Source: Selaginella tamariscina (lineage: Eukaryota > Streptophyta > Lycopodiopsida > Selaginellales > Selaginellaceae). Taken from it: DNA of 64,000 nucleotides. Below the pieces are notes generated by a model. It was not told where the DNA came from. It was given only the letters and a program-made list of their open reading frames with translations, and did not search any database. Below are positions 1 to 64,000 of this stretch, in pieces; position 1 is the stretch's first letter; the number at the start of each line of letters is the position of its first letter. The position numbers were made by a program, and so were the translations under genes. The stretch spans positions 310,001 through 374,000 of the forward strand of contig PUQB01000066.1 of the NCBI GenBank assembly GCA_003024785.1, written 5' to 3'.

Positions 1-169
1 TAGAGTTTCTTGCAAATACCTAACGACACCCGGCCGGACCATCACTAGATACCCAAGTGCACTATGCGGGCCTGTTTCTTCTACATCTAGGGTTCGTCAC
101 ATAATCCAGTAGGTAACAACAGTCAAACCCCAAAGTAAAGGGTCGAGTCATAGTAAAAACTATGACACA
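1..169 (-). repeat. 3' LTR of the left chromovirus, partial
   Basis: The first 169 bases repeat 6500-6668 with 8 differences, all transitions. Just inside lies a purine-rich tract on the minus strand (complement of about 170-182, CTCCCCGCCTTTG), which fits the polypurine tract priming plus-strand synthesis. The rest of this LTR is outside the window. Confidence 0.9.
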
Positions 170-545
170 CTCCCCGCCTTTGAAAATGTCAACGTCCTCG
201 TTGACGTCTAACTCCAAGACTAGACTAGGTTAGGAAAAATTAACTGAAAACTAACGCTAATCACTCTATGCGGAGTCAGCAAAAAGTTCACAAGTTTTAT
301 TACCCCCCTTGCATTACGCGAAGCCAAATACTTCAGAACCGTCGTTCACTGAGTGAGAACTCAGCTGCCGGAGGTACCACCTGCGACAAGAAGTCATTTG
401 GAGACCTTTTGCACGTCTGCAAAGTCTGTCACCCGACACAGACAACAAGTTAGTTAATTTCTTTTAGTTAACTAGAATTTATATCGGAGGCCTCTAGTTA
501 ATGTTGTCTGTCGGCCCCTAGGTTAAGAAGAAATAACTTTATTCC

Positions 546-3500
546 TTAATTAGTTTGAGACCTTGCCTCAAACTCATTCACCAACTCCATCGCGTTTTGT
601 AGATTCTCCAATGGTTCCCATGTCGATTCGCACGCCGGATAGCCTTTCCATTGAAAGATACTCAAACTTACGTTTTCGTGGTCCATAAACCTTCCTTTTG
701 CCCAATATGGATTCGACTTCGTACTCCGTACCTTCATGAACCAGCTCAGGGGGCGGACGTAAGTTTTCATATCTTTGCGGATGTTTCTCATCTTTGTGGA
801 ATGGCTCGAGCAAATTGACATGAAACACATTGTGTATTGTTCCCAACTCTGGAGGAAGATCAACTCATAAGCCACTTTCCCTACTTGCTTCACCACCTTG
901 TATGGACCTATGTAGTGCGATAGAAACTTCCTCGAAAGAGTCGTTGGAACCTTCAGGTTTTTGGTACTCAACAATACCATATCCCCAACCTGATACTCTA
1001 CATCCCGCCGATGCTTATCGTACTGCTGACGATACCTTTCCTGTGCTGCAGCCATCGCTTGACGAGCAGCTTCCCATGTTCGATACAATTGTCCCGTGAA
1101 CTCTGCTACAGATGGAACTCGATTGCTATCGTCTTTCGGTAACACCATACTCTGAGGAATACCACCCTTATTCCCAGTTAACACTTCCATCGGGCTACAT
1201 CCGATTGCAGTGTGTCGAGTTATTGTAACATATCTCAGCCATATCAAGTGTTCAGCCCAATCAAGTTGATCACCTTGAACATAGCATCTGAGATAGTCCT
1301 CGACTTGTCGGTTCACTCTCTCCGTTTGACCATCGTTTGCGGATGGTAAGCCGTACTGAACTTCAGCATCGTACCAAACTGCTTAAACAATGTCCCCAAA
1401 ACTTCCCGTAAATCGAGGATCCCGATCTGAGATCATTTTCCGGTAGTCCGCGCACTCTTATGACTTCGTGGAAGAACAACTTCGCTTTGAATTGCATTCA
1501 CTGTCTTTAATGAAATGAGCAACCTTTGAAAACCGATCGACTACCACCATGAGCATTAAAACCACAAGATTTTGGCAATCCCATGATAAAGTCCAAAGTA
1601 ACACTTTGAAATGGCCGCTCTGGAATCGGTATACACTGCAACTTCCCAGCTCGTTTTTGCGATCGGCTTTACTTGTTGACATGTGGGGCATGTCTTGACA
1701 TACTTGGCAACATCATCTATCATACCCGGCCAATAGAATCCCTGTTTCAACAAAGCCAACGTCTTATGCCTTCCACCATGTCCTGCCAAAGGAACGTCGT
1801 GATGCTCTCTTAATAGCCTCTCCCTCCATGTCCCTTCTGGAACATAGAGTCTCTTTTCTTTATAATAAAGAACTCCATCTCGTACGCAAAATGCGCCTGT
1901 TTGAGTGCATCCATTCGACTTTCTATTCCTGCTGGAATATTACCATCTCTTCGTAACTGATGAACTTGTTTCCTCTTTGCCACCAGGCTCAAAGCCTCCT
2001 TAGCAAACTTGTCCTGAGGATACGCCGTCACAAATTCATCCACCAAAGTTGACACGGGTGCTGACATAATCGAAGATGACCCTTTCCTACTGAGTGCATC
2101 AGCTACCACATTGTCCTTTCCCGCTTTATGTTTGATTTCAGGCTGAAATCGTGCCAACTTCTGCTGCCATCTAGCATACTTTCGGCGATAGCTTCGGCTG
2201 CGTTTCAAAATACCTTAGAGTTACACTATCTGTCCAAACCACAGTGCCATGACTTGGAAGATAATGACGCCAATACTCCAAGGAAGCAACAATAGCATAC
2301 ATCTCCTTTTCGTGAGTAGGCCATCGAGTTTGCGGCATCTAACTTCTTCGAGAAAAAGGACACTGGATGTCCTTTCTGTTGCAATACACCACCAATTGCA
2401 AAGTCGGAAGCGTCACATTCTACTTCAAAGGGATCTTCAAAGATGGGCAACTGCAAAACTGGCTCAGAAGAGATAGCCTCTTTGAGTTTGACGAACGCAC
2501 GTTGGCACTCTGGAGTCCAATGCCATGGAATGTTTTTCGTAAGATCTGTCAATGGGGCCGCTATTTCCGAGTAACCCTTTATGAATCTTCGGTAATACCC
2601 TGTCAGACCAAGAAATGATCTAACTTCATGCACATCTTTTAAAGTCATCCACTCAGTAATAGCTTGAATTTTCTTTGGTCCATGGCAACCTCCCCACCTG
2701 AGATCAAGTGTTTCCCAAGAAATCTATCTTGGTTTGACCAAATGCGCACTTGCTTTCTTTAGCATACAACTGGTTCTCTCTCAACCTCTGAAACACTTTT
2801 TCTAAGTGTTCCACATGTTCCTCAATTGTCGAACTGAAAATCAGAATGTCATCAATATACACCACTACGAACTCGTCTAGATAGTCTCTAAACACATCAT
2901 CCATCATTGTGCAAAAAGTTGCTGGAGCATTGCACAACCCGAATGGAAGACTAGAAACTCAAATGATCCATAACGCGTTCGAAAAGCGGTCTTCTCAATG
3001 TCATTCTCTGCTACCCGAATCTGATGGTACCCGATCTCAAGTCTATTCTTGAAAAATACTTTGCTTTGATAGCCTATCAAATAAGTCGTCCACTCGGAAG
3101 AGGATACTTATTTTTGATAGTTATCGCGTTCAGCGCTCGATAGTCCACACACATTCGCATCGTACCATCCTTTTTCATTACGAACAAGATAGGTGCACCA
3201 TATGGCGATCGACTAGGTCGAATGTGTCCTCGACCTATCAATTCTGTCAGCTGTCTCTTCAATTTACTAACTCTTGAGGATTCAACCGATATGGGGCTCT
3301 TGCCGGTGGAGACGAACCTGGCAAAAAAATCTCTATTTGTGGTCCACAACTCGACGTGGAGGTAACTCGGGGCAAGTCTTCTGGCAACACATCCTTAAAC
3401 ATGTTCAAGACTTCCAAAATAGGTTCAGGAACAGATTCTTGACCATCTCCTATTTTGACTTCACCAGTATCCAAAACCATTGCAAGAAACACACGTTCCC

Positions 3501-3880
3501 GATGTCTAACTGCCTTACGCAACTGAGTTAAGGTAAGGAACATAGGATTCCAATCCTTATCAGTTAGCGTTTCCATTGAGCGTGTTTTTCTAATGTCCTC
3601 TTTATCTGCTGCAAGCGTGATTCGATTATCTCCAAACCCCTCATTTCGATTACATGTTTATGGAACCATTCCATACCCAAAACAAAGTCAAACCCCGTCA
3701 TATTCAAGACAACTAAGTCTAGCTTAGCCTTCCAATCTTTGATTTGGACAGGAACTGCCCTTGCTATATTATTAGTATTTTGAGAACCTTTGCCAAAATT
3801 GATCTTTATTTCACACATCTTTATTACATCCAAATTCAATCGCATACCCAAAACAAAATAAAACCTCGTCATATTCAAGA
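546..3880 (-). pseudogene. pol region of the left chromovirus (PR-RT-RH-IN-chromodomain)
   Basis: Fossil pol. Protease-like sequence lies near 3564-3878, reverse transcriptase near 2704-3350 with the YIDDIL catalytic motif, RNase H near 2226-2648 with [13 protein letters not shown], an integrase HHCC-type zinc region near 1556-1789 (CPTCQQ), and an integrase C-terminus with a chromodomain at 546-1316. The order is that of Ty3/gypsy. Several breaks are present. Confidence 0.9.
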
Positions 3881-4067
3881 CAACTAAGTCTAGCTTAGCC
3901 TTCTAATATTTGATTTGGACAGGAACTACCCTTGCTATATTATTAGTATTTTGAGAACCTTTGCCAAAATTGATATTTATTTCACACATCTTTATTACAT
4001 CCAAATTCAATCGACAAGCTAGACTAGTCGATATAAAGTTGTATGTTGCTCCCGTATCGATCATCAT

Positions 4068-5390
4068 TCAGACTCGGACCCCTCGTATCCTTCCTGTCAA
4101 ATATAGCAAAGGGTCAATTTTGTCTTGAATAGCGAATAAGGCAGGTTGTGTTTGGCACAACATTACCTCTTCTGACTCATCTTCCGGATCTTCAAGCGTT
4201 TCTGGTTCAGCAACTTCCTCTTCTACCATCGCCTTGAAATGTCCTGATTGTTGTGAAGGTGCCTGACACTCTTTAGCAAAATGACCATGCTTGTTACAGT
4301 TATAACATTTCACAACCCCGCCTGCGGAACACGGGGAGCAGACTTTGGAGCCGATCCTTTGGTCTACTGAGGAGGTGGTAACACCAATGGTTTCTGAAAT
4401 CCGGTGGGTCTTGATGTGTCCGAAAACTTAGAACTGCCGACAAAGGGACTTGCACTTCGAATTGATGGCGATTGATCTGGTCGCCTATCAAACCTTCTGA
4501 ACCCAGACTTTGGAGGAAACTTCCTTGATTTAGGTTTTCCTTCCTCCCCTTTGTACAAGTCTTCTAACGACATGCCATAAGCAACCTTTTGAGCTGCCTC
4601 TTGACATTCCGATAGTTTGTTGGCTTGTACCTTAAGATTTCTCTTCGCGTCTTTTCATTCAAGCTAGCCATGAAGCAACTTCGAGCTTCATCATCACTCA
4701 TATTTGGCACCAATCGCCGTACACTTTCGAATCGATAAACGTGGTCCATTGGACTTCCTCGAACTCCCTGTTGACAAAGTGCCAGGTCAGCACGCAATCG
4801 CAAACCGAGATCATCCGGCATATACTGCTTTTTGATCTCCTTTTTCATGTGTTTCCAGCTGTTTCGATATCCACGTTCACCTTCAACAATTCGCCACCAA
4901 GTCTTAGCTTCTTCTTTAAAAAATTGCTTGGCACACGCAACCTTTTCTGTCTTTAGCCTCAAAATAACTTTCCATATCGGACAACTAGTCATCCAAAACC
5001 TTGTAATCTTTTGAACCCATGAAATTCAAAGGCTTTACCGGTTTGAATTTACTAGGACCTCCACCACCTACTTCCGTCGAAGAATTTGATTCAGAGGAAC
5101 CTGACTCTGAGTCATGCTTCTTCTTCTTTTTCCATGTGTCTGGTTGTGGAACATCTGGCATTGCAGTATTTGTCGGAATTCGAATGGCAACATTGTCAAT
5201 TCAGTCGTTCAACCCCAAAACATCCCCTCGAAGTTTGTTTAGGGCATCCATCATTATTTTCTCGCCAACTAGGTCGTTGTTTAATTCTAGGGGTTGACCT
5301 GGATCAGCCTCATCCATCTCCTCATTTTGAGCCTCTGCGACAGCCCTCTCTGCCTCAGGCTCTGGTTGCTTTCTTTTGCTCATCATATTG
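4068..5390 (-). pseudogene. gag region of the left chromovirus
   Basis: Fossil gag. A charged N-terminal part lies near 5200-5390. A retrotransposon gag core with a conserved tryptophan-rich stretch lies around 4564-4992. A CCHC zinc knuckle (CYNCNKHGHFAKEC) lies near 4260-4313. In life this would have formed the nucleocapsid of the element. It is broken. Confidence 0.85.
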
Positions 5391-5697
5391 AACCCTAGTT
5401 TCAACACTCGGAGAATATGCTTGGAATATTCCCAATGTGAAATTGGAAACACCCTGCACAGGTTGTACACCCACACACATCAGCTTATACCAGCATAAGA
5501 ATTTCGGACATACCTAGAATCTCACGCCGACTCACTGAGCAAGTGTTCTCCTAAGTTTGACAATTCACAGGATCAAACTCTCTGTGCAGAATACAGACAT
5601 GTCAACCGAAAGCAATAGTGTATATCAAGAATTTAGAGTCATCTAAACACTGAAATACCCTACGACTTAAGGCAGTCCTACTGACCGCAGAGAACTT

Positions 5698-5709
5698 GCT
5701 CTGATACCA
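5698..5709 (-). other. Primer-binding site for initiator tRNA-Met
   Basis: The minus-strand sequence TGGTATCAGAGC is complementary to the 3' end of canonical plant initiator tRNA-Met. It lies two bases inside the 5' LTR, as expected for this class. Confidence 0.93.
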
Positions 5710-5711
5710 AT

Positions 5712-6668
5712 TGTCAGAGTTTTTACCTGGTGCCACAAAAGCGGCTTGCCAGGTGCCAACCCTGGAATCCCCTCTCTGGAAACCCCATGGAATCTGGTAA
5801 AATAACCCGTATTAGGAACCCAAGCCTTAGGAACTCAAACCCCTCTCTGACTAAGTCCATGAATGAGACTCACCTTGTGAATCAGGATACACGGACTAGC
5901 CGAGCCTTAGGTGTCGTTCCTAGCTTGGCGTGGTTGAGGTGGCCGGAGCAAGGCCTCAACCACTAGTTTTGCAAAATGTGAACTCGGGCAATGCCTTTGA
6001 GCTTGCGAGCAGGTTTTTGGACCAAGGAATCTGTCTAACTCCTTGGAAGTAACGTGCCCCTATCTCAAAGGCAAGATCCTGCCAACGATAAGGATAGTCT
6101 AACCTTAAGGTGGGTTGTACCCTGTCGTGTGGAAGTTTGGGTGACACACGGAGGGTTGCACCTTGACGACACAAGGCTTAGCTTGCACCAGTAGGAGGTT
6201 AACGAGCTCTCTTTTGAACCCAGGAAGCTTCACTACATATACTCTACCTTATTTATGTGACGGACCCCCCCCCCCCCCCCCCGTTTACCTAAGTGAGTAA
6301 GTGGGCTGGCACGGAAATGCCAGCCCTTAGAGAAAACGGTTGTCCTAACCTAATCCTAAACCTAACCCCTAGGGGGGGGGGTTAGGGCAACCCTAGGGGT
6401 GTCCCTAACCCTTTTTTGACAAGTTATAATTTGCAAAGAACCCTAATCTGGAATGTCAAAACGGGGGAGGGTTCTTTAGATGGAAGTGCTAGCTTCGCCT
6501 AGAGTTTCTTGCAAATACCTAACGACACCCGACCAAACCATCACTAGATACCCAAGTGCACTATGCAGGCCTGTTTCTTCTACATCTAGGGTTCGTCACA
6601 TAATTTAGTAGGTGACAACAGTCAAACCCCAAAGTAAAGGGTCGAGTCATAATAAAAACTATGACACA
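5712..6668 (-). repeat. 5' LTR of the left chromovirus
   Basis: About 957 bp. On the minus strand it begins TGTGTCATAG and ends CTCTGACA, giving the TG...CA ends of an LTR. Its right 169 bp recur at the left edge of the window. It contains a C homopolymer near 6268-6282 and a G run near 6365, both liable to assembly error. The target-site duplication cannot be tested because the other flank lies outside the window. Confidence 0.9.
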
Positions 6669-9600
6669 TCCCATCGTTAGTATTAATTAGTTGGGAGTTT
6701 GATGAATTTGAATGAGTTATGAGTTATTTTATGGGAATTGCACTCCCATTTGCTAACATCATGCTTAACATTAAATATTAAGTGAAATTTATGCTCCTAT
6801 TAGTATCATGTGAGAATACGCTTAAATTCAAACTAGTCAATATAAATTCAAGTGTCTTATATTTTTACAAAGCAGAACCAAAGATTAAATGTGATAATAA
6901 TACAACTCTAATGGTTTGAACATCATCCATTGCTTCTTCAAGTTTTTCAAGATTTTGTAAAGGATCACTACTTAATAAGGTTCTTTTTATTTGATAACAC
7001 TTTAATTTTAACATTTTAAATGTAGACTGACCTTCAAATTTACTTCACCTTAATTTATAAGAATGTTATGGAGTATGTATCAAATGTTATCACATTTGGG
7101 ATATGTAAAAGAGTGACCCTCAATTTGTTATATTATGAACTCGGCTATGCATGGTCATGAGCTCGATTGTGTACATCCGAGTTGTGACCTCAACTAGTAA
7201 TAGCCAAGCATATTAATTGGCTAGCTCAAGCTGAGTTGTGACCTCAATTGAGAATAGCCAAAGCCAATGCTCGATTGAGAAAAGTAACTAGCTTCATAAC
7301 TCAGTTGGCTCAAAAGTGGTTGGTACACATAGAAGGGTGCTCATGCCTTGCAAGCCTATTAGAGGAGGATCAAAAGAAGAAGAGCCTTGCTTGTTAAAAC
7401 TTGAATTAGCGCTTGTTGGCTCATGTGATAGTTACATGAATCTAAAACTTATTTAAAATATACATGCTTACCTAAGGATGGCACCTTGAATCTTTCCACT
7501 CCAATCTCCAAAAGATTTGGCCGCACCCTCCTTAAGCCCTAGCTACGCCTCATATCACTCCAATATTTGGTTGTGCCCTTCTAGAGCCCTTATGCTTTGG
7601 ATCACTCCAATCTTTGAGTGTACCTTCCTGAAGCCTTAGTTGCACTTCAATATCCAAAAGCTTTGGCAGCACCCTAGTTATGCCTTAGATCCACTCTACT
7701 CTAATGTGTAGCACCAACAACAATGCACAAGCCCTAGCCACACCCTAGTAAGTTCTTGCCTTGGATCAATACGCTATGGGAGAATAAGTGATTTATTTGA
7801 GGTCACTTAAAAAATATAAGCACCACCATAAAACTGACAAAATGAAACATTTAAATCTTAATGATGTTGAGTATAAACTCTACTAAGTGGGCATCCCATA
7901 CACTAAGTATGCGGTGGGAGCAATTTTACTCTTATAATTTTAAGCTAAGTTAACGGACAATGGGAGTCAATCTTTAATTTAAAATTAAAAATTTAATAAA
8001 TCAAGTAATTTATTTAGGTCAACCACTCACTATTTGTAAACTTAGTCCTTTATAATTAATTAAAGGAACCTTGAAATTTTTTATATTTTCAAGTCTATTC
8101 TTACAATTTTAAAAATTCATAAACTACCTTTAGTTTTAGAAAACTCATGAAACTTAAATTAAAGTTATGCATACTCCACAATTATCTTTAATTCTGTTGT
8201 ATTTACTACAATGAAATGAACATTTTTCTTAGTTTTAATCCTCTGAGTAAACTCGCTTCTTATAATGAAAAGACTGTCCCAACATAAGTTAACTTATAAG
8301 AATAAAGTGTGAGGACTTGGATATTGGCAATAAATTACTACACATGAGCCTTAATAATTATTATCAATGGAGTCAACATCAAATCCATGATTGAATAATA
8401 ATGTAGTCATTTATGTTAGTGAGTTACTTAAATAAAGTTTTACTTGAGTTTTGTCTTGCTTTAAAATGAATATGTCTTATTTTAAACTTAGAAATAAATT
8501 GAGAAATATGAAATTTTCTAAAGGCATATGAATAATTTTCCTTTAATTAAAACATAATTAATTAATTCAAAGTGAAACTATAAAATGCAGATTTAATATT
8601 AACCTATTTTAATAAGGAAAACATGATGTTCACATCCATTATTATAATATATAATGTCATAAGCTTATAATTAATTAAATGCAATGACATAATAAGCTTT
8701 ATGCGAGATATCAAGTATATATATATATATATATAAAGTAAATTATTAAGGTAAAATTAGTTTTTTAATTTAATTTTATGTTAACATATTTACCCTTTTA
8801 CAAAGATTCTTTTTATGTGTACAATTGTTCTTTGCTATATTGACAATTATGTAGTGGTTTTATTAATCCAAGCAAATAATTTTACATTTATTATATCTTT
8901 CTTGGACGTATTCTTTTAATTTTTAATTCTTTTTTTTGTTAAAGTCATAAGTTTGACTTTAATTTATAGTTTCATTATAAACCTGTTTGTTAGAATATCA
9001 ATGTTAAGTCCATGACAATTCCAAAATGCTTGCAATGCATTTATTATTTAAAAAATAAATTACACAATAAAATTTTGTTTTACACAATGACACTAAATAA
9101 AACCTTTAATATTAACCAAGTTATTTTGTAATAAAAAATTCATTTTGAATAATAATGAATTTGAATGTAATAATGTATAATGAAGATTAATATAATTTAA
9201 TACATTTGTTGCAATAATATTCTTTAGTGAAATAAAAACCATTGCCCATTTGTGAAATTACATACAAAATTTAAATAAAATTTATATTTGTGAACTAATA
9301 ACCCCAATGATTAATTATACATGTTTAATAATAAGACTAAATTTTAAAACCTCAACAATTGAGAAATCAATTTAAATTGATAATCATTATACAAGATTGT
9401 TGAAAATCATTATACATATTATTTTATAGTAAAACAAATATTTTAAATAATAATAAGTTTAAATATAATTGTATAAATAAAGATAAATACAACCTAATAT
9501 GTACAACCTTCAGTAAACATTGGATATTTTTGCATACACACACCACACACACACACACACATATATATTACATTTCTAAATAGCCTTTAAATATAAAACA

Positions 9601-12091
9601 TTTTTTTAATAAAATTAAAGTTGTTTCCAAATAAGCTAATTACTTATTTAATTTAAGACTAAATATAATTTTCTTTAAAATTTTAAATATTTCAAGGTTT
9701 CAAATTATATTTTAATAAAATATTTCAATTGAATTAACAATTTGTAGTATATTACAAATAAGAAAATACTACTATAAATTGTTTCAATATGGAAGTACTA
9801 ATTAAAAATATTCATCATAATTTAAGTTACAACTTCATCATATATTAATTTATATATTAAGTCAATATCACTATGAACTCACAAATGAGTTTACATATTT
9901 ATCATTATAGTTTAATTTAATAGAATTTAAATTTTTCTTATTAAAATTTTAGTTAATCCAGATACCAAGAGGCATCTATATTACTAATTCTTTAAAAATT
10001 ATATATATTAATATTTATTTCAAATTTTACATCAGTCATTCAACCATATGCACACCCAATTTTATCATATTTTTATTTTTATAATATCTTATTTTTACAT
10101 CACTCATTAAACATCATATTGTTCAACTTATATCATTTCACTTTTTGTATTTATATATTTTATCCTTTTTACATTATTCATTGATCATCATATTGTTCCA
10201 TTTTTATTACTTTATTTTTCATTTTTATATTGTTGATATAAAAAACCTAAACAAAATAAATAATTTTGATAATATGAAAATTAAAAAATTTAATAAATAT
10301 ATACATTCAAAGATGCAGTTCATAAACTAATCGTCACCATTTTTAAATAATACAATTAGAAATAAAACACTTCAAACTCTTTTGGTTTAATTTTAATATT
10401 TAATATAGTTCCTACATGGCCTATGATAATTAACATTCATAACAATAAAAATATTTTATTTAAAAATAAGAAAATCCATGCCCTCTTGTTGGTTATAAAT
10501 TATTTAATAAAATTTAAATTTATGAATCAATTTTATATTTATTTACATAAGAAAAACAAGACTATTAATTAAAGATTATTATTATATACAATTTCAAAAG
10601 GCACCAAATAATTAAGAATCTAAATAAATAAATATAAATATTTAGGAAAATGTCTTTTAAGCACCGGAGAGCATTCGTGCGGAAGGATGTGCAAACCACA
10701 AAGACAGTGCAAATTCACTCATTAGAATCTTAAAAACTTAACAAAGATTCATCATTAGAAATAAAAAGGGCTTACATAATCAATAATATAGAAAAACAAA
10801 TACAAATATTTATGAAATATAGTTTACGATTTGTTTTTACTTATTTTAAATTTAGAGTTTTCATGCATTAACATGAATATGTATTTTAAATATATTATGT
10901 GTATAAAATTTGTTCAAAAAATAATAATTATATTATAAAAGTTATAAATACATATGTTTAAATATATTTAAATGCATGTGTTTTTCAAAAGCTTGTTTTA
11001 TTACATAAAAAGAAAAGTTAGAGTTATTAGACTATGTAAATAATTTTAATAGTATATCAATTAGCAATTATAAAAAAAACCATCTATATTTGTTTTTAAA
11101 ACCATATAAGTGAATATTTATTTCACATGTGTTACTCCTTTATAAATTTATGTTCTTTAAAGAACCAATCATTTTGTTATATCATCAAACATAAAATATA
11201 ATTCCTATTTGAATGCAAAAACTTTAAATTTAATTATCTTTTTTGTAAATAATAAAGTGTTGATCTCGTTAAAATCAAATTTCTCAACTTGCATTTGTAA
11301 TAAGATTAAAGTTCATTAAATTAGAACACTTTTACAATCCAATTCTTTTTTATTAGTGATAATTATCTAAACTTTAATTAATTAATAAATACTAAAACCA
11401 AGGAAAAACATGTATTTAATATATATATATATAACAAATCATGTATAAAGATGAAATGTATTAATTCTAAAGGTTTTTTTAATTTATATTCTTTAAATGT
11501 ATATAAAATCATTTAAATAATTAAATTATATGAATATGATTAAGGAATAGAGGGGGCTAAAATTTAAAAACTAGCTATTAAATGTACCATTTCAGTGTAA
11601 ACACATTTTAATGCATAAAATAAAAAAAGATAACATATTTATTATTACTAATGTAGTGAATTACATGCTACATATTAAATAAATATTAAAGTTATTAAAT
11701 TATAATCATTATAAATTTAATCTTATTTCCTTTTTATATTTCAAAGATTACTCAAAGACATCGTGTCTTATATTATTTTTTCCAAAATATTCTCTTAACC
11801 ATAACATAAACTTAATCTGTTACACAAGGTAAGTAACAGGGAAGAGTAATATATATTAATGTAAGCTAGAATAATACATTAATGATAGGAATTAATAATT
11901 TCTGAATAGTAAATTTTAAGGAATATTACCTTCATATATATTCTTGCCGTCGATATTTGTTCTGTTTGATCCAACGGCTGCCAGGGCTTAAAAGGAATAT
12001 TCTAGCAAATGCCAAGGATGTTGCGACCGTCGGATAATATGGCTGATTCGACGGCTGATATTTAGGGCTAGGGCCATAGAATAGGACGGCA
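6669..12091. other. AT-rich intergenic region without recognisable genes
   Basis: About 5.4 kb, dominated by A and T, with short microsatellites: TA near 8715-8735, CA near 9538-9561 and TA near 11420. No open frame has recognisable protein similarity; the only longer one, at 10145-10330, is low-complexity AT-rich translation. No RNA gene was recognised. The last 150 bp before the CFIm68-like gene become more GC-rich and probably hold its promoter. Confidence 0.7.
7140..7760. repeat. Degenerate short direct repeats
   Basis: Two kinds of decayed direct repeat lie here. Near 7140-7290 the phrase AGTTGTGACCTCAA recurs about 45 bp apart together with AATAGCCAA. Near 7490-7760 a unit of roughly 60-70 bp recurs about four times with the themes CACTCCAAT, TTTGG, GCACCCT and GCCCTAG. 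No coding potential is seen. It could be part of an old repeat family. Confidence 0.5.
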
Positions 12092-13389
12092 ATGGAGGAC
12101 TACGAGGACCTATACGATGATGTCAATGTGGGTTTCCTCCAAGGAGAAGGTGAGAATCAGCAACAGCAGCAGGCCGGACACGCCGAGTTCTGGCAAGATG
12201 GCTACAAGCCGGATGTGCATGATCAGAAACAGAGCAATCCTGCTCCAGAAATCCCTCCACAGCCGAAGCGGTTCCCTGATGCAATCCAAGACTCTAAGCT
12301 TTCGCCTGTAAGTATCCATCGCTTATACACAGGCATACATGTGTATGTATGTACATATATGCATGTGTACACACACACACACATATATATGCATATGATG
12401 TCAGTACACAAGTTTGTTAGTTTGATGTGATGCACACACACACTGCACAGTTAACAACATGAGTCGATATACATACAATAATGTTGTGAGTATATATCCA
12501 CACACACACATATGTATACAATCTTAGGGAGTTGTGCATACAGAAGCAGCAAGATCAAACTAACGAGCAAGAAAACTCAACTCCACTTAATGAGACTTCA
12601 AGTCCGGTAGATGGAAGAACAAGTGTGTTCATATCAGACCTCCAATGGTGGACAACAGACACGGAGCTCGAAGCCGCATTAGCAGAATACGGCAAGATCA
12701 AAGGACTGAGATTCATTGAGGAGCGAGCAAGCGGGAGATCCAAGGGCGTGTGTCAAGTTGACTTTTACGACGCACAACCTGCGCAAGCATGTAAGGAAAA
12801 CATGAACGGGCGTGTGTTCAATGGACGGGCGTGTGTTGTTGCGTGGTCTCTTAGCCCCGGACAAATGCCAATGAATCCCGCTCCCCAGTCCGGGAGTAAT
12901 CCCCAGGGAACCATGAAGAAGACATCTTCTAGAGAACCTGGGAATGGTAGAGAGTATTCGAAACCAGGAATGGGATCCTCGGGACGTGGACGTGGACGGG
13001 GACGGGGACGTGGGGATTTTGGGCAAGCTCCCATTCTTGGTCCGTATGATCCGTCATTTGGTCCGAGGGGAATGTATGGGATGGGATTCATGGGGCGTGG
13101 AGGATATCCGGGACCTTATCCCGGTATTCCTCCACATGTTAACCCGGCATTCTTGGGACGTAATGAGAGGGGATGGGGTGACGGTGAATGGGATGGTGAC
13201 AAATATGAAGAGGAGAGTGCAGAGTTTAATGGGGATGTTGAAGGGAAGTCACGAGATGATAGTGGGAGGAGGCATAAGTATGAACGGGATGGGGATTGGG
13301 ATAGAGACAGGAACAGAGATAGAGAGCGGGACCGTGAGAGAGATAGGGGATGGGATGACGATTATAGTCGGAAGAGGCGCAGAGATTAG
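12092..13389 (+). CDS. CFIm68/CPSF6-like RNA-binding protein (mRNA 3'-end processing)
   Basis: Two exons, 12092-12307 and 12544-13389, with a 236 bp GT-AG intron in phase 0; about 353 residues with no break. An acidic N-terminus (MEDYEDLYDDVNVGF) is followed by a Gln/Pro linker. One RRM covers about residues 98-178, with RNP2-like VFISDLQWW, the WWTTD signature typical of CPSF6/CPSF7, and RNP1-like GRSKGVCQVDF. A Gly/Arg stretch GRGRGRGRGRG follows, then PPHVNPAF, which also occurs in animal CPSF6, then a C-terminal Arg/Asp/Glu alternating tail. The family forms cleavage factor Im with CFIm25, binds UGUA elements in pre-mRNA and affects poly(A)-site choice in the nucleus. Role inferred by similarity. 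A second family member starts at 63803. The intron is rich in CA and TA microsatellite sequence. Confidence 0.9.
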
Positions 13390-13590
13390 TGGAAAACAAA
13401 CAAATATTTGTTATTAGTAGTTCCATTTTATAAATGTTGCTTTGGCAATACAATCTCTCTCCCACACACACACACACACACACACCCATGCATGATATAT
13501 ATACACATATTGACAAGGATGCATAACATATATATGCCGTTCGAGGGCATTTGCTGTAATATATATTCTCCCTTTCTTGTCTCTCTCGGA

Positions 13591-13710
13591 TGCCCATTCT
13601 GGGCAATCAAGAACGAATATTCTCGATTCGTTGCTTTGAGGCTGCCACGTGTGAAGGCCAATTATCCCACAAGCAAGAGCTCAGCCCATAGGGGGTGCAG
13701 GGGGTATATA
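13591..13710 (+). promoter_or_regulatory. Promoter of U2 snRNA gene 1
   Basis: A TATA box (TATATAA, 13705-13711) lies about 30 bp before the RNA start. An upstream sequence element ATCCCACAAGC at 13664-13674 matches the first eight bases of the plant USE consensus RTCCCACATCG. The gap of about 30 bp between USE and TATA is near the four-helical-turn spacing of RNA polymerase II snRNA genes in plants. Further up, TGCCCATTCTGGGCA at 13591-13605 carries two inverted TGGGC cores like plant site II (TCP-type) elements. Confidence 0.8.
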
Positions 13711-13736
13711 AGGGCAGGAGCGGGCAGTGAGAATTC

Positions 13737-13930
13737 ATACCTTTCTCGGCCTTTTGGCTAAGATCAAGTGTAGTATCTGTTCTTATCAGTTTAATAGTTG
13801 ATATGGGGGCACGTCTCCCAATGTTATTAACCTAATTTTTTGCGGGAGGTGGTCCATCCGGTAGCTTGCTACCCGGGCTGCCACGTGTCGCCTTGGCCTT
13901 ACACTACCGCCTTGGCCTGGCACAACCCAA
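13737..13930 (+). ncRNA. U2 spliceosomal snRNA, copy 1
   Basis: The first 60 bases are essentially the plant U2 5' domain: ATACCTTTCTCGGCC, then the branch-point pairing region around GTAGTATCTGTTC. Stem IIa/IIc, an Sm site (AATTTTTTG, about 13834-13842), stem III (GGTAGC-TTGC-GCTACC type, with GCTTGC loop) and a stem IV ending at CCTGGCA follow. The RNA base-pairs with the intron branch site in the U2 snRNP. It differs from copy 2 at three positions, all transitions. Two of these turn one pair of stem IIc and its neighbour into G-U wobbles, so copy 2 is the more canonical. The 3' end is approximate. Confidence 0.93.
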
Positions 13931-15388
13931 CCCCCCCAAAACTAAGCCCTAAATTACAATATAAATCATAAATTTTAATATAATTATTTAATTTATATGT
14001 ATATATATATCTTTGTGTAATTTATTATAATTTAAAATTATCAATTATGTATATATTTTTAAACATTATTATTTTCATATTTAAAATATTAATTTTATAC
14101 ATATAAATATATAAATTTACATGTACAAGCAATTTAAATTTTAAATCACACGTATAGATACATAAGCATATCTATGAATATAAATCTTATTGATAATACT
14201 TTAATAATTGAAACAAATTTATAATATAATAATTAAAATTAATATATGTTTTATATTTCAAACTGATAATTTATAATAATAATGCGGCAATTCTAATGAC
14301 TACAGTGTACACACACACAAATATATAAACGCTACTTATCTTAGTTAAACTCTTCACAGCCATTAACACCTACTCATTAATACAGCATATACATATATGC
14401 ACGTTACAATAACTGAGGTATATTATATCAATGTAATGTCTGTATATGCTCGTTATATTTTTATTGTAAAACTATTTATGTTTCAAATGATATAGTAGTG
14501 TCTTATTCACACACGGCATGTGTACTAAGTGTGTATGTGTGTGTGTGTATCCAGCACATGTATATGTCTTATTACATATTGACTACATTTAATTGAAGTG
14601 CTAAAACGCATATACAATCCATTAAGTATGTTCCCACTATATAGTTTTAATAATGTAATATTTTTTCTTTTGCCATGTTTGTTATCAGCTAATATGTTAC
14701 TTTATATGTTACTTGTGTTGTAAATGTTAAATGTACTTGAATATTATATAAGAAATATATACATAAATCAAAATATGATGCTGTAAAGTAGCCTGTGTGT
14801 AATTTATTCTAAGTTAAACTAAATTATTATGTGTTTAGAAATATATAAACATAATTGGTAATTATAAATTAAAATTTTAATTCTATACATATAAATTTCT
14901 AAATTTACATGTACAAGGTCACAAGTATAAGCATATTTATGAATACAAATCTTATTCATAATACTTTAATATTTTAATATGTACATTGTTCTTAATTGTA
15001 TTATATATACATGGCTTGTTACAAACTTCATGTACAATTATATATACATGGCCACGTGTCTTTAGAGTTGTTCGATTCTCTTCTTTAACAGTTACTATTT
15101 TGTTAAAGATGCTTAATCTAGTTGAATCGGAGGATCGAATATTCTTGATTATATTAGCAATATGCTTCCAAATCTTTTTCTTATTAAGTATTTAAGATAT
15201 GCTTACAGAAGAATTTATTATGGGTCTCAGGATCGACGATATTGTTTCTCTTATTAAATATTTCTAACATAACATATTTATCCGATATTGTTTCTCTTAT
15301 TAAATATTCCTAACAATGTTTAAAATCTTGATTAATCTTATCCTAAAAAGTTGAATTATATAATATAAGTGGAACATACTATCATTAA
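13931..15388. other. AT-rich spacer between U2 copy 1 and tRNA-Met
   Basis: Low-complexity AT-rich DNA with short CA/TG tracts (near 14311-14322 and 14533-14548). Nothing with coding similarity was recognised. Confidence 0.6.
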
Positions 15389-15460
15389 ATCGGAGTGGCG
15401 CAGCGGAAGCGTGATGGGCCCATAACCCATAGGTCCCAGGATCGAAACCTGGCTCCGATA
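15389..15460 (+). tRNA. Initiator tRNA-Met (CAT)
   Basis: A 72-base cloverleaf. The acceptor stem is ATCGGAG pairing perfectly with CTCCGAT. The anticodon stem is ATGGG/CCCAT, closing a loop with anticodon CAT at 15421-15423. The three consecutive G-C pairs in the anticodon stem and the internal A-box and B-box-like sequences match plant initiator tRNA-Met, and the acceptor starts with A1 and ends with U72. There is no intron. A T-rich tract (TTTTCTCTCT) directly after the gene fits a Pol III terminator. Confidence 0.95.
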
Positions 15461-15474
15461 TTTTCTCTCTTATC
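15461..15474 (+). terminator. Pol III terminator after tRNA-Met
   Basis: A run of four T followed by CT repeats lies immediately 3' of the discriminator base, the usual Pol III stop signal. Confidence 0.6.
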
Positions 15475-15539
15475 AATTCTTTTTATAATCTTAACCTAAG
15501 AAAATATTGAATATACTAGATATTCTCACACTAACTAAA

Positions 15540-16770
15540 CTAGATATTCACAGGCATGTTCCTTAATAAATGAAATGCTTCCTCCACAGAACTTGATCGC
15601 CCCAAAATATCAATCATACAAGCATAATGTTTGATATTTGGTACTATATTATTCTCATGAAAATACCACCTCAGTAACCCCAGTATGACTATGTGCATTA
15701 AGAAAGCATGTAAGTGTGACTTCATCAGGCACTATACCATACTGCAGCATTTCATTAAAAAGCTCCCATCAAGGCAGTATAAGACAATGGTTTTATCACA
15801 AATATATGATTAGCAAATGTCATGTAGCTAAACTTTGTGTAAAAATCCACTAAACAATTCGCTAATACAACCTTGTGTTTGAAACCATAGAGTAGAATCT
15901 CAATATGAAATGTTTTACCACTCTCAATGGATATACTAAGTCAGGACATACTAAGTCAGGACATGCTGTTAAAGCTACTGTATATGTTGTAGTTCATACA
16001 AGAGTTTCAAAGCCAGTGGCTCTTCCCCAGTCTAATCAAAGTGTTCCAAGACATTACATTTCTATAAACCATGTTTTGGAACGGCATTCGAGCTTGAAAG
16101 ACGCAACCAAATCTCCCATACATTTGTATCAGTGCGTTTTCCATACAAGTATCACAAAAACCACTTAAAGCTTCTCTATAATGTATATATTTCCCCTTTG
16201 CTAGACATTTTACCTTCTCACGATCTTTAGATGCAACCACCAACGGCTGAGATTAGAATCCTCTAGCATCTAGCATTCACTTTCGAACATGTCCAAAGCT
16301 ACCAGACTCTCCCCGTTCTCTACGCATCCATGGTCCAGTTTGAATGCGCGTATCCACGAGTGCAGTTTGTACAAATATGTCACTTGCAAGTGCACTAGAA
16401 TGTATATACTTTCCTTGTGCAGATCCCCATGTCACTGTTTTTCGGTTAGCAAGTGAATCGAATAGAGCCTTATGATATACCTACACCTATATAGTCATTG
16501 CCTGCATATAGTAGTGTGTGCGTGTGTGTGTGCGCGTGCGTGTGACTGAAGAGTTACACCTGACCCTGTTATGTGATCTTGACCGTGCAGTTTCCCAAGT
16601 TTTAAATGCCCTTTCTGGGCGTACGCTGTGAGAAGTGTTGATGATGCGCACATTTCATAACGAGAGCATCTTACATGGTGAAGCTCCATTGTGGCATCGC
16701 TCTGGCCTTTGTGGCCATATCCTATAACAATCAGATACTCGAAAGAGCCATCATAGATTATCTGCACTGT
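15540..16770 (-). pseudogene. Decayed PLS-class pentatricopeptide repeat gene
   Basis: Translating the minus strand in changing frames gives a succession of PPR phrases from 16.76 to 15.55 kb. These are GYGHKGQSDATMELHHV with YAQKGHLKLGK, LFDSLANRKTVTW with GKYIHSS and FVQTALVD, GKYIHYREALSGF with MENALIQMYGRFG and RNVMSWNTLI, and finally NIKHYACMIDILGR with EEAFHLLRNMPVN. These match the conserved repeats and the region before the E/DYW domains of plant organelle PPR proteins, which bind organellar RNA. The frame changes many times, stop codons intervene and no start or DYW tail is seen, so it is a relic of at least several hundred bases. It ends about 60 bp before the promoter of U2 copy 2. 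Confidence 0.8.
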
Positions 16771-16832
16771 TGCACAAGAAGAAGGCAAATATTCATGGTT
16801 TTGACATGACCATGTTTGTGCAAAGCTGCAGA

Positions 16833-16989
16833 TGCCCAGAATGGGCATTTCTATTACTTTCATGTCTCGGATGCCCATTCTGGGCAATCGAAACGAATAT
16901 TCTTAATCTGTGCTCTGAGGCTGCCACGTGTGAGGGCCAATTATCCCACAAGCAAGAGCTCAGCCCATAGGGGGTGCAGGGGGTATATA
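16833..16989 (+). promoter_or_regulatory. Promoter of U2 snRNA gene 2
   Basis: It carries the same USE (ATCCCACAAGC at 16943-16953) and TATATAA box (16984-16990) as copy 1. There are two site II-like palindromes in opposite orientation, TGCCCAGAATGGGCA at 16833-16847 and TGCCCATTCTGGGCA at 16872-16886. Promoter similarity to copy 1 starts near 16866. Confidence 0.8.
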
Positions 16990-17015
16990 AGGGCAGGGCT
17001 GGCCCGTGAGAATTC

Positions 17016-17209
17016 ATACCTTTCTCGGCCTTTTGGCTAAGATCAAGTGTAGTATCTGTTCTTATCAGTTTAATAGCTGATATGGGGGCACGTCTCCCAA
17101 TGCTATTAACCTAATTTTTTGTGGGAGGTGGTCCATCCGGTAGCTTGCTACCCGGGCTGCCACGTGTCGCCTTGGCCTTACACTACCGCCTTGGCCTGGC
17201 ACAACCCAA
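17016..17209 (+). ncRNA. U2 spliceosomal snRNA, copy 2
   Basis: Same length and structure as copy 1, with three base differences. Stem IIa has the canonical ATCAG/CTGAT pairing. The stem IIc strands TTAATAGC and GCTATTAA are fully complementary, whereas in the plant sequence I remember they read TTAATATC and GATATTAA. This is a compensated double change that argues for function. The Sm site AATTTTTTG and stems III and IV are present. The RNA acts in the U2 snRNP at the branch point. Confidence 0.93.
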
Positions 17210-17919
17210 CCCCCCAAATTTAAGCTTTAAACTGTATAAATAATATTTGAAAATAAATTAATAATAAGTTAATAATAATTTGATGCTAAATAATTTTGAA
17301 AGTAAATAAAATTATAAATATATAAGTTAAGAATGTCCTAGTAATTTTGTTTGCAATATAAGCTTATATATATGTTATATATGAATTATATATATGTTAT
17401 GTATGAATATATACGTACTTGTAAATGAGTAAATACAACTTGTTTCTTGAGTCCTTAGACCTGCCTAATAGATAAAACAATTTGAGATTGATTTGGAAAA
17501 TAAATAAATAAATTGAATCGAAATTAAAACAATTTTAAAATGATTTTATTAGTTTTAATACATCTTTATATTTTCATGTCGTTACGGAACGAATATTCTT
17601 TATACCGCGGCAAATATTCCACATCACCATGGACAGAGAAAGTCACCATTGCAATGATGCAGTTAATGAGGTTTACTGAGACGCGTCAATTGCTGGTTGA
17701 AAACTATTTCCAACCCCACTCCACGTGTCTCCTTGGGGAGGCCGTGGAGAATTTCTGGAAGGCCTGGGTTGAATTACAAAAGAGCAATTGTTTCATATGC
17801 ATAATGTAATAATATGAGAAATGTCGCCTGATCATTTGTTTGGTGCGGACTATACATATACAGAACACTCGCTGCTGGTTAAAAACGCTATAAAACTCCA
17901 ACCAGACAAGTACAGATTA
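17210..17919. other. Spacer between U2 copy 2 and ATP synthase gamma
   Basis: The first part is AT-rich. From about 17590 base composition becomes more balanced, but no frame has recognisable similarity. It probably contains the 3' untranslated region of the minus-strand gene. Confidence 0.5.
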
Positions 17920-19040
17920 CTAAGCATTGGCACCAGCAACAATCTCGAGAATCTCCCCAGTAATCTTGGCCTGTCTTCGCCTGTTATAAGTTATGGACAG
18001 CGATTTCTTCAGGTCGGATGCATTATCACTGGCAGTACTCATCGCATTCATCCTCGAGGCAAGCTCGCTGGCCACGGATTCTTGCAAAGCACGCAATATC
18101 TGGCTGTTGAGGTAGAGAGGAAGCAGTGCGTCCAGTATCTGTACTGGCTCTTGTTCGAATATCATCACCCCGCTGAAGGGAGTCACCTGCGTAGTCACTG
18201 AGTCCCTCTCCACGACTAGCTTGCCCTCTTTCGTGGTAAGCCTGAAGAACTCATCCTCAGCAGCATCCACACAGTTACCATTTATATCACACACTTGTCC
18301 CTGTGGGGAGAGTGGCAGCAGCGTGTGTATCACCGGCTCCGACTTTATAAGCGACACAAACTTGGTATACAGAAGCTCCACCTTGTCAACCTCTCACTAA
18401 CAAACAATGCAAAGAGCTCATCCGCTATCGCCTGTGCCTCGGATGTGGTTGGTGCGTTACCAGTCTCATATGTTCTCTCCAATGGAATGTTGGGCCGTCT
18501 CCCGAAGTACGTGTTCCCCTTCTTTCCGATACTGATAACAGTGAGCTCGACTGAGCTCTCGAGCGCCCTCATGCGTTCAGCCGCCTTCTTGAGCACCATG
18601 TTGTTGAACCCACCACAGAGACCTCGATCACCAGTTATCACAACTAGAGCCACCTTCTTCACCGGCCGTACCTTGGTGAGAGGGAGATCTATGTCCTCAA
18701 CTGCAGTCCGCTCGTTCACATTGTATAGCACCTGAACGAGCGCCTCGGAGAAGGGCCGAGCGTTCACCACCGCTTCCTGTGCTCTACGTACCTTGGCAGC
18801 AGCCACGAGCTTCATGGCATCGGTGATCTTCTGTGTGTTCTTCACGGAGTCGATTCTGTCACGGAGATCCTTCAGGCTGCACACCGTCACAGATCGCCCT
18901 CTAGGGTTCTTCCGCTCGAGCTCAGCTGAGAATTCGCCTGCAAAGAAATCGCACTTGCGCAGCGGGCATTTGCTGCGCATAGACAAGGAATCGCTGCTGG
19001 GAGATGCCACACTCATCGCCATCGCTCCTGCAGACGCCAT
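17920..19040 (-). CDS. ATPC1: Chloroplast ATP synthase gamma subunit (nuclear gene)
   Basis: Intronless, 373 residues if one frame slip near 18388-18400 is bridged, the usual length for this plant protein. A Ser/Ala-rich transit peptide begins [11 protein letters not shown]. The mature part begins near [18 protein letters not shown], the conserved N-terminal helix of the gamma rotor. [12 protein letters not shown] follows, and the C-terminal helix carries [14 protein letters not shown] and [14 protein letters not shown]. The chloroplast-specific insertion holds CDINGNC, the cysteine pair whose disulfide is reduced by thioredoxin to activate the enzyme in light. The protein is the central stalk of CF1 in the thylakoid ATP synthase. 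An in-frame ATG at 19112 would add 24 residues; 19040 is chosen because it starts a typical transit peptide. The slip is either an assembly indel or a true break. Confidence 0.93.
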
Positions 19041-19273
19041 TTCCTCTCTGTATGTGCGAGGATCGAAGAACCCTAAAACCTGCTCTGTTTTTCTCTTCAC
19101 ATCCAATTTCAAACCACATTTCTGTGTGGTGCGAAATGGAGCCTCATCTGTATCGTAGGGTCAGGATTGGTGTAGCCAGTAAAATCCTACGGTATGGATT
19201 CCTACCTCATCCTCGTATAAACGGATTTTTCACCTCGCATTATTCTGGGAATCTAATAAACTTGTTTAAACAT

Positions 19274-19318
<45 letters not shown>

Positions 19319-19626
19319 TAAATTAATAAGCTATATATTAAATATATTTACAGTGTATAAATATTAAATACTATTATATATTTAATGTATATATAATTTA
19401 TATATAACAATGCAAATACTGTGAGATTATAATATAATATATATACGCGTACACAACTATGTTTTATCTCTAATTGATAAATTAGGTTACCTTGAACATA
19501 TTTAGCATATTTTTGACATATTCAAATATTCTTTATGAATTATAATGTCAACAATGTATTTAAAACATTATGCGTAGAATTAATTACATTTTGTACAGCC
19601 GAAATAGTATAATTAAATAAACACCT
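19041..19626. other. Spacer upstream of ATP synthase gamma
   Basis: Presumed promoter of the gamma gene, since the neighbouring PILS gene ends at 19627 on the same strand. Nearest the gene the sequence is mixed; from 19280 it is AT-rich with a TA microsatellite (19280-19318). No clear regulatory motif can be named. Confidence 0.5.
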
Positions 19627-20300
19627 TCAGAACAGCCACTTAAGGAAGAGCATTAGCCACCCTGTCATTGTTACTAGCGCACTTATATGTTCCCAACATA
19701 ACACAGCTGATATTTCCTTCTCTCCAAACCCTCGTATACTTGCCACAGTCCCTACATATATTATATATTAATATATTACACACACACACACATACATATC
19801 ATACGTATGTACATATCAAACATGCATGTGTATGTATATATTTACCTGCAAGAATGGATGAAGGCATGGAGTGTGTATAAGAAGCACAAACGGAAGAGTT
19901 TATCTCCAGGAGGAAGCAGGTTTAAGTGGTCGGCTGCAGTAACCACGCCTAATCCAACTAGAGGCATAACCATGAGCCTAACGAAAGTGATAGCTATTGT
20001 TGTTTTCAATCCAAGATTTGATGATTTTGGCCCTGTAAAATAGCAATTATTACATGTATGTCCACATATTATATACACGCACACACGCGCACACACGCGC
20101 GCACACACACACACAAGTACCTCCAGCTAAACTTGCACCTAAAACGAGCATCATACAAGGAACCATAGCTGACCCTATTAAACTTAACGTATCAGTAAAG
20201 AAAAAGAGCGATCCATCCTCACTCAAGAATAAATGCTTCAAAAATGGTATAGCCCCAACAACGACTGCGAGTATCTGTAAGCAAAACCAAGCTTAACATT

Positions 20301-20345
<45 letters not shown>

Positions 20346-21114
20346 TTGAAATGTGTGTGATAAAAAGACTTACAGAGGCATTGATTGCTGGTTGCATTAA
20401 AGCCTTCAAGGTTGTAAGGATCTTCCTTAGAATTATATACTGCAGAAGTGAAATGTTACAGACACACACGCACGCACGCACGCACGCACTCACTTTATGC
20501 TTGCCGTTTGTTGATAATTCCTCTTCTTCAGAAAACTTCTCTAATTGAGGATACTCAATATCATGTTGAGTTTGAGGTAACAAAGGCTCAGTCAGATCAT
20601 CTTGTGCACCCTCTGGTGGTGCCAACATATACATAACATACGTATATGCAAGTACTGCTCCCACCTATAAACGAACCATATATATAGATATTTATGTATA
20701 CACACACACACACACACAAGCACGCACGCAACTTACCCATTGACCAAATGCTATATATGCTATTGACCGCTCATTGCAGCTACTGCTGTCACCAAATGGA
20801 TTTTCACTATCCCGGCAAACAGCTCCTAGCAACACTAGTGGTATATTCCCAATATTTCCTGAACATGGAGATGTTAAAAACTAATGTAGAACTCACCAAA
20901 TATTGAATTGTTTCGTATATTATATATATACTCTACACACACACACACACGTACCAACTCCTATCATGACAACAGTCAAGTTGAAGTACTGTGGAGGAGG
21001 TTTTATGATGAGGGCCACAATATAGCCAATAACACATCCTATGCAAGAGCCTATCAAAACATTTGCTGGAATAAACCACCTGTTGAAAACTTAGAAATAT
21101 CTCAGCAAACTACC

Positions 21115-21189
<75 letters not shown>

Positions 21190-21542
21190 AATCATACCAT
21201 TCTAGCATCTTCTGTAAAGTAACTGCGGATCCAAGTTCAGTGAAGATTAAGCAGGGTAAAAACAAAGTAAAAACAAGCTGCACAGAAAGATTTGTCAAAT
21301 TAAAATAATAATAAAATGATAATATTAATAATAATATTAATAATAAAATAATAAAAAGGCTCTACCTTGCTCAATTGCTTGCGTCCTTCAGTTTTAAGTA
21401 TATTCTTCTTCGCCATGAAAACTCCAAAGGCACACAATATGAGCACCTTGACAATGGGTGTAAATGAGAAGTGTAGGAGCGTCCAAATCGTCATATTTTG
21501 GCTCCCCTTCGCGACTAAACTTGTTAAAACTTCCACAGGCAT
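19627..21542 (-). CDS. PIN-LIKES (PILS) auxin transport facilitator
   Basis: Nine exons with consensus GT-AG borders: 21366-21542, 21198-21277, 20955-21079, 20737-20858, 20494-20664, 20374-20439, 20121-20274, 19846-20032 and 19627-19751. The product is about 402 residues, normal for the family. Hydrophobic helices fill the N-terminal part (IVKVLILCAFGVFMA, LVFTLFLPCLIFTELGSAV). The conserved NIGNIPLVLLGAVC follows, then a hydrophilic loop with EPLLPQ, then the C-terminal helices (PFLKHLFLSEDG, MMLVLGASLAGG, MPSSILAG). PILS proteins sit in the ER membrane and control intracellular auxin storage. Exon 8 holds two apparent one-base losses near 19866-19885; similarity resumes in register with the exon 8/9 junction. 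Introns are 54-118 bp and largely microsatellite. Confidence 0.92.
20302..20338. repeat. AC microsatellite in PILS intron 6
   Basis: About 18 uninterrupted AC units fill much of the 99 bp intron 20275-20373. Confidence 0.95.
21120..21188. repeat. Compound CT-TA-TG microsatellite in PILS intron 2
   Basis: About 15 CT units, 10 TA units and 9 TG units in direct succession. They make up over half of a 118 bp intron (21080-21197). Confidence 0.95.
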
Positions 21543-22209
21543 GATTAAATCCCCAATTTCAATGCTTTTAAGCTATGATCTCTGTATACATTGAGCAGCG
21601 ATCTATCGATACAAATATTTGAGAGCCTTTCTCTCGAAAAAGGATTTTAATTAATTAGGGTTGACAAGTAATAACCTAAAAGTAACTTTTAAGAGTCTAT
21701 AAATAGCTTACATGGACCAGTAGGAACCCGACACGTTTCCATCGGTTTTATACTTGATCGTGGTGGTCCACATTCATGTTTGGAACGGCTGGACACGTGT
21801 CAGCTAATTTAGACGCATGCCTCTATTAAAATTGCATAAATATTAAAGTCGATAAAATCCTTAATTTTTTTTTAATCTAATTGTAACTGCCAACTTATTT
21901 GGCTTAAACAAAACAAAATGTCTTTAAGCAAAGACACGTATGTACTATGCAGTTCCAATATAGTTAGAACCCCATTAGTAATATATTTTTATTTTAAACA
22001 AATGTGAGTAAAAACGAATATATAAAGTGCAATGTCAAATATTTATTATTGAACATAAAATATATAAAACATAAAATATAAAATATATACATTTAATGAA
22101 ATCATCGCAGAACATTATGATAGGTGTTAACAAGAGTATACATGATTCCAGCATTACTTGTGCCCTATGTTTAATTTTTAAATATTATATTAAATATGTT
22201 ACATTATCC

Positions 22210-22243
<34 letters not shown>

Positions 22244-23254
22244 TAAAATCACATTGCTTATTTTAAAATTAAATTAATAAATTATATATTTAAGTATTTT
22301 AAATTCTAAAATTAAAAGAAATTTATTTTTAAACTAAAATCCCACTACTGATTTAAAGATAAATAAAAGAAACAAAAATATATTTATTTACATTTTAAAT
22401 TTAAAATTAATAATGATATTGTACGACATTCCGTAGGGATATCCCCACCGGTGAGCATTCCGGTAGCGCACACATCTGAACCGTTGATGTCCAAAATTTT
22501 TAAACTCCCTAAATGACGATCTAATACCTGCGTTTTTGTGTATTTTTAACCTAATTTTGTTTAATTTCTTTTTATTTTTGATGTTGCTTTTTTTTCTTAA
22601 TTTATTTATAATAATTGTAATTATAAACCATAGAGATTCTTTAAAAAATATATAAGTATTTATTTATAAACCTTATAAAAAAAAATGATCTTAAATCCAT
22701 AAAAAAAAAGAGTTAAAACTCAACTTGAGAATGAAAACGAATTTAAAAAGATTAAAAATTTGTAATTAATGTTTGAATGTTTAACATATGTTCTTTATTC
22801 TTAAACTTGGCTATTTATATTGAAAGACTAATTTCAATAATGAAATACACATTAAGTTTTAAAATGTGTCAATTCTAAATGGGTCGTGTATGTAGATACC
22901 TATAAGAATTGTTTATGTATATACACACTCATTTAAAGTATATACAAATTCTTATTTTAATATTTAATTTAACTTTAATAACTAGTTTATTTTAATAATT
23001 AAACATTTTAAAGTGAATTATCACAAATCAGTCAAGAAAGTCGTGAAAAATGTCATTGGCCATATGCTAGAAAACAGCATGAGTATTCTATGCATTTTCA
23101 AAAAATAATATTTATTACGTATTATTGAACAATTTTTGCATAATACTATAAAACTTATATTCACAAACATGTATCACCCATGTGGACGTAACACTTTCAT
23201 ATAAACTATTGTACATAAATGACATTGTTGCTAATTTATCATTTACTTATATAT
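21543..23254. other. AT-rich intergenic region
   Basis: Apart from the PILS upstream part, it holds an ATT microsatellite (22211-22241) and otherwise AT-rich DNA. Near 22430-22500 a GC-richer island reads like the edge of a dispersed repeat. No gene was recognised. Confidence 0.55.
21792..21801. promoter_or_regulatory. G-box/ABRE-like element upstream of PILS
   Basis: The perfect palindrome GACACGTGTC lies about 250 bp upstream of the PILS start. It contains CACGTG, the core bound by plant bZIP and bHLH factors, and ACGTGTC, the ABA-responsive variant. Function is inferred from motif and position only. Confidence 0.45.
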
Positions 23255-24173
23255 CATCGTTACAAGATTTAGATATTGCAGGCACTGGAGAAAGTGATTC
23301 AAGAACTAAAGACGATAGAAATGGTAATTTAGAAATTGAAGGAGTTAAAGATGTTGATTCAAAAACCTTAGCAATAAATTCCTTATGCAAGTGGTCCCAT
23401 AGTGACAATGTTTTGAGTTGCATTATTATACATTTCATATATAAATTTATCATTTTAACATGTGCACAAGTAATTTTTGTCATAACCCTTTTTTACTTCA
23501 TACCACTATTGAAAATCCTTATTCTCAACTGTTTTATTATATTTATAAATGATTGTTAGCTAGCCTTATAATTACTAAGGTATATTATTTTTTACCTTGT
23601 TATTGTGTGATCCTTCTTTGAACTAAAAGCTTTTTTAGTCCTTGGGAAAAGCTTTCTATATATTTTCTATACAAATATACATGAAATATATAAAAATGCC
23701 TTATGTTACACTCATTTACAACTATCTGTTACTCTAACAATTCATTTTCACTGTTACCTTCTGAGTGGGGCGAAAAATGTTTTAATTGCTTGGGAAATCA
23801 TTCGACATCTTCCGTTTCTTTTGCTAATGTTTCCATGCTTAGTGGAATAATTGAAAGTATTTCTCGAGAGGAAACTTTTCCAAATACTTTTGTATGGGTT
23901 TGTTGCAGTAGTCAGTTGAGAACCTCTTTATCACTTATTCAAGTCCTCTACCATGGTCTTATCCTTTTCATTGGTAAACACACATGTATCTCGGAGGTAA
24001 CACTCCTTCAAGACGAAACCCTTAGTGTAGTAGTAAAAAACCTAGACATCACTAGGAGGACCCCTGATTAAGTTAAGAATGTTGCATGCAGCCTGATGTA
24101 TAATTTTTAGATAATGTACATTGCCAAATATGTCCCTCTTGGCTATCAGTGTATCGGATGGAGGTTTAGGCCC
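23255..24173 (-). mobile_element. Decayed fragment of the large ParB/DDE element
   Basis: Collinear with 43990-44945 at the DNA level. Shared phrases include TTTTGAGTTGCATTATTAT against TTTTGAGCTGCATTATTAT, CCTTATGTTACACTCATTT, and GTGTATCGGATGGAGGTT at the end. It therefore copies the gap between the phosphatase-like and methylase-like genes and part of each. No frame is intact. Similarity stops where the foldback element begins, so that element inserted into or truncated it. Confidence 0.85.
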
Positions 24174-24307
24174 TGTTAAACAGGAAAACAGGAAAACCTC
24201 ACTTTTTCATGTTTAACCGTTTCCTTTCTCTCAACAGTAAAAAAAGGCTACACACTTTCTTTTTGTCAACTCTCTCCACAACACACACACACACACACAC
24301 ATATATA

Positions 24308-25177
24308 TGTCAAGCCACGATCCAGGAACAAGGAAATGAGCAGGATTCCGAGAACAAGGAGGCTTGACTCAGGAACAAGACAAGGAGTAGGATAGGAACT
24401 TGGAACTCAGGAACAGAATAAGGAACAGGATAGGAACTAGGAACTCAGGAGTAAGACAAGGAACAGGATAGGAACTGGAGCAGGATAGCAGGACAAGGAG
24501 CTGGATAGGAACCAGAGCAGGATAACAGAACAAGGAGCAGGATAGCAAGACAAGGAGCTGGATAGGAACCGGAGCATGATAGGAACTGAAGCAGAATAGG
24601 AACTAGGAACTCAGGAGTAGCACAAGGAGTAGGATAGGAACTGGAGCAGGATAGCAGAACAAGAAGCAAGATAGGAACAGGAGCAGGATAGCAAAACAGG
24701 AACTGGGAACTTAGGAATCAGGAGTATGACAGGATCTAGGAGCGAGACAAAAACAAGACAGGATTCAGGAGCAAGACAGGAACCGGATAGGATCCAGGAG
24801 AGATAGGAACAGGACAGAATCTAGGAACGAGACAAGAGCAGGAGGCAAAGGAGCAAGACAAGACAAGAACAAGACAAGAACAAGAATGATTGTAGAAAGA
24901 CTGGTGTTGATAGTAACTGATTGTACAACAATTAGGTCGGAGCTTTTATGCTCACAACTCCAAGCTAATCTGGTCATGAGCCTAATCTAGTCACTAGCCA
25001 AAATTGGTCATCCTTATCCTATAGGAATATCCTGTAGGAATATCCTGCGGGAATATCCTGTGAGAATATCCTGCGGGCATATCCTGTGGGAATATCCTGC
25101 GGGCCGAAACCTGTATCGCATATCCTGTAGGCTGAATCCTGTATGTCGTATCCTGTATCCTGTATCGGGTTGTGACA
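24308..25177 (-). mobile_element. Solo LTR of the central chromovirus family
   Basis: About 870 bp with TGTCAAGCC at the left and GGGTTGTGACA at the right, the reverse of the LTRs at 27734 and 33269. It contains the same CTGGATCC-rich internal repeats in reverse. It sits in a TA-rich site; flanks of ATATA on both sides could be the 5 bp duplication but are not distinctive. It is a solo LTR fossil left by recombination. Confidence 0.85.
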
Positions 25178-25664
25178 ATATATATATATATATCAAATCA
25201 CCTTCTCTCAATGCCACAATGACTGGTCTCCGAAGTCAAGGGCAAGAACGGATTTTGGTTATTGCCTTGTTAAATCCATTCATTAAGAGTATACATATCA
25301 CACACACAAGATCTTATAATATGCATCTTCATTTCTAACATGAATACAAGAGAACAAAGTGTGGAGACTCTCTCTCTCATGCTGGAACTTCTTGTGGAGA
25401 CCCTCTCTCATGTTAGAACTTCTTGTGGAGACCCTTCTCCCTTGCCCTAACTACCTCTTAATTACTCTTCCTCTCACCACGTCATCCTTTTATTTTTCCT
25501 TACTCACTTTTTTCTCTTGGTAAGGATTTTCCTCTTTCACAATCTTTCCTTCCATGCTTAATACAGACCTTCCTACCTTTATTCTCTCCATAATAGGACG
25601 TCCTTTGCTCCTAATATTTTACCTTTAACACTAACTCCTCCTTATTCTGTTGCTGTGTCCTTAC

Positions 25665-26479
25665 CATAGTTACGAACACGAACACGGAACACGAACACGA
25701 GCCTCAGATTTCAAGAACCTGACCACGGAACACAATCACGGCTCACGATGGCTCACGAATATTCTAGCTCACACATAATCACTTTTATATTAACCATAAT
25801 AAAATAAACCTTAATTAATTAATAAATAAAACTCAAAGAAATAATATGTATTTAAAGAAACATATACATGCCAAATTGTATACATTAACCTTAAATGTGT
25901 TTTTTATCAATATATAAGCTGGTTGCCAAAAACCTCTCTTATAAATATACTGCATTTTTCAAAAAAGAAATAAAATAAAATAAAATACATCATATACATG
26001 TCTAGCTTATATAAGAATATAATATTTGGATATGTTGTACATATTATCTAAAACTCCACGTTTTTACATGCTGTAGTTTAAATTTTATATAAATATGTGT
26101 GTGTGTGTGTGTGTGTGTTTATAAGTATTCTCATACATATATATGCAAATGTACATGATTATATATACAAAATTACCACCGTCGTGAAGAAGGATGCTTT
26201 CACAGTGTTGGATTGCTGCGCCATGCTTGTTGTGCCTTGGATTGCTGCTGCCGTTCCTGTGTGATGCCGTGCGCCCTAAAGTATATTCAACTAAGAATAT
26301 TCTAAATAGTGTTTATGTTACGAACACGGGCCGTGATCTCGGCCGTGCTCGCCGGGATCACGGCCCATGTTCGTAACATGACACACTGTTCACGAACACG
26401 GCCGTAGGAACACGACCCATGGCCGTGTTCGTGAAACACGGTGAACACGGCCGGGATCCCGACCGTGTTCGTAACTATG
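25665..26479. mobile_element. Non-autonomous hAT-type MITE
   Basis: An 815 bp element flanked by a perfect 8 bp duplication GTCCTTAC (25657-25664 and 26480-26487). The terminal inverted repeat is CATAGTTACGAACACG. Further copies of the GTTACGAACACGG theme lie inside, especially at 26318-26470, where inverted GC-rich repeats cluster. The 8 bp duplication fits the hAT superfamily. There is no transposase. It sits at the centre of the foldback element. Confidence 0.88.
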
Positions 26480-27089
26480 GTCCTTACGGCAACTATCCTA
26501 CTCCTTCCTTTGGATGTTGATCTTCATGGTGCTATGGATTCTCTCATGTTAAAGGTAAAATATTAGGAGCATAGGACATCCTATTGCAGAAATAATAAGG
26601 GTAGGAAGGTCTGTAGTAAGCATGGAAGAAAAGGCTGTGAAGAAGGAAAATCCTTACGGAGAAGAAAAGGTGAGTAAGGAAAAGGAAAGGAAAAAGGAAA
26701 AGGAAGTCTCGAAAGGAAAAGGATGACGTGTTGAGAGGAAGGGTAGTTAAGAGGTAGTTAGGGCAAGGGAGAAGGGGTCTCACAAGAAGTTCCAGTAGGA
26801 GAGAGAGAGTCTCCATGTTAGCAATGAAGGTGCATATTATAAGATATTGTGTGTGTGATATGTATACACTTAATGAATGGATCTAACAAGGCAATAGCCA
26901 AAATCCGTTCTTGTCCTTGACTTCGGAGACCAGTCATTGTGGCACTAAGAGAAGGTGTTTTAATATATTTATATGTGGAGAGTTGATAAAAAGAAAGTGT
27001 GTAGCCTTTCTTAAAGGTTCAGAGAAAGGAAAACGGTTAAACAGGAAAAGATGGGGTTTTCCTGTTTTCTTGTTTAACATCTTCTTTAC

Positions 27090-27733
27090 ACTTCTAAAGG
27101 TTGTTCTTCACTTTCCTAAATTCTTGGTTGGAAGTTGATACCTTAAGTTGCAGCATTTGATTTCCTGCATCTTGTTCCTAAGGATCAGCATTTGCTTTCT
27201 CTTCTTGTTCCTGAATAGTTTTTCCTTCCTATTCTTTTGGCTTCTTTTTCTGTTGATATTCACTTGCTTTAAAGGATTTGTGGTATACACATATGTATAC
27301 TTTGAAGGTTGTTCTTACAAATCAATCTTATACGAGATTGTTTTATATAACTTTTCTTGTAATTTAGGCATATTGTTTTCCTTCTGCTAAACAATTTTCT
27401 CTCCTTTCAGCACTACATAAAGGTCAATATCTGTTAAGCCCTTTAGATTAGGATATGCTTTTAGGATTTTTACATCTTCCTGATTATCTAACCCATTAAA
27501 CCAATTATATCCTTTTAAAATAAGAGGTTGAATTTCCTTTTTAACATATCTTTTAATATGATTATAAATCATTTTTTCTTCTCTTTTTTTACCATCATCT
27601 TTCATGTTCTTCCATTTTGAATAACCTTATCAAACTTAATCCATTGTCTGGATAAGAACATAGTGTATGTTGCATCATGTCCTTCCATTCGTAGGACTAT
27701 TAAGGATAATTTAAATTTAAGTTCTTTAACGGA
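27090..27733 (-). mobile_element. Fossil retropepsin-bearing element, part 1
   Basis: Old reverse-transcribing element on the minus strand, broken. Weakly retropepsin-like and charged coding remains lie at 27387-27733. The composite chromovirus at 27734-41440 interrupts it; its other side continues at 41441. Family uncertain (Ty3/gypsy-like or pararetrovirus-like). Confidence 0.45.
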
Positions 27734-28231
27734 TGTCACGACCCGATATAGGATATAGGATTCTGGATATAGGATACGGGTTACAGGATATGCCTAGAGG
27801 ATAAGAGACATGTGGACTCATCTTAGCCTCTGCATGCATGCAGCCACTTTTAATGCATGCAACCACTTTTAGCACTCATGCCTAGATTAGCTCTTGGAGT
27901 TGTGAGCATAAAAGCTCCGACCTAATTGTTGTACAATCAGTTACTATCAACACCAGTCTTACTACGATCAATCTTGTTTTGTCTTGTTCTTGTCTTGCTC
28001 CTTCTCTTGTTCCTTCCTTTTTGCTCCTGGATCCTGTCCTGTTCCTGTCTTGTTCCTGGATCCTGTCCTGCGCCTTCTTGTGTTGCTCCCGGATCCTATC
28101 TGTCCTGTCTTGCTTGGATCCTGTCTTGCCTGAGTTCCTAGTTCCTGTCCTGCTCTCTGTCCTGCTCCTGAGTCAAGCCTTCTTGTTCTTGGAATCCTGT
28201 TCTCTTCTTGGTTCTGGATCGTGGCTTGACA
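27734..28231 (+). repeat. 5' LTR of copy A
   Basis: About 498 bp, TG...CA ends. The promoter-like part holds GAGCATAAAAGCTCCGACC (TATA-like, conserved in all LTRs here). The downstream half consists of degenerate CCTGTCTTGCTCCTGGAT-type repeats, which explain the different LTR lengths. Confidence 0.9.
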
Positions 28232-28323
28232 GTTTGATAGTAACTCCTTTCATAGTTCTCTGTTTCCAGCTACTTTTTTTCTTGATTCTTTTCCTTCGTT
28301 TTCCTCCTTTTTCTTTCATAGAT

Positions 28324-31300
28324 CATGGCTGATTTTGAGCACTTTCAACGCGAGCACCAAATGTTGCTTCATGAGCTGGCCACTTTGCGCCAAGTGGTCA
28401 CCGATCTGCAAGGTTCCACCAATGCGGCACATGCAGCTGCTGATGCATCCTCCAAGGCTGCTGCGCAGGCTCTCTCTAGGCATCGGTGGTTCCCTCTTCA
28501 TCGAACTTTTCTTCGGAGCCGAAGATCAGCATGCCAGAAAAGTTCAGTGGCAATCGTGCCGATTTCCAAGGTTTCCTGAATCAGATCCGGCTCTTGATCC
28601 CATGCAACCACGCCGCTACTCGACTGATGCACAAAAGGTTGGTCTTTTGGCATCCTTACTAAGTGGATCTCCACGGGCTTGGGTTGCCCCTTGCTGGAGC
28701 GTGACGACCCATTGATGGAAGACTTTGAAGGTTTCGTGGCTGCCTTTGAAGCCTGTTTTGGAGATCCTGATAAGTACCGTTCGCATGCACGAAGTTACGG
28801 AAAGCTCACTCAAGGATCCCGACCAGCTTCCGTCTATGCATCCGAATTTCAGCAACTTTGCACGAACATTCCATGGGACGAGACTGCATTGATCGAACAC
28901 TTCCGTTTTGGGTTGAGGGATGACGTGAAGGACCTTCTCCTTACGTTACCGGATGCCCAAACATTAGCGGAGATCATGCAACAAGCTGTTCGTTGCGACA
29001 ACCGTTTGTTCGAGCGTCGTCAGGAAAGATCCCGTCAGCAGTTCCTGCAAACCAATCCTGCAGCTGTGGTACATGTTCCTGCACCACCTTCTGGAGTAGT
29101 TCCTATGGAGGTTGAGAAATCCAAGCGTGGCTCTCTTTCCGCTGCTGAGAAGCAACGTCGCCGCAGTGAGAACCTATGCTTGTATTGTGGTGAAGCAGGA
29201 CACAAGGTGGCAGATGTCCTATTAAAGCCAGGAAGTTCAAGACGCGTGAAGTTGAAGCTGAAGTTCAGTCGGAAAACTCAATGTCCACTTCGTCTAGGAG
29301 CCGCGAAGTTGGACGTAGGTGCAGGCTCCATTGGTGCTGCTCATACCATTCCATCACTTCAAGTTTCCTATACACATTTCTTAATAATCGAGAGCTCAAG
29401 GAGTTTGCCCTTGTTAGACACTGGTGCAAATGCATGCTTCATGGATGACACTTTGCAACTCAACATGGCATTTCGGTGGTGAAGTTGAAGCGTGCAGTTC
29501 CTGTAGAGGTGGCCGATGGGCGTCTGATTGCTTCTGGCGCAGTTACCCATGCTACCGAACCTCTCTCTGCAGTCATGGCACATTCAACTGTTCAATTTCC
29601 TTCAACTTGATCAAGACTCGGTCGACTCCCATCATTTTGGGCATGCCATGGTTCGTTGTTGCAAATCCGCAGATCGACTGGAGGTCTAGGACGCTCACGT
29701 TTTCCTCTCCAAAGCTAGGATCAATCCTGTACCTTCCTGCGTGCAGGATACATCCTTAGTATCTGAGGCAGTACAAGCTACAGGATTGACCGTGCCTGTT
29801 CCTGTACCAGTGTTGAAGACTCCTCCTCGACAGGATTCACCTCATGTCAGTTCCTCAGCACATCCGCAGGCTCTCTCCACTCCTGTAAGTTTGTGTTCCT
29901 GTACAGGGTTCTTCCAATCCTGTATCAGTGTCGAAGGTTCCTCCTCAACAGGATCCACCTCCTGTTGTTCGTCAGCACTCGCAGGCTTTCCTCACTCCTG
30001 TGCAACCACGGACTCCTGTACAGGATTCTTCCAATCCTGTACACTCATCAACATCCACACAGGTTTTTCCAATCCTGCCTCTTTCTGTTACTCTGCTTCT
30101 GTTCCACCCCCAAGATCCTTCCTCTTTTTCAGTCACAGCTCCCTCCTTCTCCTCTCCGAGTTCTTACCACTACCATGCATGAACTTGCCACTGATCCTGC
30201 TCCTTTCCACCTTTTTGCCTTTCAAGTAACTCCTACGTCCTCTTCTACCTTTCCTGTATCTGACTCTCTTTTTTCAATCTCCTTCTCTCTTCCTCCTCTT
30301 CCCTACCATCCAAGTATCACTCCTTTAAGGATTTTTGACAAGCACAAGGCTGCAGTTCTTCCTGTTCACAGGTCCTACGACTGTCCTATTGATCTTGCGG
30401 AAGGAAAGACTCCACCGTTCGGACCGATTTATGCATTGTCACCCACAGAGTTGGAGGTTCTTCGTCAGTACATCGAGGACAACTTGGCATCCGGCTTCAT
30501 TCGTCCTCAAAGTCCCCTGCAGGAGCGCCTATCTTCTTTGTCAAGAAGAAGGATGGGAGTTTACGTTTGGTTGTGGACTACAGGGGTTTGAATCAAGTCA
30601 CCATTCGGAATCGGTACCCGTTGCCATTGATCCCGGAACTTCTCGATCGGCTGCGAGGAGCAAAGGTGTTCACGAAGATCGACTTACGAGGGGCCTACAA
30701 CCTTGTACGGATTCGTCCAGGCGATGAGTGGAAGACTGCCTTTCGTACAAGGTATGGACACTTCGAGTACACGGTGATGCCTTTCGGCCTTACCAATGCC
30801 CCAGCCGTGTTCCAACACATGGTGAACGACATCTTTCGTGACTTCTTGGACCAGTTTGTGGTGATCTACCTCGACGACATTTTGATTTTCTCCAAGGACC
30901 AGGCGGCACATGACAAGCATGTACGATTAGTTCTACAGCGGCTTCGCGAGCATGGCCTGTATGCGAAGTTGGAGAAGTGTTTTTTCGATAGGGATTCTGT
31001 GGAGTTCTTGGGCTACATCGTCTCTCCTGCTGGCGTTTCCATGGACATGCACAAGGTGAAGACCATCGTGGAGTGGGAGAGGCCCAAGTCTGTACGAGAT
31101 GTACAATGTTTCCTTGGCTTTGCAAACTTCTACAGGCGGTTCATACAGGACTTCTCCAAGCGTGTACTTCCACTCACGGAACTCACCAAGCGCACAGGGT
31201 TTTCTCTTGGTCCGACAAGGCGGAACATGCATTCACAACACTCAAGGACGCCTTCACGACAGCTCCGATTTTAGCACATCCTGATCCTTCTCGTCCTTTC

Positions 31301-33260
31301 GTTGAAGCAGATGCCTCGGATTTTGCAGTAGGATCCGTCCTATCACAAGTTGGAGAACAAGTTGCTTCATCCTGTAGCTTTTCACTCTCGTAAGTTCCTT
31401 TCGGCGGAGATCAATTACGAGATTCATGACAAGGAACTCAAGGCCATTGTGGATTCGTTCGAGGAGTGGCGGCATTTCCTGGAAGGTGCTGCACATCCTG
31501 TACAAGTTCTTACGGATCACAAGAACCTGGAGTATTTCAAACGGCTCGAGTTCTCAGTCGGACAGGCTAGGTGGGCGGAGTTCCTATCACGTTTTGATTT
31601 CGTCATCGTCTACAGGCCCGGTTTTCGGAATGGCAAGGCGGACGCATTGTCTAGGCGCTCTTACCTTGCACCGATCCCGGGCGATCCTGCATATGACTGT
31701 CAAAGGCAAGTGTTGTTGGGTCCTGATCGATTTCCGGCTTGCGGCACTACAGGTTCATCAGGCTCCAGCAAATTCAACACTCCTACAGGACATCCGTTCG
31801 CAGTTGGCTACAGACGACTTGGCAAAGAATGTGTTCTCACACATTCATCCACATTGCAAGTTCCTCTTCCTCCAGTTCCCGTTCAGACTACAAGTGTTCC
31901 CATACAGGATGGACTCCTGTACCGGGAAGGTCTCCTGTACGTTCCTGTTGGTATTTCAGGACTCGTGTGGTACAGGATTGTCATGATACCCCGGCTACAG
32001 GACATTTTGGTGTGGCCAAGACAGTGGAGTTGGTGACTCGCAACTATTGGTGGCCTGGGTTGCGAGGTTTTGTGGAAAGGTTTGTACGGAGTTGTGACAC
32101 TTGTAACAGGTCGAAGATGCCTCGTCATGCACCTCTGGTCTTCTTCGTCCTCTTCCTGTTCCTTCTGCTCCTTGGAGATCCATTTCTATGGATTTCCTCA
32201 CAGATCTTCCTCCTTCTCGTGGATTCGATGCAGTTCTTGTGGTGGTTGACCGTTTCACCAAGCAGGCTCATTTCCTACCCTGCAACAAGACAGCTACAGG
32301 TCAGACAACTGCTGAGTTGGTGATCCGTGAAGTGTTCCGACATCATGGTCTTCCTGAGAGCATTGTTTCCGATCGAGGTCCACAATTCATGTCCAAGTTT
32401 TGGCGAGAGCTTCTTCGGAGTCTACAGGTTAAAGCGGATCTTTCTTCAGGATATCATCAAAACTGATGGGCAGTCAGAACGCACAATTCAGACCTTGGAG
32501 CAATATCTTCGTTGCTTCATCAGTTACCAACAGGACAACTGGTTGGACCTTCTTCCAATGGCGGAGTTTGCCTACAACAACTCCATTCACGCATCTACAG
32601 GACAGACACCTTTCTTTGCTCTTACAGGCCACCATCCACGTTTTGACTTTGCTCCTCCTGCTTCTCCTTCTTCCGCTCCTGCAGTACAGGATCGTCTCCA
32701 GCATCTTCGTCAGGTACAGGATGATCTCCGGTTCATCTTCAGCAGGCACAGGAACGATACAAGCATCATGCTGATGCTCACCGTCAGCCGGCACCTGCAT
32801 ACAAGATTGGTGATCTCGTGTGGCTTCTTCGTCGACACATTCGCACCAACAGGCCTTCTTCTAAGTTGGATTTTCAACGATTGGGCCCTTACAGGATTGT
32901 GGCGGAGGTAATCCTGTAGCTTTCCGACTCGAGTTACCATCTACGGTGAAACTTCATCCTGTGTTTCACACCTCCTTGTTGGAGCCGTATCATCCTTCTT
33001 CTCTTCCTGGTCGTGCTTCTTCTCCTCCCCCTCCTGTGGTCATTGCTGGTGAACCTGAGTACGAAGTTGCAGCCATCCTTGATTCTCGTCTTCATCGCCG
33101 CCAACTTCAATACTTGGTGGATTGGAAAGGTTATTTGCCTACCGATCGCACTTGGGAACCTGCATCCAACTTACTCCATGCTTCTTCCAAAGTTGCTGCC
33201 TTCCATCGGCATTATCCTGCTAAACCAGGTCCTAAGACTCGTGGAACTCGTCCTTAGGGA
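28324..33260 (+). pseudogene. gag-pol of chromovirus copy A
   Basis: Fossil. Gag begins at 28324 (MADFEHF); a zinc knuckle lies near 29175-29215 (CLYCGEAGHK), a protease DTGAN motif near 29419, a Pro/Ser-rich low-complexity linker with CAGGATTC-type repeats at 29740-30300, reverse transcriptase at 30567-31100 with YLDDILIF, RNase H near 31290-31660, integrase near 32020-32600, and the chromodomain at 33050-33200 (WKGYLPTDRTWEP). A purine-rich tract (GGGAGGAGGTGC) precedes the 3' LTR. Broken. Confidence 0.9.
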
Positions 33261-33268
33261 GGAGGTGC

Positions 33269-33814
33269 TGTCACAACCCGATACAGGATACAGGATTCCG
33301 GATACAGGATACAGGATGCAGGATTTAACAGGATACGGGTTATAGGATATGCCTACAGGATATCCTACAGGATATTCCTACAGGATATGCCTATAGGATA
33401 TGCTACAGGATATGCCTAGAGGATAAGGGACACTATTCTTAGCTCATGACTAGATTAGACTCATGACCAGATTAGCTTGGAGTTGTGAGCATAAAAGCTC
33501 CGACCTAATTGTTGTACAATCAGTTACTATCAACACCAGTCTTCTACGATCATTCTTGTTCTTGTCTTGTTTGTGTCTTGCTCCTTGCCTCCTGCTCTTG
33601 TCTTGCTCTTGGATCCTGTCTGTTCCTATCTTGTTCCTGGATCCTGTTGTGCTTTCCTGTCTTGCTCCCGGATCCTATCCTGATCCTGTCCTGCTCCTGG
33701 ATCCGTCCTGTTCCTGTCTTTTCTAGTTCTGTCCTCCTCGGTCCTGTTCCTGAGTCAAGCCTTCCTGTTCTTGGAATCCTACTCTCTTCCTGGTTCCTGG
33801 ATCGTGGCTTGACA
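33269..33814 (+). repeat. 3' LTR of copy A
   Basis: 546 bp, TGTCACAACCC to GGCTTGACA. It contains the same TATA-like segment and CTGGATCC repeats as the other LTRs. Confidence 0.88.
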
Positions 33815-34932
33815 TCAGTTACCAACAGGACAACTGGTTGGACCTTCTTCCAATGGTGGAGTTTGCCTATAATAACTCCGTTCACACATCTACGGGTCAT
33901 ACACCTTTCTTTGCTCTTACAGGCTCCCATCCACGTTTTGACTTTGCTCCTCCTACTTCTCCTACTTCCGCTTCTACAGTACAAGATCGTCTCCAGCATC
34001 TTCGTCAGGTATAGGATGATCTCTGGGTTCATCTTCAGTAGGCACAGGAACGATACAAACATCATGCTGATGCTCACCGTCAGCCGGCACCTACATACAA
34101 GATTAGTGATCTCGTGTGGCTTCTTCGTCGACATATTCACACTAACAGGCTTTCTTCTAAGTTGGATTTTCAACGATTGGGCCTTACATGATTGTGGCGG
34201 AGGTTAATCCTGTAGCTTTCCGACTCGAGTTACCATCTATGGTGAAACTTCATCCTGTTTTTCACACCTCCTTGTTGGAGCCGTATCATCCTTCTTCTCT
34301 TCCCGGTCGTGCTTCTTCTCCTCCCCCTCATGTGGTCATTGACACTGAACCTAAGTACGAAGTTGCAGCCATCCTTGATTCTCGTCTTCATCGCCGCCAA
34401 TTCCAATACTTGGTGGGGAAAGGTTATTTGCCTACTGATCGCACTTGGGAACCTGCATCCAACTTACTCCATGCTTCTTCCAAGGTTGCTGCTTTACATC
34501 GGCATTATCCTATTAAACCAGGTCCCAAGACTCATGGAACTCGTCTTTAGGGAGGAGGTGCTGTCACGACCCGATACAGAATTTCGGATACAGGATATGG
34601 GTTGTAGGATATTCCTACAGGATACGCCTACAGGATATGGGTTGCAGGATATTCCTACAGGATACGCCTACAGGATATGCCACAGAATATGCCTAGAGGA
34701 TAAGGGACATGTGGACTCATCTTAGCCTTTGCATGCATGCAACCACTTTTAGCACTCATGCCTAGATTAGCTCTTGGAGTTATGAGCATAAAAGCTTTGA
34801 CCTAATTGTTGTACAATCAGTTACTATCAACACCAGTCTTACTACGATCAATCTTGTCTTGTCTTGTTCTTGTCTTGCTCCTTGCTTCTTGTTCTCTCCT
34901 TGTCTCGCTCCTAAATCCTGTCCTGCTCCTGG
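33815..34932 (+). mobile_element. Truncated chromovirus fragment between copies A and B
   Basis: 33815-34561 repeats the integrase end and chromodomain of copy A, starting abruptly in mid-integrase. A partial LTR (34562-34932) follows and is cut off by the next LTR. It fits a recombination scar rather than an independent insertion. Confidence 0.85.
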
Positions 34933-35549
34933 TGTCACGACCCGATACAGAATACAGGATTCCGGATACAGGAATGGGTTGCAGGACTTTCCTACAGGAT
35001 TCCGGATACAGGATATGGGTTGCAGGATTTTCCTACAGGATACTCCTACCAGGATTCCGGACACAGGATTCGGTTGCAGGATATTCCTACAGGAATGCCA
35101 CAGGATATGCCTAGAGGATAAGGGACATGTGGACTCATCTTAGCCTCTGCATGCATGCAATCACTTTTGCATGCATGCAACCACTTTTGCATGGCATGCC
35201 TAGATTAGCTCTTGGAGTTGTGAGCATAAAAGCTCCGACCTAATTGTTGTACAATCAGTTACTATCAACACCAGTCTTACTACGATCAATCTTTCTTGTC
35301 TTGTTTCCTGTCCTTGTTCCTGTCTCGCTCCTTTCCTGTCCTGTTCCTGGATCCTGTCCTGTTCCTGTTTGCTCCGGATCCTATCCTGTGCTTTCCTGTC
35401 TTGCTCCCGGATCCTATCCTATCCTGTCCTACTCCTAGATCCGTCCTGTTCCTATTCCTGTTCCTGTCCTGCTCTCGGTCCTGTTCCTGAGTCAAGCCTT
35501 CTGTCCTTGGAATCCTGCTCTCTTCCTGTTCCTGGATCGTGGCTTGACA
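34933..35549 (+). repeat. 5' LTR of copy B
   Basis: 617 bp, TGTCACGACCC to GGCTTGACA. It holds more of the short CAGGATTCCGG/ACAGGATA repeats near its start than copy A. Confidence 0.88.
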
Positions 35550-35642
35550 GTTTGATAGTAACTGCTTCATAGTTCTCCGTTTTCCAGCTACCTTTTTCTT
35601 GATTCTTTTCCTTCATTTTCCTCCTTTTTCTTTCCTAGATCA

Positions 35643-38600
35643 TGGCTGATTTTGAGCATTTCAACGCGAGCACCAAATGCTACTTCATGAGCTGGCCACT
35701 TTGCGCCAAGTGGTCACCGACCTGCAAGGTTCCACCATGCGGCACATGCAGCTGCTGATGCATCCTCCAAGGCTGCTGCGCAGGCTCTCCAGGCATCGGT
35801 GGTTCCTCTTCATCAAACTTTTCTTCGGAGCCGAAGTTAGCATGCCAGAGAAGTTCAGTGGCAATCGTGCCGATTTCCAAGGTTTCCTGAATCAGATCCG
35901 CTCTTGATCCGTATGCAACCACGCGCTACTCGACTGATGCTCAAAAGGTGGGTCTTTTGGCATCCTTACTAAGTGGATCTCCACGGGCTTGGGTTGCCCC
36001 CTTGCTGGAGCGTGACGACCCATTGATGGAAGACTTTGAAGGTTTCGTGGCTGCCTTTGAAGCCTGTTTTGGAGATCCTGATAAGTACCGTTCTGCATGC
36101 ACGAAGTTACGGAAGCTCACTCAAGGATCCCGACCAGCTTCCGTCTATGCATCCGAATTTCAGCAACTTTGCACGAACATTCCATGGGACGAGACTGCAT
36201 TGATCGAACACTTCCGTTTTGGGTTGAGGGATGACGTGAAGGACCTTCTCCTTACGTTACCGGATGCCCAAACATTAGCGGAGATCATGCAACAAGCTGT
36301 TCGTTGCGACAACCGTTTGTTCGAGCGTCGTCAGGAAAGATCCCGTCACAGTTCCTGCAAACCAATCCTGCAGCTGTGGTACATGTTCCTGCACCACCTT
36401 CTGGAGTAGTTCCTATGGAGGTTGAGAAATCCAAGCGTGGCTCTTTCCGCTGAGAAGCAACGTCGTCGCAGTGAGAACCTGTGCTTGTATTGTGGTGGAG
36501 CAGGACACAAGGTGGCAGATTGTCCTATTAAAGCCAGGAACTTCAAGACGCGTGAAGTTGAAGCTGAAGTTCAGTCGGAAAACTCCAATGTCCACTTCGT
36601 CTAGGAGCCGCGAAGTTGGACGTAGGTGCAGGCTCCATTGGTGCTGCTCATACCATTCCATCACTTAAGTTTCCTGTACACATTCATCTTAATAATCGAG
36701 AGCTCAAGGAGTTTGCCTGTTAGACACTGGTGCAAATGCATGCTTCATGGATGACACTTTTGCAACTCAACATGGCATTTCGGTGGTGAAGTTGAAGCGT
36801 GCAGTTCCTGTAGAGGTGGCCGATGGGCGTCTAATTGCTTCGGTGCAGTTACCCATGCTACCGAACCTCTCTCCTGCAGTATGGCACATTCAACTGTTCA
36901 ATTTCCTTCAACTTGATCAAGACTCGGTCGACTCCCATCATTTTGGGCATGCCATGGTTCGTTGTTGCAAATCCGCAGATCGACTGGAGGTCTAGGACGC
37001 TCACGTTTTCCTCTCCAACCTAGGATCAATCCTGTACCTTCCTGCGTGCAGGATACATCCTTAGTATCTGAGGCAGTACAAGCTACAGGATTGACCGTGC
37101 CTGTTCCTGTACCAGTGTTGAAGACTCCTCCTCGACAGGATTCACCTCATGTCAGTTCCTCAGCACATCCGCAGGCTCTCTCCACTCCTGTAAGTTTGCG
37201 GTGTCCTGTACAGGGTTCTTCCAATCCTGTATCAGTGTCGAAGGTTCCTCCTCAACAGGATCCACCTCCTGTTGATTCGTCAGCACATTCGCAGGCTTCT
37301 TCCACTCTGCGCAACCACGGACTCCTGTACAGGATCCAATCCTGTACACTCACTTCTGTACAGGATTCTTCCAATCCTGTACACTCATCAACACCACACA
37401 GGTTTTTCCAATCCTGCTCTTTCTGTTACCCTGCTCTGTTCCACCCCCAAGATCCTTCCTCTTTTTCAGTCACAGCTCCCTCCTTCTCCTCTCCGAGTTC
37501 TTACCACTACCATGCATGAACTCGCCACTGATCCTGCCCTTTCCACCTTTTTGCCTTTCAAGTAACTCCTACGTCCTCTTCTACCTTTCCTGTATCGACT
37601 CTCCTGTTTTTTCTCCTTCTCCTTCTCCTTCTCCTCCTTCTTCCCTACCATCCAAGTACCACGACTTTAAGGACGTTTTTGACAAGCACAAGGCTGCAGT
37701 TCTTCCTGTTCACAGGTCCTACGACTGTCCTATTGATCTTGCGGAAGGAAAGACTCCACCATTCGGACCGATTTATGCATTGTCACCCACAGAGTTGGAG
37801 GTTCGTCAGTACATCGAGGACAACTTGGCATCCGGCTTCATTCGTCACTCAAAGTCCCCTGCAGGAGCCCTATCTTCTTTGTCAAGAAGAAGGATGGGAG
37901 TTTACGTTTGGTTGTGGACTACAGGGGTTTGAATCAAGTCACCATTCGGAATCGGTACCCGTTGCCATTGATCCCGGAACTTCTCGATCGGCTGCGAGGA
38001 GCAAAGGTGTTCACGAAGATCGACTTACGAGGGCCTACAACCTTGTACGGATTCGTCCGGCGATGAGTGGAAGACTGCCTTTCGTACAAGGTATGGACAC
38101 TTGAGTACACGGTAATGCCTTTCGGCCTTACCAATGCCCCAGCCTGTGTTCCAACACATGGTGAACGACATTTTCGTGACTTCTTGGACCAGTTTGTGGT
38201 GATCTACCTCGACGACATTTGATTTTCTCCAAGGACCAGGCGGCACATGACAAGCATGTACGACTAGTTTTAGCTTCGCGAGCATGGCCTGTACGCGAAG
38301 TTGGAGAAGTGTTTTTTCGATAGGGATTCTGTGGAGTTCTTGGGCTACATCGTCTCTCCTGCTGGCGTTTCCATGGACATGCACAAGGTGAAGACCATCG
38401 TGGAGTGGGAGAGGCCCAAGGTACGAGATGTACAATGTTTCCTTGGCTTTGCAAACTTCTACAGGCGGTTCATACAGGACTTCTCCAAGCGTGTACTTCC
38501 ACTCACAGAACTCACCAAGCGCACAGGTTTTCTCTTGGTCCGACAAGGCGGAACACGCATTCACAACACTCAAGGACGTTCACGACAGCTCCGATTTTAG

Positions 38601-40590
38601 CACATCCTGACCCTTCTCGTCCTTTCTTCGTTGAAGCAGATGCCTCGGATTTTGCAGTAGGATCCGTCCTATCGCAAGTTGGAGAGACAAGTTGCTTCAT
38701 CCTGTAGCTTTTCACTCTCGTAAGTTCCTGTCGGGGAGATCAATTACGAGATTCATGACAAGGAACTCAAGGCCATTGTGGATTCGTTTGAGGAGTGGCG
38801 GCATTTCCTGGAAGGTGCTGCACATCCTGTACAAGTTCTTACGGATCACAAGAACCTGGAGTACTTTCAAACGGCTCGAGTTCTCAGTCGGCGACAGGCT
38901 AGGTGGGCAGAGTTCCTATCACGTTTTGACTTCGTCATCGTCTACAGGCCCGGTTTTCGGAATGGCAAGGCGGACGCATTGTCTAGGCGCTCTTACCTTG
39001 CACCAAGCCCGGGCGATCCTGCATTGACTGTCAAAGGCAAGTGTTGTTGGGTCCTGATCGATTCCGGCTTGCGGCACTGCAGGTTCATCAGGCTCCAGCA
39101 AATTCAACACTCCTACAGGACGTCCGTTCGCAGTTGGCTACAGACGACTTGGCAAAGAATGTGTTCTCACACATTCATCCTGACGTTGCAAGTTCCTCTT
39201 CCTCCAGTTCCCGTCCAGACTACAACCTGTTCACCATACAGGATGGACTCCTGTACCGGGAAGGTCTCCTGTACGTTCCTGTTGGTATTTCAGGACTCGT
39301 GTGGTACAGGATTGTCATGATACCCCGGCTACAGGACATTTTGGTGTGGCCAAGACAGTGGAGTTGGTGACTCGCAACTATTGGTGGCCTGGGTTGCGAG
39401 GTTTTGTGGAGAGGTTTGTACGGAGTTGTGACACTTGTACAGGTCGAAGATGCCTCATCATGCACCCTCTGGTCTTCTTCGTCCTCTTCCTGTTCCTTCT
39501 GCTCCTTGGAGATCCATTTCTATGGATTTCCTCACAGATCTTCCTCCTTCTCGTGGATTGATGCAGTTCTTGTGGTGGTTGACCGTTTCACCAAGCAGGC
39601 TCATTTCCTACCCTGCAACAAGACAGCTACAGGTCAGACAACTGCCGAGTTGGTGATCCGAGGTGTTCCGACATCATGGTCTTCCTGAGAGCATTGTTTC
39701 CGATCGAGGTCCACAATTCATGTCCAAGTTTTGGCGAGAGCTTCTTCGGAGTCTACAGGTTAAAGCGGATCTTTCTTCAGGATATCACCCACAAACGATG
39801 GGCAGTCCGAACGCACAATTCAGACCTTAGAACAGTATCTTCGTTGCTTCATCAGTTACCAGCAGGACAACTGGTTGGACCTTCCTTCCAATGGCGGAGT
39901 TTGCCTACAACAACTCCATCACGCATCTACAGGACAGACACCTTTCTTTGCTCTTACAGGCCACCATCCACGTTTTGACTTTGCTCCTCCGCTTCTCCTT
40001 CTTCCGCTCCTGCAGTACAGGATCGTCTTCAGCATCTTCGGCAGGTACAGGATGATCTCCAGGTTCATCTTCAGCAGGCACAGGAACGATACAAGCATCA
40101 TGCTGATGCTCACCGTCAGCCGGCACCTGCATACAAGATTGGTGATCTCGTGTGGCTTCTTCGTCGACACATTCGCACCAACAGGCCTTCTTCTAAGTTG
40201 GATTTTCAACGATTGGGCCCTTACAGGATCGTGGCGGAGGTAAATCCTGTAGCTTTCCGACTCGAGTTACCATCCACGGTGAAACTTCATCCTGTGTTTC
40301 ACACCTCCTTGTTGGAGCCGTATCATCCTTCTTCTCTTCCTGGTCGTGTTTCTTCTCCTCCCCCTCCTGTGGTCATTGACACGGAACCTGAGTACGAAGT
40401 TGCAGCCATCCTTGATTCTCGTCTTCATCGTCACCAACTCAATACTTGGTGGATTGGAAAGGTTATTTGCCTACTGATCGCACTTGGGAACCTGCATCCA
40501 ACTTACTCCATGCTTCTTCCAAGTTGCTGCCTTCCATCGGCATTATCCTGCTAAACCAGGTCCCAAGACTCGTGGAACTCGTCTTTAGGG
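35643..40590 (+). pseudogene. gag-pol of chromovirus copy B
   Basis: Fossil, closely similar to copy A over its whole length and with the same domain order: gag knuckle near 36480, protease near 36730, reverse transcriptase near 37930-38430, RNase H near 38620-39000, integrase near 39360-39960 and chromodomain near 40380-40520. Broken. Confidence 0.9.
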
Positions 40591-40599
40591 AGGAGGTGC

Positions 40600-41440
40600 T
40601 GTCACGACCCGATACAGATACAGGATTCCGGATACAGGACAGGTTGCAGGATTCCTACAGGATTGATACAGGATAGGTGCAGGATTCCTACAGGATATCC
40701 TATCAGGATTCCGGACACAGGATTCTTGCAGGATATTCCTACAGGATATGCCACAGGATATGCCTAGAGGATAAGGGACATGTGGACTCATCTTAGTCTT
40801 ATGCATGCATGCATGCATACTATATGCACTCATGATGCCTAGATTAGCTTGGAGTTGTGAGCATAAAAGCTCCGACCTAATTGTTGTACAATCAGTTACT
40901 ATCAACACCAGTCTTACTACGATCATCTTGTCTTGTCTTGTTCCTGTCTGTTCCTGTCTGCTCCTTTCCTTCCTGTTCCTGGTCCTGTCCTGCTCCGGAT
41001 CCTGTCCTGTTCCTGTTTGCTCCGGATCCTATCCTGTGTCCTGTCTTGCTCCCGGATCCTATCCTATCCTGTCCTCTTCCTGGATCCGTCCTGTTCCTAT
41101 TCCTGGTTCCTGTCCTGCTCTCGGTCCTGTTCCTGAGTCAAGCCTTCCTGTCCTTGGAATCCTGCTCTCTTCCTGTTCCTGGATCGTGGCTTGACCCTGG
41201 ATCCTATCCTGTTTCTGTCTTTCTCCCGGATCCCGTCCTGTTCCTGTCTTGTTCCTGGATCCTGTCCTGCGCCTTCCTGTCTTGCTCCCGGATCCTATCC
41301 TGATCCTGTCTTGCTCCTGGATCCCGTCATGTTCCTGTCTTGTTCCTAGTTCCTGTCCTGCTCTCGGTCCTACTCATGAGTCAAGCCTTCTTGTTTTTGG
41401 AATCCTGCTCTCTTCCTGGTTCCTGGATCGTGGCTTGACA
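40600..41440 (+). repeat. 3' LTR of copy B with internal duplication
   Basis: Starts TGTCACGACCC. The GGATCGTGGCTTGAC end motif occurs twice, near 41182-41196 and 41426-41440, so the last roughly 245 bp are a tandem duplicate of the CTGGATCC-repeat half. Confidence 0.85.
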
Positions 41441-42060
41441 TGAACCTCCATTTATTAACACTCTCTTTAACTTATTCCTGCCCACATATACTGTAATGCA
41501 AGGAACTTGTCCATCATAATCACCTTCATACAATACTTCTTTATCCATTTTACAAACTGTATATCCTTCACTTGAAGGTGATGTTTATTGAACTAGATTT
41601 AATGCATTTAATATCTAATTTCTTATATAAGGACTATCGGTATCAGCTATCCAAGCGTAACATTTACCTCCTAATTTATAGCTTGGTGATACATGGAGTC
41701 CATTGTTTTATCCTGTAATGGTAAAAATAAAAAACCTTGTTTACCTTTGTCTATAGCATCTTTGTCTGTACCTTCTGATTCGTTATCAATCTGACCTTTT
41801 TGGTCAGGATTCTACTCTTGCTCATTTACATTTTCTTGTAACAAACTCATTTTCTTGTTAGGAATAATATTTATCTCTCCTTCTCCATAACAAGAATATT
41901 CTTTCTTATTCCCTTGAAGAGCTATAATTGCCCTTGTAACGGGTGGATACTCATCTTTTCCCTTTTCTATTTAAATTAACCGTGTTGTAGGTTGCACATT
42001 AGTCATCTCAATAGAAGTAGGAGGTTGTACATTCTGCCTAGGAGATGTCCTATTTCACCA
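41441..42060 (-). mobile_element. Fossil retropepsin-bearing element, part 2
   Basis: The other side of the old element interrupted by the composite chromovirus. On the minus strand, charged and protease-like coding remains lie within 41441-41830. It is broken and old. Assignment rests on weak protein resemblance. Confidence 0.4.
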
Positions 42061-42670
42061 CAACCCTTAGGGGTTAGTCATGGGTTAGGGTACCCTTTAT
42101 CACCTTAAAGGGGTTGTGCTCTAGGACGAGAGTGATTTCTCAAGAGGTAAGTCGTGATGTCTTAGGTCTATCATGGGGTTATGTGCAAAACATGTCTCCA
42201 TAATGTAGTTAGGGCATAAGCCTATCTAGGTTTCTTAAGATAATCCTTTAAAGTTTGGGGGATAATTATTTTAGGGGACTTAGGGTATTTATCGTAAGGT
42301 TGTCTTAGAAGATTTAATATTGCTCACATAGGGTGTTAATTCTGAATGGGCATTTGGCAACTATGTGTTTTGGCTTTTCGGGTTAAAACTCTGATTCATA
42401 TATAGGATTATTTGCAAACATACTTACAAAGCAAATTCAAAAGTGTGAATTAAAAGCCCACAAAGAAAGGTTAAGCTTGATGAGTTTGATCTTTTGAGGG
42501 GAAGAGGGGATAGGCAGAAGATCTAAGGAGGGATATTTGAGCTCATGAGAAGTATGAGCACTGACTTGTTTCAACAAGTCATGCTCAAGGGGAGTTGAAG
42601 AATCCGGTGGAGAATCAATGTTTATACTACATGATATCATGAGCATGAAGTTCAAGCACAAATTGAGAAC
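42061..42670. other. Spacer left of the large element
   Basis: Holds an imperfect inverted repeat around CACAACCCTTAGGGG and AAGGGGTTGTG (42059-42120). A minus-strand open frame at 42437-42703 has no recognisable similarity and runs into the inverted end of the large element, so it is probably not a gene. Confidence 0.4.
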
Positions 42671-42704
42671 ATCATATATGCACGTTGTAACTAAAGTGGG
42701 CATG
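42671..42704 (+). repeat. Left inverted end of the large element
   Basis: The reverse complement of this stretch shares CATGCCCA, TTTAGTTACAAC, TGCATATAT and GATG with 57256-57293, with few mismatches and one small gap. Confidence 0.65.
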
Positions 42705-42965
42705 ATACGTGAAAATGGGAATATAAAATAAATTACTAATTAATACTTAAGTTTTAATTATTAATTAATCATTTAATTAATATGTAATTAAGCCTTAAAT
42801 ATTAATTAATTAATTAATTAATTCTTCAATAACCTTACTTAGTAAGGAATATTCCTAAAATATCTTAGAATATTCATATTATTCTAAAAATAGTTTACAA
42901 TAATGAAGAAATATTATCAAACATAATTACAAATGAAATCATTTTCTTATCAACATATTAATTTT

Positions 42966-44138
42966 TTATAAATACTTTCTTTCTATCATACAAAGAAATC
43001 TTTTCATTTTGTCTAAATCATCACTCTCCGGATTAATCAAATCATTTTGGTCAATATCTTGATGTTGTTGCCACCACTTAACACTCTCACGAATGCAATT
43101 GGGAGTTGCCATCCTTGTTAATACATAAGATGTGATAAGAGAAGGTCTGCATAAAGGCTCATCTAAAAACTGACATTCCTTAAGAATAATATTATAAAGC
43201 GCCCGGTTGCTATCCTTCATTTTATAAAATTCAATATCACGAGAAAGAAAAGCTTCAGGAAATGTATGATACGGTGGATACTGCTCACAAAAATTTTCGA
43301 GATTCTTCTTTCTGAGGCACGTATCCAAGTAGTTCACTAGCTCATCCATGATATCGGTATCAGAATATGGATCGAAAGTGATTGGATGAATACAAGCAAT
43401 GTTTTGGTTGAGCATAGCCTTCTGAGGAGAGTCGTCTACTACTAAGATATGTGCATTCTTCGTTATCCTTAAGCGACTGATCTCCCCATGAGTCCCAATT
43501 ATTCTTTCATTCTTGAAGAAGTATGGCTTGCTTTCCTTTCTTATATTGTGAAATTCGAGAGGTTTATGACACATTCGCTGGTCAAAATCCAATCTTTACG
43601 AATCACCTCTTCTGCAACACTACAATGTTTCTTAAGTAAACTCAACAGCGGTGTTAAGTTATGAATCTGCATGCATGACCAAATCCCCACAAGCGCACCC
43701 ATCTCCTTAAGCTTTTGAAAGAGACGATCCAACCCTGGACGAAAAATAATATCATATCGAAATTTACCATGACAAGGAATGAAATCTCCTTGTTTGATTT
43801 CTGTTTTTCTATCCTGGGGCCTTGTCGATGAAGCAGAACACCATTGACATCCAACAACACAATATGGCCATGAGTAACATGAGATAGCGTTGCCTCTTGA
43901 ATACTTTGCAAATCACTTGTTTGCTCCCTTTCACATTTATCCGTTGCCACTATTTCGTTGCCTATCCCTTCATCATTTAATTGTACATCATCCTTACAAG
44001 ATTCAGATATTGCATGCGCTGAAGAAATTGATTTCGGAACTGAAGCCAATAAAAATGATGATGCAAAAACTGAAGTGGCCCCATGGTAACGATGTTTTGA
44101 GCTGCATTATTATCCATTTCCTGCATGAACTCTGTCAT
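42966..44138 (-). CDS. FCP1/NIF-like HAD phosphatase-like protein in the large element
   Basis: Single-exon locus of about 390 residues, crossed by a few frame slips (near 44075, 43740 and 43600). A low-complexity acidic N-terminus is followed by the HAD motif I HIVLLDVNGVLLHR near 43850, then GLDRLFQKLKE and GALVGIWSCMQ near 43690, and motif III/IV-like HILVVDDSPQKAMLNQN near 43420. An unassigned C-terminus has PNCIRESVKWWQQHQD. The DVNG plus DDSP.KAMLN pairing is that of plant NLI-interacting-factor phosphatase relatives, in which the second Asp of DxDG is Asn, so catalysis is doubtful. FCP1-type enzymes act on phospho-Ser of RNA polymerase II; nothing shows that here. It may be a cargo gene captured from the host. 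Confidence 0.7.
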
Positions 44139-44421
44139 TCTGACATGTGGCACAAGAAATTGTCGCCAAACCCCTCTCTTACCTCATGGCAATGCTGAAA
44201 ATCCATGTTCTCAATTATTTCATTACATCTGCAAAATGATAATTAGCTGACCTTAAAATTATCAAGGTATATTATTTACCTTGTTAATGTGTGACCCATG
44301 TTTGAACTAAAAGCTTCATTAATCCTTGAGAATTTATTTTCTGTACAAATATAAAAGAAATATACAAAAATGCCTTATGTTACACTCATTTACAACTATT
44401 CATCACTCTATCAATTCATTA

Positions 44422-47400
44422 TCAATTCTTCTTCGCTATTACCTTCTGAATGAGGCGAGAAGGTCTAAGCCGCTTGTGAGATGGTTCAAGATCTTCTGCA
44501 TCTTCTATTGATGTTTCCATGGGTCCTGGAGTGTGCGAATGTTCTGTACTCCTCGAGATAACTTCCGGTCTAATATCTGATTGATGTTCGTTCTCAGACT
44601 CCGAGATTGAACCAGATTCACCTTCAGAGCTATCGCACTTATTGGAGGGAACTTTCTCAAATACGCCTTTTGGATTCGTTGGGGTACTCAGTTGAGACCC
44701 AATCTATCCACTTGTTCAGGTCCTCAACCATGGTCTTATCCTTCTCAACGGCAAACACACATGTATGCCGAAGGTAACACTCCTTCAAGACGGACCCCCT
44801 AGTGCAGTAGTCAAAAACCCACGCATCACTGTGAGGACCCCTGATCAAGTTGACGATGCTCCGTGCCGCTTGACTTGTAATGTTTGGATAACGTACATTG
44901 CCGAATACGTCACTCATACCTATCGGTGTATCGGATGGAGGTTCAGGGCCGTTGGAGTGCAAACAGATGCCTGGCCAGTCATTTGGAAGCTTGAAATTGT
45001 TTGGCACATTCCTAACAACCAAGTGAACAACAGTATCAATGCACTTGGGATTAGCATCGTTCATATAAAATCCTGTCCAACGATGTTTTTTCTTGGCGAA
45101 GGCAAAGGCAAAAGTATCGGTGACATGAGCAAGAATCAAGAAATAAATACCTGAAAAAGTAGGTATCAGTGAAGAGCGCAAGCATGAATTCAATAATAAC
45201 CTTCTATGTATATGCTTGCACGGCTAAGTTTCTCCACCAGATCCTCTAGTGCCCTATCTGTCGAAAGATTTTTTGACACCCGCCGATCCATCACGAACAA
45301 TTGAAACGGTTTCCTAAAGCAGTGATGTTACCCCATAAAGTCTCCGAATCTAACAACAAACATCTGTAGGGCTTGTTTCGTGCATCCTCCTTTATAAGGT
45401 TCAATTCGGTTCTCCGCTGCTGAAGGACTGCCATAAGAGAGGCGTCATCCCAATGTTCTCCTTTTTGGCGTTGGCGTGCAATAGATTTTGCCTAGATCTT
45501 CCGATTGGTTCACCCATTCGACAAGCATATCATCGTTCGTCACATGCAAATATTTGCTAACCTCTTCATATGTTGAAGTCGAGGTCCAACCCAGTTTGTG
45601 GCAGTGTATTCCCAACCACTCCTTGAAATGCCTGACCGTCTTCAACTCCATTGCCTTGAGATGAAAAGGAGAGGTTGGGCTGCTGTTATTAATTTGTAGT
45701 TTACCATCAATCACCAAATCAGCCAAGACTTCCATCTCCTCCATCGTTGTTCCATTTAAAGGCTTCAACCATGTGAGCTTGAAATCGTTGTCTACATCCT
45801 TTGTAGATTAACAGACTTAGCCTTCGGCGTCTTACTGGGTTTCTTTGCAAACTTTTCTGAGGGCTCCCCTTCACTTGTCTGCTTCTTCTTCAGTGTTCCT
45901 TTTGAAAAGGATTCCATAATCCCCAACCATTTGGCAAAGATCCTATCTTCGGGGCAAGAAATCAACATCATCAGAAATGATGTTTCCTTCCCGCCCACCT
46001 GGGCAAAATCAACTGCTGCAATTTCTTCAACTCTCTGAGGAAAAAGACAGATTAATATACCGGCGAGATAAATCCCGCCCAAACAATTTGCTTACCCGGT
46101 ATTCCGCAGATTGTGTATTCCCTGCGGTAGCTCTTTTGTGGTCGTGAAGAGATTCCCACACGGCTCGCGTGTGTTTAAACTTCTCCCATATTTTGCTGTT
46201 GTAGTGGTTGGTGTCGGCAGCGTCCCATTCCGCCGATAACTTATGGTACTGCTCGATTGTGAGATTCGGCTTAGCTAAAAACGCCGATCTTTTTGTCAGC
46301 TTCTCACGGGTATGCTCGGAAAGTTTTGTTGCCATCGTTCCTTTGTTGTGTTCATCGAGAAGTCGTTGGGCTGCCGTTATTGTGTGCTGGCCACTAATGA
46401 TGTAGTACTTGATAGATCTTTTATTCTCCGTCTGAATCTTCATGAGTTGTTCTGGTGTTGTGATCCAGACTTTGTCAGCACCCTTCCTTCTTTCATAGTA
46501 TGGACACAAAACAGCATTATGTGGAACGGTATAAGAATTGTTCCTTCATCTTCTCCATGAGCTCAGCTACACGTTCCTGGTTGAGTGGCCTGTAATTGAA
46601 GTTTGGGTTGACGCTGCAATATTTAACCCTACAAGGATAAATCTTATCATCCAACATCATTTCCTTGTGACTTATTGCAGCATGAGATGCCACAGGTGCA
46701 GCTGACAAAACGATTGATGATTTTCTTTTGCGATCCGAATCAACATGTGTGATCCCCGACTGCAGCTGTTCTAGTGTTCTCGGCACACTCTTCCAGCTCC
46801 CGAAGCTTCCTAAGCAAATTGAACGTGATCTGTAGAGAACCTGAGACCGAGCCACCCTCTCAATCTCTCTTATGATGTCGCTGTGTTCTTCTTCAATGTG
46901 AAGAGGGAAGATTGCTCCACTTGCTGATTTTCTGTATTGTGAAGCAATATCTCCTGACAATACACCTACTCGATGAGTCTGAAGATCTTCGAAGTAGACA
47001 TCCAGATGGATCCCCTCCATAGATGGGCTTTCGTTGAGTTGAAGAAGAACTCCAAGGTCAACATCATTAGTGAACACGTGAACGTCATTATCCACAAGTC
47101 GACAAAACCACCCGAGATTAATGTTGTAACTGACGACCTCTGGATCCGAGAACGTGACATTGGATGGAACAAGGCATATCTGTCGAGCATCGTCCAATCT
47201 GGGTTCGCAGCCTGCTTTCGGGTGCTTGACTAGCGAATCTACTTTCCATTGTTTTGCTTGTCCATGAGATGTGACAGAGGTTAATTTGACAGCAACCATG
47301 GTTGCTCCAATGCGCTTCCCATTTATCTTAAAATATGGCCAAGTTGATTCCAGAATCCCCCTGCCCATCTCTTCTCCTGCTCTTGTCTTTAATGTCACTT

Positions 47401-47534
47401 CAATTCCACATCTGAATACAAAAATGATTAGTTCAAGTATCCGAGTATAACAGATTTTATTTTAATTCTTACCCAGAATTTGACGACGACTCCATACTAA
47501 TGACTCGATCTCCTTGTTTGATCAAATCGTCCTT
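44422..47534 (-). CDS. ParB-like domain protein with methylase-like C-terminus in the large element
   Basis: Spliced minus-strand locus with clear exons 47473-47534 and 46096-47411 (61 bp intron 47412-47472), then a 61 bp intron 46035-46095 and further exons to a stop at 44422. An upstream first exon is likely but not found. The N-terminal region (GDRVISMESSS, WPYFKINGKRIG) is unassigned. Around 46370-46640 lies a ParB/sulfiredoxin-like core: RPLNQERVAELMEKMKE, then VLCPYYE, then YYIISGQHTITAAQRL, which mirrors the ParB GEHRxxAA box. Near 44700-44860, WVFDYCTRGSVLKECYL...FAVEKDK resembles DPFxGSGTT...GxExD of N4/N6 DNA methylases, with the SAM-binding glycines partly lost. About five frame slips occur, mostly in A or C runs. 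It may be two genes. Function is inference: a DNA-binding, possibly palindrome-reading protein. Confidence 0.55.
46062..46079. repeat. Array palindrome inside a 61 bp intron
   Basis: GGCGAGATAAATCCCGCC, one variant copy of the array palindrome, lies within intron 46035-46095 of the ParB-like gene, away from the arrays. Confidence 0.85.
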
Positions 47535-47636
47535 CTGCAAAATAATACACTATAAAATAAATTATATAAAAACGCACACACACTTGTATAAACCCGAATA
47601 TACAAAAATAATACACAGAGAGAAGTAGACGTAATT

Positions 47637-47722
47637 AACTGTCCGAAGCTCACATTTGTGTTAGTGCAAAAGAAAGATAACATTTCGTTTTAGAACCACC
47701 ACAAATGTGAGTCTGGACAGTT
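47637..47722. repeat. Hairpin-forming inverted repeat upstream of the ParB-like gene
   Basis: Arms 47637-47660 and 47700-47722 (AACTGTCC, then CTCACATTTGTG on the left; CACAAATGTGAG, then GGACAGTT on the right) with a loop of about 39 bp. It lies about 100 bp 5' of the first recognised exon. It could be a protein-binding site or a small-RNA-like stem; no miRNA evidence. Confidence 0.7.
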
Positions 47723-48042
47723 TTACATAGATTCCTATCTTTTACTCGAAATATTATGATAAGATGAATAAAAAGTAAATAAAATGAGATATGCAACTTA
47801 TATATACTAATACACATATATATTCACATGAAAAATTAATCTCGCCACCCCTTCAATGCCTCCTGAAAGAGTGGGCGGGATTAATCTCGCCACCTTTCTG
47901 GAGGCCTTGAACGGGAGTGCGGAATTAATCTTGCCACCCTTCTCGGTCTCAGAGAGAACTGGGCAGGATTTATTTCTTACACCCCTTCAGTGACTCCAGA
48001 AAGGAGGCGGGATTAATCACGCCCACCATGTAAGGGATGGTT

Positions 48043-48172
48043 AAATGAATCTCGCCACCCTTCCCAGTCCCCTCCATTGGTATGTTGTAAACCTTCTACG
48101 TCTTAAACAGAAACGTTTGGGATTGGTCCAACTCACCAATGGAGGAAAAAGGGAAGGGTGGCGAGATTCATT
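48043..48172. repeat. Inverted repeat pair within the left array, copy 1
   Basis: Arms 48043-48081 and 48135-48172 are complementary (AAATGAATCTCGCCACCCTT with its complement; CCTCCATTGGT with ACCAATGGAGG). A related pair at 48547-48677 shows this larger hairpin was itself duplicated about 500 bp away. Confidence 0.85.
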
Positions 48173-48546
48173 TCTCCAACAGGCATTGAAGACTCAGCGG
48201 GATTAATCCCGCCGCCCAGGGCCTTCACTCGATCCCTATGCGGTGGGATTAATCCCGCCGCCTAGGCACTTCAGGCAGGCCAATGGCGGCGGGATAAATC
48301 CCGCCCGATTTCGCGCAGGGAATTGGCGTCCGGCGGGATTAATCCCGCCTCCCAGGCCCTTCACTCGGGCCTTAGTCGGCGGGATTAATCCCGCCGAACG
48401 GCAATGCCCTGTGCGAAATCTTGCGGGATTAATCCCGCCGCCTAGGCCCTTCAGGCAGGCCAATGGCGGCGGGATAAATCCGCCCGATTCCGCGCAGGGC
48501 ATGTTACGCGACGGGATTAATCCCGCCCACCATGTAAGGGATGGTG

Positions 48547-48677
48547 AAATTAATCCCACCCCCTTCTCAGTTCCCTCCATTGGTATTTTGTAAACCTTCT
48601 CCGTCTCAGACAGAGTTAGTCGGGATTGATTCAACATACCAATGGAGGAAAAAAAGAAGGGTGGCGGGATTAATCCC
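48547..48677. repeat. Inverted repeat pair within the left array, copy 2
   Basis: Arms 48547-48583 and 48638-48677 again carry CCTCCATTGGT and ACCAATGGAGG with the array half-sites at the outer ends. It is a duplicate of the hairpin at 48043-48172. Confidence 0.85.
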
Positions 48678-49257
48678 ACCACCGAGTAATGAAGGTTCGG
48701 AGAAGACTAATCCCGCCGCCCTCTCAAAAATCATGCACTCACACATATATATTGGCTGCGGCATTTTGAACAGGGATGGGTGGGGGCGGGATTAATCCCG
48801 CCGCTTATATCCTGCGGAAGTGCCTGAGCGGCGGATTAATCCCGCCGCTTATATCCTGCGGAAGTGCCTGAGCGGCGGGATTAATCCCGCCGCCCTCCGC
48901 GAAGGGCATGAGCGTGGGGCCGGATTAATCCCGCCGTTCATGTCCTGCGTGAATTCCCTGGGCGGCGGGATTAATCCCGCCGCTCTACGAAAACCGAAGA
49001 GCGGCGGGATTAATCGCGCCGCCCATCCCTGTAAATGCCCTGCACGGAATCCGGCGGGATTAATCCCGCCCATTAGAACCTTCACACAGGCCATTGCCGG
49101 CGAGATAAATCCCGCCGCATTCCGCGCAGGGCATGGGTGAGCGGCGGGATTAATCCCGCCGCCGAGGCCCCAACCATATAGCGCGGGATTAATCCCGCCG
49201 CCGAGGTTATAAACCTATAGCGGCGATTAATCCCGCCGCCGAGGGGCTTAGCGAGAT

Positions 49258-50073
49258 AAAAACACACACATATATATATGTGTGTGTGTGTGTGTATATA
49301 TATATGTATGTATGTATGTATGTATAGGAGTGTACGTGTGTGTGCAAGAGATAGATAAATAAATAAAAATTATACAGTACTGGTACACCTAATATATGTG
49401 TGTACATAGGTATATATATGTGTGTATATGTATATCGTGTGATGCGTGTGAGCGAACAAATAAAATCATACAGATAAACAAACACACACACACACATATA
49501 TACACACGGAGTGCGTGTGTGTGCGAAAGATAAAACTAATAAATAAATAAATTATACAGATAAACCACACACAATATATGTGTGTATATAGATATATAAT
49601 CTATAGAGAAAGAGAGAGAGTCTGTGAATATATAAGCATATATATAAACTAGTGTTGTATGTATGTATATATGTATATAGGTTATATATATGTGTATATG
49701 TATTTGTGTGTATGCGTGTGTGAGCGAAACAAAATAAAATCATACAGATAAACAAACACACACACACACACATATACATACACGGAGTGTGCGTGTGTGT
49801 GCGAGAGATAAAACTAATAAATAAATAAAATTATACAGATAAACACACACATATATATATGTGTGTATATAGATATATAACCCATATGAATATATAAGCA
49901 TATATATAAACTAGTGTTGTATACTATTTGTTAATATGCATTGATATATATATATATATTGTGTGTGTGTGTGTATGTTGTGTGTGTGTGTGTGTGTGTG
50001 TGCAGTGCGCGTGTGTGTGGGAGAGATAGATCAATAAAAAAAAATTTACAGATACTGGTACACATAATAATAT

Positions 50074-50119
<46 letters not shown>

Positions 50120-50382
50120 GCAGTGTGCGTGTGTGGGAGAGATAGATCAATAAAAAAAAATTTACAGATACTGGTACACATAATATATGTATGTATATAT
50201 GTATATAGGTATATATATATGTGTATATGTATATCGTGTGTATGCGTGTGTGAGCGAAACAAATAAAATCATACAGATAAACAAACACACACCCACACAC
50301 ACATATACATACACAGGAGTGTGCGTGTGTGTGCGAGAGATAAAACTAATAAATAAATTTATACGCACACTCCTATACATAT

Positions 50383-50413
<31 letters not shown>

Positions 50414-50420
50414 GATCTCA
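49258..50420. repeat. Microsatellite block (CA/TG/TA)
   Basis: Several direct repeats of a roughly 250-300 bp module built of TG, TA and TGTA tracts. Each module includes a GAGAGATA(GA/AA)...AATAAATAAA...ATACAGATA phrase. Open frames here are low-complexity translation, not genes. Confidence 0.9.
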
Positions 50421-51020
50421 CCTGTGTGCACAGCCGCCGCCGCCGATTTCACAGCCGCCGCCTTTGAAACCCTAAGAATATACCTAAACCCTAAAGGAAT
50501 TAAATATTATATTAACCCTAATAGAATATTCCTTCTGAGAATATACTTAAACCCTAAAAAGAATAAAATATAGATTCGCCCTAAACGAATATTCTTTCAT
50601 TATATTATTAGCGCGTGCGTGTGCGTGGGTGTATACATACACCTCAAAAATATAAATCATGCAGGGATTTAACATGTGTGTGTCCATGAGAGTGTTAAAG
50701 TTTCATGTGTATCAATACATACATACACATTGCATATATTAATACACATAATATATACATACACACGTGTATACACACAGACATACACACATATTAGTAC
50801 ATAATATTAGAGAGACCGAGTACATATTATAGATCATGCATGGTGTATATGTTTGAGAGAAGAGAGACAGTATATTAACATGGATCATGCATGGTGTGTA
50901 TGTATGAGAGAAGACAGAAAGTACACATATATACATACAGAGTACACATATATACATGCACACGTGTATACACACAGACATACATACATATTACATGAGT
51001 AAATTCATTGTGTTACATAT

Positions 51021-51050
51021 TAGGGTTTAGGGTTTAGGGTTTAGGGTTTG
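51021..51050. repeat. Interstitial telomere-type repeat
   Basis: Four TTTAGGG units in a row, the plant telomere sequence, in the middle of the large element. Single AAACCCTA-like words also occur at 50465-50560. Confidence 0.9.
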
Positions 51051-51339
51051 CTCCCAACAAGCTTAATATAAATATTACACATGTAAATTCAATGTGTTAC
51101 ATACAGTCACACAGATTGAGTACATATATCATACATGCGTTGAACATGATGTTTTCAATAAAGAAGCAACCTATTTCTTCAGTTTGGTTTAGGGTTGTGC
51201 ATGTGTGTGCATATGTGTTTTTGTAAGTTCTTGTAATGCGTGTGTAAATTTATGATTGTGTTTATATATGTGTGCAAAACAAACATCGAATAATTAAGAA
51301 AATAATATTAATAAACACACTAGGAACATATTTTAAATT

Positions 51340-52000
51340 ATACATAATAATATATGATTTTATCTAATATATAGCCATATATAGTTTTAATAATATATAT
51401 TAATTTAATATTGATAAAAAGGTTTAACATTGAAATATTCTTGAAATAATAAGAAATTAATTGAGAAAATCCCATTAATATATACAAATGTAAATTAAGT
51501 ACTCAAATAATTAACTAAATTAATTATCATAATCATGTTTAATATTGGAATATTCTTGGAATAATAAGAAAATAATAAAGAATATCCCATTAATATAAAG
51601 AAGATTAATTACTCAAGTAATTAAGGAAATGATATTAATATATATATTATTAAAACTATATATGACTATATATTAGATAAAATGATGTATTATTATGTAT
51701 AATTTAAAATATGTTCATAGTGTGTATTAATTTAATATTGATAATAAGGTTTAACACATGAATATTCTTGAAATAATAACAAATTAATTGAGAAAATCCC
51801 ATTAATATATACAAATGTAGAATAATTACTGCAATAATTAAGAACAAGACTAATTTAATTATGATAATCAGGTTTAATATTAGAATATTCTTCAAATATT
51901 AATAAAATATTAAAGAATATCCCATTGATACTAGGAAATGAAAACTAAATACTCGAGTAATTAAGAAATAATAATAATAAACAGACTATGAATATATTTT
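51340..52000. repeat. AT-rich direct and inverted repeats in the core of the large element
   Basis: A block near 51404-51490 recurs near 51728-51820 (TTAATTTAATATTGATAA, then AATTAATTGAGAAAATCCC). Between them an inverted pair near 51346-51400 and 51635-51700 shares TCTAATATATAG, ACTATATATG and TATTATTAAAACTATATAT-like phrases. A third decayed block lies near 51860-51930. No coding potential. Confidence 0.75.
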
Positions 52001-52399
52001 AAATGATACATAATAATATATCAATTTATTTATTGTATAAGTATATATTTATATATATATATAATATAAATATACTTGAATACTAAGAATGTAGAATATA
52101 GTCTAAAATTTCGTAATATTAAACAGCTTGAATCACTTGAATAACATTAAATGCAATTTTAAAATACTCATTGGAACTGGAGAGTATATATGTCAGAGTG
52201 TCGGATATTTGTGTCAACTCATCTTAAATTTTATTTTCTGTTCTTTTTAAAAAATTTGAATTTCTGACATATGTATTGTCGGTCTGACATGTAAATTTGA
52301 AAATGCATTTAATTTCCCACTCAAATTCAGATCTGGTTCTTTCTCCGGCAAGGGTTTCTTCATTTCTGTATTTTTCACTCTTTAGATCTTCTTTTTTCT

Positions 52400-52481
52400 T
52401 CATAGTGATCATCTCAGGGGCGAGATTAAATTGGGTGCTATTCTTTATAGGAAAGCACGGCGCCTTCAGTGCTGTTTACAA
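52400..52481 (+). other. Possible first exon of the transposase-like gene
   Basis: A GT donor (GTAAGTATT) follows 52481, and the acceptor before the main exon is TTTATGTGCAG ending at 53653. If joined, the right palindrome array lies inside a first intron of about 1.17 kb. This is inference from splice signals and position; the exon may be untranslated. Confidence 0.35.
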
Positions 52482-52655
52482 GTAAGTATTATAAACAAAT
52501 TTAAAAATACTTATAAAGATTCACTCTCTTACATTCTCTCTTAAAATTACAATTTAGGGGTTTAGGAATGCATTAGGATTATAATATATTCCGTTAGGGA
52601 TTTATCCCGTTTAAATATCCTTTTAACTTAATATTCTAGGTTAACCGGGCCGGCG

Positions 52656-53512
52656 GGATTAATCCGGCCATTTCTTTTTGGCCTCTTCGAAGAGGTGGCG
52701 GGATTAATCCCGCCACCATCTCCCGGGCAATGCTTCTCCGCCACTGAAAAAGAGTGGCGGGATTAATCCCGTCGATAACCTTCTCAACTGATGAAGAGTT
52801 ACCAGAATTTATTAGAAAGAGTTGTCGGCGGGATTAATCCCGCCAACCATTTTAGGAGGCAGGGAAGGGGTGGCGGGATTAATCTCGCCACCACTTCCCT
52901 GTTTTAAAGATTTGGGGACAGGATTATCCCGAGATCTCTTTGAAATCATAGTTTTGGAGAGAGTTATGTGCGGGTTTAATCCCGCCACCCATTCCCCGTC
53001 GTAAGAATTGTGGGCGGGATTAATCCCGCCTTGGACTCCCTCCGACAAGGAAGAGCCGGCGGGATTAATCCCGCCTCTTCCTCCTCGGGGGAGTCCGGCG
53101 GGATTATTCCCGCCGACTCTCTCCGGCGAGGATGAGTCGGCGGGATTAATCCCGCCGGACTCCCCCCGAGGAGGAAGAGGCGGCGGGATTAATCCCGCCG
53201 GCTCTTCCTTGTCGGAGGGAGTCCAAGGCGGGATTAATCCCGCCGACTCTCTCCGAAGGGGTTGAGTCGGCGGCGGGATTAATCCCGCCGACTCCCTTCC
53301 TCGTCGGAGAGAGTCGGCGGGATTAATCCCGCCGGACTCCCCCGAGGAGGAAGAGGCGGCGGGATTAATCCCGCCGGCTCTTCCTTGTCGGAGGGAGTCC
53401 AAGGCGGGATTAATCCCGCCGACTCTCTCCGAAGGGGTTGAGTCGGCGGCGGGATTAATCCCGCCGACCGTTCCTCGTGGAGGGATTCGTGGGCGGGATT
53501 AATCCCGCCCAT
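52656..53512. repeat. Right array of GGCGGGATTAATCCCGCC palindromes
   Basis: About 18 copies at 30-60 bp spacing; those from 53000 on are nearly perfect and share spacers such as GACTCTCTCCGA and GAGGAGGAAGAG. Spacers occur in both orientations, so larger palindromes are nested here. It ends about 140 bp before the transposase-like coding exon. Confidence 0.95.
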
Positions 53513-53660
53513 CAGTTGTATTAATCAAACATGAGATATTATCTCTAAACATAATTATGTATTATTGCATATGCATATTAAGTAACCGTAATTCAGATTT
53601 CTTAGAAATATTGCATAAACAGATATCATAAATAATACAATTATTTATGTGCAGGACAAT

Positions 53661-56600
53661 ATGTTTAATACTGGAGATAAAGTATGTCTTCTTCGGAACA
53701 ACGAGATAGTTGGCACTGGAACTGTGGAAGTTCGAGATAATAATGCATCATGTCACAATATTGCCCAAGGATCTTGTGTGTACGTATGGGTGAACACCAT
53801 TTACAAGTATGTTGAGGTTCTGGGAATGGAATTTGAGGAGGGTTCTCCTGTATTGTGGAATTTGGATGAAGTCAAGGCTGACACAGAATATGCAGAGTCA
53901 CAAACAAATAGTAGCACGAGTTTACCAGATGATGGCTTGCCTGCTGTAATGGATGAGGTGATTCTCTTTCTTCGTGAGATTGAAGTCGGAAGAGGCATCA
54001 TCACAGCTATAAATCCAATGGAAGCAGTGTCAGAAGAGAAACTAGGGTCCGACTTCGTGGGTGTAGTTGTGACAGAGGTTTCACCTAATGGCACATTGTA
54101 TCCTGGATCCCTCGTGAGGTGGCGAACATCTGAATTAAGACGGCAAGATGGTTCAACATATTCTGGGTTGGATTTCAATAATAACAACCCGGAAGAACAA
54201 CTCATATTTGAAGAGGTTCCTTGCATTGGTCCTATTGTAAGAAAAAGGCGATTCATGGGTTGTAGATCTTCCCCTGCAAGTTTCAGCAAGAGGGTAAAGA
54301 TGGATCCTACATCTTCCGAAAGTGTTACGAGCATTTCCACGATTGACTGTTGCAAGAAGAAGTGTTGTCAGATGGCAGACCGGAATGAAATTACCCAATG
54401 TAGACATGTCTTTCGTATGCTCACCCAAAAGCAAAGGCATGAGTTTGTATATGCTGCACTAACTGGGTGTATTGATGGAATGGCCTCGGACACAGGTTAT
54501 CAGAGTACATCCATGGTATTTAATAAGGTGGCCATCTGCTTCAAAGCTTGGTACAGTATATACGGGATCCCAAAGACCACGTTCTACCGTCGGAGGGATG
54601 AGTGGCTAGATGGAGCGCGAACCTCAGTTCATGGGAACACTGGCTTGGTCAAAACCCGCTCTCACATCATGGCAGCCATAGAGATACTCAAGGCTTTTGT
54701 GGAAGCAAATGCAGACAGGATGCCTCACAAATGCCGAACCACAAATGCAGGGGTCAGGGAAAATCTCAAGGTTTTACCTTCAATCTACACTCAATTGAAA
54801 CTGTGTGAACATGTGAACAAGTGCCTCAGTTTGATGGGGCTCCAAGCAATCTGCACTGGTACCTTCAACAACATATGGAATACTCATTTTAAGGATGTGG
54901 AGATTGCAAAACACTCTAGCTTTTCTAAGTGTGACACTTGTACATCATTGAAGGCTGCAGAGGCTTGTGCAAAAACCTTGGTGGAGATCACTACCATTCA
55001 AAGGAAGATGGAGGCCCACATGATTGCACAACAAACTTGCCGGTCTCAGTACTATGCACACCGCATGCTTTCTGTGTCACGCCCATCAGAGTACCTGTGC
55101 TTGATCCATGACAAGATGGATCATTCAAAGACCAGCATTCCAAAGCTCTTTGCAACACCAAAGTGCCTTGGAAATGTCATGAAACTTCCGATTTCATTGA
55201 CAGGTGTGCTAACACATGGACACGGTTGTGAGTCATATGGACACTTTTCACTTCCACATTGGTCTAGCGACTCCAATTTCACTATTGGGTCGTTAGCCAT
55301 GTGTTTAGAAACCTTGAAGCCCACTCACAGACAAGTCCTATCAGTGATCTCAAAGTGAAGAAACAACACCTTCAACCTTTACATAATGCTCTCATGAACA
55401 CATCTGCACTTGAGGCTACTTGGGAATATGAGAGGCATTGTCAGCAACCTGCACAAAAAACAGATGGCCCTGTTGAGAGTTCAGGTTCAGTGGAGGGATC
55501 TAGCTCAAATAGTGTACATGTGTCCTCAACATCAAATAAGCTTCCTCGTCATTTGCTTTTACAGATGGATAATTGTGCAGGCGAGAACAAAAATAGGTAA
55601 ATCATTTTACTTAAGGGTTTCTCAAGCTCATACTTACTTTTATTTTCTAGATATGTGCTAGCATACTTGTCAATGCTTGTTGCCAAAGGTGTGTTTGAAA
55701 CAATCACGCTCAGTTTCCTTATGGTTGGTCACACTCATGAAGATATTGATGCGTTCTTCAGCAAGGTCTCCAACTCTACAAAAAGGACAAGTGCACTTAC
55801 CTTACCGCATATGATGAATCTTTTTGAAAATTGCATCTCCAAAAAAAGTTGTGCTTTGCTTGTGACTGAGGTGCCAGACTTCAAAAAATTTCTCAAGGAG
55901 TATATAAAAGAAGGGAGTGATTCTTTAGTTGGTCACCTTGTGCCGCTACAATTCTTTTTCTCCATACGAGATGGTATACCTATTATGCAGTACAAGTTAC
56001 GGCCATCAGAGCAGGAGTGGTTACCGAAAGAGGGCTTAATGCTCTTCAAAAGTGGAGAGGATGGAAAGCCACTTCTCCCAGAAGGACAACCAGACCCTAT
56101 TCCATTGAGTGCCCAGCTCAAGGAACAAGAGGTTATTATTGATGGCATCAAAAAATATGTGGCATGGGTTCAAAAATCGATGCCAAAGAATTCTGATAAG
56201 GCAACTGGTTACTCAGAACTATATAAGCATGTGGTCAACTATTGGGAGACTGTTGTTCGAGAGTTGGAAGGGCCTACTGTCACAAGTACAGAATTGCAAC
56301 ACCCTTTTTGGCCTAAAACAAGGTGGCGAGAGGAGATTGAAATGACATCACTGAGCACAGACGACATAGAAGCCAGTAGTGATGTGGAAGTGCAAACCCC
56401 ACATTTTGTTGGACAAAGGAACCAAAAACCTAAAGCATACTTTGATTGCTGCAAGGATCTTCAAAAACTAATGATGGTTCTCATTACTCCAGATGCGTCA
56501 TATAATCAGCCTATTTGGATGGGTCAAATTATCGACACACCTGAAGTAATCACAAAAAATAGTATTGTTAAGGTTGCATGGTTCAAACCACAAAAAAGGC

Positions 56601-56779
56601 GACACGAGAAGGAGAGCGAAAGATATAATGGATGCCTAGAGAAAACATGGTCTCCCAATCAAAAAGACCCAGCATGTTTTATAAATGTTAAATCCATTCG
56701 ATATGGGTGGATGTCAAGAAGCGTTGATAAAGTCACGATTAACAAAACTGCAAGGGAATGTATGTTTTCTGAAGCTTAA
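53661..56779 (+). CDS. DDE transposase-like protein with DUF7869-like core
   Basis: Main exons 53654-55596 and 55651-56779, with a 54 bp intron; about 1,020 residues. The start is 53661 because the earlier ATG at 53649 overlaps the splice acceptor. One frame slip lies near 55330-55350. An N-terminal region with GDKVCLLRNNEIVGTG is followed by a Cys-rich patch CCKKKCC, a conserved YGIPKTTFYRRRDEWL, and a CDTC motif near residue 430. IHDKMDHSKT near residue 483 holds a candidate first Asp, LLQMDNCAGENKNR near 635 a second Asp, and VGHTHEDIDAFFS near 675 the acidic third residue; the last two are about 40 apart, as in RNase H-fold transposases. The C-terminal part (IWMGQIIDTPEVI, KVAWFKP) resembles a small chromatin-type beta domain. 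The role as the element's transposase is inferred; the DUF name is from memory of the DNCxGENKN...HTHEDID pattern. Confidence 0.75.
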
Positions 56780-57255
56780 AGCAATTACAAAATTATAAAA
56801 TATCATATATTTAATATTCATAATTATTATAAACTCTTTAATAATAGTACCAAATTGTATACTTAACTATATAAATTTAAAAAAATGATATGGAAGATTG
56901 ACTATATTATTATAGGATTTTATATATATTATTACTACTACAAATTTTTAATTAATAATGTTATATTTAAATATTAATATTTTAATAACAACATCAATAT
57001 TTATATAATGTACCTCTTATGCTCTTCCTTAATTGTTATATTAGGCAATATATTATATAATTTAATACATTATCTTTTATAATGTTATTAATTTTTGTTC
57101 AATGAATGCTATAATTTATTAAAGGGTAGAATACAAAATAGAATATTCTAAAGAATATTCTCTTTTCAAATATATTCTAAAGAATATTCCTTTAATATTA
57201 GAAAATGCTAATTAAATAGCTAAAATTGCTAATTATTAGGAAATGGGACTATAGC
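56780..57255. other. 3' flank of the transposase-like gene
   Basis: AT-rich. GAATATTC/AGAATATTC-type words recur near 57140-57200, also seen near 42850 just inside the left end, which may be subterminal repeats. Confidence 0.4.
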
Positions 57256-57293
57256 CATGCCCATTTTAGTTACAACTTGCATATATACAATGA
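57256..57293 (-). repeat. Right inverted end of the large element
   Basis: Inverted partner of 42671-42704. Outside the matched part the two flanks differ, and no equal short direct repeat is adjacent. Confidence 0.65.
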
Positions 57294-57521
57294 TGAGTGG
57301 GCCAACTTAAATATGATGGATACCAATTTGAACAAGTATGGCATGTATAGTTGAGTGTCCAATATATTCAATAATGAGATAGATTATCAATATCTCTATT
57401 AGCTTTATGATTTTCTCGACAATAATATACTTATACAATGTACTTATACATAACCTAGACTTAAGGTTAGCACTTAATGACAATATAAGTGTGTGTCATA
57501 GACAAATGTTTTACTAAGTAA

Positions 57522-59332
57522 GGGTCGTTTCGCACCACACTTAACTTAACTTAAGTGGGCTTAAGTAAGGGAAAATGGATTCGTACTCGCCCTTAAGTTG
57601 AGTAACCACTTACTTAACTTTTTTAAGGGTTTGACCACTAAGGGAATTGAATTCGCACTTGCCCTTAACTTAAGAAGCCACTTACTTAAGATTTTTTAAG
57701 GGTTTGACCATTAAGGGCAGTGCTTTCACAACCTTCCCTTAACTTAACTTAATTTAAGGGAACAATGAAAATTTGTAAAGAAAATTTAAGGGAGGTGGGG
57801 GGGTCCCTTAGCCACCCTTAACGACCCACAAGGCTCGCCACCTTCTTTAAAATAAAATATAAAAATAAAATTTTACATGCGTAATGTGCATTTTTTAATG
57901 TAAAATATATATTTATATTTTAAATATAATTTGAAATTAAATAAATAATAATATGAATTTCTCATTATTCTTAGTATATTCTAAGTATATTCTTCTTCTG
58001 CCCTAATTTCTGCCCTAATTTATGTAGGTTTCTGTGCATCGAGAGAAAAGAATTCAGGAAGAAATCGGGAGAGAATGGCAGAAGAGCAAGCAGATCAGGT
58101 AGTCTTCTTTCCTTTCTTCTTCTTTTCTTGCATTCATTTGCATCATTTGCATCAGGAGGCGGCCATAGAGACTACTAGGTTCACCATTCGAGCTCAAGGG
58201 GTGGCCCAAAGCCCGATTGCAATTGCTGTTGGGCTTTTAGCCGCCCTGGTTGGGATGGCACGAGCTCGGCCAGCATTGGCCGAGCTCATGTGCTGGCCGA
58301 AAGCCCGGTAGCAACTGCTACCGGGCTTTCTATCCACCATAGCTGGTTCATGGCCGGCCGAAAAGCCCGGCAGCAACTACTGCTGAGCTTTCTGCCCACC
58401 ATAGCTACCGGGTTCATGGGCTGGCCAAAAAGCCCAGCAGCAACTGGAATTAATTTGTTTTACTTGGAAATTAATTTGGAAATTGTTAATTTATGTTTTC
58501 TTTATTATTTTTTTTTTACCACAGTAAATATCATGTGTTAAAGATAAACGTGAAATATGAAAAAGGATGTATAACTAGAAATAGAATATATTTAACATTT
58601 TTTATTAAATAAATAAAAATATGAAATGCAAATACATGTATACACACATTGTTAACGCACATGCATATGTATATATAATATTTTTTATGAAGTTTTTACT
58701 TGTTTAAACATATCCAAAATATATAAAATTTAATTATCTATAGAATGTACCCATATACAATATTATATATAAGTATATAATTTTATCTCACCATATTTTT
58801 ATTTTTTATAATAAGTAAAATTACTTTAAATGTTAAGAAAAAATTAAGGATGCACATTATATTTAAATCATAAATATTATAAATATATTTTAAAGTGATT
58901 TTGAAATATTTATTACAAATTGAAAAATTATTTAAAAATATTTATTATAACTTGACATAATAATGTTAAATTAAATGTAGATATGTTAAGTTCATTAAAA
59001 TAATTAAGTTAATAATCTTAACTTAAATGTAAATATAAAAATTATTATATTAAGGGCAATATTCGAATTCATGGCCCTTAATATTTTTATTGTAAGTATC
59101 TATGCGAATCCATTGCCCTTAACATAATCCCTTAATTTAAGTAAAAAAGTTAAGGGTTGATGAGTGCGAATCAATTACCCTTAACAAATTCCCTTAATTT
59201 AAGTTAAGGGTTAGTATGAATTCAAAACCCTTAACTTCTCTTTTAAGGGAGAGTTGGTGTGAATCAAATGCACCCTTAACTTTACTTAACTTATGCATGC
59301 TAAGTTAAGTTAAGTGTGGTGCGAAACGACCC
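57522..59332. mobile_element. PIF/Harbinger (Tourist)-like non-autonomous element
   Basis: 1,811 bp with terminal inverted repeats GGGTCGTTTCGCACCACAC and a TAA duplication (57519-57521 and 59333-59335), the hallmarks of PIF/Harbinger. Subterminal regions on both sides are packed with CCCTTAACTTAA/TTAAGGG words. The interior holds a short open frame (58075-58311, MAEEQADQVV start) and a GC-rich stretch at 58190-58440 with a roughly 80 bp unit (TGGCCGAAAGCCCGG...AGCAACT) repeated three times, perhaps a captured host fragment. No transposase was recognised. Confidence 0.85.
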
Positions 59333-59335
59333 TAA

Positions 59336-60175
59336 AACTCTTAAAGTTAGGATTACACAACCAAGCGTGTGAGTAGCACTTGCCTCTTTAAAAGGGTTCC
59401 TGTTAATCAGCTTGTTCACACCACACTTAGTTACAAGACCTAACATTTAAGAATGACTCACTAACCAAGGTTTGTTATAAAAAGTAACATTTAACTTTTT
59501 AATTACCATTTGCCCTAGAAGATTAATAACTCTTTTCAAATAATCTGAATCTATCTTATTAAAAAATAAAATCACATTCCAACTTAAGATTTCATAATTA
59601 TTTAGTGTTTTATTAATTGTTTCAAACTTTAATAAGAGACACCTCTAATTGTTTTTTTTCTCAATGTTTAAAGAGCAATGAACTTCACTGACTCGGAAGA
59701 CCTAACTAATTAATATAACATACCAAATATCAAACAATGGACTTATTATATTTTCCAATATTTTCTTGAAATAATTAGTTAAATGAGTTCAATTTGTTTG
59801 CACCTTCATAACCAACTCAAGTCCCTTCTAAGCATGTTAAAATTTCGTGAATTTCATGGTTGTCAAATTAACTATGATATAATGTATTAAAATTATTTAA
59901 CCATTTCCTTTTAATTGTCCGGACAAACTCAAAAATATTTGGTAAAAAAAAGGAACATAGATATATCTTAAACATTGTTAAAATAAACCTGTTTAGTTTA
60001 GTTGTAAGACATAAAAAGCCAGCTTAAACACCTGTATTTATCTCAAACACCCATACAAACCATTTTCCCGAGTACTTAAGTCTGTACATAAGTAAGTCAC
60101 ACCGAAAAATCCATTTCTTTTACTACAAACAAGTAGATCCCCTTAAATCCACCAAAATATACATATCACTCCTTG
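59336..60175. other. Spacer 3' of the sphingoid hydroxylase gene
   Basis: AT-rich sequence, with the presumed 3' untranslated region of the minus-strand gene at its right end. No other gene recognised. Confidence 0.5.
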
Positions 60176-61496
60176 AGTTTAACAGGTCTGGCTTCAAACC
60201 CTCCCTCTTTCCTCCTCTCAATACTGAACGGCATATGCGTATTGAGTAGCTTTCCCACCACATGAAGAAAGGCTGTGAAAAGTTATACTTTGCACCAAAT
60301 AATTGATGTATATCGTGGTATGCTGCATTGTTCGTAAACAACGTATGGAAGGGATTCCCTGGTAACATTATACCACAGTGATCGTCTACAGTCTTGATAG
60401 TTGCAAAGGAGAAGAAATACACCGCTGTACGTGGTGTCATACCGGATATTAAGAAGGAGAGTGCACCCCCAACTGTGTCTAATAAAAGCCCTTCTAATGG
60501 GTGGTTGTATAGTGCACCAAATGCATATGGAACTACTAACCTGTGGTGGTGGGAATGGATGTGCCGGTAAAAGGAACTTGTTCATGTGCATGTATCGGTG
60601 TACGAAGTACTGCCATGTGTCCATCACGAACATGGCTACTACGAACTGCATAATCTGGATTAACAATTGGGGCTGTGGTTTATCTGAGCTTGTCTTATCT
60701 GAAGTTAACTGCAGAAGACCACAGTCACATTATCAAAACAATTCCAGAGTATGTCTATACACAGACACATACACACATATGGTACACACACGCGCACACA
60801 TATGTGTAGAACGTTATGTGTGTGTGCGTGTGAAACGAGTCATAAATAAATGGGAGACATTTGTTTATGCAACCATGATAAATTATTTATGTTTAAATAC
60901 TGATTTACATAATATATAGCAAATCATGCCTCAAAAGAACTATTTCAAATATGACAGTGAGACAATACACCCACAAGTATGAACAAAAGCAATATGCAGA
61001 GAACATGAAATAAACACACACAAGAGAGAGACATTTCATAGAGTACGAGATATATTCTTATGATTGACGAAATCAATGCAAACCAAAGGAAGAAAATAAT
61101 AATAAGAAGAGTATGTGTATGGACGGATGTCGGTTGTAGAATATAAAATCAGTGTTTGGACAAATTGGGGAGTTAAAATTGGATTTAGTAAGTTATTTAA
61201 AACAAAAACAAGATTTAAACTTACCGAGAAGAGGGAGATTGCCACGAGAGCCTGGACGCTTGCTGCAGAAGAACACCCTTAACAACAGTCCGCAGATTAA
61301 CAAGATTCTTGTTATCCTCGGTTCGCGCGTGAAGCCGCAGAATGATCCAGAGGAGGCAGCAAATGGTAGATCCCAGCATAAACCCAATACACAACCAGGG
61401 CATCACTGTGCCATCAATTCATCGCTCACGTATCCTTCCCAGAACCGCCATTCTATCTCGAATACAAGCCTTGAATCAATCTACGAATCCGTGCAT
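60176..61496 (-). CDS. Sphingoid-base C4-hydroxylase (SBH-like)
   Basis: Two exons, 61225-61496 and 60176-60708, with a 516 bp GT-AG intron; about 265 residues, the length of plant SBH1/SBH2. Fatty-acid-hydroxylase histidine boxes: HRYMH near 60590, HSHHH near 60560 (in a shifted frame) and HDIHQ near 60310, where relatives have HDIHHQ. ATIKTVDDHCG and KYNFSQPFF are family signatures, and NLVNLRTVVKGVLLQQA marks the N-terminal part. The enzyme adds the C4 hydroxyl to dihydrosphingosine in the ER to give phytosphingosine. About five or six one-base slips (exon 1 near 61465, 61405 and 61245; exon 2 near 60575 and 60225) break the reading frame, so it is either a recent pseudogene or an assembly-damaged gene. 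It lies head-to-head with the MAP kinase. Confidence 0.88.
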
Positions 61497-62261
61497 CTCC
61501 TTCCCTGTCACTCGTTGAATGAACCCTAGCTAATATTAGGGTTGTTTAGCCCCCAATTTAACCTTTGCTTACTAGTTAGGATTAATTTAAAGTTTATCTA
61601 ATAAGACAACCGCCAGCGATGTCGGTGGCTGCCACATGATTTGCTACACGAGTCACCGCTCCCATGTCATTTTAAGTGACATGGCAGGTGATGGTGACAT
61701 GGCAGGTGCTATATTCTTCCATTTTAAATTAATAATAAATAAAAAAAATATTAAAAACCGAGAAATAAAAACATATGTATAAATAAAACGTGTAAAGATA
61801 ACCTAAAGGTCTTTTATGTATACATTTTTGACATTTTATATCAATATTAAAAAGCATATATATATATTTTAAATAAAATTCAAATTTAAACATAATAAAT
61901 CTGAAAAAAATCCTTCCATGTTCACATGTGACGATGTGGCACATATGGAAGGGCTTTATAACCCTTAAATCATCAGTACAATAGAAAAAGTATTATGATG
62001 GGAACGAGACACGTGGACACACACACCATATAGTTCTAAGCTTTAAAAATTAATTAAAAATGCAAACGCAATTGATTACGATCTTAAACATGGATTTGGA
62101 TTGCCAAGGCAAGAGAAGGTAACTGAAATTCCATCTGTTTAGCTACTCGCGACCCTTGGTATGCAGTTTCAAAATTAGGGTTTTCAATTTTCCCGGAATC
62201 CAGGGCACAAATGCGGGCATAAGAGCACAGAACGGCAGCTGGATGTGAGAGAATTACGGAG
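61497..62261. promoter_or_regulatory. Shared upstream region of SBH-like and MAP kinase genes
   Basis: About 765 bp between divergent starts. Features: a direct repeat GACATGGCAGGTG near 61678 and 61697, an AT-rich middle, and a CACGTG G-box at 62010-62015 within GAGACACGTGGAC, about 250 bp before the kinase. Regulation is inferred only from motifs. Confidence 0.5.
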
Positions 62262-63601
62262 ATGGCGCAGAAATCGATCCACCAAATGGAATTTCGCAGC
62301 CTGGTAAGCATTACTACATGCTATGGAGGAGCATATTTGAGATAGATCAGAAATACATACCCATCAAGCCAATTGGGAAGGGAGCATATGGAATAGTGTG
62401 TTCGGCGACCAACACGGAGACAGGGGAGAAGGTGGCAATTAAGAAGATCACGAACGCGTTTGAGAACACTACTGATGCACGGAGGACACTGAGGGAGATT
62501 AGGCTGCTTAAACATCTGTATCATGAGAACATAATTGGGATTAAGGATATCATGAAGCCTGTTGGGAGATCTAGTTTTAATGATGTTTATATTGTCTATG
62601 AGCTCATGGACACTGATTTGCACCAGATCATTCGCTCCTCTCAGGCCTTGACTGATGATCATTGTCAGTATTTCATTTACCAGGTATGTGTATATGTGCT
62701 GGTCAGTTAAAAGATATTTTCTCATAGTGAGATCCTCCTGGCACCTTGCTATATTCTTATTACAAAAGAAAAAACAATTATCAAAATGTCTTGTCACGTT
62801 CTTTGTCGTTTTGCTATCTCGTGTGTGTGTGAAGCTGTTTATTCCACCTTAATCACGCACACACACACACACACTTGATTCATAATAAACTGACCTTGAT
62901 ACGTTTGTTACGTACAGTTACTGAGAGGCTTGAAGTACGTGCACTCAGCAAACGTTCTACACAGGGATCTTAAACCGAGCAACCTCCTGCTGAATGCAAG
63001 CTGTGACCTCAAGATCTGCGACTTCGGGTTGGCAAGAACAGGCAGTGACAAGGGGCAGTTCATGACAGAGTATGTGGTAACACGGTGGTACCGGGCACCC
63101 GAGCTCCTGCTGTCGTGTGAAGAGTATTCGTCCGCGATTGACATGTGGTCTGTGGGTTGCATTTTCGCCGAGCTCCTCGGTCGGAAGCCAATATTCCCTG
63201 GGAAAGATTACATCCACCAGCTGAAGCTTATAATCAATACCATAGGGTCTCCAGAGGAGGACGATTTGCAGTTCATCGTAAGCAACAAGGCAAGGAGCTA
63301 CATACGGTCCCTGCCGTACGCACCAAAGATACCACTCGAGAGGCTGTATCCGAGGGCCAACCCGTTGGCTCTCAACCTGATCGAGCAGATGCTGGTGTTT
63401 GATCCAAAGAAGAGGCTTACGGTGAGCGAAGCCTTGGAGCACCCCTACCTCTCCATGCTCCACGACGCCTCTCTGGAGCCGTCTGCCTTGGCGGCTTTCG
63501 AGTTTGATTTCGAGGATGAGGAGCTCAAGGAGGATGCTCTGAGGGAAAGGGTTTGGAATGAGATGTGTTACTACCACCCTGAAGCTGTTAATGAGTTTTA
63601 A
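62262..63601 (+). CDS. Mitogen-activated protein kinase (TEY, group C-like)
   Basis: Exons up to 62683 and 62918-63601 with a 234 bp intron in phase 0. A clean frame starts at ATG 62318 (349 residues). The family N-terminus, however, is encoded upstream in the same frame as [15 protein letters not shown], and an ATG at 62262 reaches it only across a one-base slip in the A run near 62271. Kinase motifs: GKGAYG loop, VAIKK lysine, HRDLKPSN catalytic loop, DFGLAR, the TEY activation motif in [14 protein letters not shown], and a degenerate docking site [13 protein letters not shown] and the tail [11 protein letters not shown] are typical of plant group C MAPKs, whereas [21 protein letters not shown] is more like groups A/B. 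MAPKs relay stress and developmental signals from MKKs to nuclear and cytosolic targets. Confidence 0.93.
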
Positions 63602-63802
63602 ACAGATATGTAGTGCTTTAGATTAGTTGTGTTAATAGAGTTTTCTTGTTAATAAGTTCTTAATATATATACAATGAGAAATCTGGAATATCTTATTACA
63701 CACACGTTGTTGTACTTGTATACACGTGTTAAACTAGTATCTACCTTTACTGAATTAGGTTGGAGTACACCCTCTGTTTTCTAGGGTTCTTGCTGTTAGG
63801 AA

Positions 63803-64000
63803 ATGGAGGAGCTGGAGTTCGATGTGGGCGCTGGAGCCGGGGTGGACGAGGACTACGAGGACTACGATGTGCTTTACGACGATGTAAATGTGGGATTCTT
63901 CCAGCCGCCTGGATCTGCCACACAACAGCAGCAGCAGCAACAACAGGAGGAACCGATAGCGCAGCCTGGTGAGTTCTCTAGGTACTCTGAGGAGAATGGA
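63803..64000 (+). CDS. CFIm68/CPSF6-like gene 2, first exon (continues past the window)
   Basis: Open from ATG 63803 to the window end, 66 codons. The product begins with acidic residues and EDYEDYDVLYDDVNVGFFQ, closely matching EDYEDLYDDVNVGFLQ of the protein at 12092, followed by a Gln run as in that protein. A candidate splice donor GTGAGT at 63969 could end the exon. The RRM would lie downstream. Probable subunit of pre-mRNA cleavage factor Im. Confidence 0.8.
   Translation, partial: MEELEFDVGAGAGVDEDYEDYDVLYDDVNVGFFQPPGSATQQQQQQQQEEPIAQPGEFSRYSEENG

Follow-up and report, generated by a model that had tools for sequence, protein, structure and literature searches.

A high-copy DNA transposon of Selaginella tamariscina with a DUF7869 gene and two arrays of an 18-bp palindrome

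The 64,000-bp stretch of Selaginella tamariscina DNA analysed here (the window) almost certainly contains, at 42678-57282, a single complete copy of a DNA transposon, 14,605 bp long. It is a high-copy, recently amplified element whose ends are fixed, whose target duplications are 4 bp long and whose two gene blocks diverge. The best explanation of the whole, on which our judgement is evenly balanced, is that a DUF7869 protein serves as DDE transposase and that a ParB-like protein acts on palindrome arrays to control or shield the element.

Limits, copy number and age of the element

The element is bounded by 27-bp terminal inverted repeats, ATGCACGTTGTAACTAAAGTGGGCATG at 42678-42704 (+ strand) and ATGCAAGTTGTAACTAAAATGGGCATG, as read on the - strand, at 57256-57282. 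Identical ATAT target-site duplications flank them at 42674-42677 and 57283-57286. The repeat pair is identical at 29 of 31 bp (E 3e-10), and when the window was searched with the 25-bp end (up to 7 mismatches), both ends came back with 0 mismatches, together with one 7-mismatch match. The inverted ends described in an earlier sequence-only reading are confirmed by these results. The element that it placed at 42671-57293 also stands, with borders 7-11 bp further inward.

Genome-wide, there are 2389 forward and 2272 reverse element ends with three or fewer mismatches (control, 0). Of 20 paired ends, 10 have an exact 4-bp target duplication outside AT..AT; the other 10 have no exact 4-bp duplication and none longer, one of them having 3 bp. 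Both termini read ATGCA in 18 of the 20 pairs, and copies C1a and C21 each have one end with a different dinucleotide preceding GCA. We also found one self-insertion of the element, with a matching empty site. Hence, copies that end at shared inverted repeats, and an empty site, both exist, and the genomic ends, the duplications and the self-insertion together support the proposal of one large DNA element with common boundaries. The two gene blocks do not occur apart: they are together, with identical gene order, in all 10 other copies fetched whole. Element genes diverge by only 1-1.8% between copies, and the spread is therefore recent.

Genes of the element

The DUF7869 gene (53661-56779, + strand; Pfam PF25273) has a 54-bp intron at 55597-55650 and one frame break at about 55280-55345. 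Its protein has two long, unnamed relatives with 31-34% identity, and the D, D and E of a D..D..E arrangement are kept in both of these distant relatives. Judged by its sequence, the DUF7869 protein is very probably the DDE transposase of the element, and would move it by cut-and-paste. We found no mention of DUF7869 in the literature searched.

On the opposite strand, exon reading and motifs place a ParB-like plus degenerate methylase-like gene at 44411-47495, with several exons and a frame that is broken in the window copy. Introns of 61 bp at 46035-46095 and 47412-47472, together with that of the DUF7869 gene, fit GT..AG and join frames by reading, which bears out the earlier claim of 54-61-bp introns. 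The ParB/Srx motif is G-[QE]-[HR]-x-x-x-A-A, and by pattern match alone GQHTITAA is found in 9 of 11 copies; C29 has GQHNNGSP there, after a frame break, and the ParB part of C1b is a run of N. No ParB family matches in Pfam (E values up to 10) or in NCBIfam and PHROGs (up to 1). The methylase part has no profile match, such that “methylase-like” is a motif reading, and neither it nor the ParB N-part has relatives at E 0.001. Searches of PHROGs and NCBIfam gave chance-level matches only, and PDB sequence searches gave nothing useful.

N4C/N6A DNA methyltransferases have (D/N/S)PP(Y/F/W) as motif IV and FxGxG in motif I. In an alignment by eye, the place of motif IV is taken by MDRRVSKN, not DPPY, in 11 of 11 copies, and that of motif I by DYC.RGS or YYCTRGS, not DPFxGxG, in 10 of 11; motif I was not found in C7. 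The gene is under purifying selection: 73 of 140 distinct changes are synonymous versus 27% expected (p 4e-10), and the N/S ratio of the methylase-like exon is 0.31 of neutral. The methylase-like half, aligned in this way, seems to keep its fold while having neither a catalytic DPPY nor a SAM-loop motif, and so binding would be expected of it rather than DNA methylation.

The same strand carries a NIF/HAD-like gene (42966-44150; Pfam PF03031) that is split by frame breaks in the window copy and whose start is uncertain. The profile scores 19.7 bits (E 7e-4) in the window piece, just below the curated cut-off of 21.8, and exceeds that cut-off in two other copies (31.7 and 40 bits). NIF/FCP1-like HAD phosphatases share a catalytic DxDx(T/V). 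The nucleophile motif LLDVNGVL occurs in 11 of 11 copies, and in all 11 the catalytic motif is absent, since the sequence is DVNG, with Asn in place of the second Asp. We regard the HAD-like protein as an accessory protein. Of the gene content proposed from sequence, the transposase-like and HAD-like genes have profile matches, to DUF7869 and NIF respectively; the ParB-like and methylase-like parts are motifs without profile support.

What do the frame breaks mean? They differ between copies, and the open frames of the ParB-like gene are longer in other copies than in the window copy. A conserved host gene at about 18.3 kb of the window, read as chloroplast ATP-synthase gamma, has a single frame break as well. 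Because a housekeeping gene of the host is affected, the breaks in the window copy may be assembly errors. We do not accept decay of this copy as shown, given the broken host gene, the varying break positions, and the lack of a stop within the match in any of the best 150 of 4950 ParB candidates, those that were scored.

Palindrome arrays and their possible binding partners

The 18-bp palindrome GGCGGGATTAATCCCGCC has 41 sites in the window with up to 3 mismatches, 20 of them exact, and all are within 46062-53509; shuffling within 100-bp blocks (n=50) gave a mean of 0.0 sites. The genome has 27,128 exact copies (controls, 0). Among the first 100 genomic palindromes listed, 86 are no more than 12 kb from a listed 0-mismatch element end, as is 10% of the same stretch of contig 1. 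Across 11 copies of the element there are 14-46 sites per copy (mean about 35), with spacing clustered at 44-46 bp.

Most window sites form two arrays, counted with up to 4 mismatches. Array A (47874-49237; 24 sites) is inside the leader intron predicted for the ParB-like gene (47536-50421), for which both splice-site strings are present in 7 of 11 copies. Array B (52652-53509; 18 sites) is inside the one predicted for the DUF7869 gene (52482-53654, + strand), with both strings in 9 of 11 copies. Between them, at 49260-52640, is an AT-rich, simple-repeat-rich middle (GC 0.276 at 50001-52000) that, from splice-site strings and GC, contains two predicted leader exons and is presumed to harbour divergent promoters. 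Each array fronts one of the two divergent blocks, as had been claimed. A lone palindrome at 46062-46079 is within the 46035-46095 intron of the ParB-like gene. In 9 of 10 other copies, too, there is a lone site, at a distance of 3358-3453 bp from the left end; the exception is C1b, where the sequence is a run of N.

Palindromes diverge by 4.5% between copies versus 12.9% for the surrounding spacers (9 of 11 copies, excluding C1b and C2a), a contrast that is weakened by the alignment of units out of register. The palindromes also vary more than the element genes (1.0-1.5% in this comparison), which we attribute to array turnover and to the same misaligned units. Positions 6, 8, 11 and 12, near the centre, are the least variable. 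Arm positions 1, 5 and 14 have 29, 26 and 40 changes, respectively, in 384 sites, above most central positions, and central position 9 is also variable, with 34.

The ParB-like protein is the leading candidate for the binder of the arrays, with a likelihood that we place slightly below even. It would bind the 18-bp palindromes as dimers and would coat both arrays, which are located at or close to the leader introns and the presumed divergent promoters. Coated arrays could drive or time the element's expression, or protect it from being silenced by the host, as a self-recognition system of the ParB/parS or VANC kind. A fuller version of this proposal is possible and, on balance, doubtful: a parS-like system of a selfish plant element, in which the ParB-like protein, its methylase-like domain now a non-catalytic module, spreads along the arrays so that the element stays expressed or escapes silencing, while transposition has dispersed some 27,000 exact docking sites over one genome.

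Binding by the DUF7869 transposase itself, which would help to bring the ends together or act as a repressor at its own promoter, is rather unlikely. In En/Spm, short repeats in the ends bind TNPA. Array B directly precedes the transposase gene, and the N-terminal regions of the transposase and the ParB-like protein are similar over a short stretch (11 of 37 residues identical, E 2e-4), such that either could bind palindromes. However, the arrays of the window copy are 5.2 kb and 3.8 kb from the ends, unlike subterminal sites, and both face promoters. We give similarly low probability to a host factor that uses the palindromes as an intronic enhancer. The window copy has GGCGGGA 30 times, TCCCGCC 35 times and GATTAATC 36 times; GGCGGGA is similar to half of an E2F site, and TAATCC to a site for homeodomain proteins. 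Location within predicted leader introns and low variability near the centre also fit a host factor, but 27,128 exact 18-bp dyads are more than such half-sites need, and the variable arms argue against E2F, with position 9 varying too.

The remaining two explanations are both quite improbable. One is that the protein actively methylates, and so marks, the DNA of its own element, as has been proposed in Ectocarpus (PMC12477816); the domain pairing and opposite-strand placement match those described there. Constraint on the methylase-like exon is consistent with activity; the replacement of DPPY in every copy, and of DPFxGxG in 10 of 11, is not. Alternatively, the arrays could be functionless by-products of expansion of a palindromic unit by recombination or replication slippage. 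Units have been duplicated and inverted (77-bp inverted copies are 95% alike), array length differs between copies, and palindromes vary more than genes. Against this, palindromes change less than their spacers, and the lone intron palindrome is kept at nearly one offset.

Relationship to known transposons and significance

Sola1 elements make 4-bp target-site duplications. The duplications here fit that length. The sequence-only reading knew of no matching plant superfamily; against this, the fit to Sola1 in duplication length is with a superfamily that a review lists in Physcomitrella (PMC9033089). According to PMC12730594, which covers hAT, Zisupton and PIF/Harbinger, target duplications are 8 bp in hAT and KDZ (hAT variants, 5-7 bp) and 3 bp (0-3) in PIF/Harbinger. 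The element does not fit hAT or KDZ, since the longest exact duplication here is 4 bp, nor PIF/Harbinger, on the same length. EnSpm/CACTA elements have CACTA-like termini, which the ATGCA termini do not match. We reject a virus or virophage origin: viral contigs were scanned with three queries, namely the second DUF7869 exon, the ParB piece and the DUF7869 alignment, and none revealed a relative. One viral contig has the palindrome, at a single site that is part of a longer inverted repeat, which we take as chance.

The closest parallel is Sola1-1_Ec32, a 21.5-kb Ectocarpus transposon with a 1104-aa accessory protein that has ParB-like and N4C/N6A methyltransferase domains and is encoded opposite the transposase; transposon-borne proteins of this pairing are also cited for green and red algae (PMC12477816). 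Both are giant DNA transposons with the pairing on the opposite strand. The 4-bp duplications characteristic of Sola1 match those found here. In contrast, the element described here has degenerate methylase motifs, a land-plant host and an extra NIF/HAD-like gene, and it has palindrome arrays, which that portion of the Ectocarpus description does not mention (PMC12477816). Hence, “apparently undescribed” is too strong for accessory proteins of this kind and stands for the palindrome arrays and the land-plant setting, which were not found in the literature searched. Judged by title and the start of the abstract, none of the publications in the literature searched that name both Selaginella and ParB concerns a transposon.

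Three other systems bear comparison. Bacterial ParB/parS shares a GQHxxxAAxxLL-like motif and clustered short perfect palindromes; unlike it, the element has no Pfam ParB match, a different site sequence and a spliced gene, and no ParA-like gene was seen among its ORFs. VANDAL transposons of Arabidopsis, with VANC, are anti-silencing elements; as proposed for the present element, they encode a protein other than their transposase whose probable targets are numerous short motifs within their own non-coding DNA, although protein and motif differ. TET/JBP-carrying fungal DNA transposons have a DNA-modification-related accessory gene common to several superfamilies (PMC12730594); like the present element they carry such a gene, but theirs is for a dioxygenase rather than a ParB-like/methylase-like protein, and the hosts they are described from are fungi.

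For DUF7869, a domain of unknown function, this element provides the setting of a transposon whose ends and 4-bp target duplications are defined. The Ectocarpus protein has been proposed to methylate the DNA of its own transposon, with a DNA target that is a guess in the text consulted (PMC12477816). The 18-bp dyad offers a concrete candidate DNA target for ParB-plus-methylase transposon proteins, and opens to direct test the idea that transposons can recognise and mark their own copies.

Boundaries and copies of the transposon

The sequence-only reading had described a large DNA element enclosed by inverted ends, and the interval is indeed one complete transposon copy, with limits at 42678-57282 (14,605 bp). 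The left end, ATGCACGTTGTAACTAAAGTGGGCATG on the forward strand, and the right end, ATGCAAGTTGTAACTAAAATGGGCATG on the reverse strand, are both flanked outside by ATAT. The same two positions distinguish left from right ends in most copies, and GCAT variants occur in a few. In the genome (300.7 Mb in 1391 contigs), the 25-bp end pattern with up to 3 mismatches has 2389 forward and 2272 reverse matches; the reversed control has 0.

From the first matches listed, using only ends with 0 mismatches, we selected 10 facing pairs 12-15 kb apart for retrieval of the full sequence, and a further 9 end pairs, 10-22 kb apart, for retrieval of flanks. The 10 fully retrieved copies are 11.9-15.4 kb long. 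All 10 contain matches to the DUF7869, methylase-like and HAD-like proteins, arranged as in the window copy, bearing out the proposal of one element with shared boundaries. The ParB-like part is matched in nine; the tenth, C1b, is a run of N there. Exact 4-bp duplications lie outside the ends of 10 of the 20 pairs (window copy included, and taking the inner of two left ends on contig C80), compared with ~0.1 expected by chance according to our own arithmetic. Recombination, mispairing of ends or errors in the assembly may account for the other 10 pairs.

One copy on contig C80 interrupts another 249 bp in from the latter's left end and is accompanied by a duplication of ATAA. The window copy (at 42916) and 8 of the 10 other copies are intact across the corresponding position; C1a has two additional bases there, and C1b has no match. 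Empty sites, proposed in the sequence-only reading as a check, are thus directly represented by the window and these eight copies. A fragment related to the element but older lies at 23389-24173; two pieces of it are 75-80% identical, and its methylase-like frame contains a stop.

The window also includes two U2 snRNA genes (13737-13930 and 17016-17209), one U4 snRNA gene (17645-17769) and one tRNA-Met gene (15389-15460), all within ~4 kb. Inverted arrangements of long arrays with a TCCTGTTCCTGG-like unit occupy 24300-28200 and 40900-41450, adjoined by ORFs that are Gypsy-like by reading. Just beyond the right end of the element, an exact 33-bp inverted repeat (57521-57553 and 59301-59333) is perhaps a different small element.

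Encoded proteins, selection and frame breaks

The forward-strand gene matches PF25273 (DUF7869) in two pieces, the first at 24 bits, below the cut-off of 26, and the second at 94.1 bits. Two unnamed database proteins align to 95% and 78% of its length with 34% and 31% identity, and in this alignment D, D and E are supplied by the invariant motifs IHDKMD, LQ(L/M)DN and GHTHEDID. Across the 11 copies, IHDKMD is present in 11 and each of the other two in 9, the misses falling in broken copies (C7 and C14 for LQ(L/M)DN, C1a and C14 for GHTHEDID). We infer that the protein is a DDE transposase. One relative, P0001, has a precomputed PF26133 label, which was not among the hmmscan matches in our analysis. 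The N-termini of the DUF7869 and ParB-like proteins are alike over a short stretch (11/37 identical, E 2e-4), perhaps reflecting a common N-terminal domain.

On the opposite strand, the ParB-like gene encodes GQHTITAA within a ParB-like context, and a methylase-like half comes after it. Neither half was recognized by any profile library searched, so the names rest on motifs and on described algal proteins. When aligned by eye, the motif IV place reads MDRRVSKN in 11/11 copies and the motif I place reads DYC.RGS (YYCTRGS in C1b) in 10/11; because both places are altered, we think that methylation activity has been lost. In two other copies the score of the HAD-like gene exceeds the NIF cut-off, but DVNG stands where phosphatases carry DxDx.

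Purifying selection acts on the ParB-like/methylase-like gene. Trimmed exon pieces from 9-10 copies, set against the window copy, show 140 distinct changes, of which 73 are synonymous, versus 27% expected (p 4e-10). The corresponding counts are 49 of 134 for DUF7869 (p 0.015) and 13 of 41 for the HAD-like gene (p 0.38). No constraint was seen in this small copy set for the second DUF7869 exon (ratio 1.08) or the last HAD piece (1.09).

Gene-region substitutions between copies amount to 1.0-1.5% in one comparison and 1.2-1.8% in another, among nine copies of the 11, the two with runs of N (C1b and C2a) being left out. When the window element is aligned with each copy by plain blastn, identity over summed, partly overlapping pieces is 86-91%, a lower value that we attribute mostly to arrays and simple repeats. 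Indels are common (0.0035-0.0055 events per base), and frame breaks are frequent but not the same from copy to copy. A conserved chloroplast ATP-synthase gamma-subunit gene in the window (named by reading; ~18300-18420, reverse strand) also has a single frame break. The assembly itself thus appears to contain spurious indels, which calls for caution over any frameshift reported from this genome. The ParB piece has 4950 first-look candidates genome-wide; the best 150, all 96-97% identical, have no stop inside the match, and at least 20 of them have open frames of ≥477 codons. Copies with that ParB-like exon intact therefore exist.

Palindrome arrays

The sequence GGCGGGATTAATCCCGCC is a perfect 18-bp dyad. 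All 41 window sites with up to 3 mismatches are within the element, clustered in arrays at 47874-49237 and 52652-53509, with a lone site (46062-46079) inside a ParB-like gene intron. Sites tend to start 44-46 bp apart. Across the 11 copies we count 384 sites, 209 of them exact; exact sites number 27,128 genome-wide, against 0 for the control. The first 100 exact sites listed all fall on contig 1, and 86 of them have a 0-mismatch element end no more than 12 kb away, compared with 10% of that stretch of the contig.

Each array lies within the leader intron predicted for one of the two divergent genes. Both splice-site strings are present in 9/11 copies for the transposase leader and in 7/11 for the ParB-like leader. 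Palindromes change less between copies than spacers do (4.5% versus 12.9%), but both rates are above that of the genes and units of the arrays may be out of register in the alignment, which leaves a weak hint of constraint. Positions 6, 8, 11 and 12 vary least, and 1, 5, 9 and 14 most. In a count over the 384 sites, uncorrected for shared ancestry, the CHG-context cytosine of CCG is often altered (63 C>T or G>A, positions 14 and 5), but CpG transitions are few, with 14 across positions 3, 4, 15 and 16. At 53010-53512, array spacers recur inverted (77 bp, 95% complementary), as if array segments flip at palindromes.

Novelty and proposed working of the element

Algal transposons with ParB-plus-methylase accessory proteins are already known (PMC12477816), and the element is therefore a variant of known transposons. 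As far as the literature searched shows, what is new is occurrence in a land plant, a candidate role for the palindrome arrays as recognition sites, and the tie between DUF7869 and defined ends with 4-bp duplications. The word DUF7869 was not found in that literature; earlier reports on Bostrychia or Sola may already mention some of these features.

What is the likely function of the arrays? We propose that the transposase moves the element, and that the arrays at both promoters would serve to dock a DNA-binding protein that acts as a dimer. Proteins of the ParB family bind short palindromes. The strongest candidate is the ParB-like protein that the element itself encodes: it is conserved, resembles this palindrome-binding family, and is of a kind proposed to act on its own transposon. 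Such proteins have already been suggested to bind and modify the transposon encoding them (PMC12477816). The transposase or host factors might dock at the palindromes instead, and both are real rivals. Docking, in our preferred reading by the ParB-like protein, would be expected to affect expression or silencing of the element.
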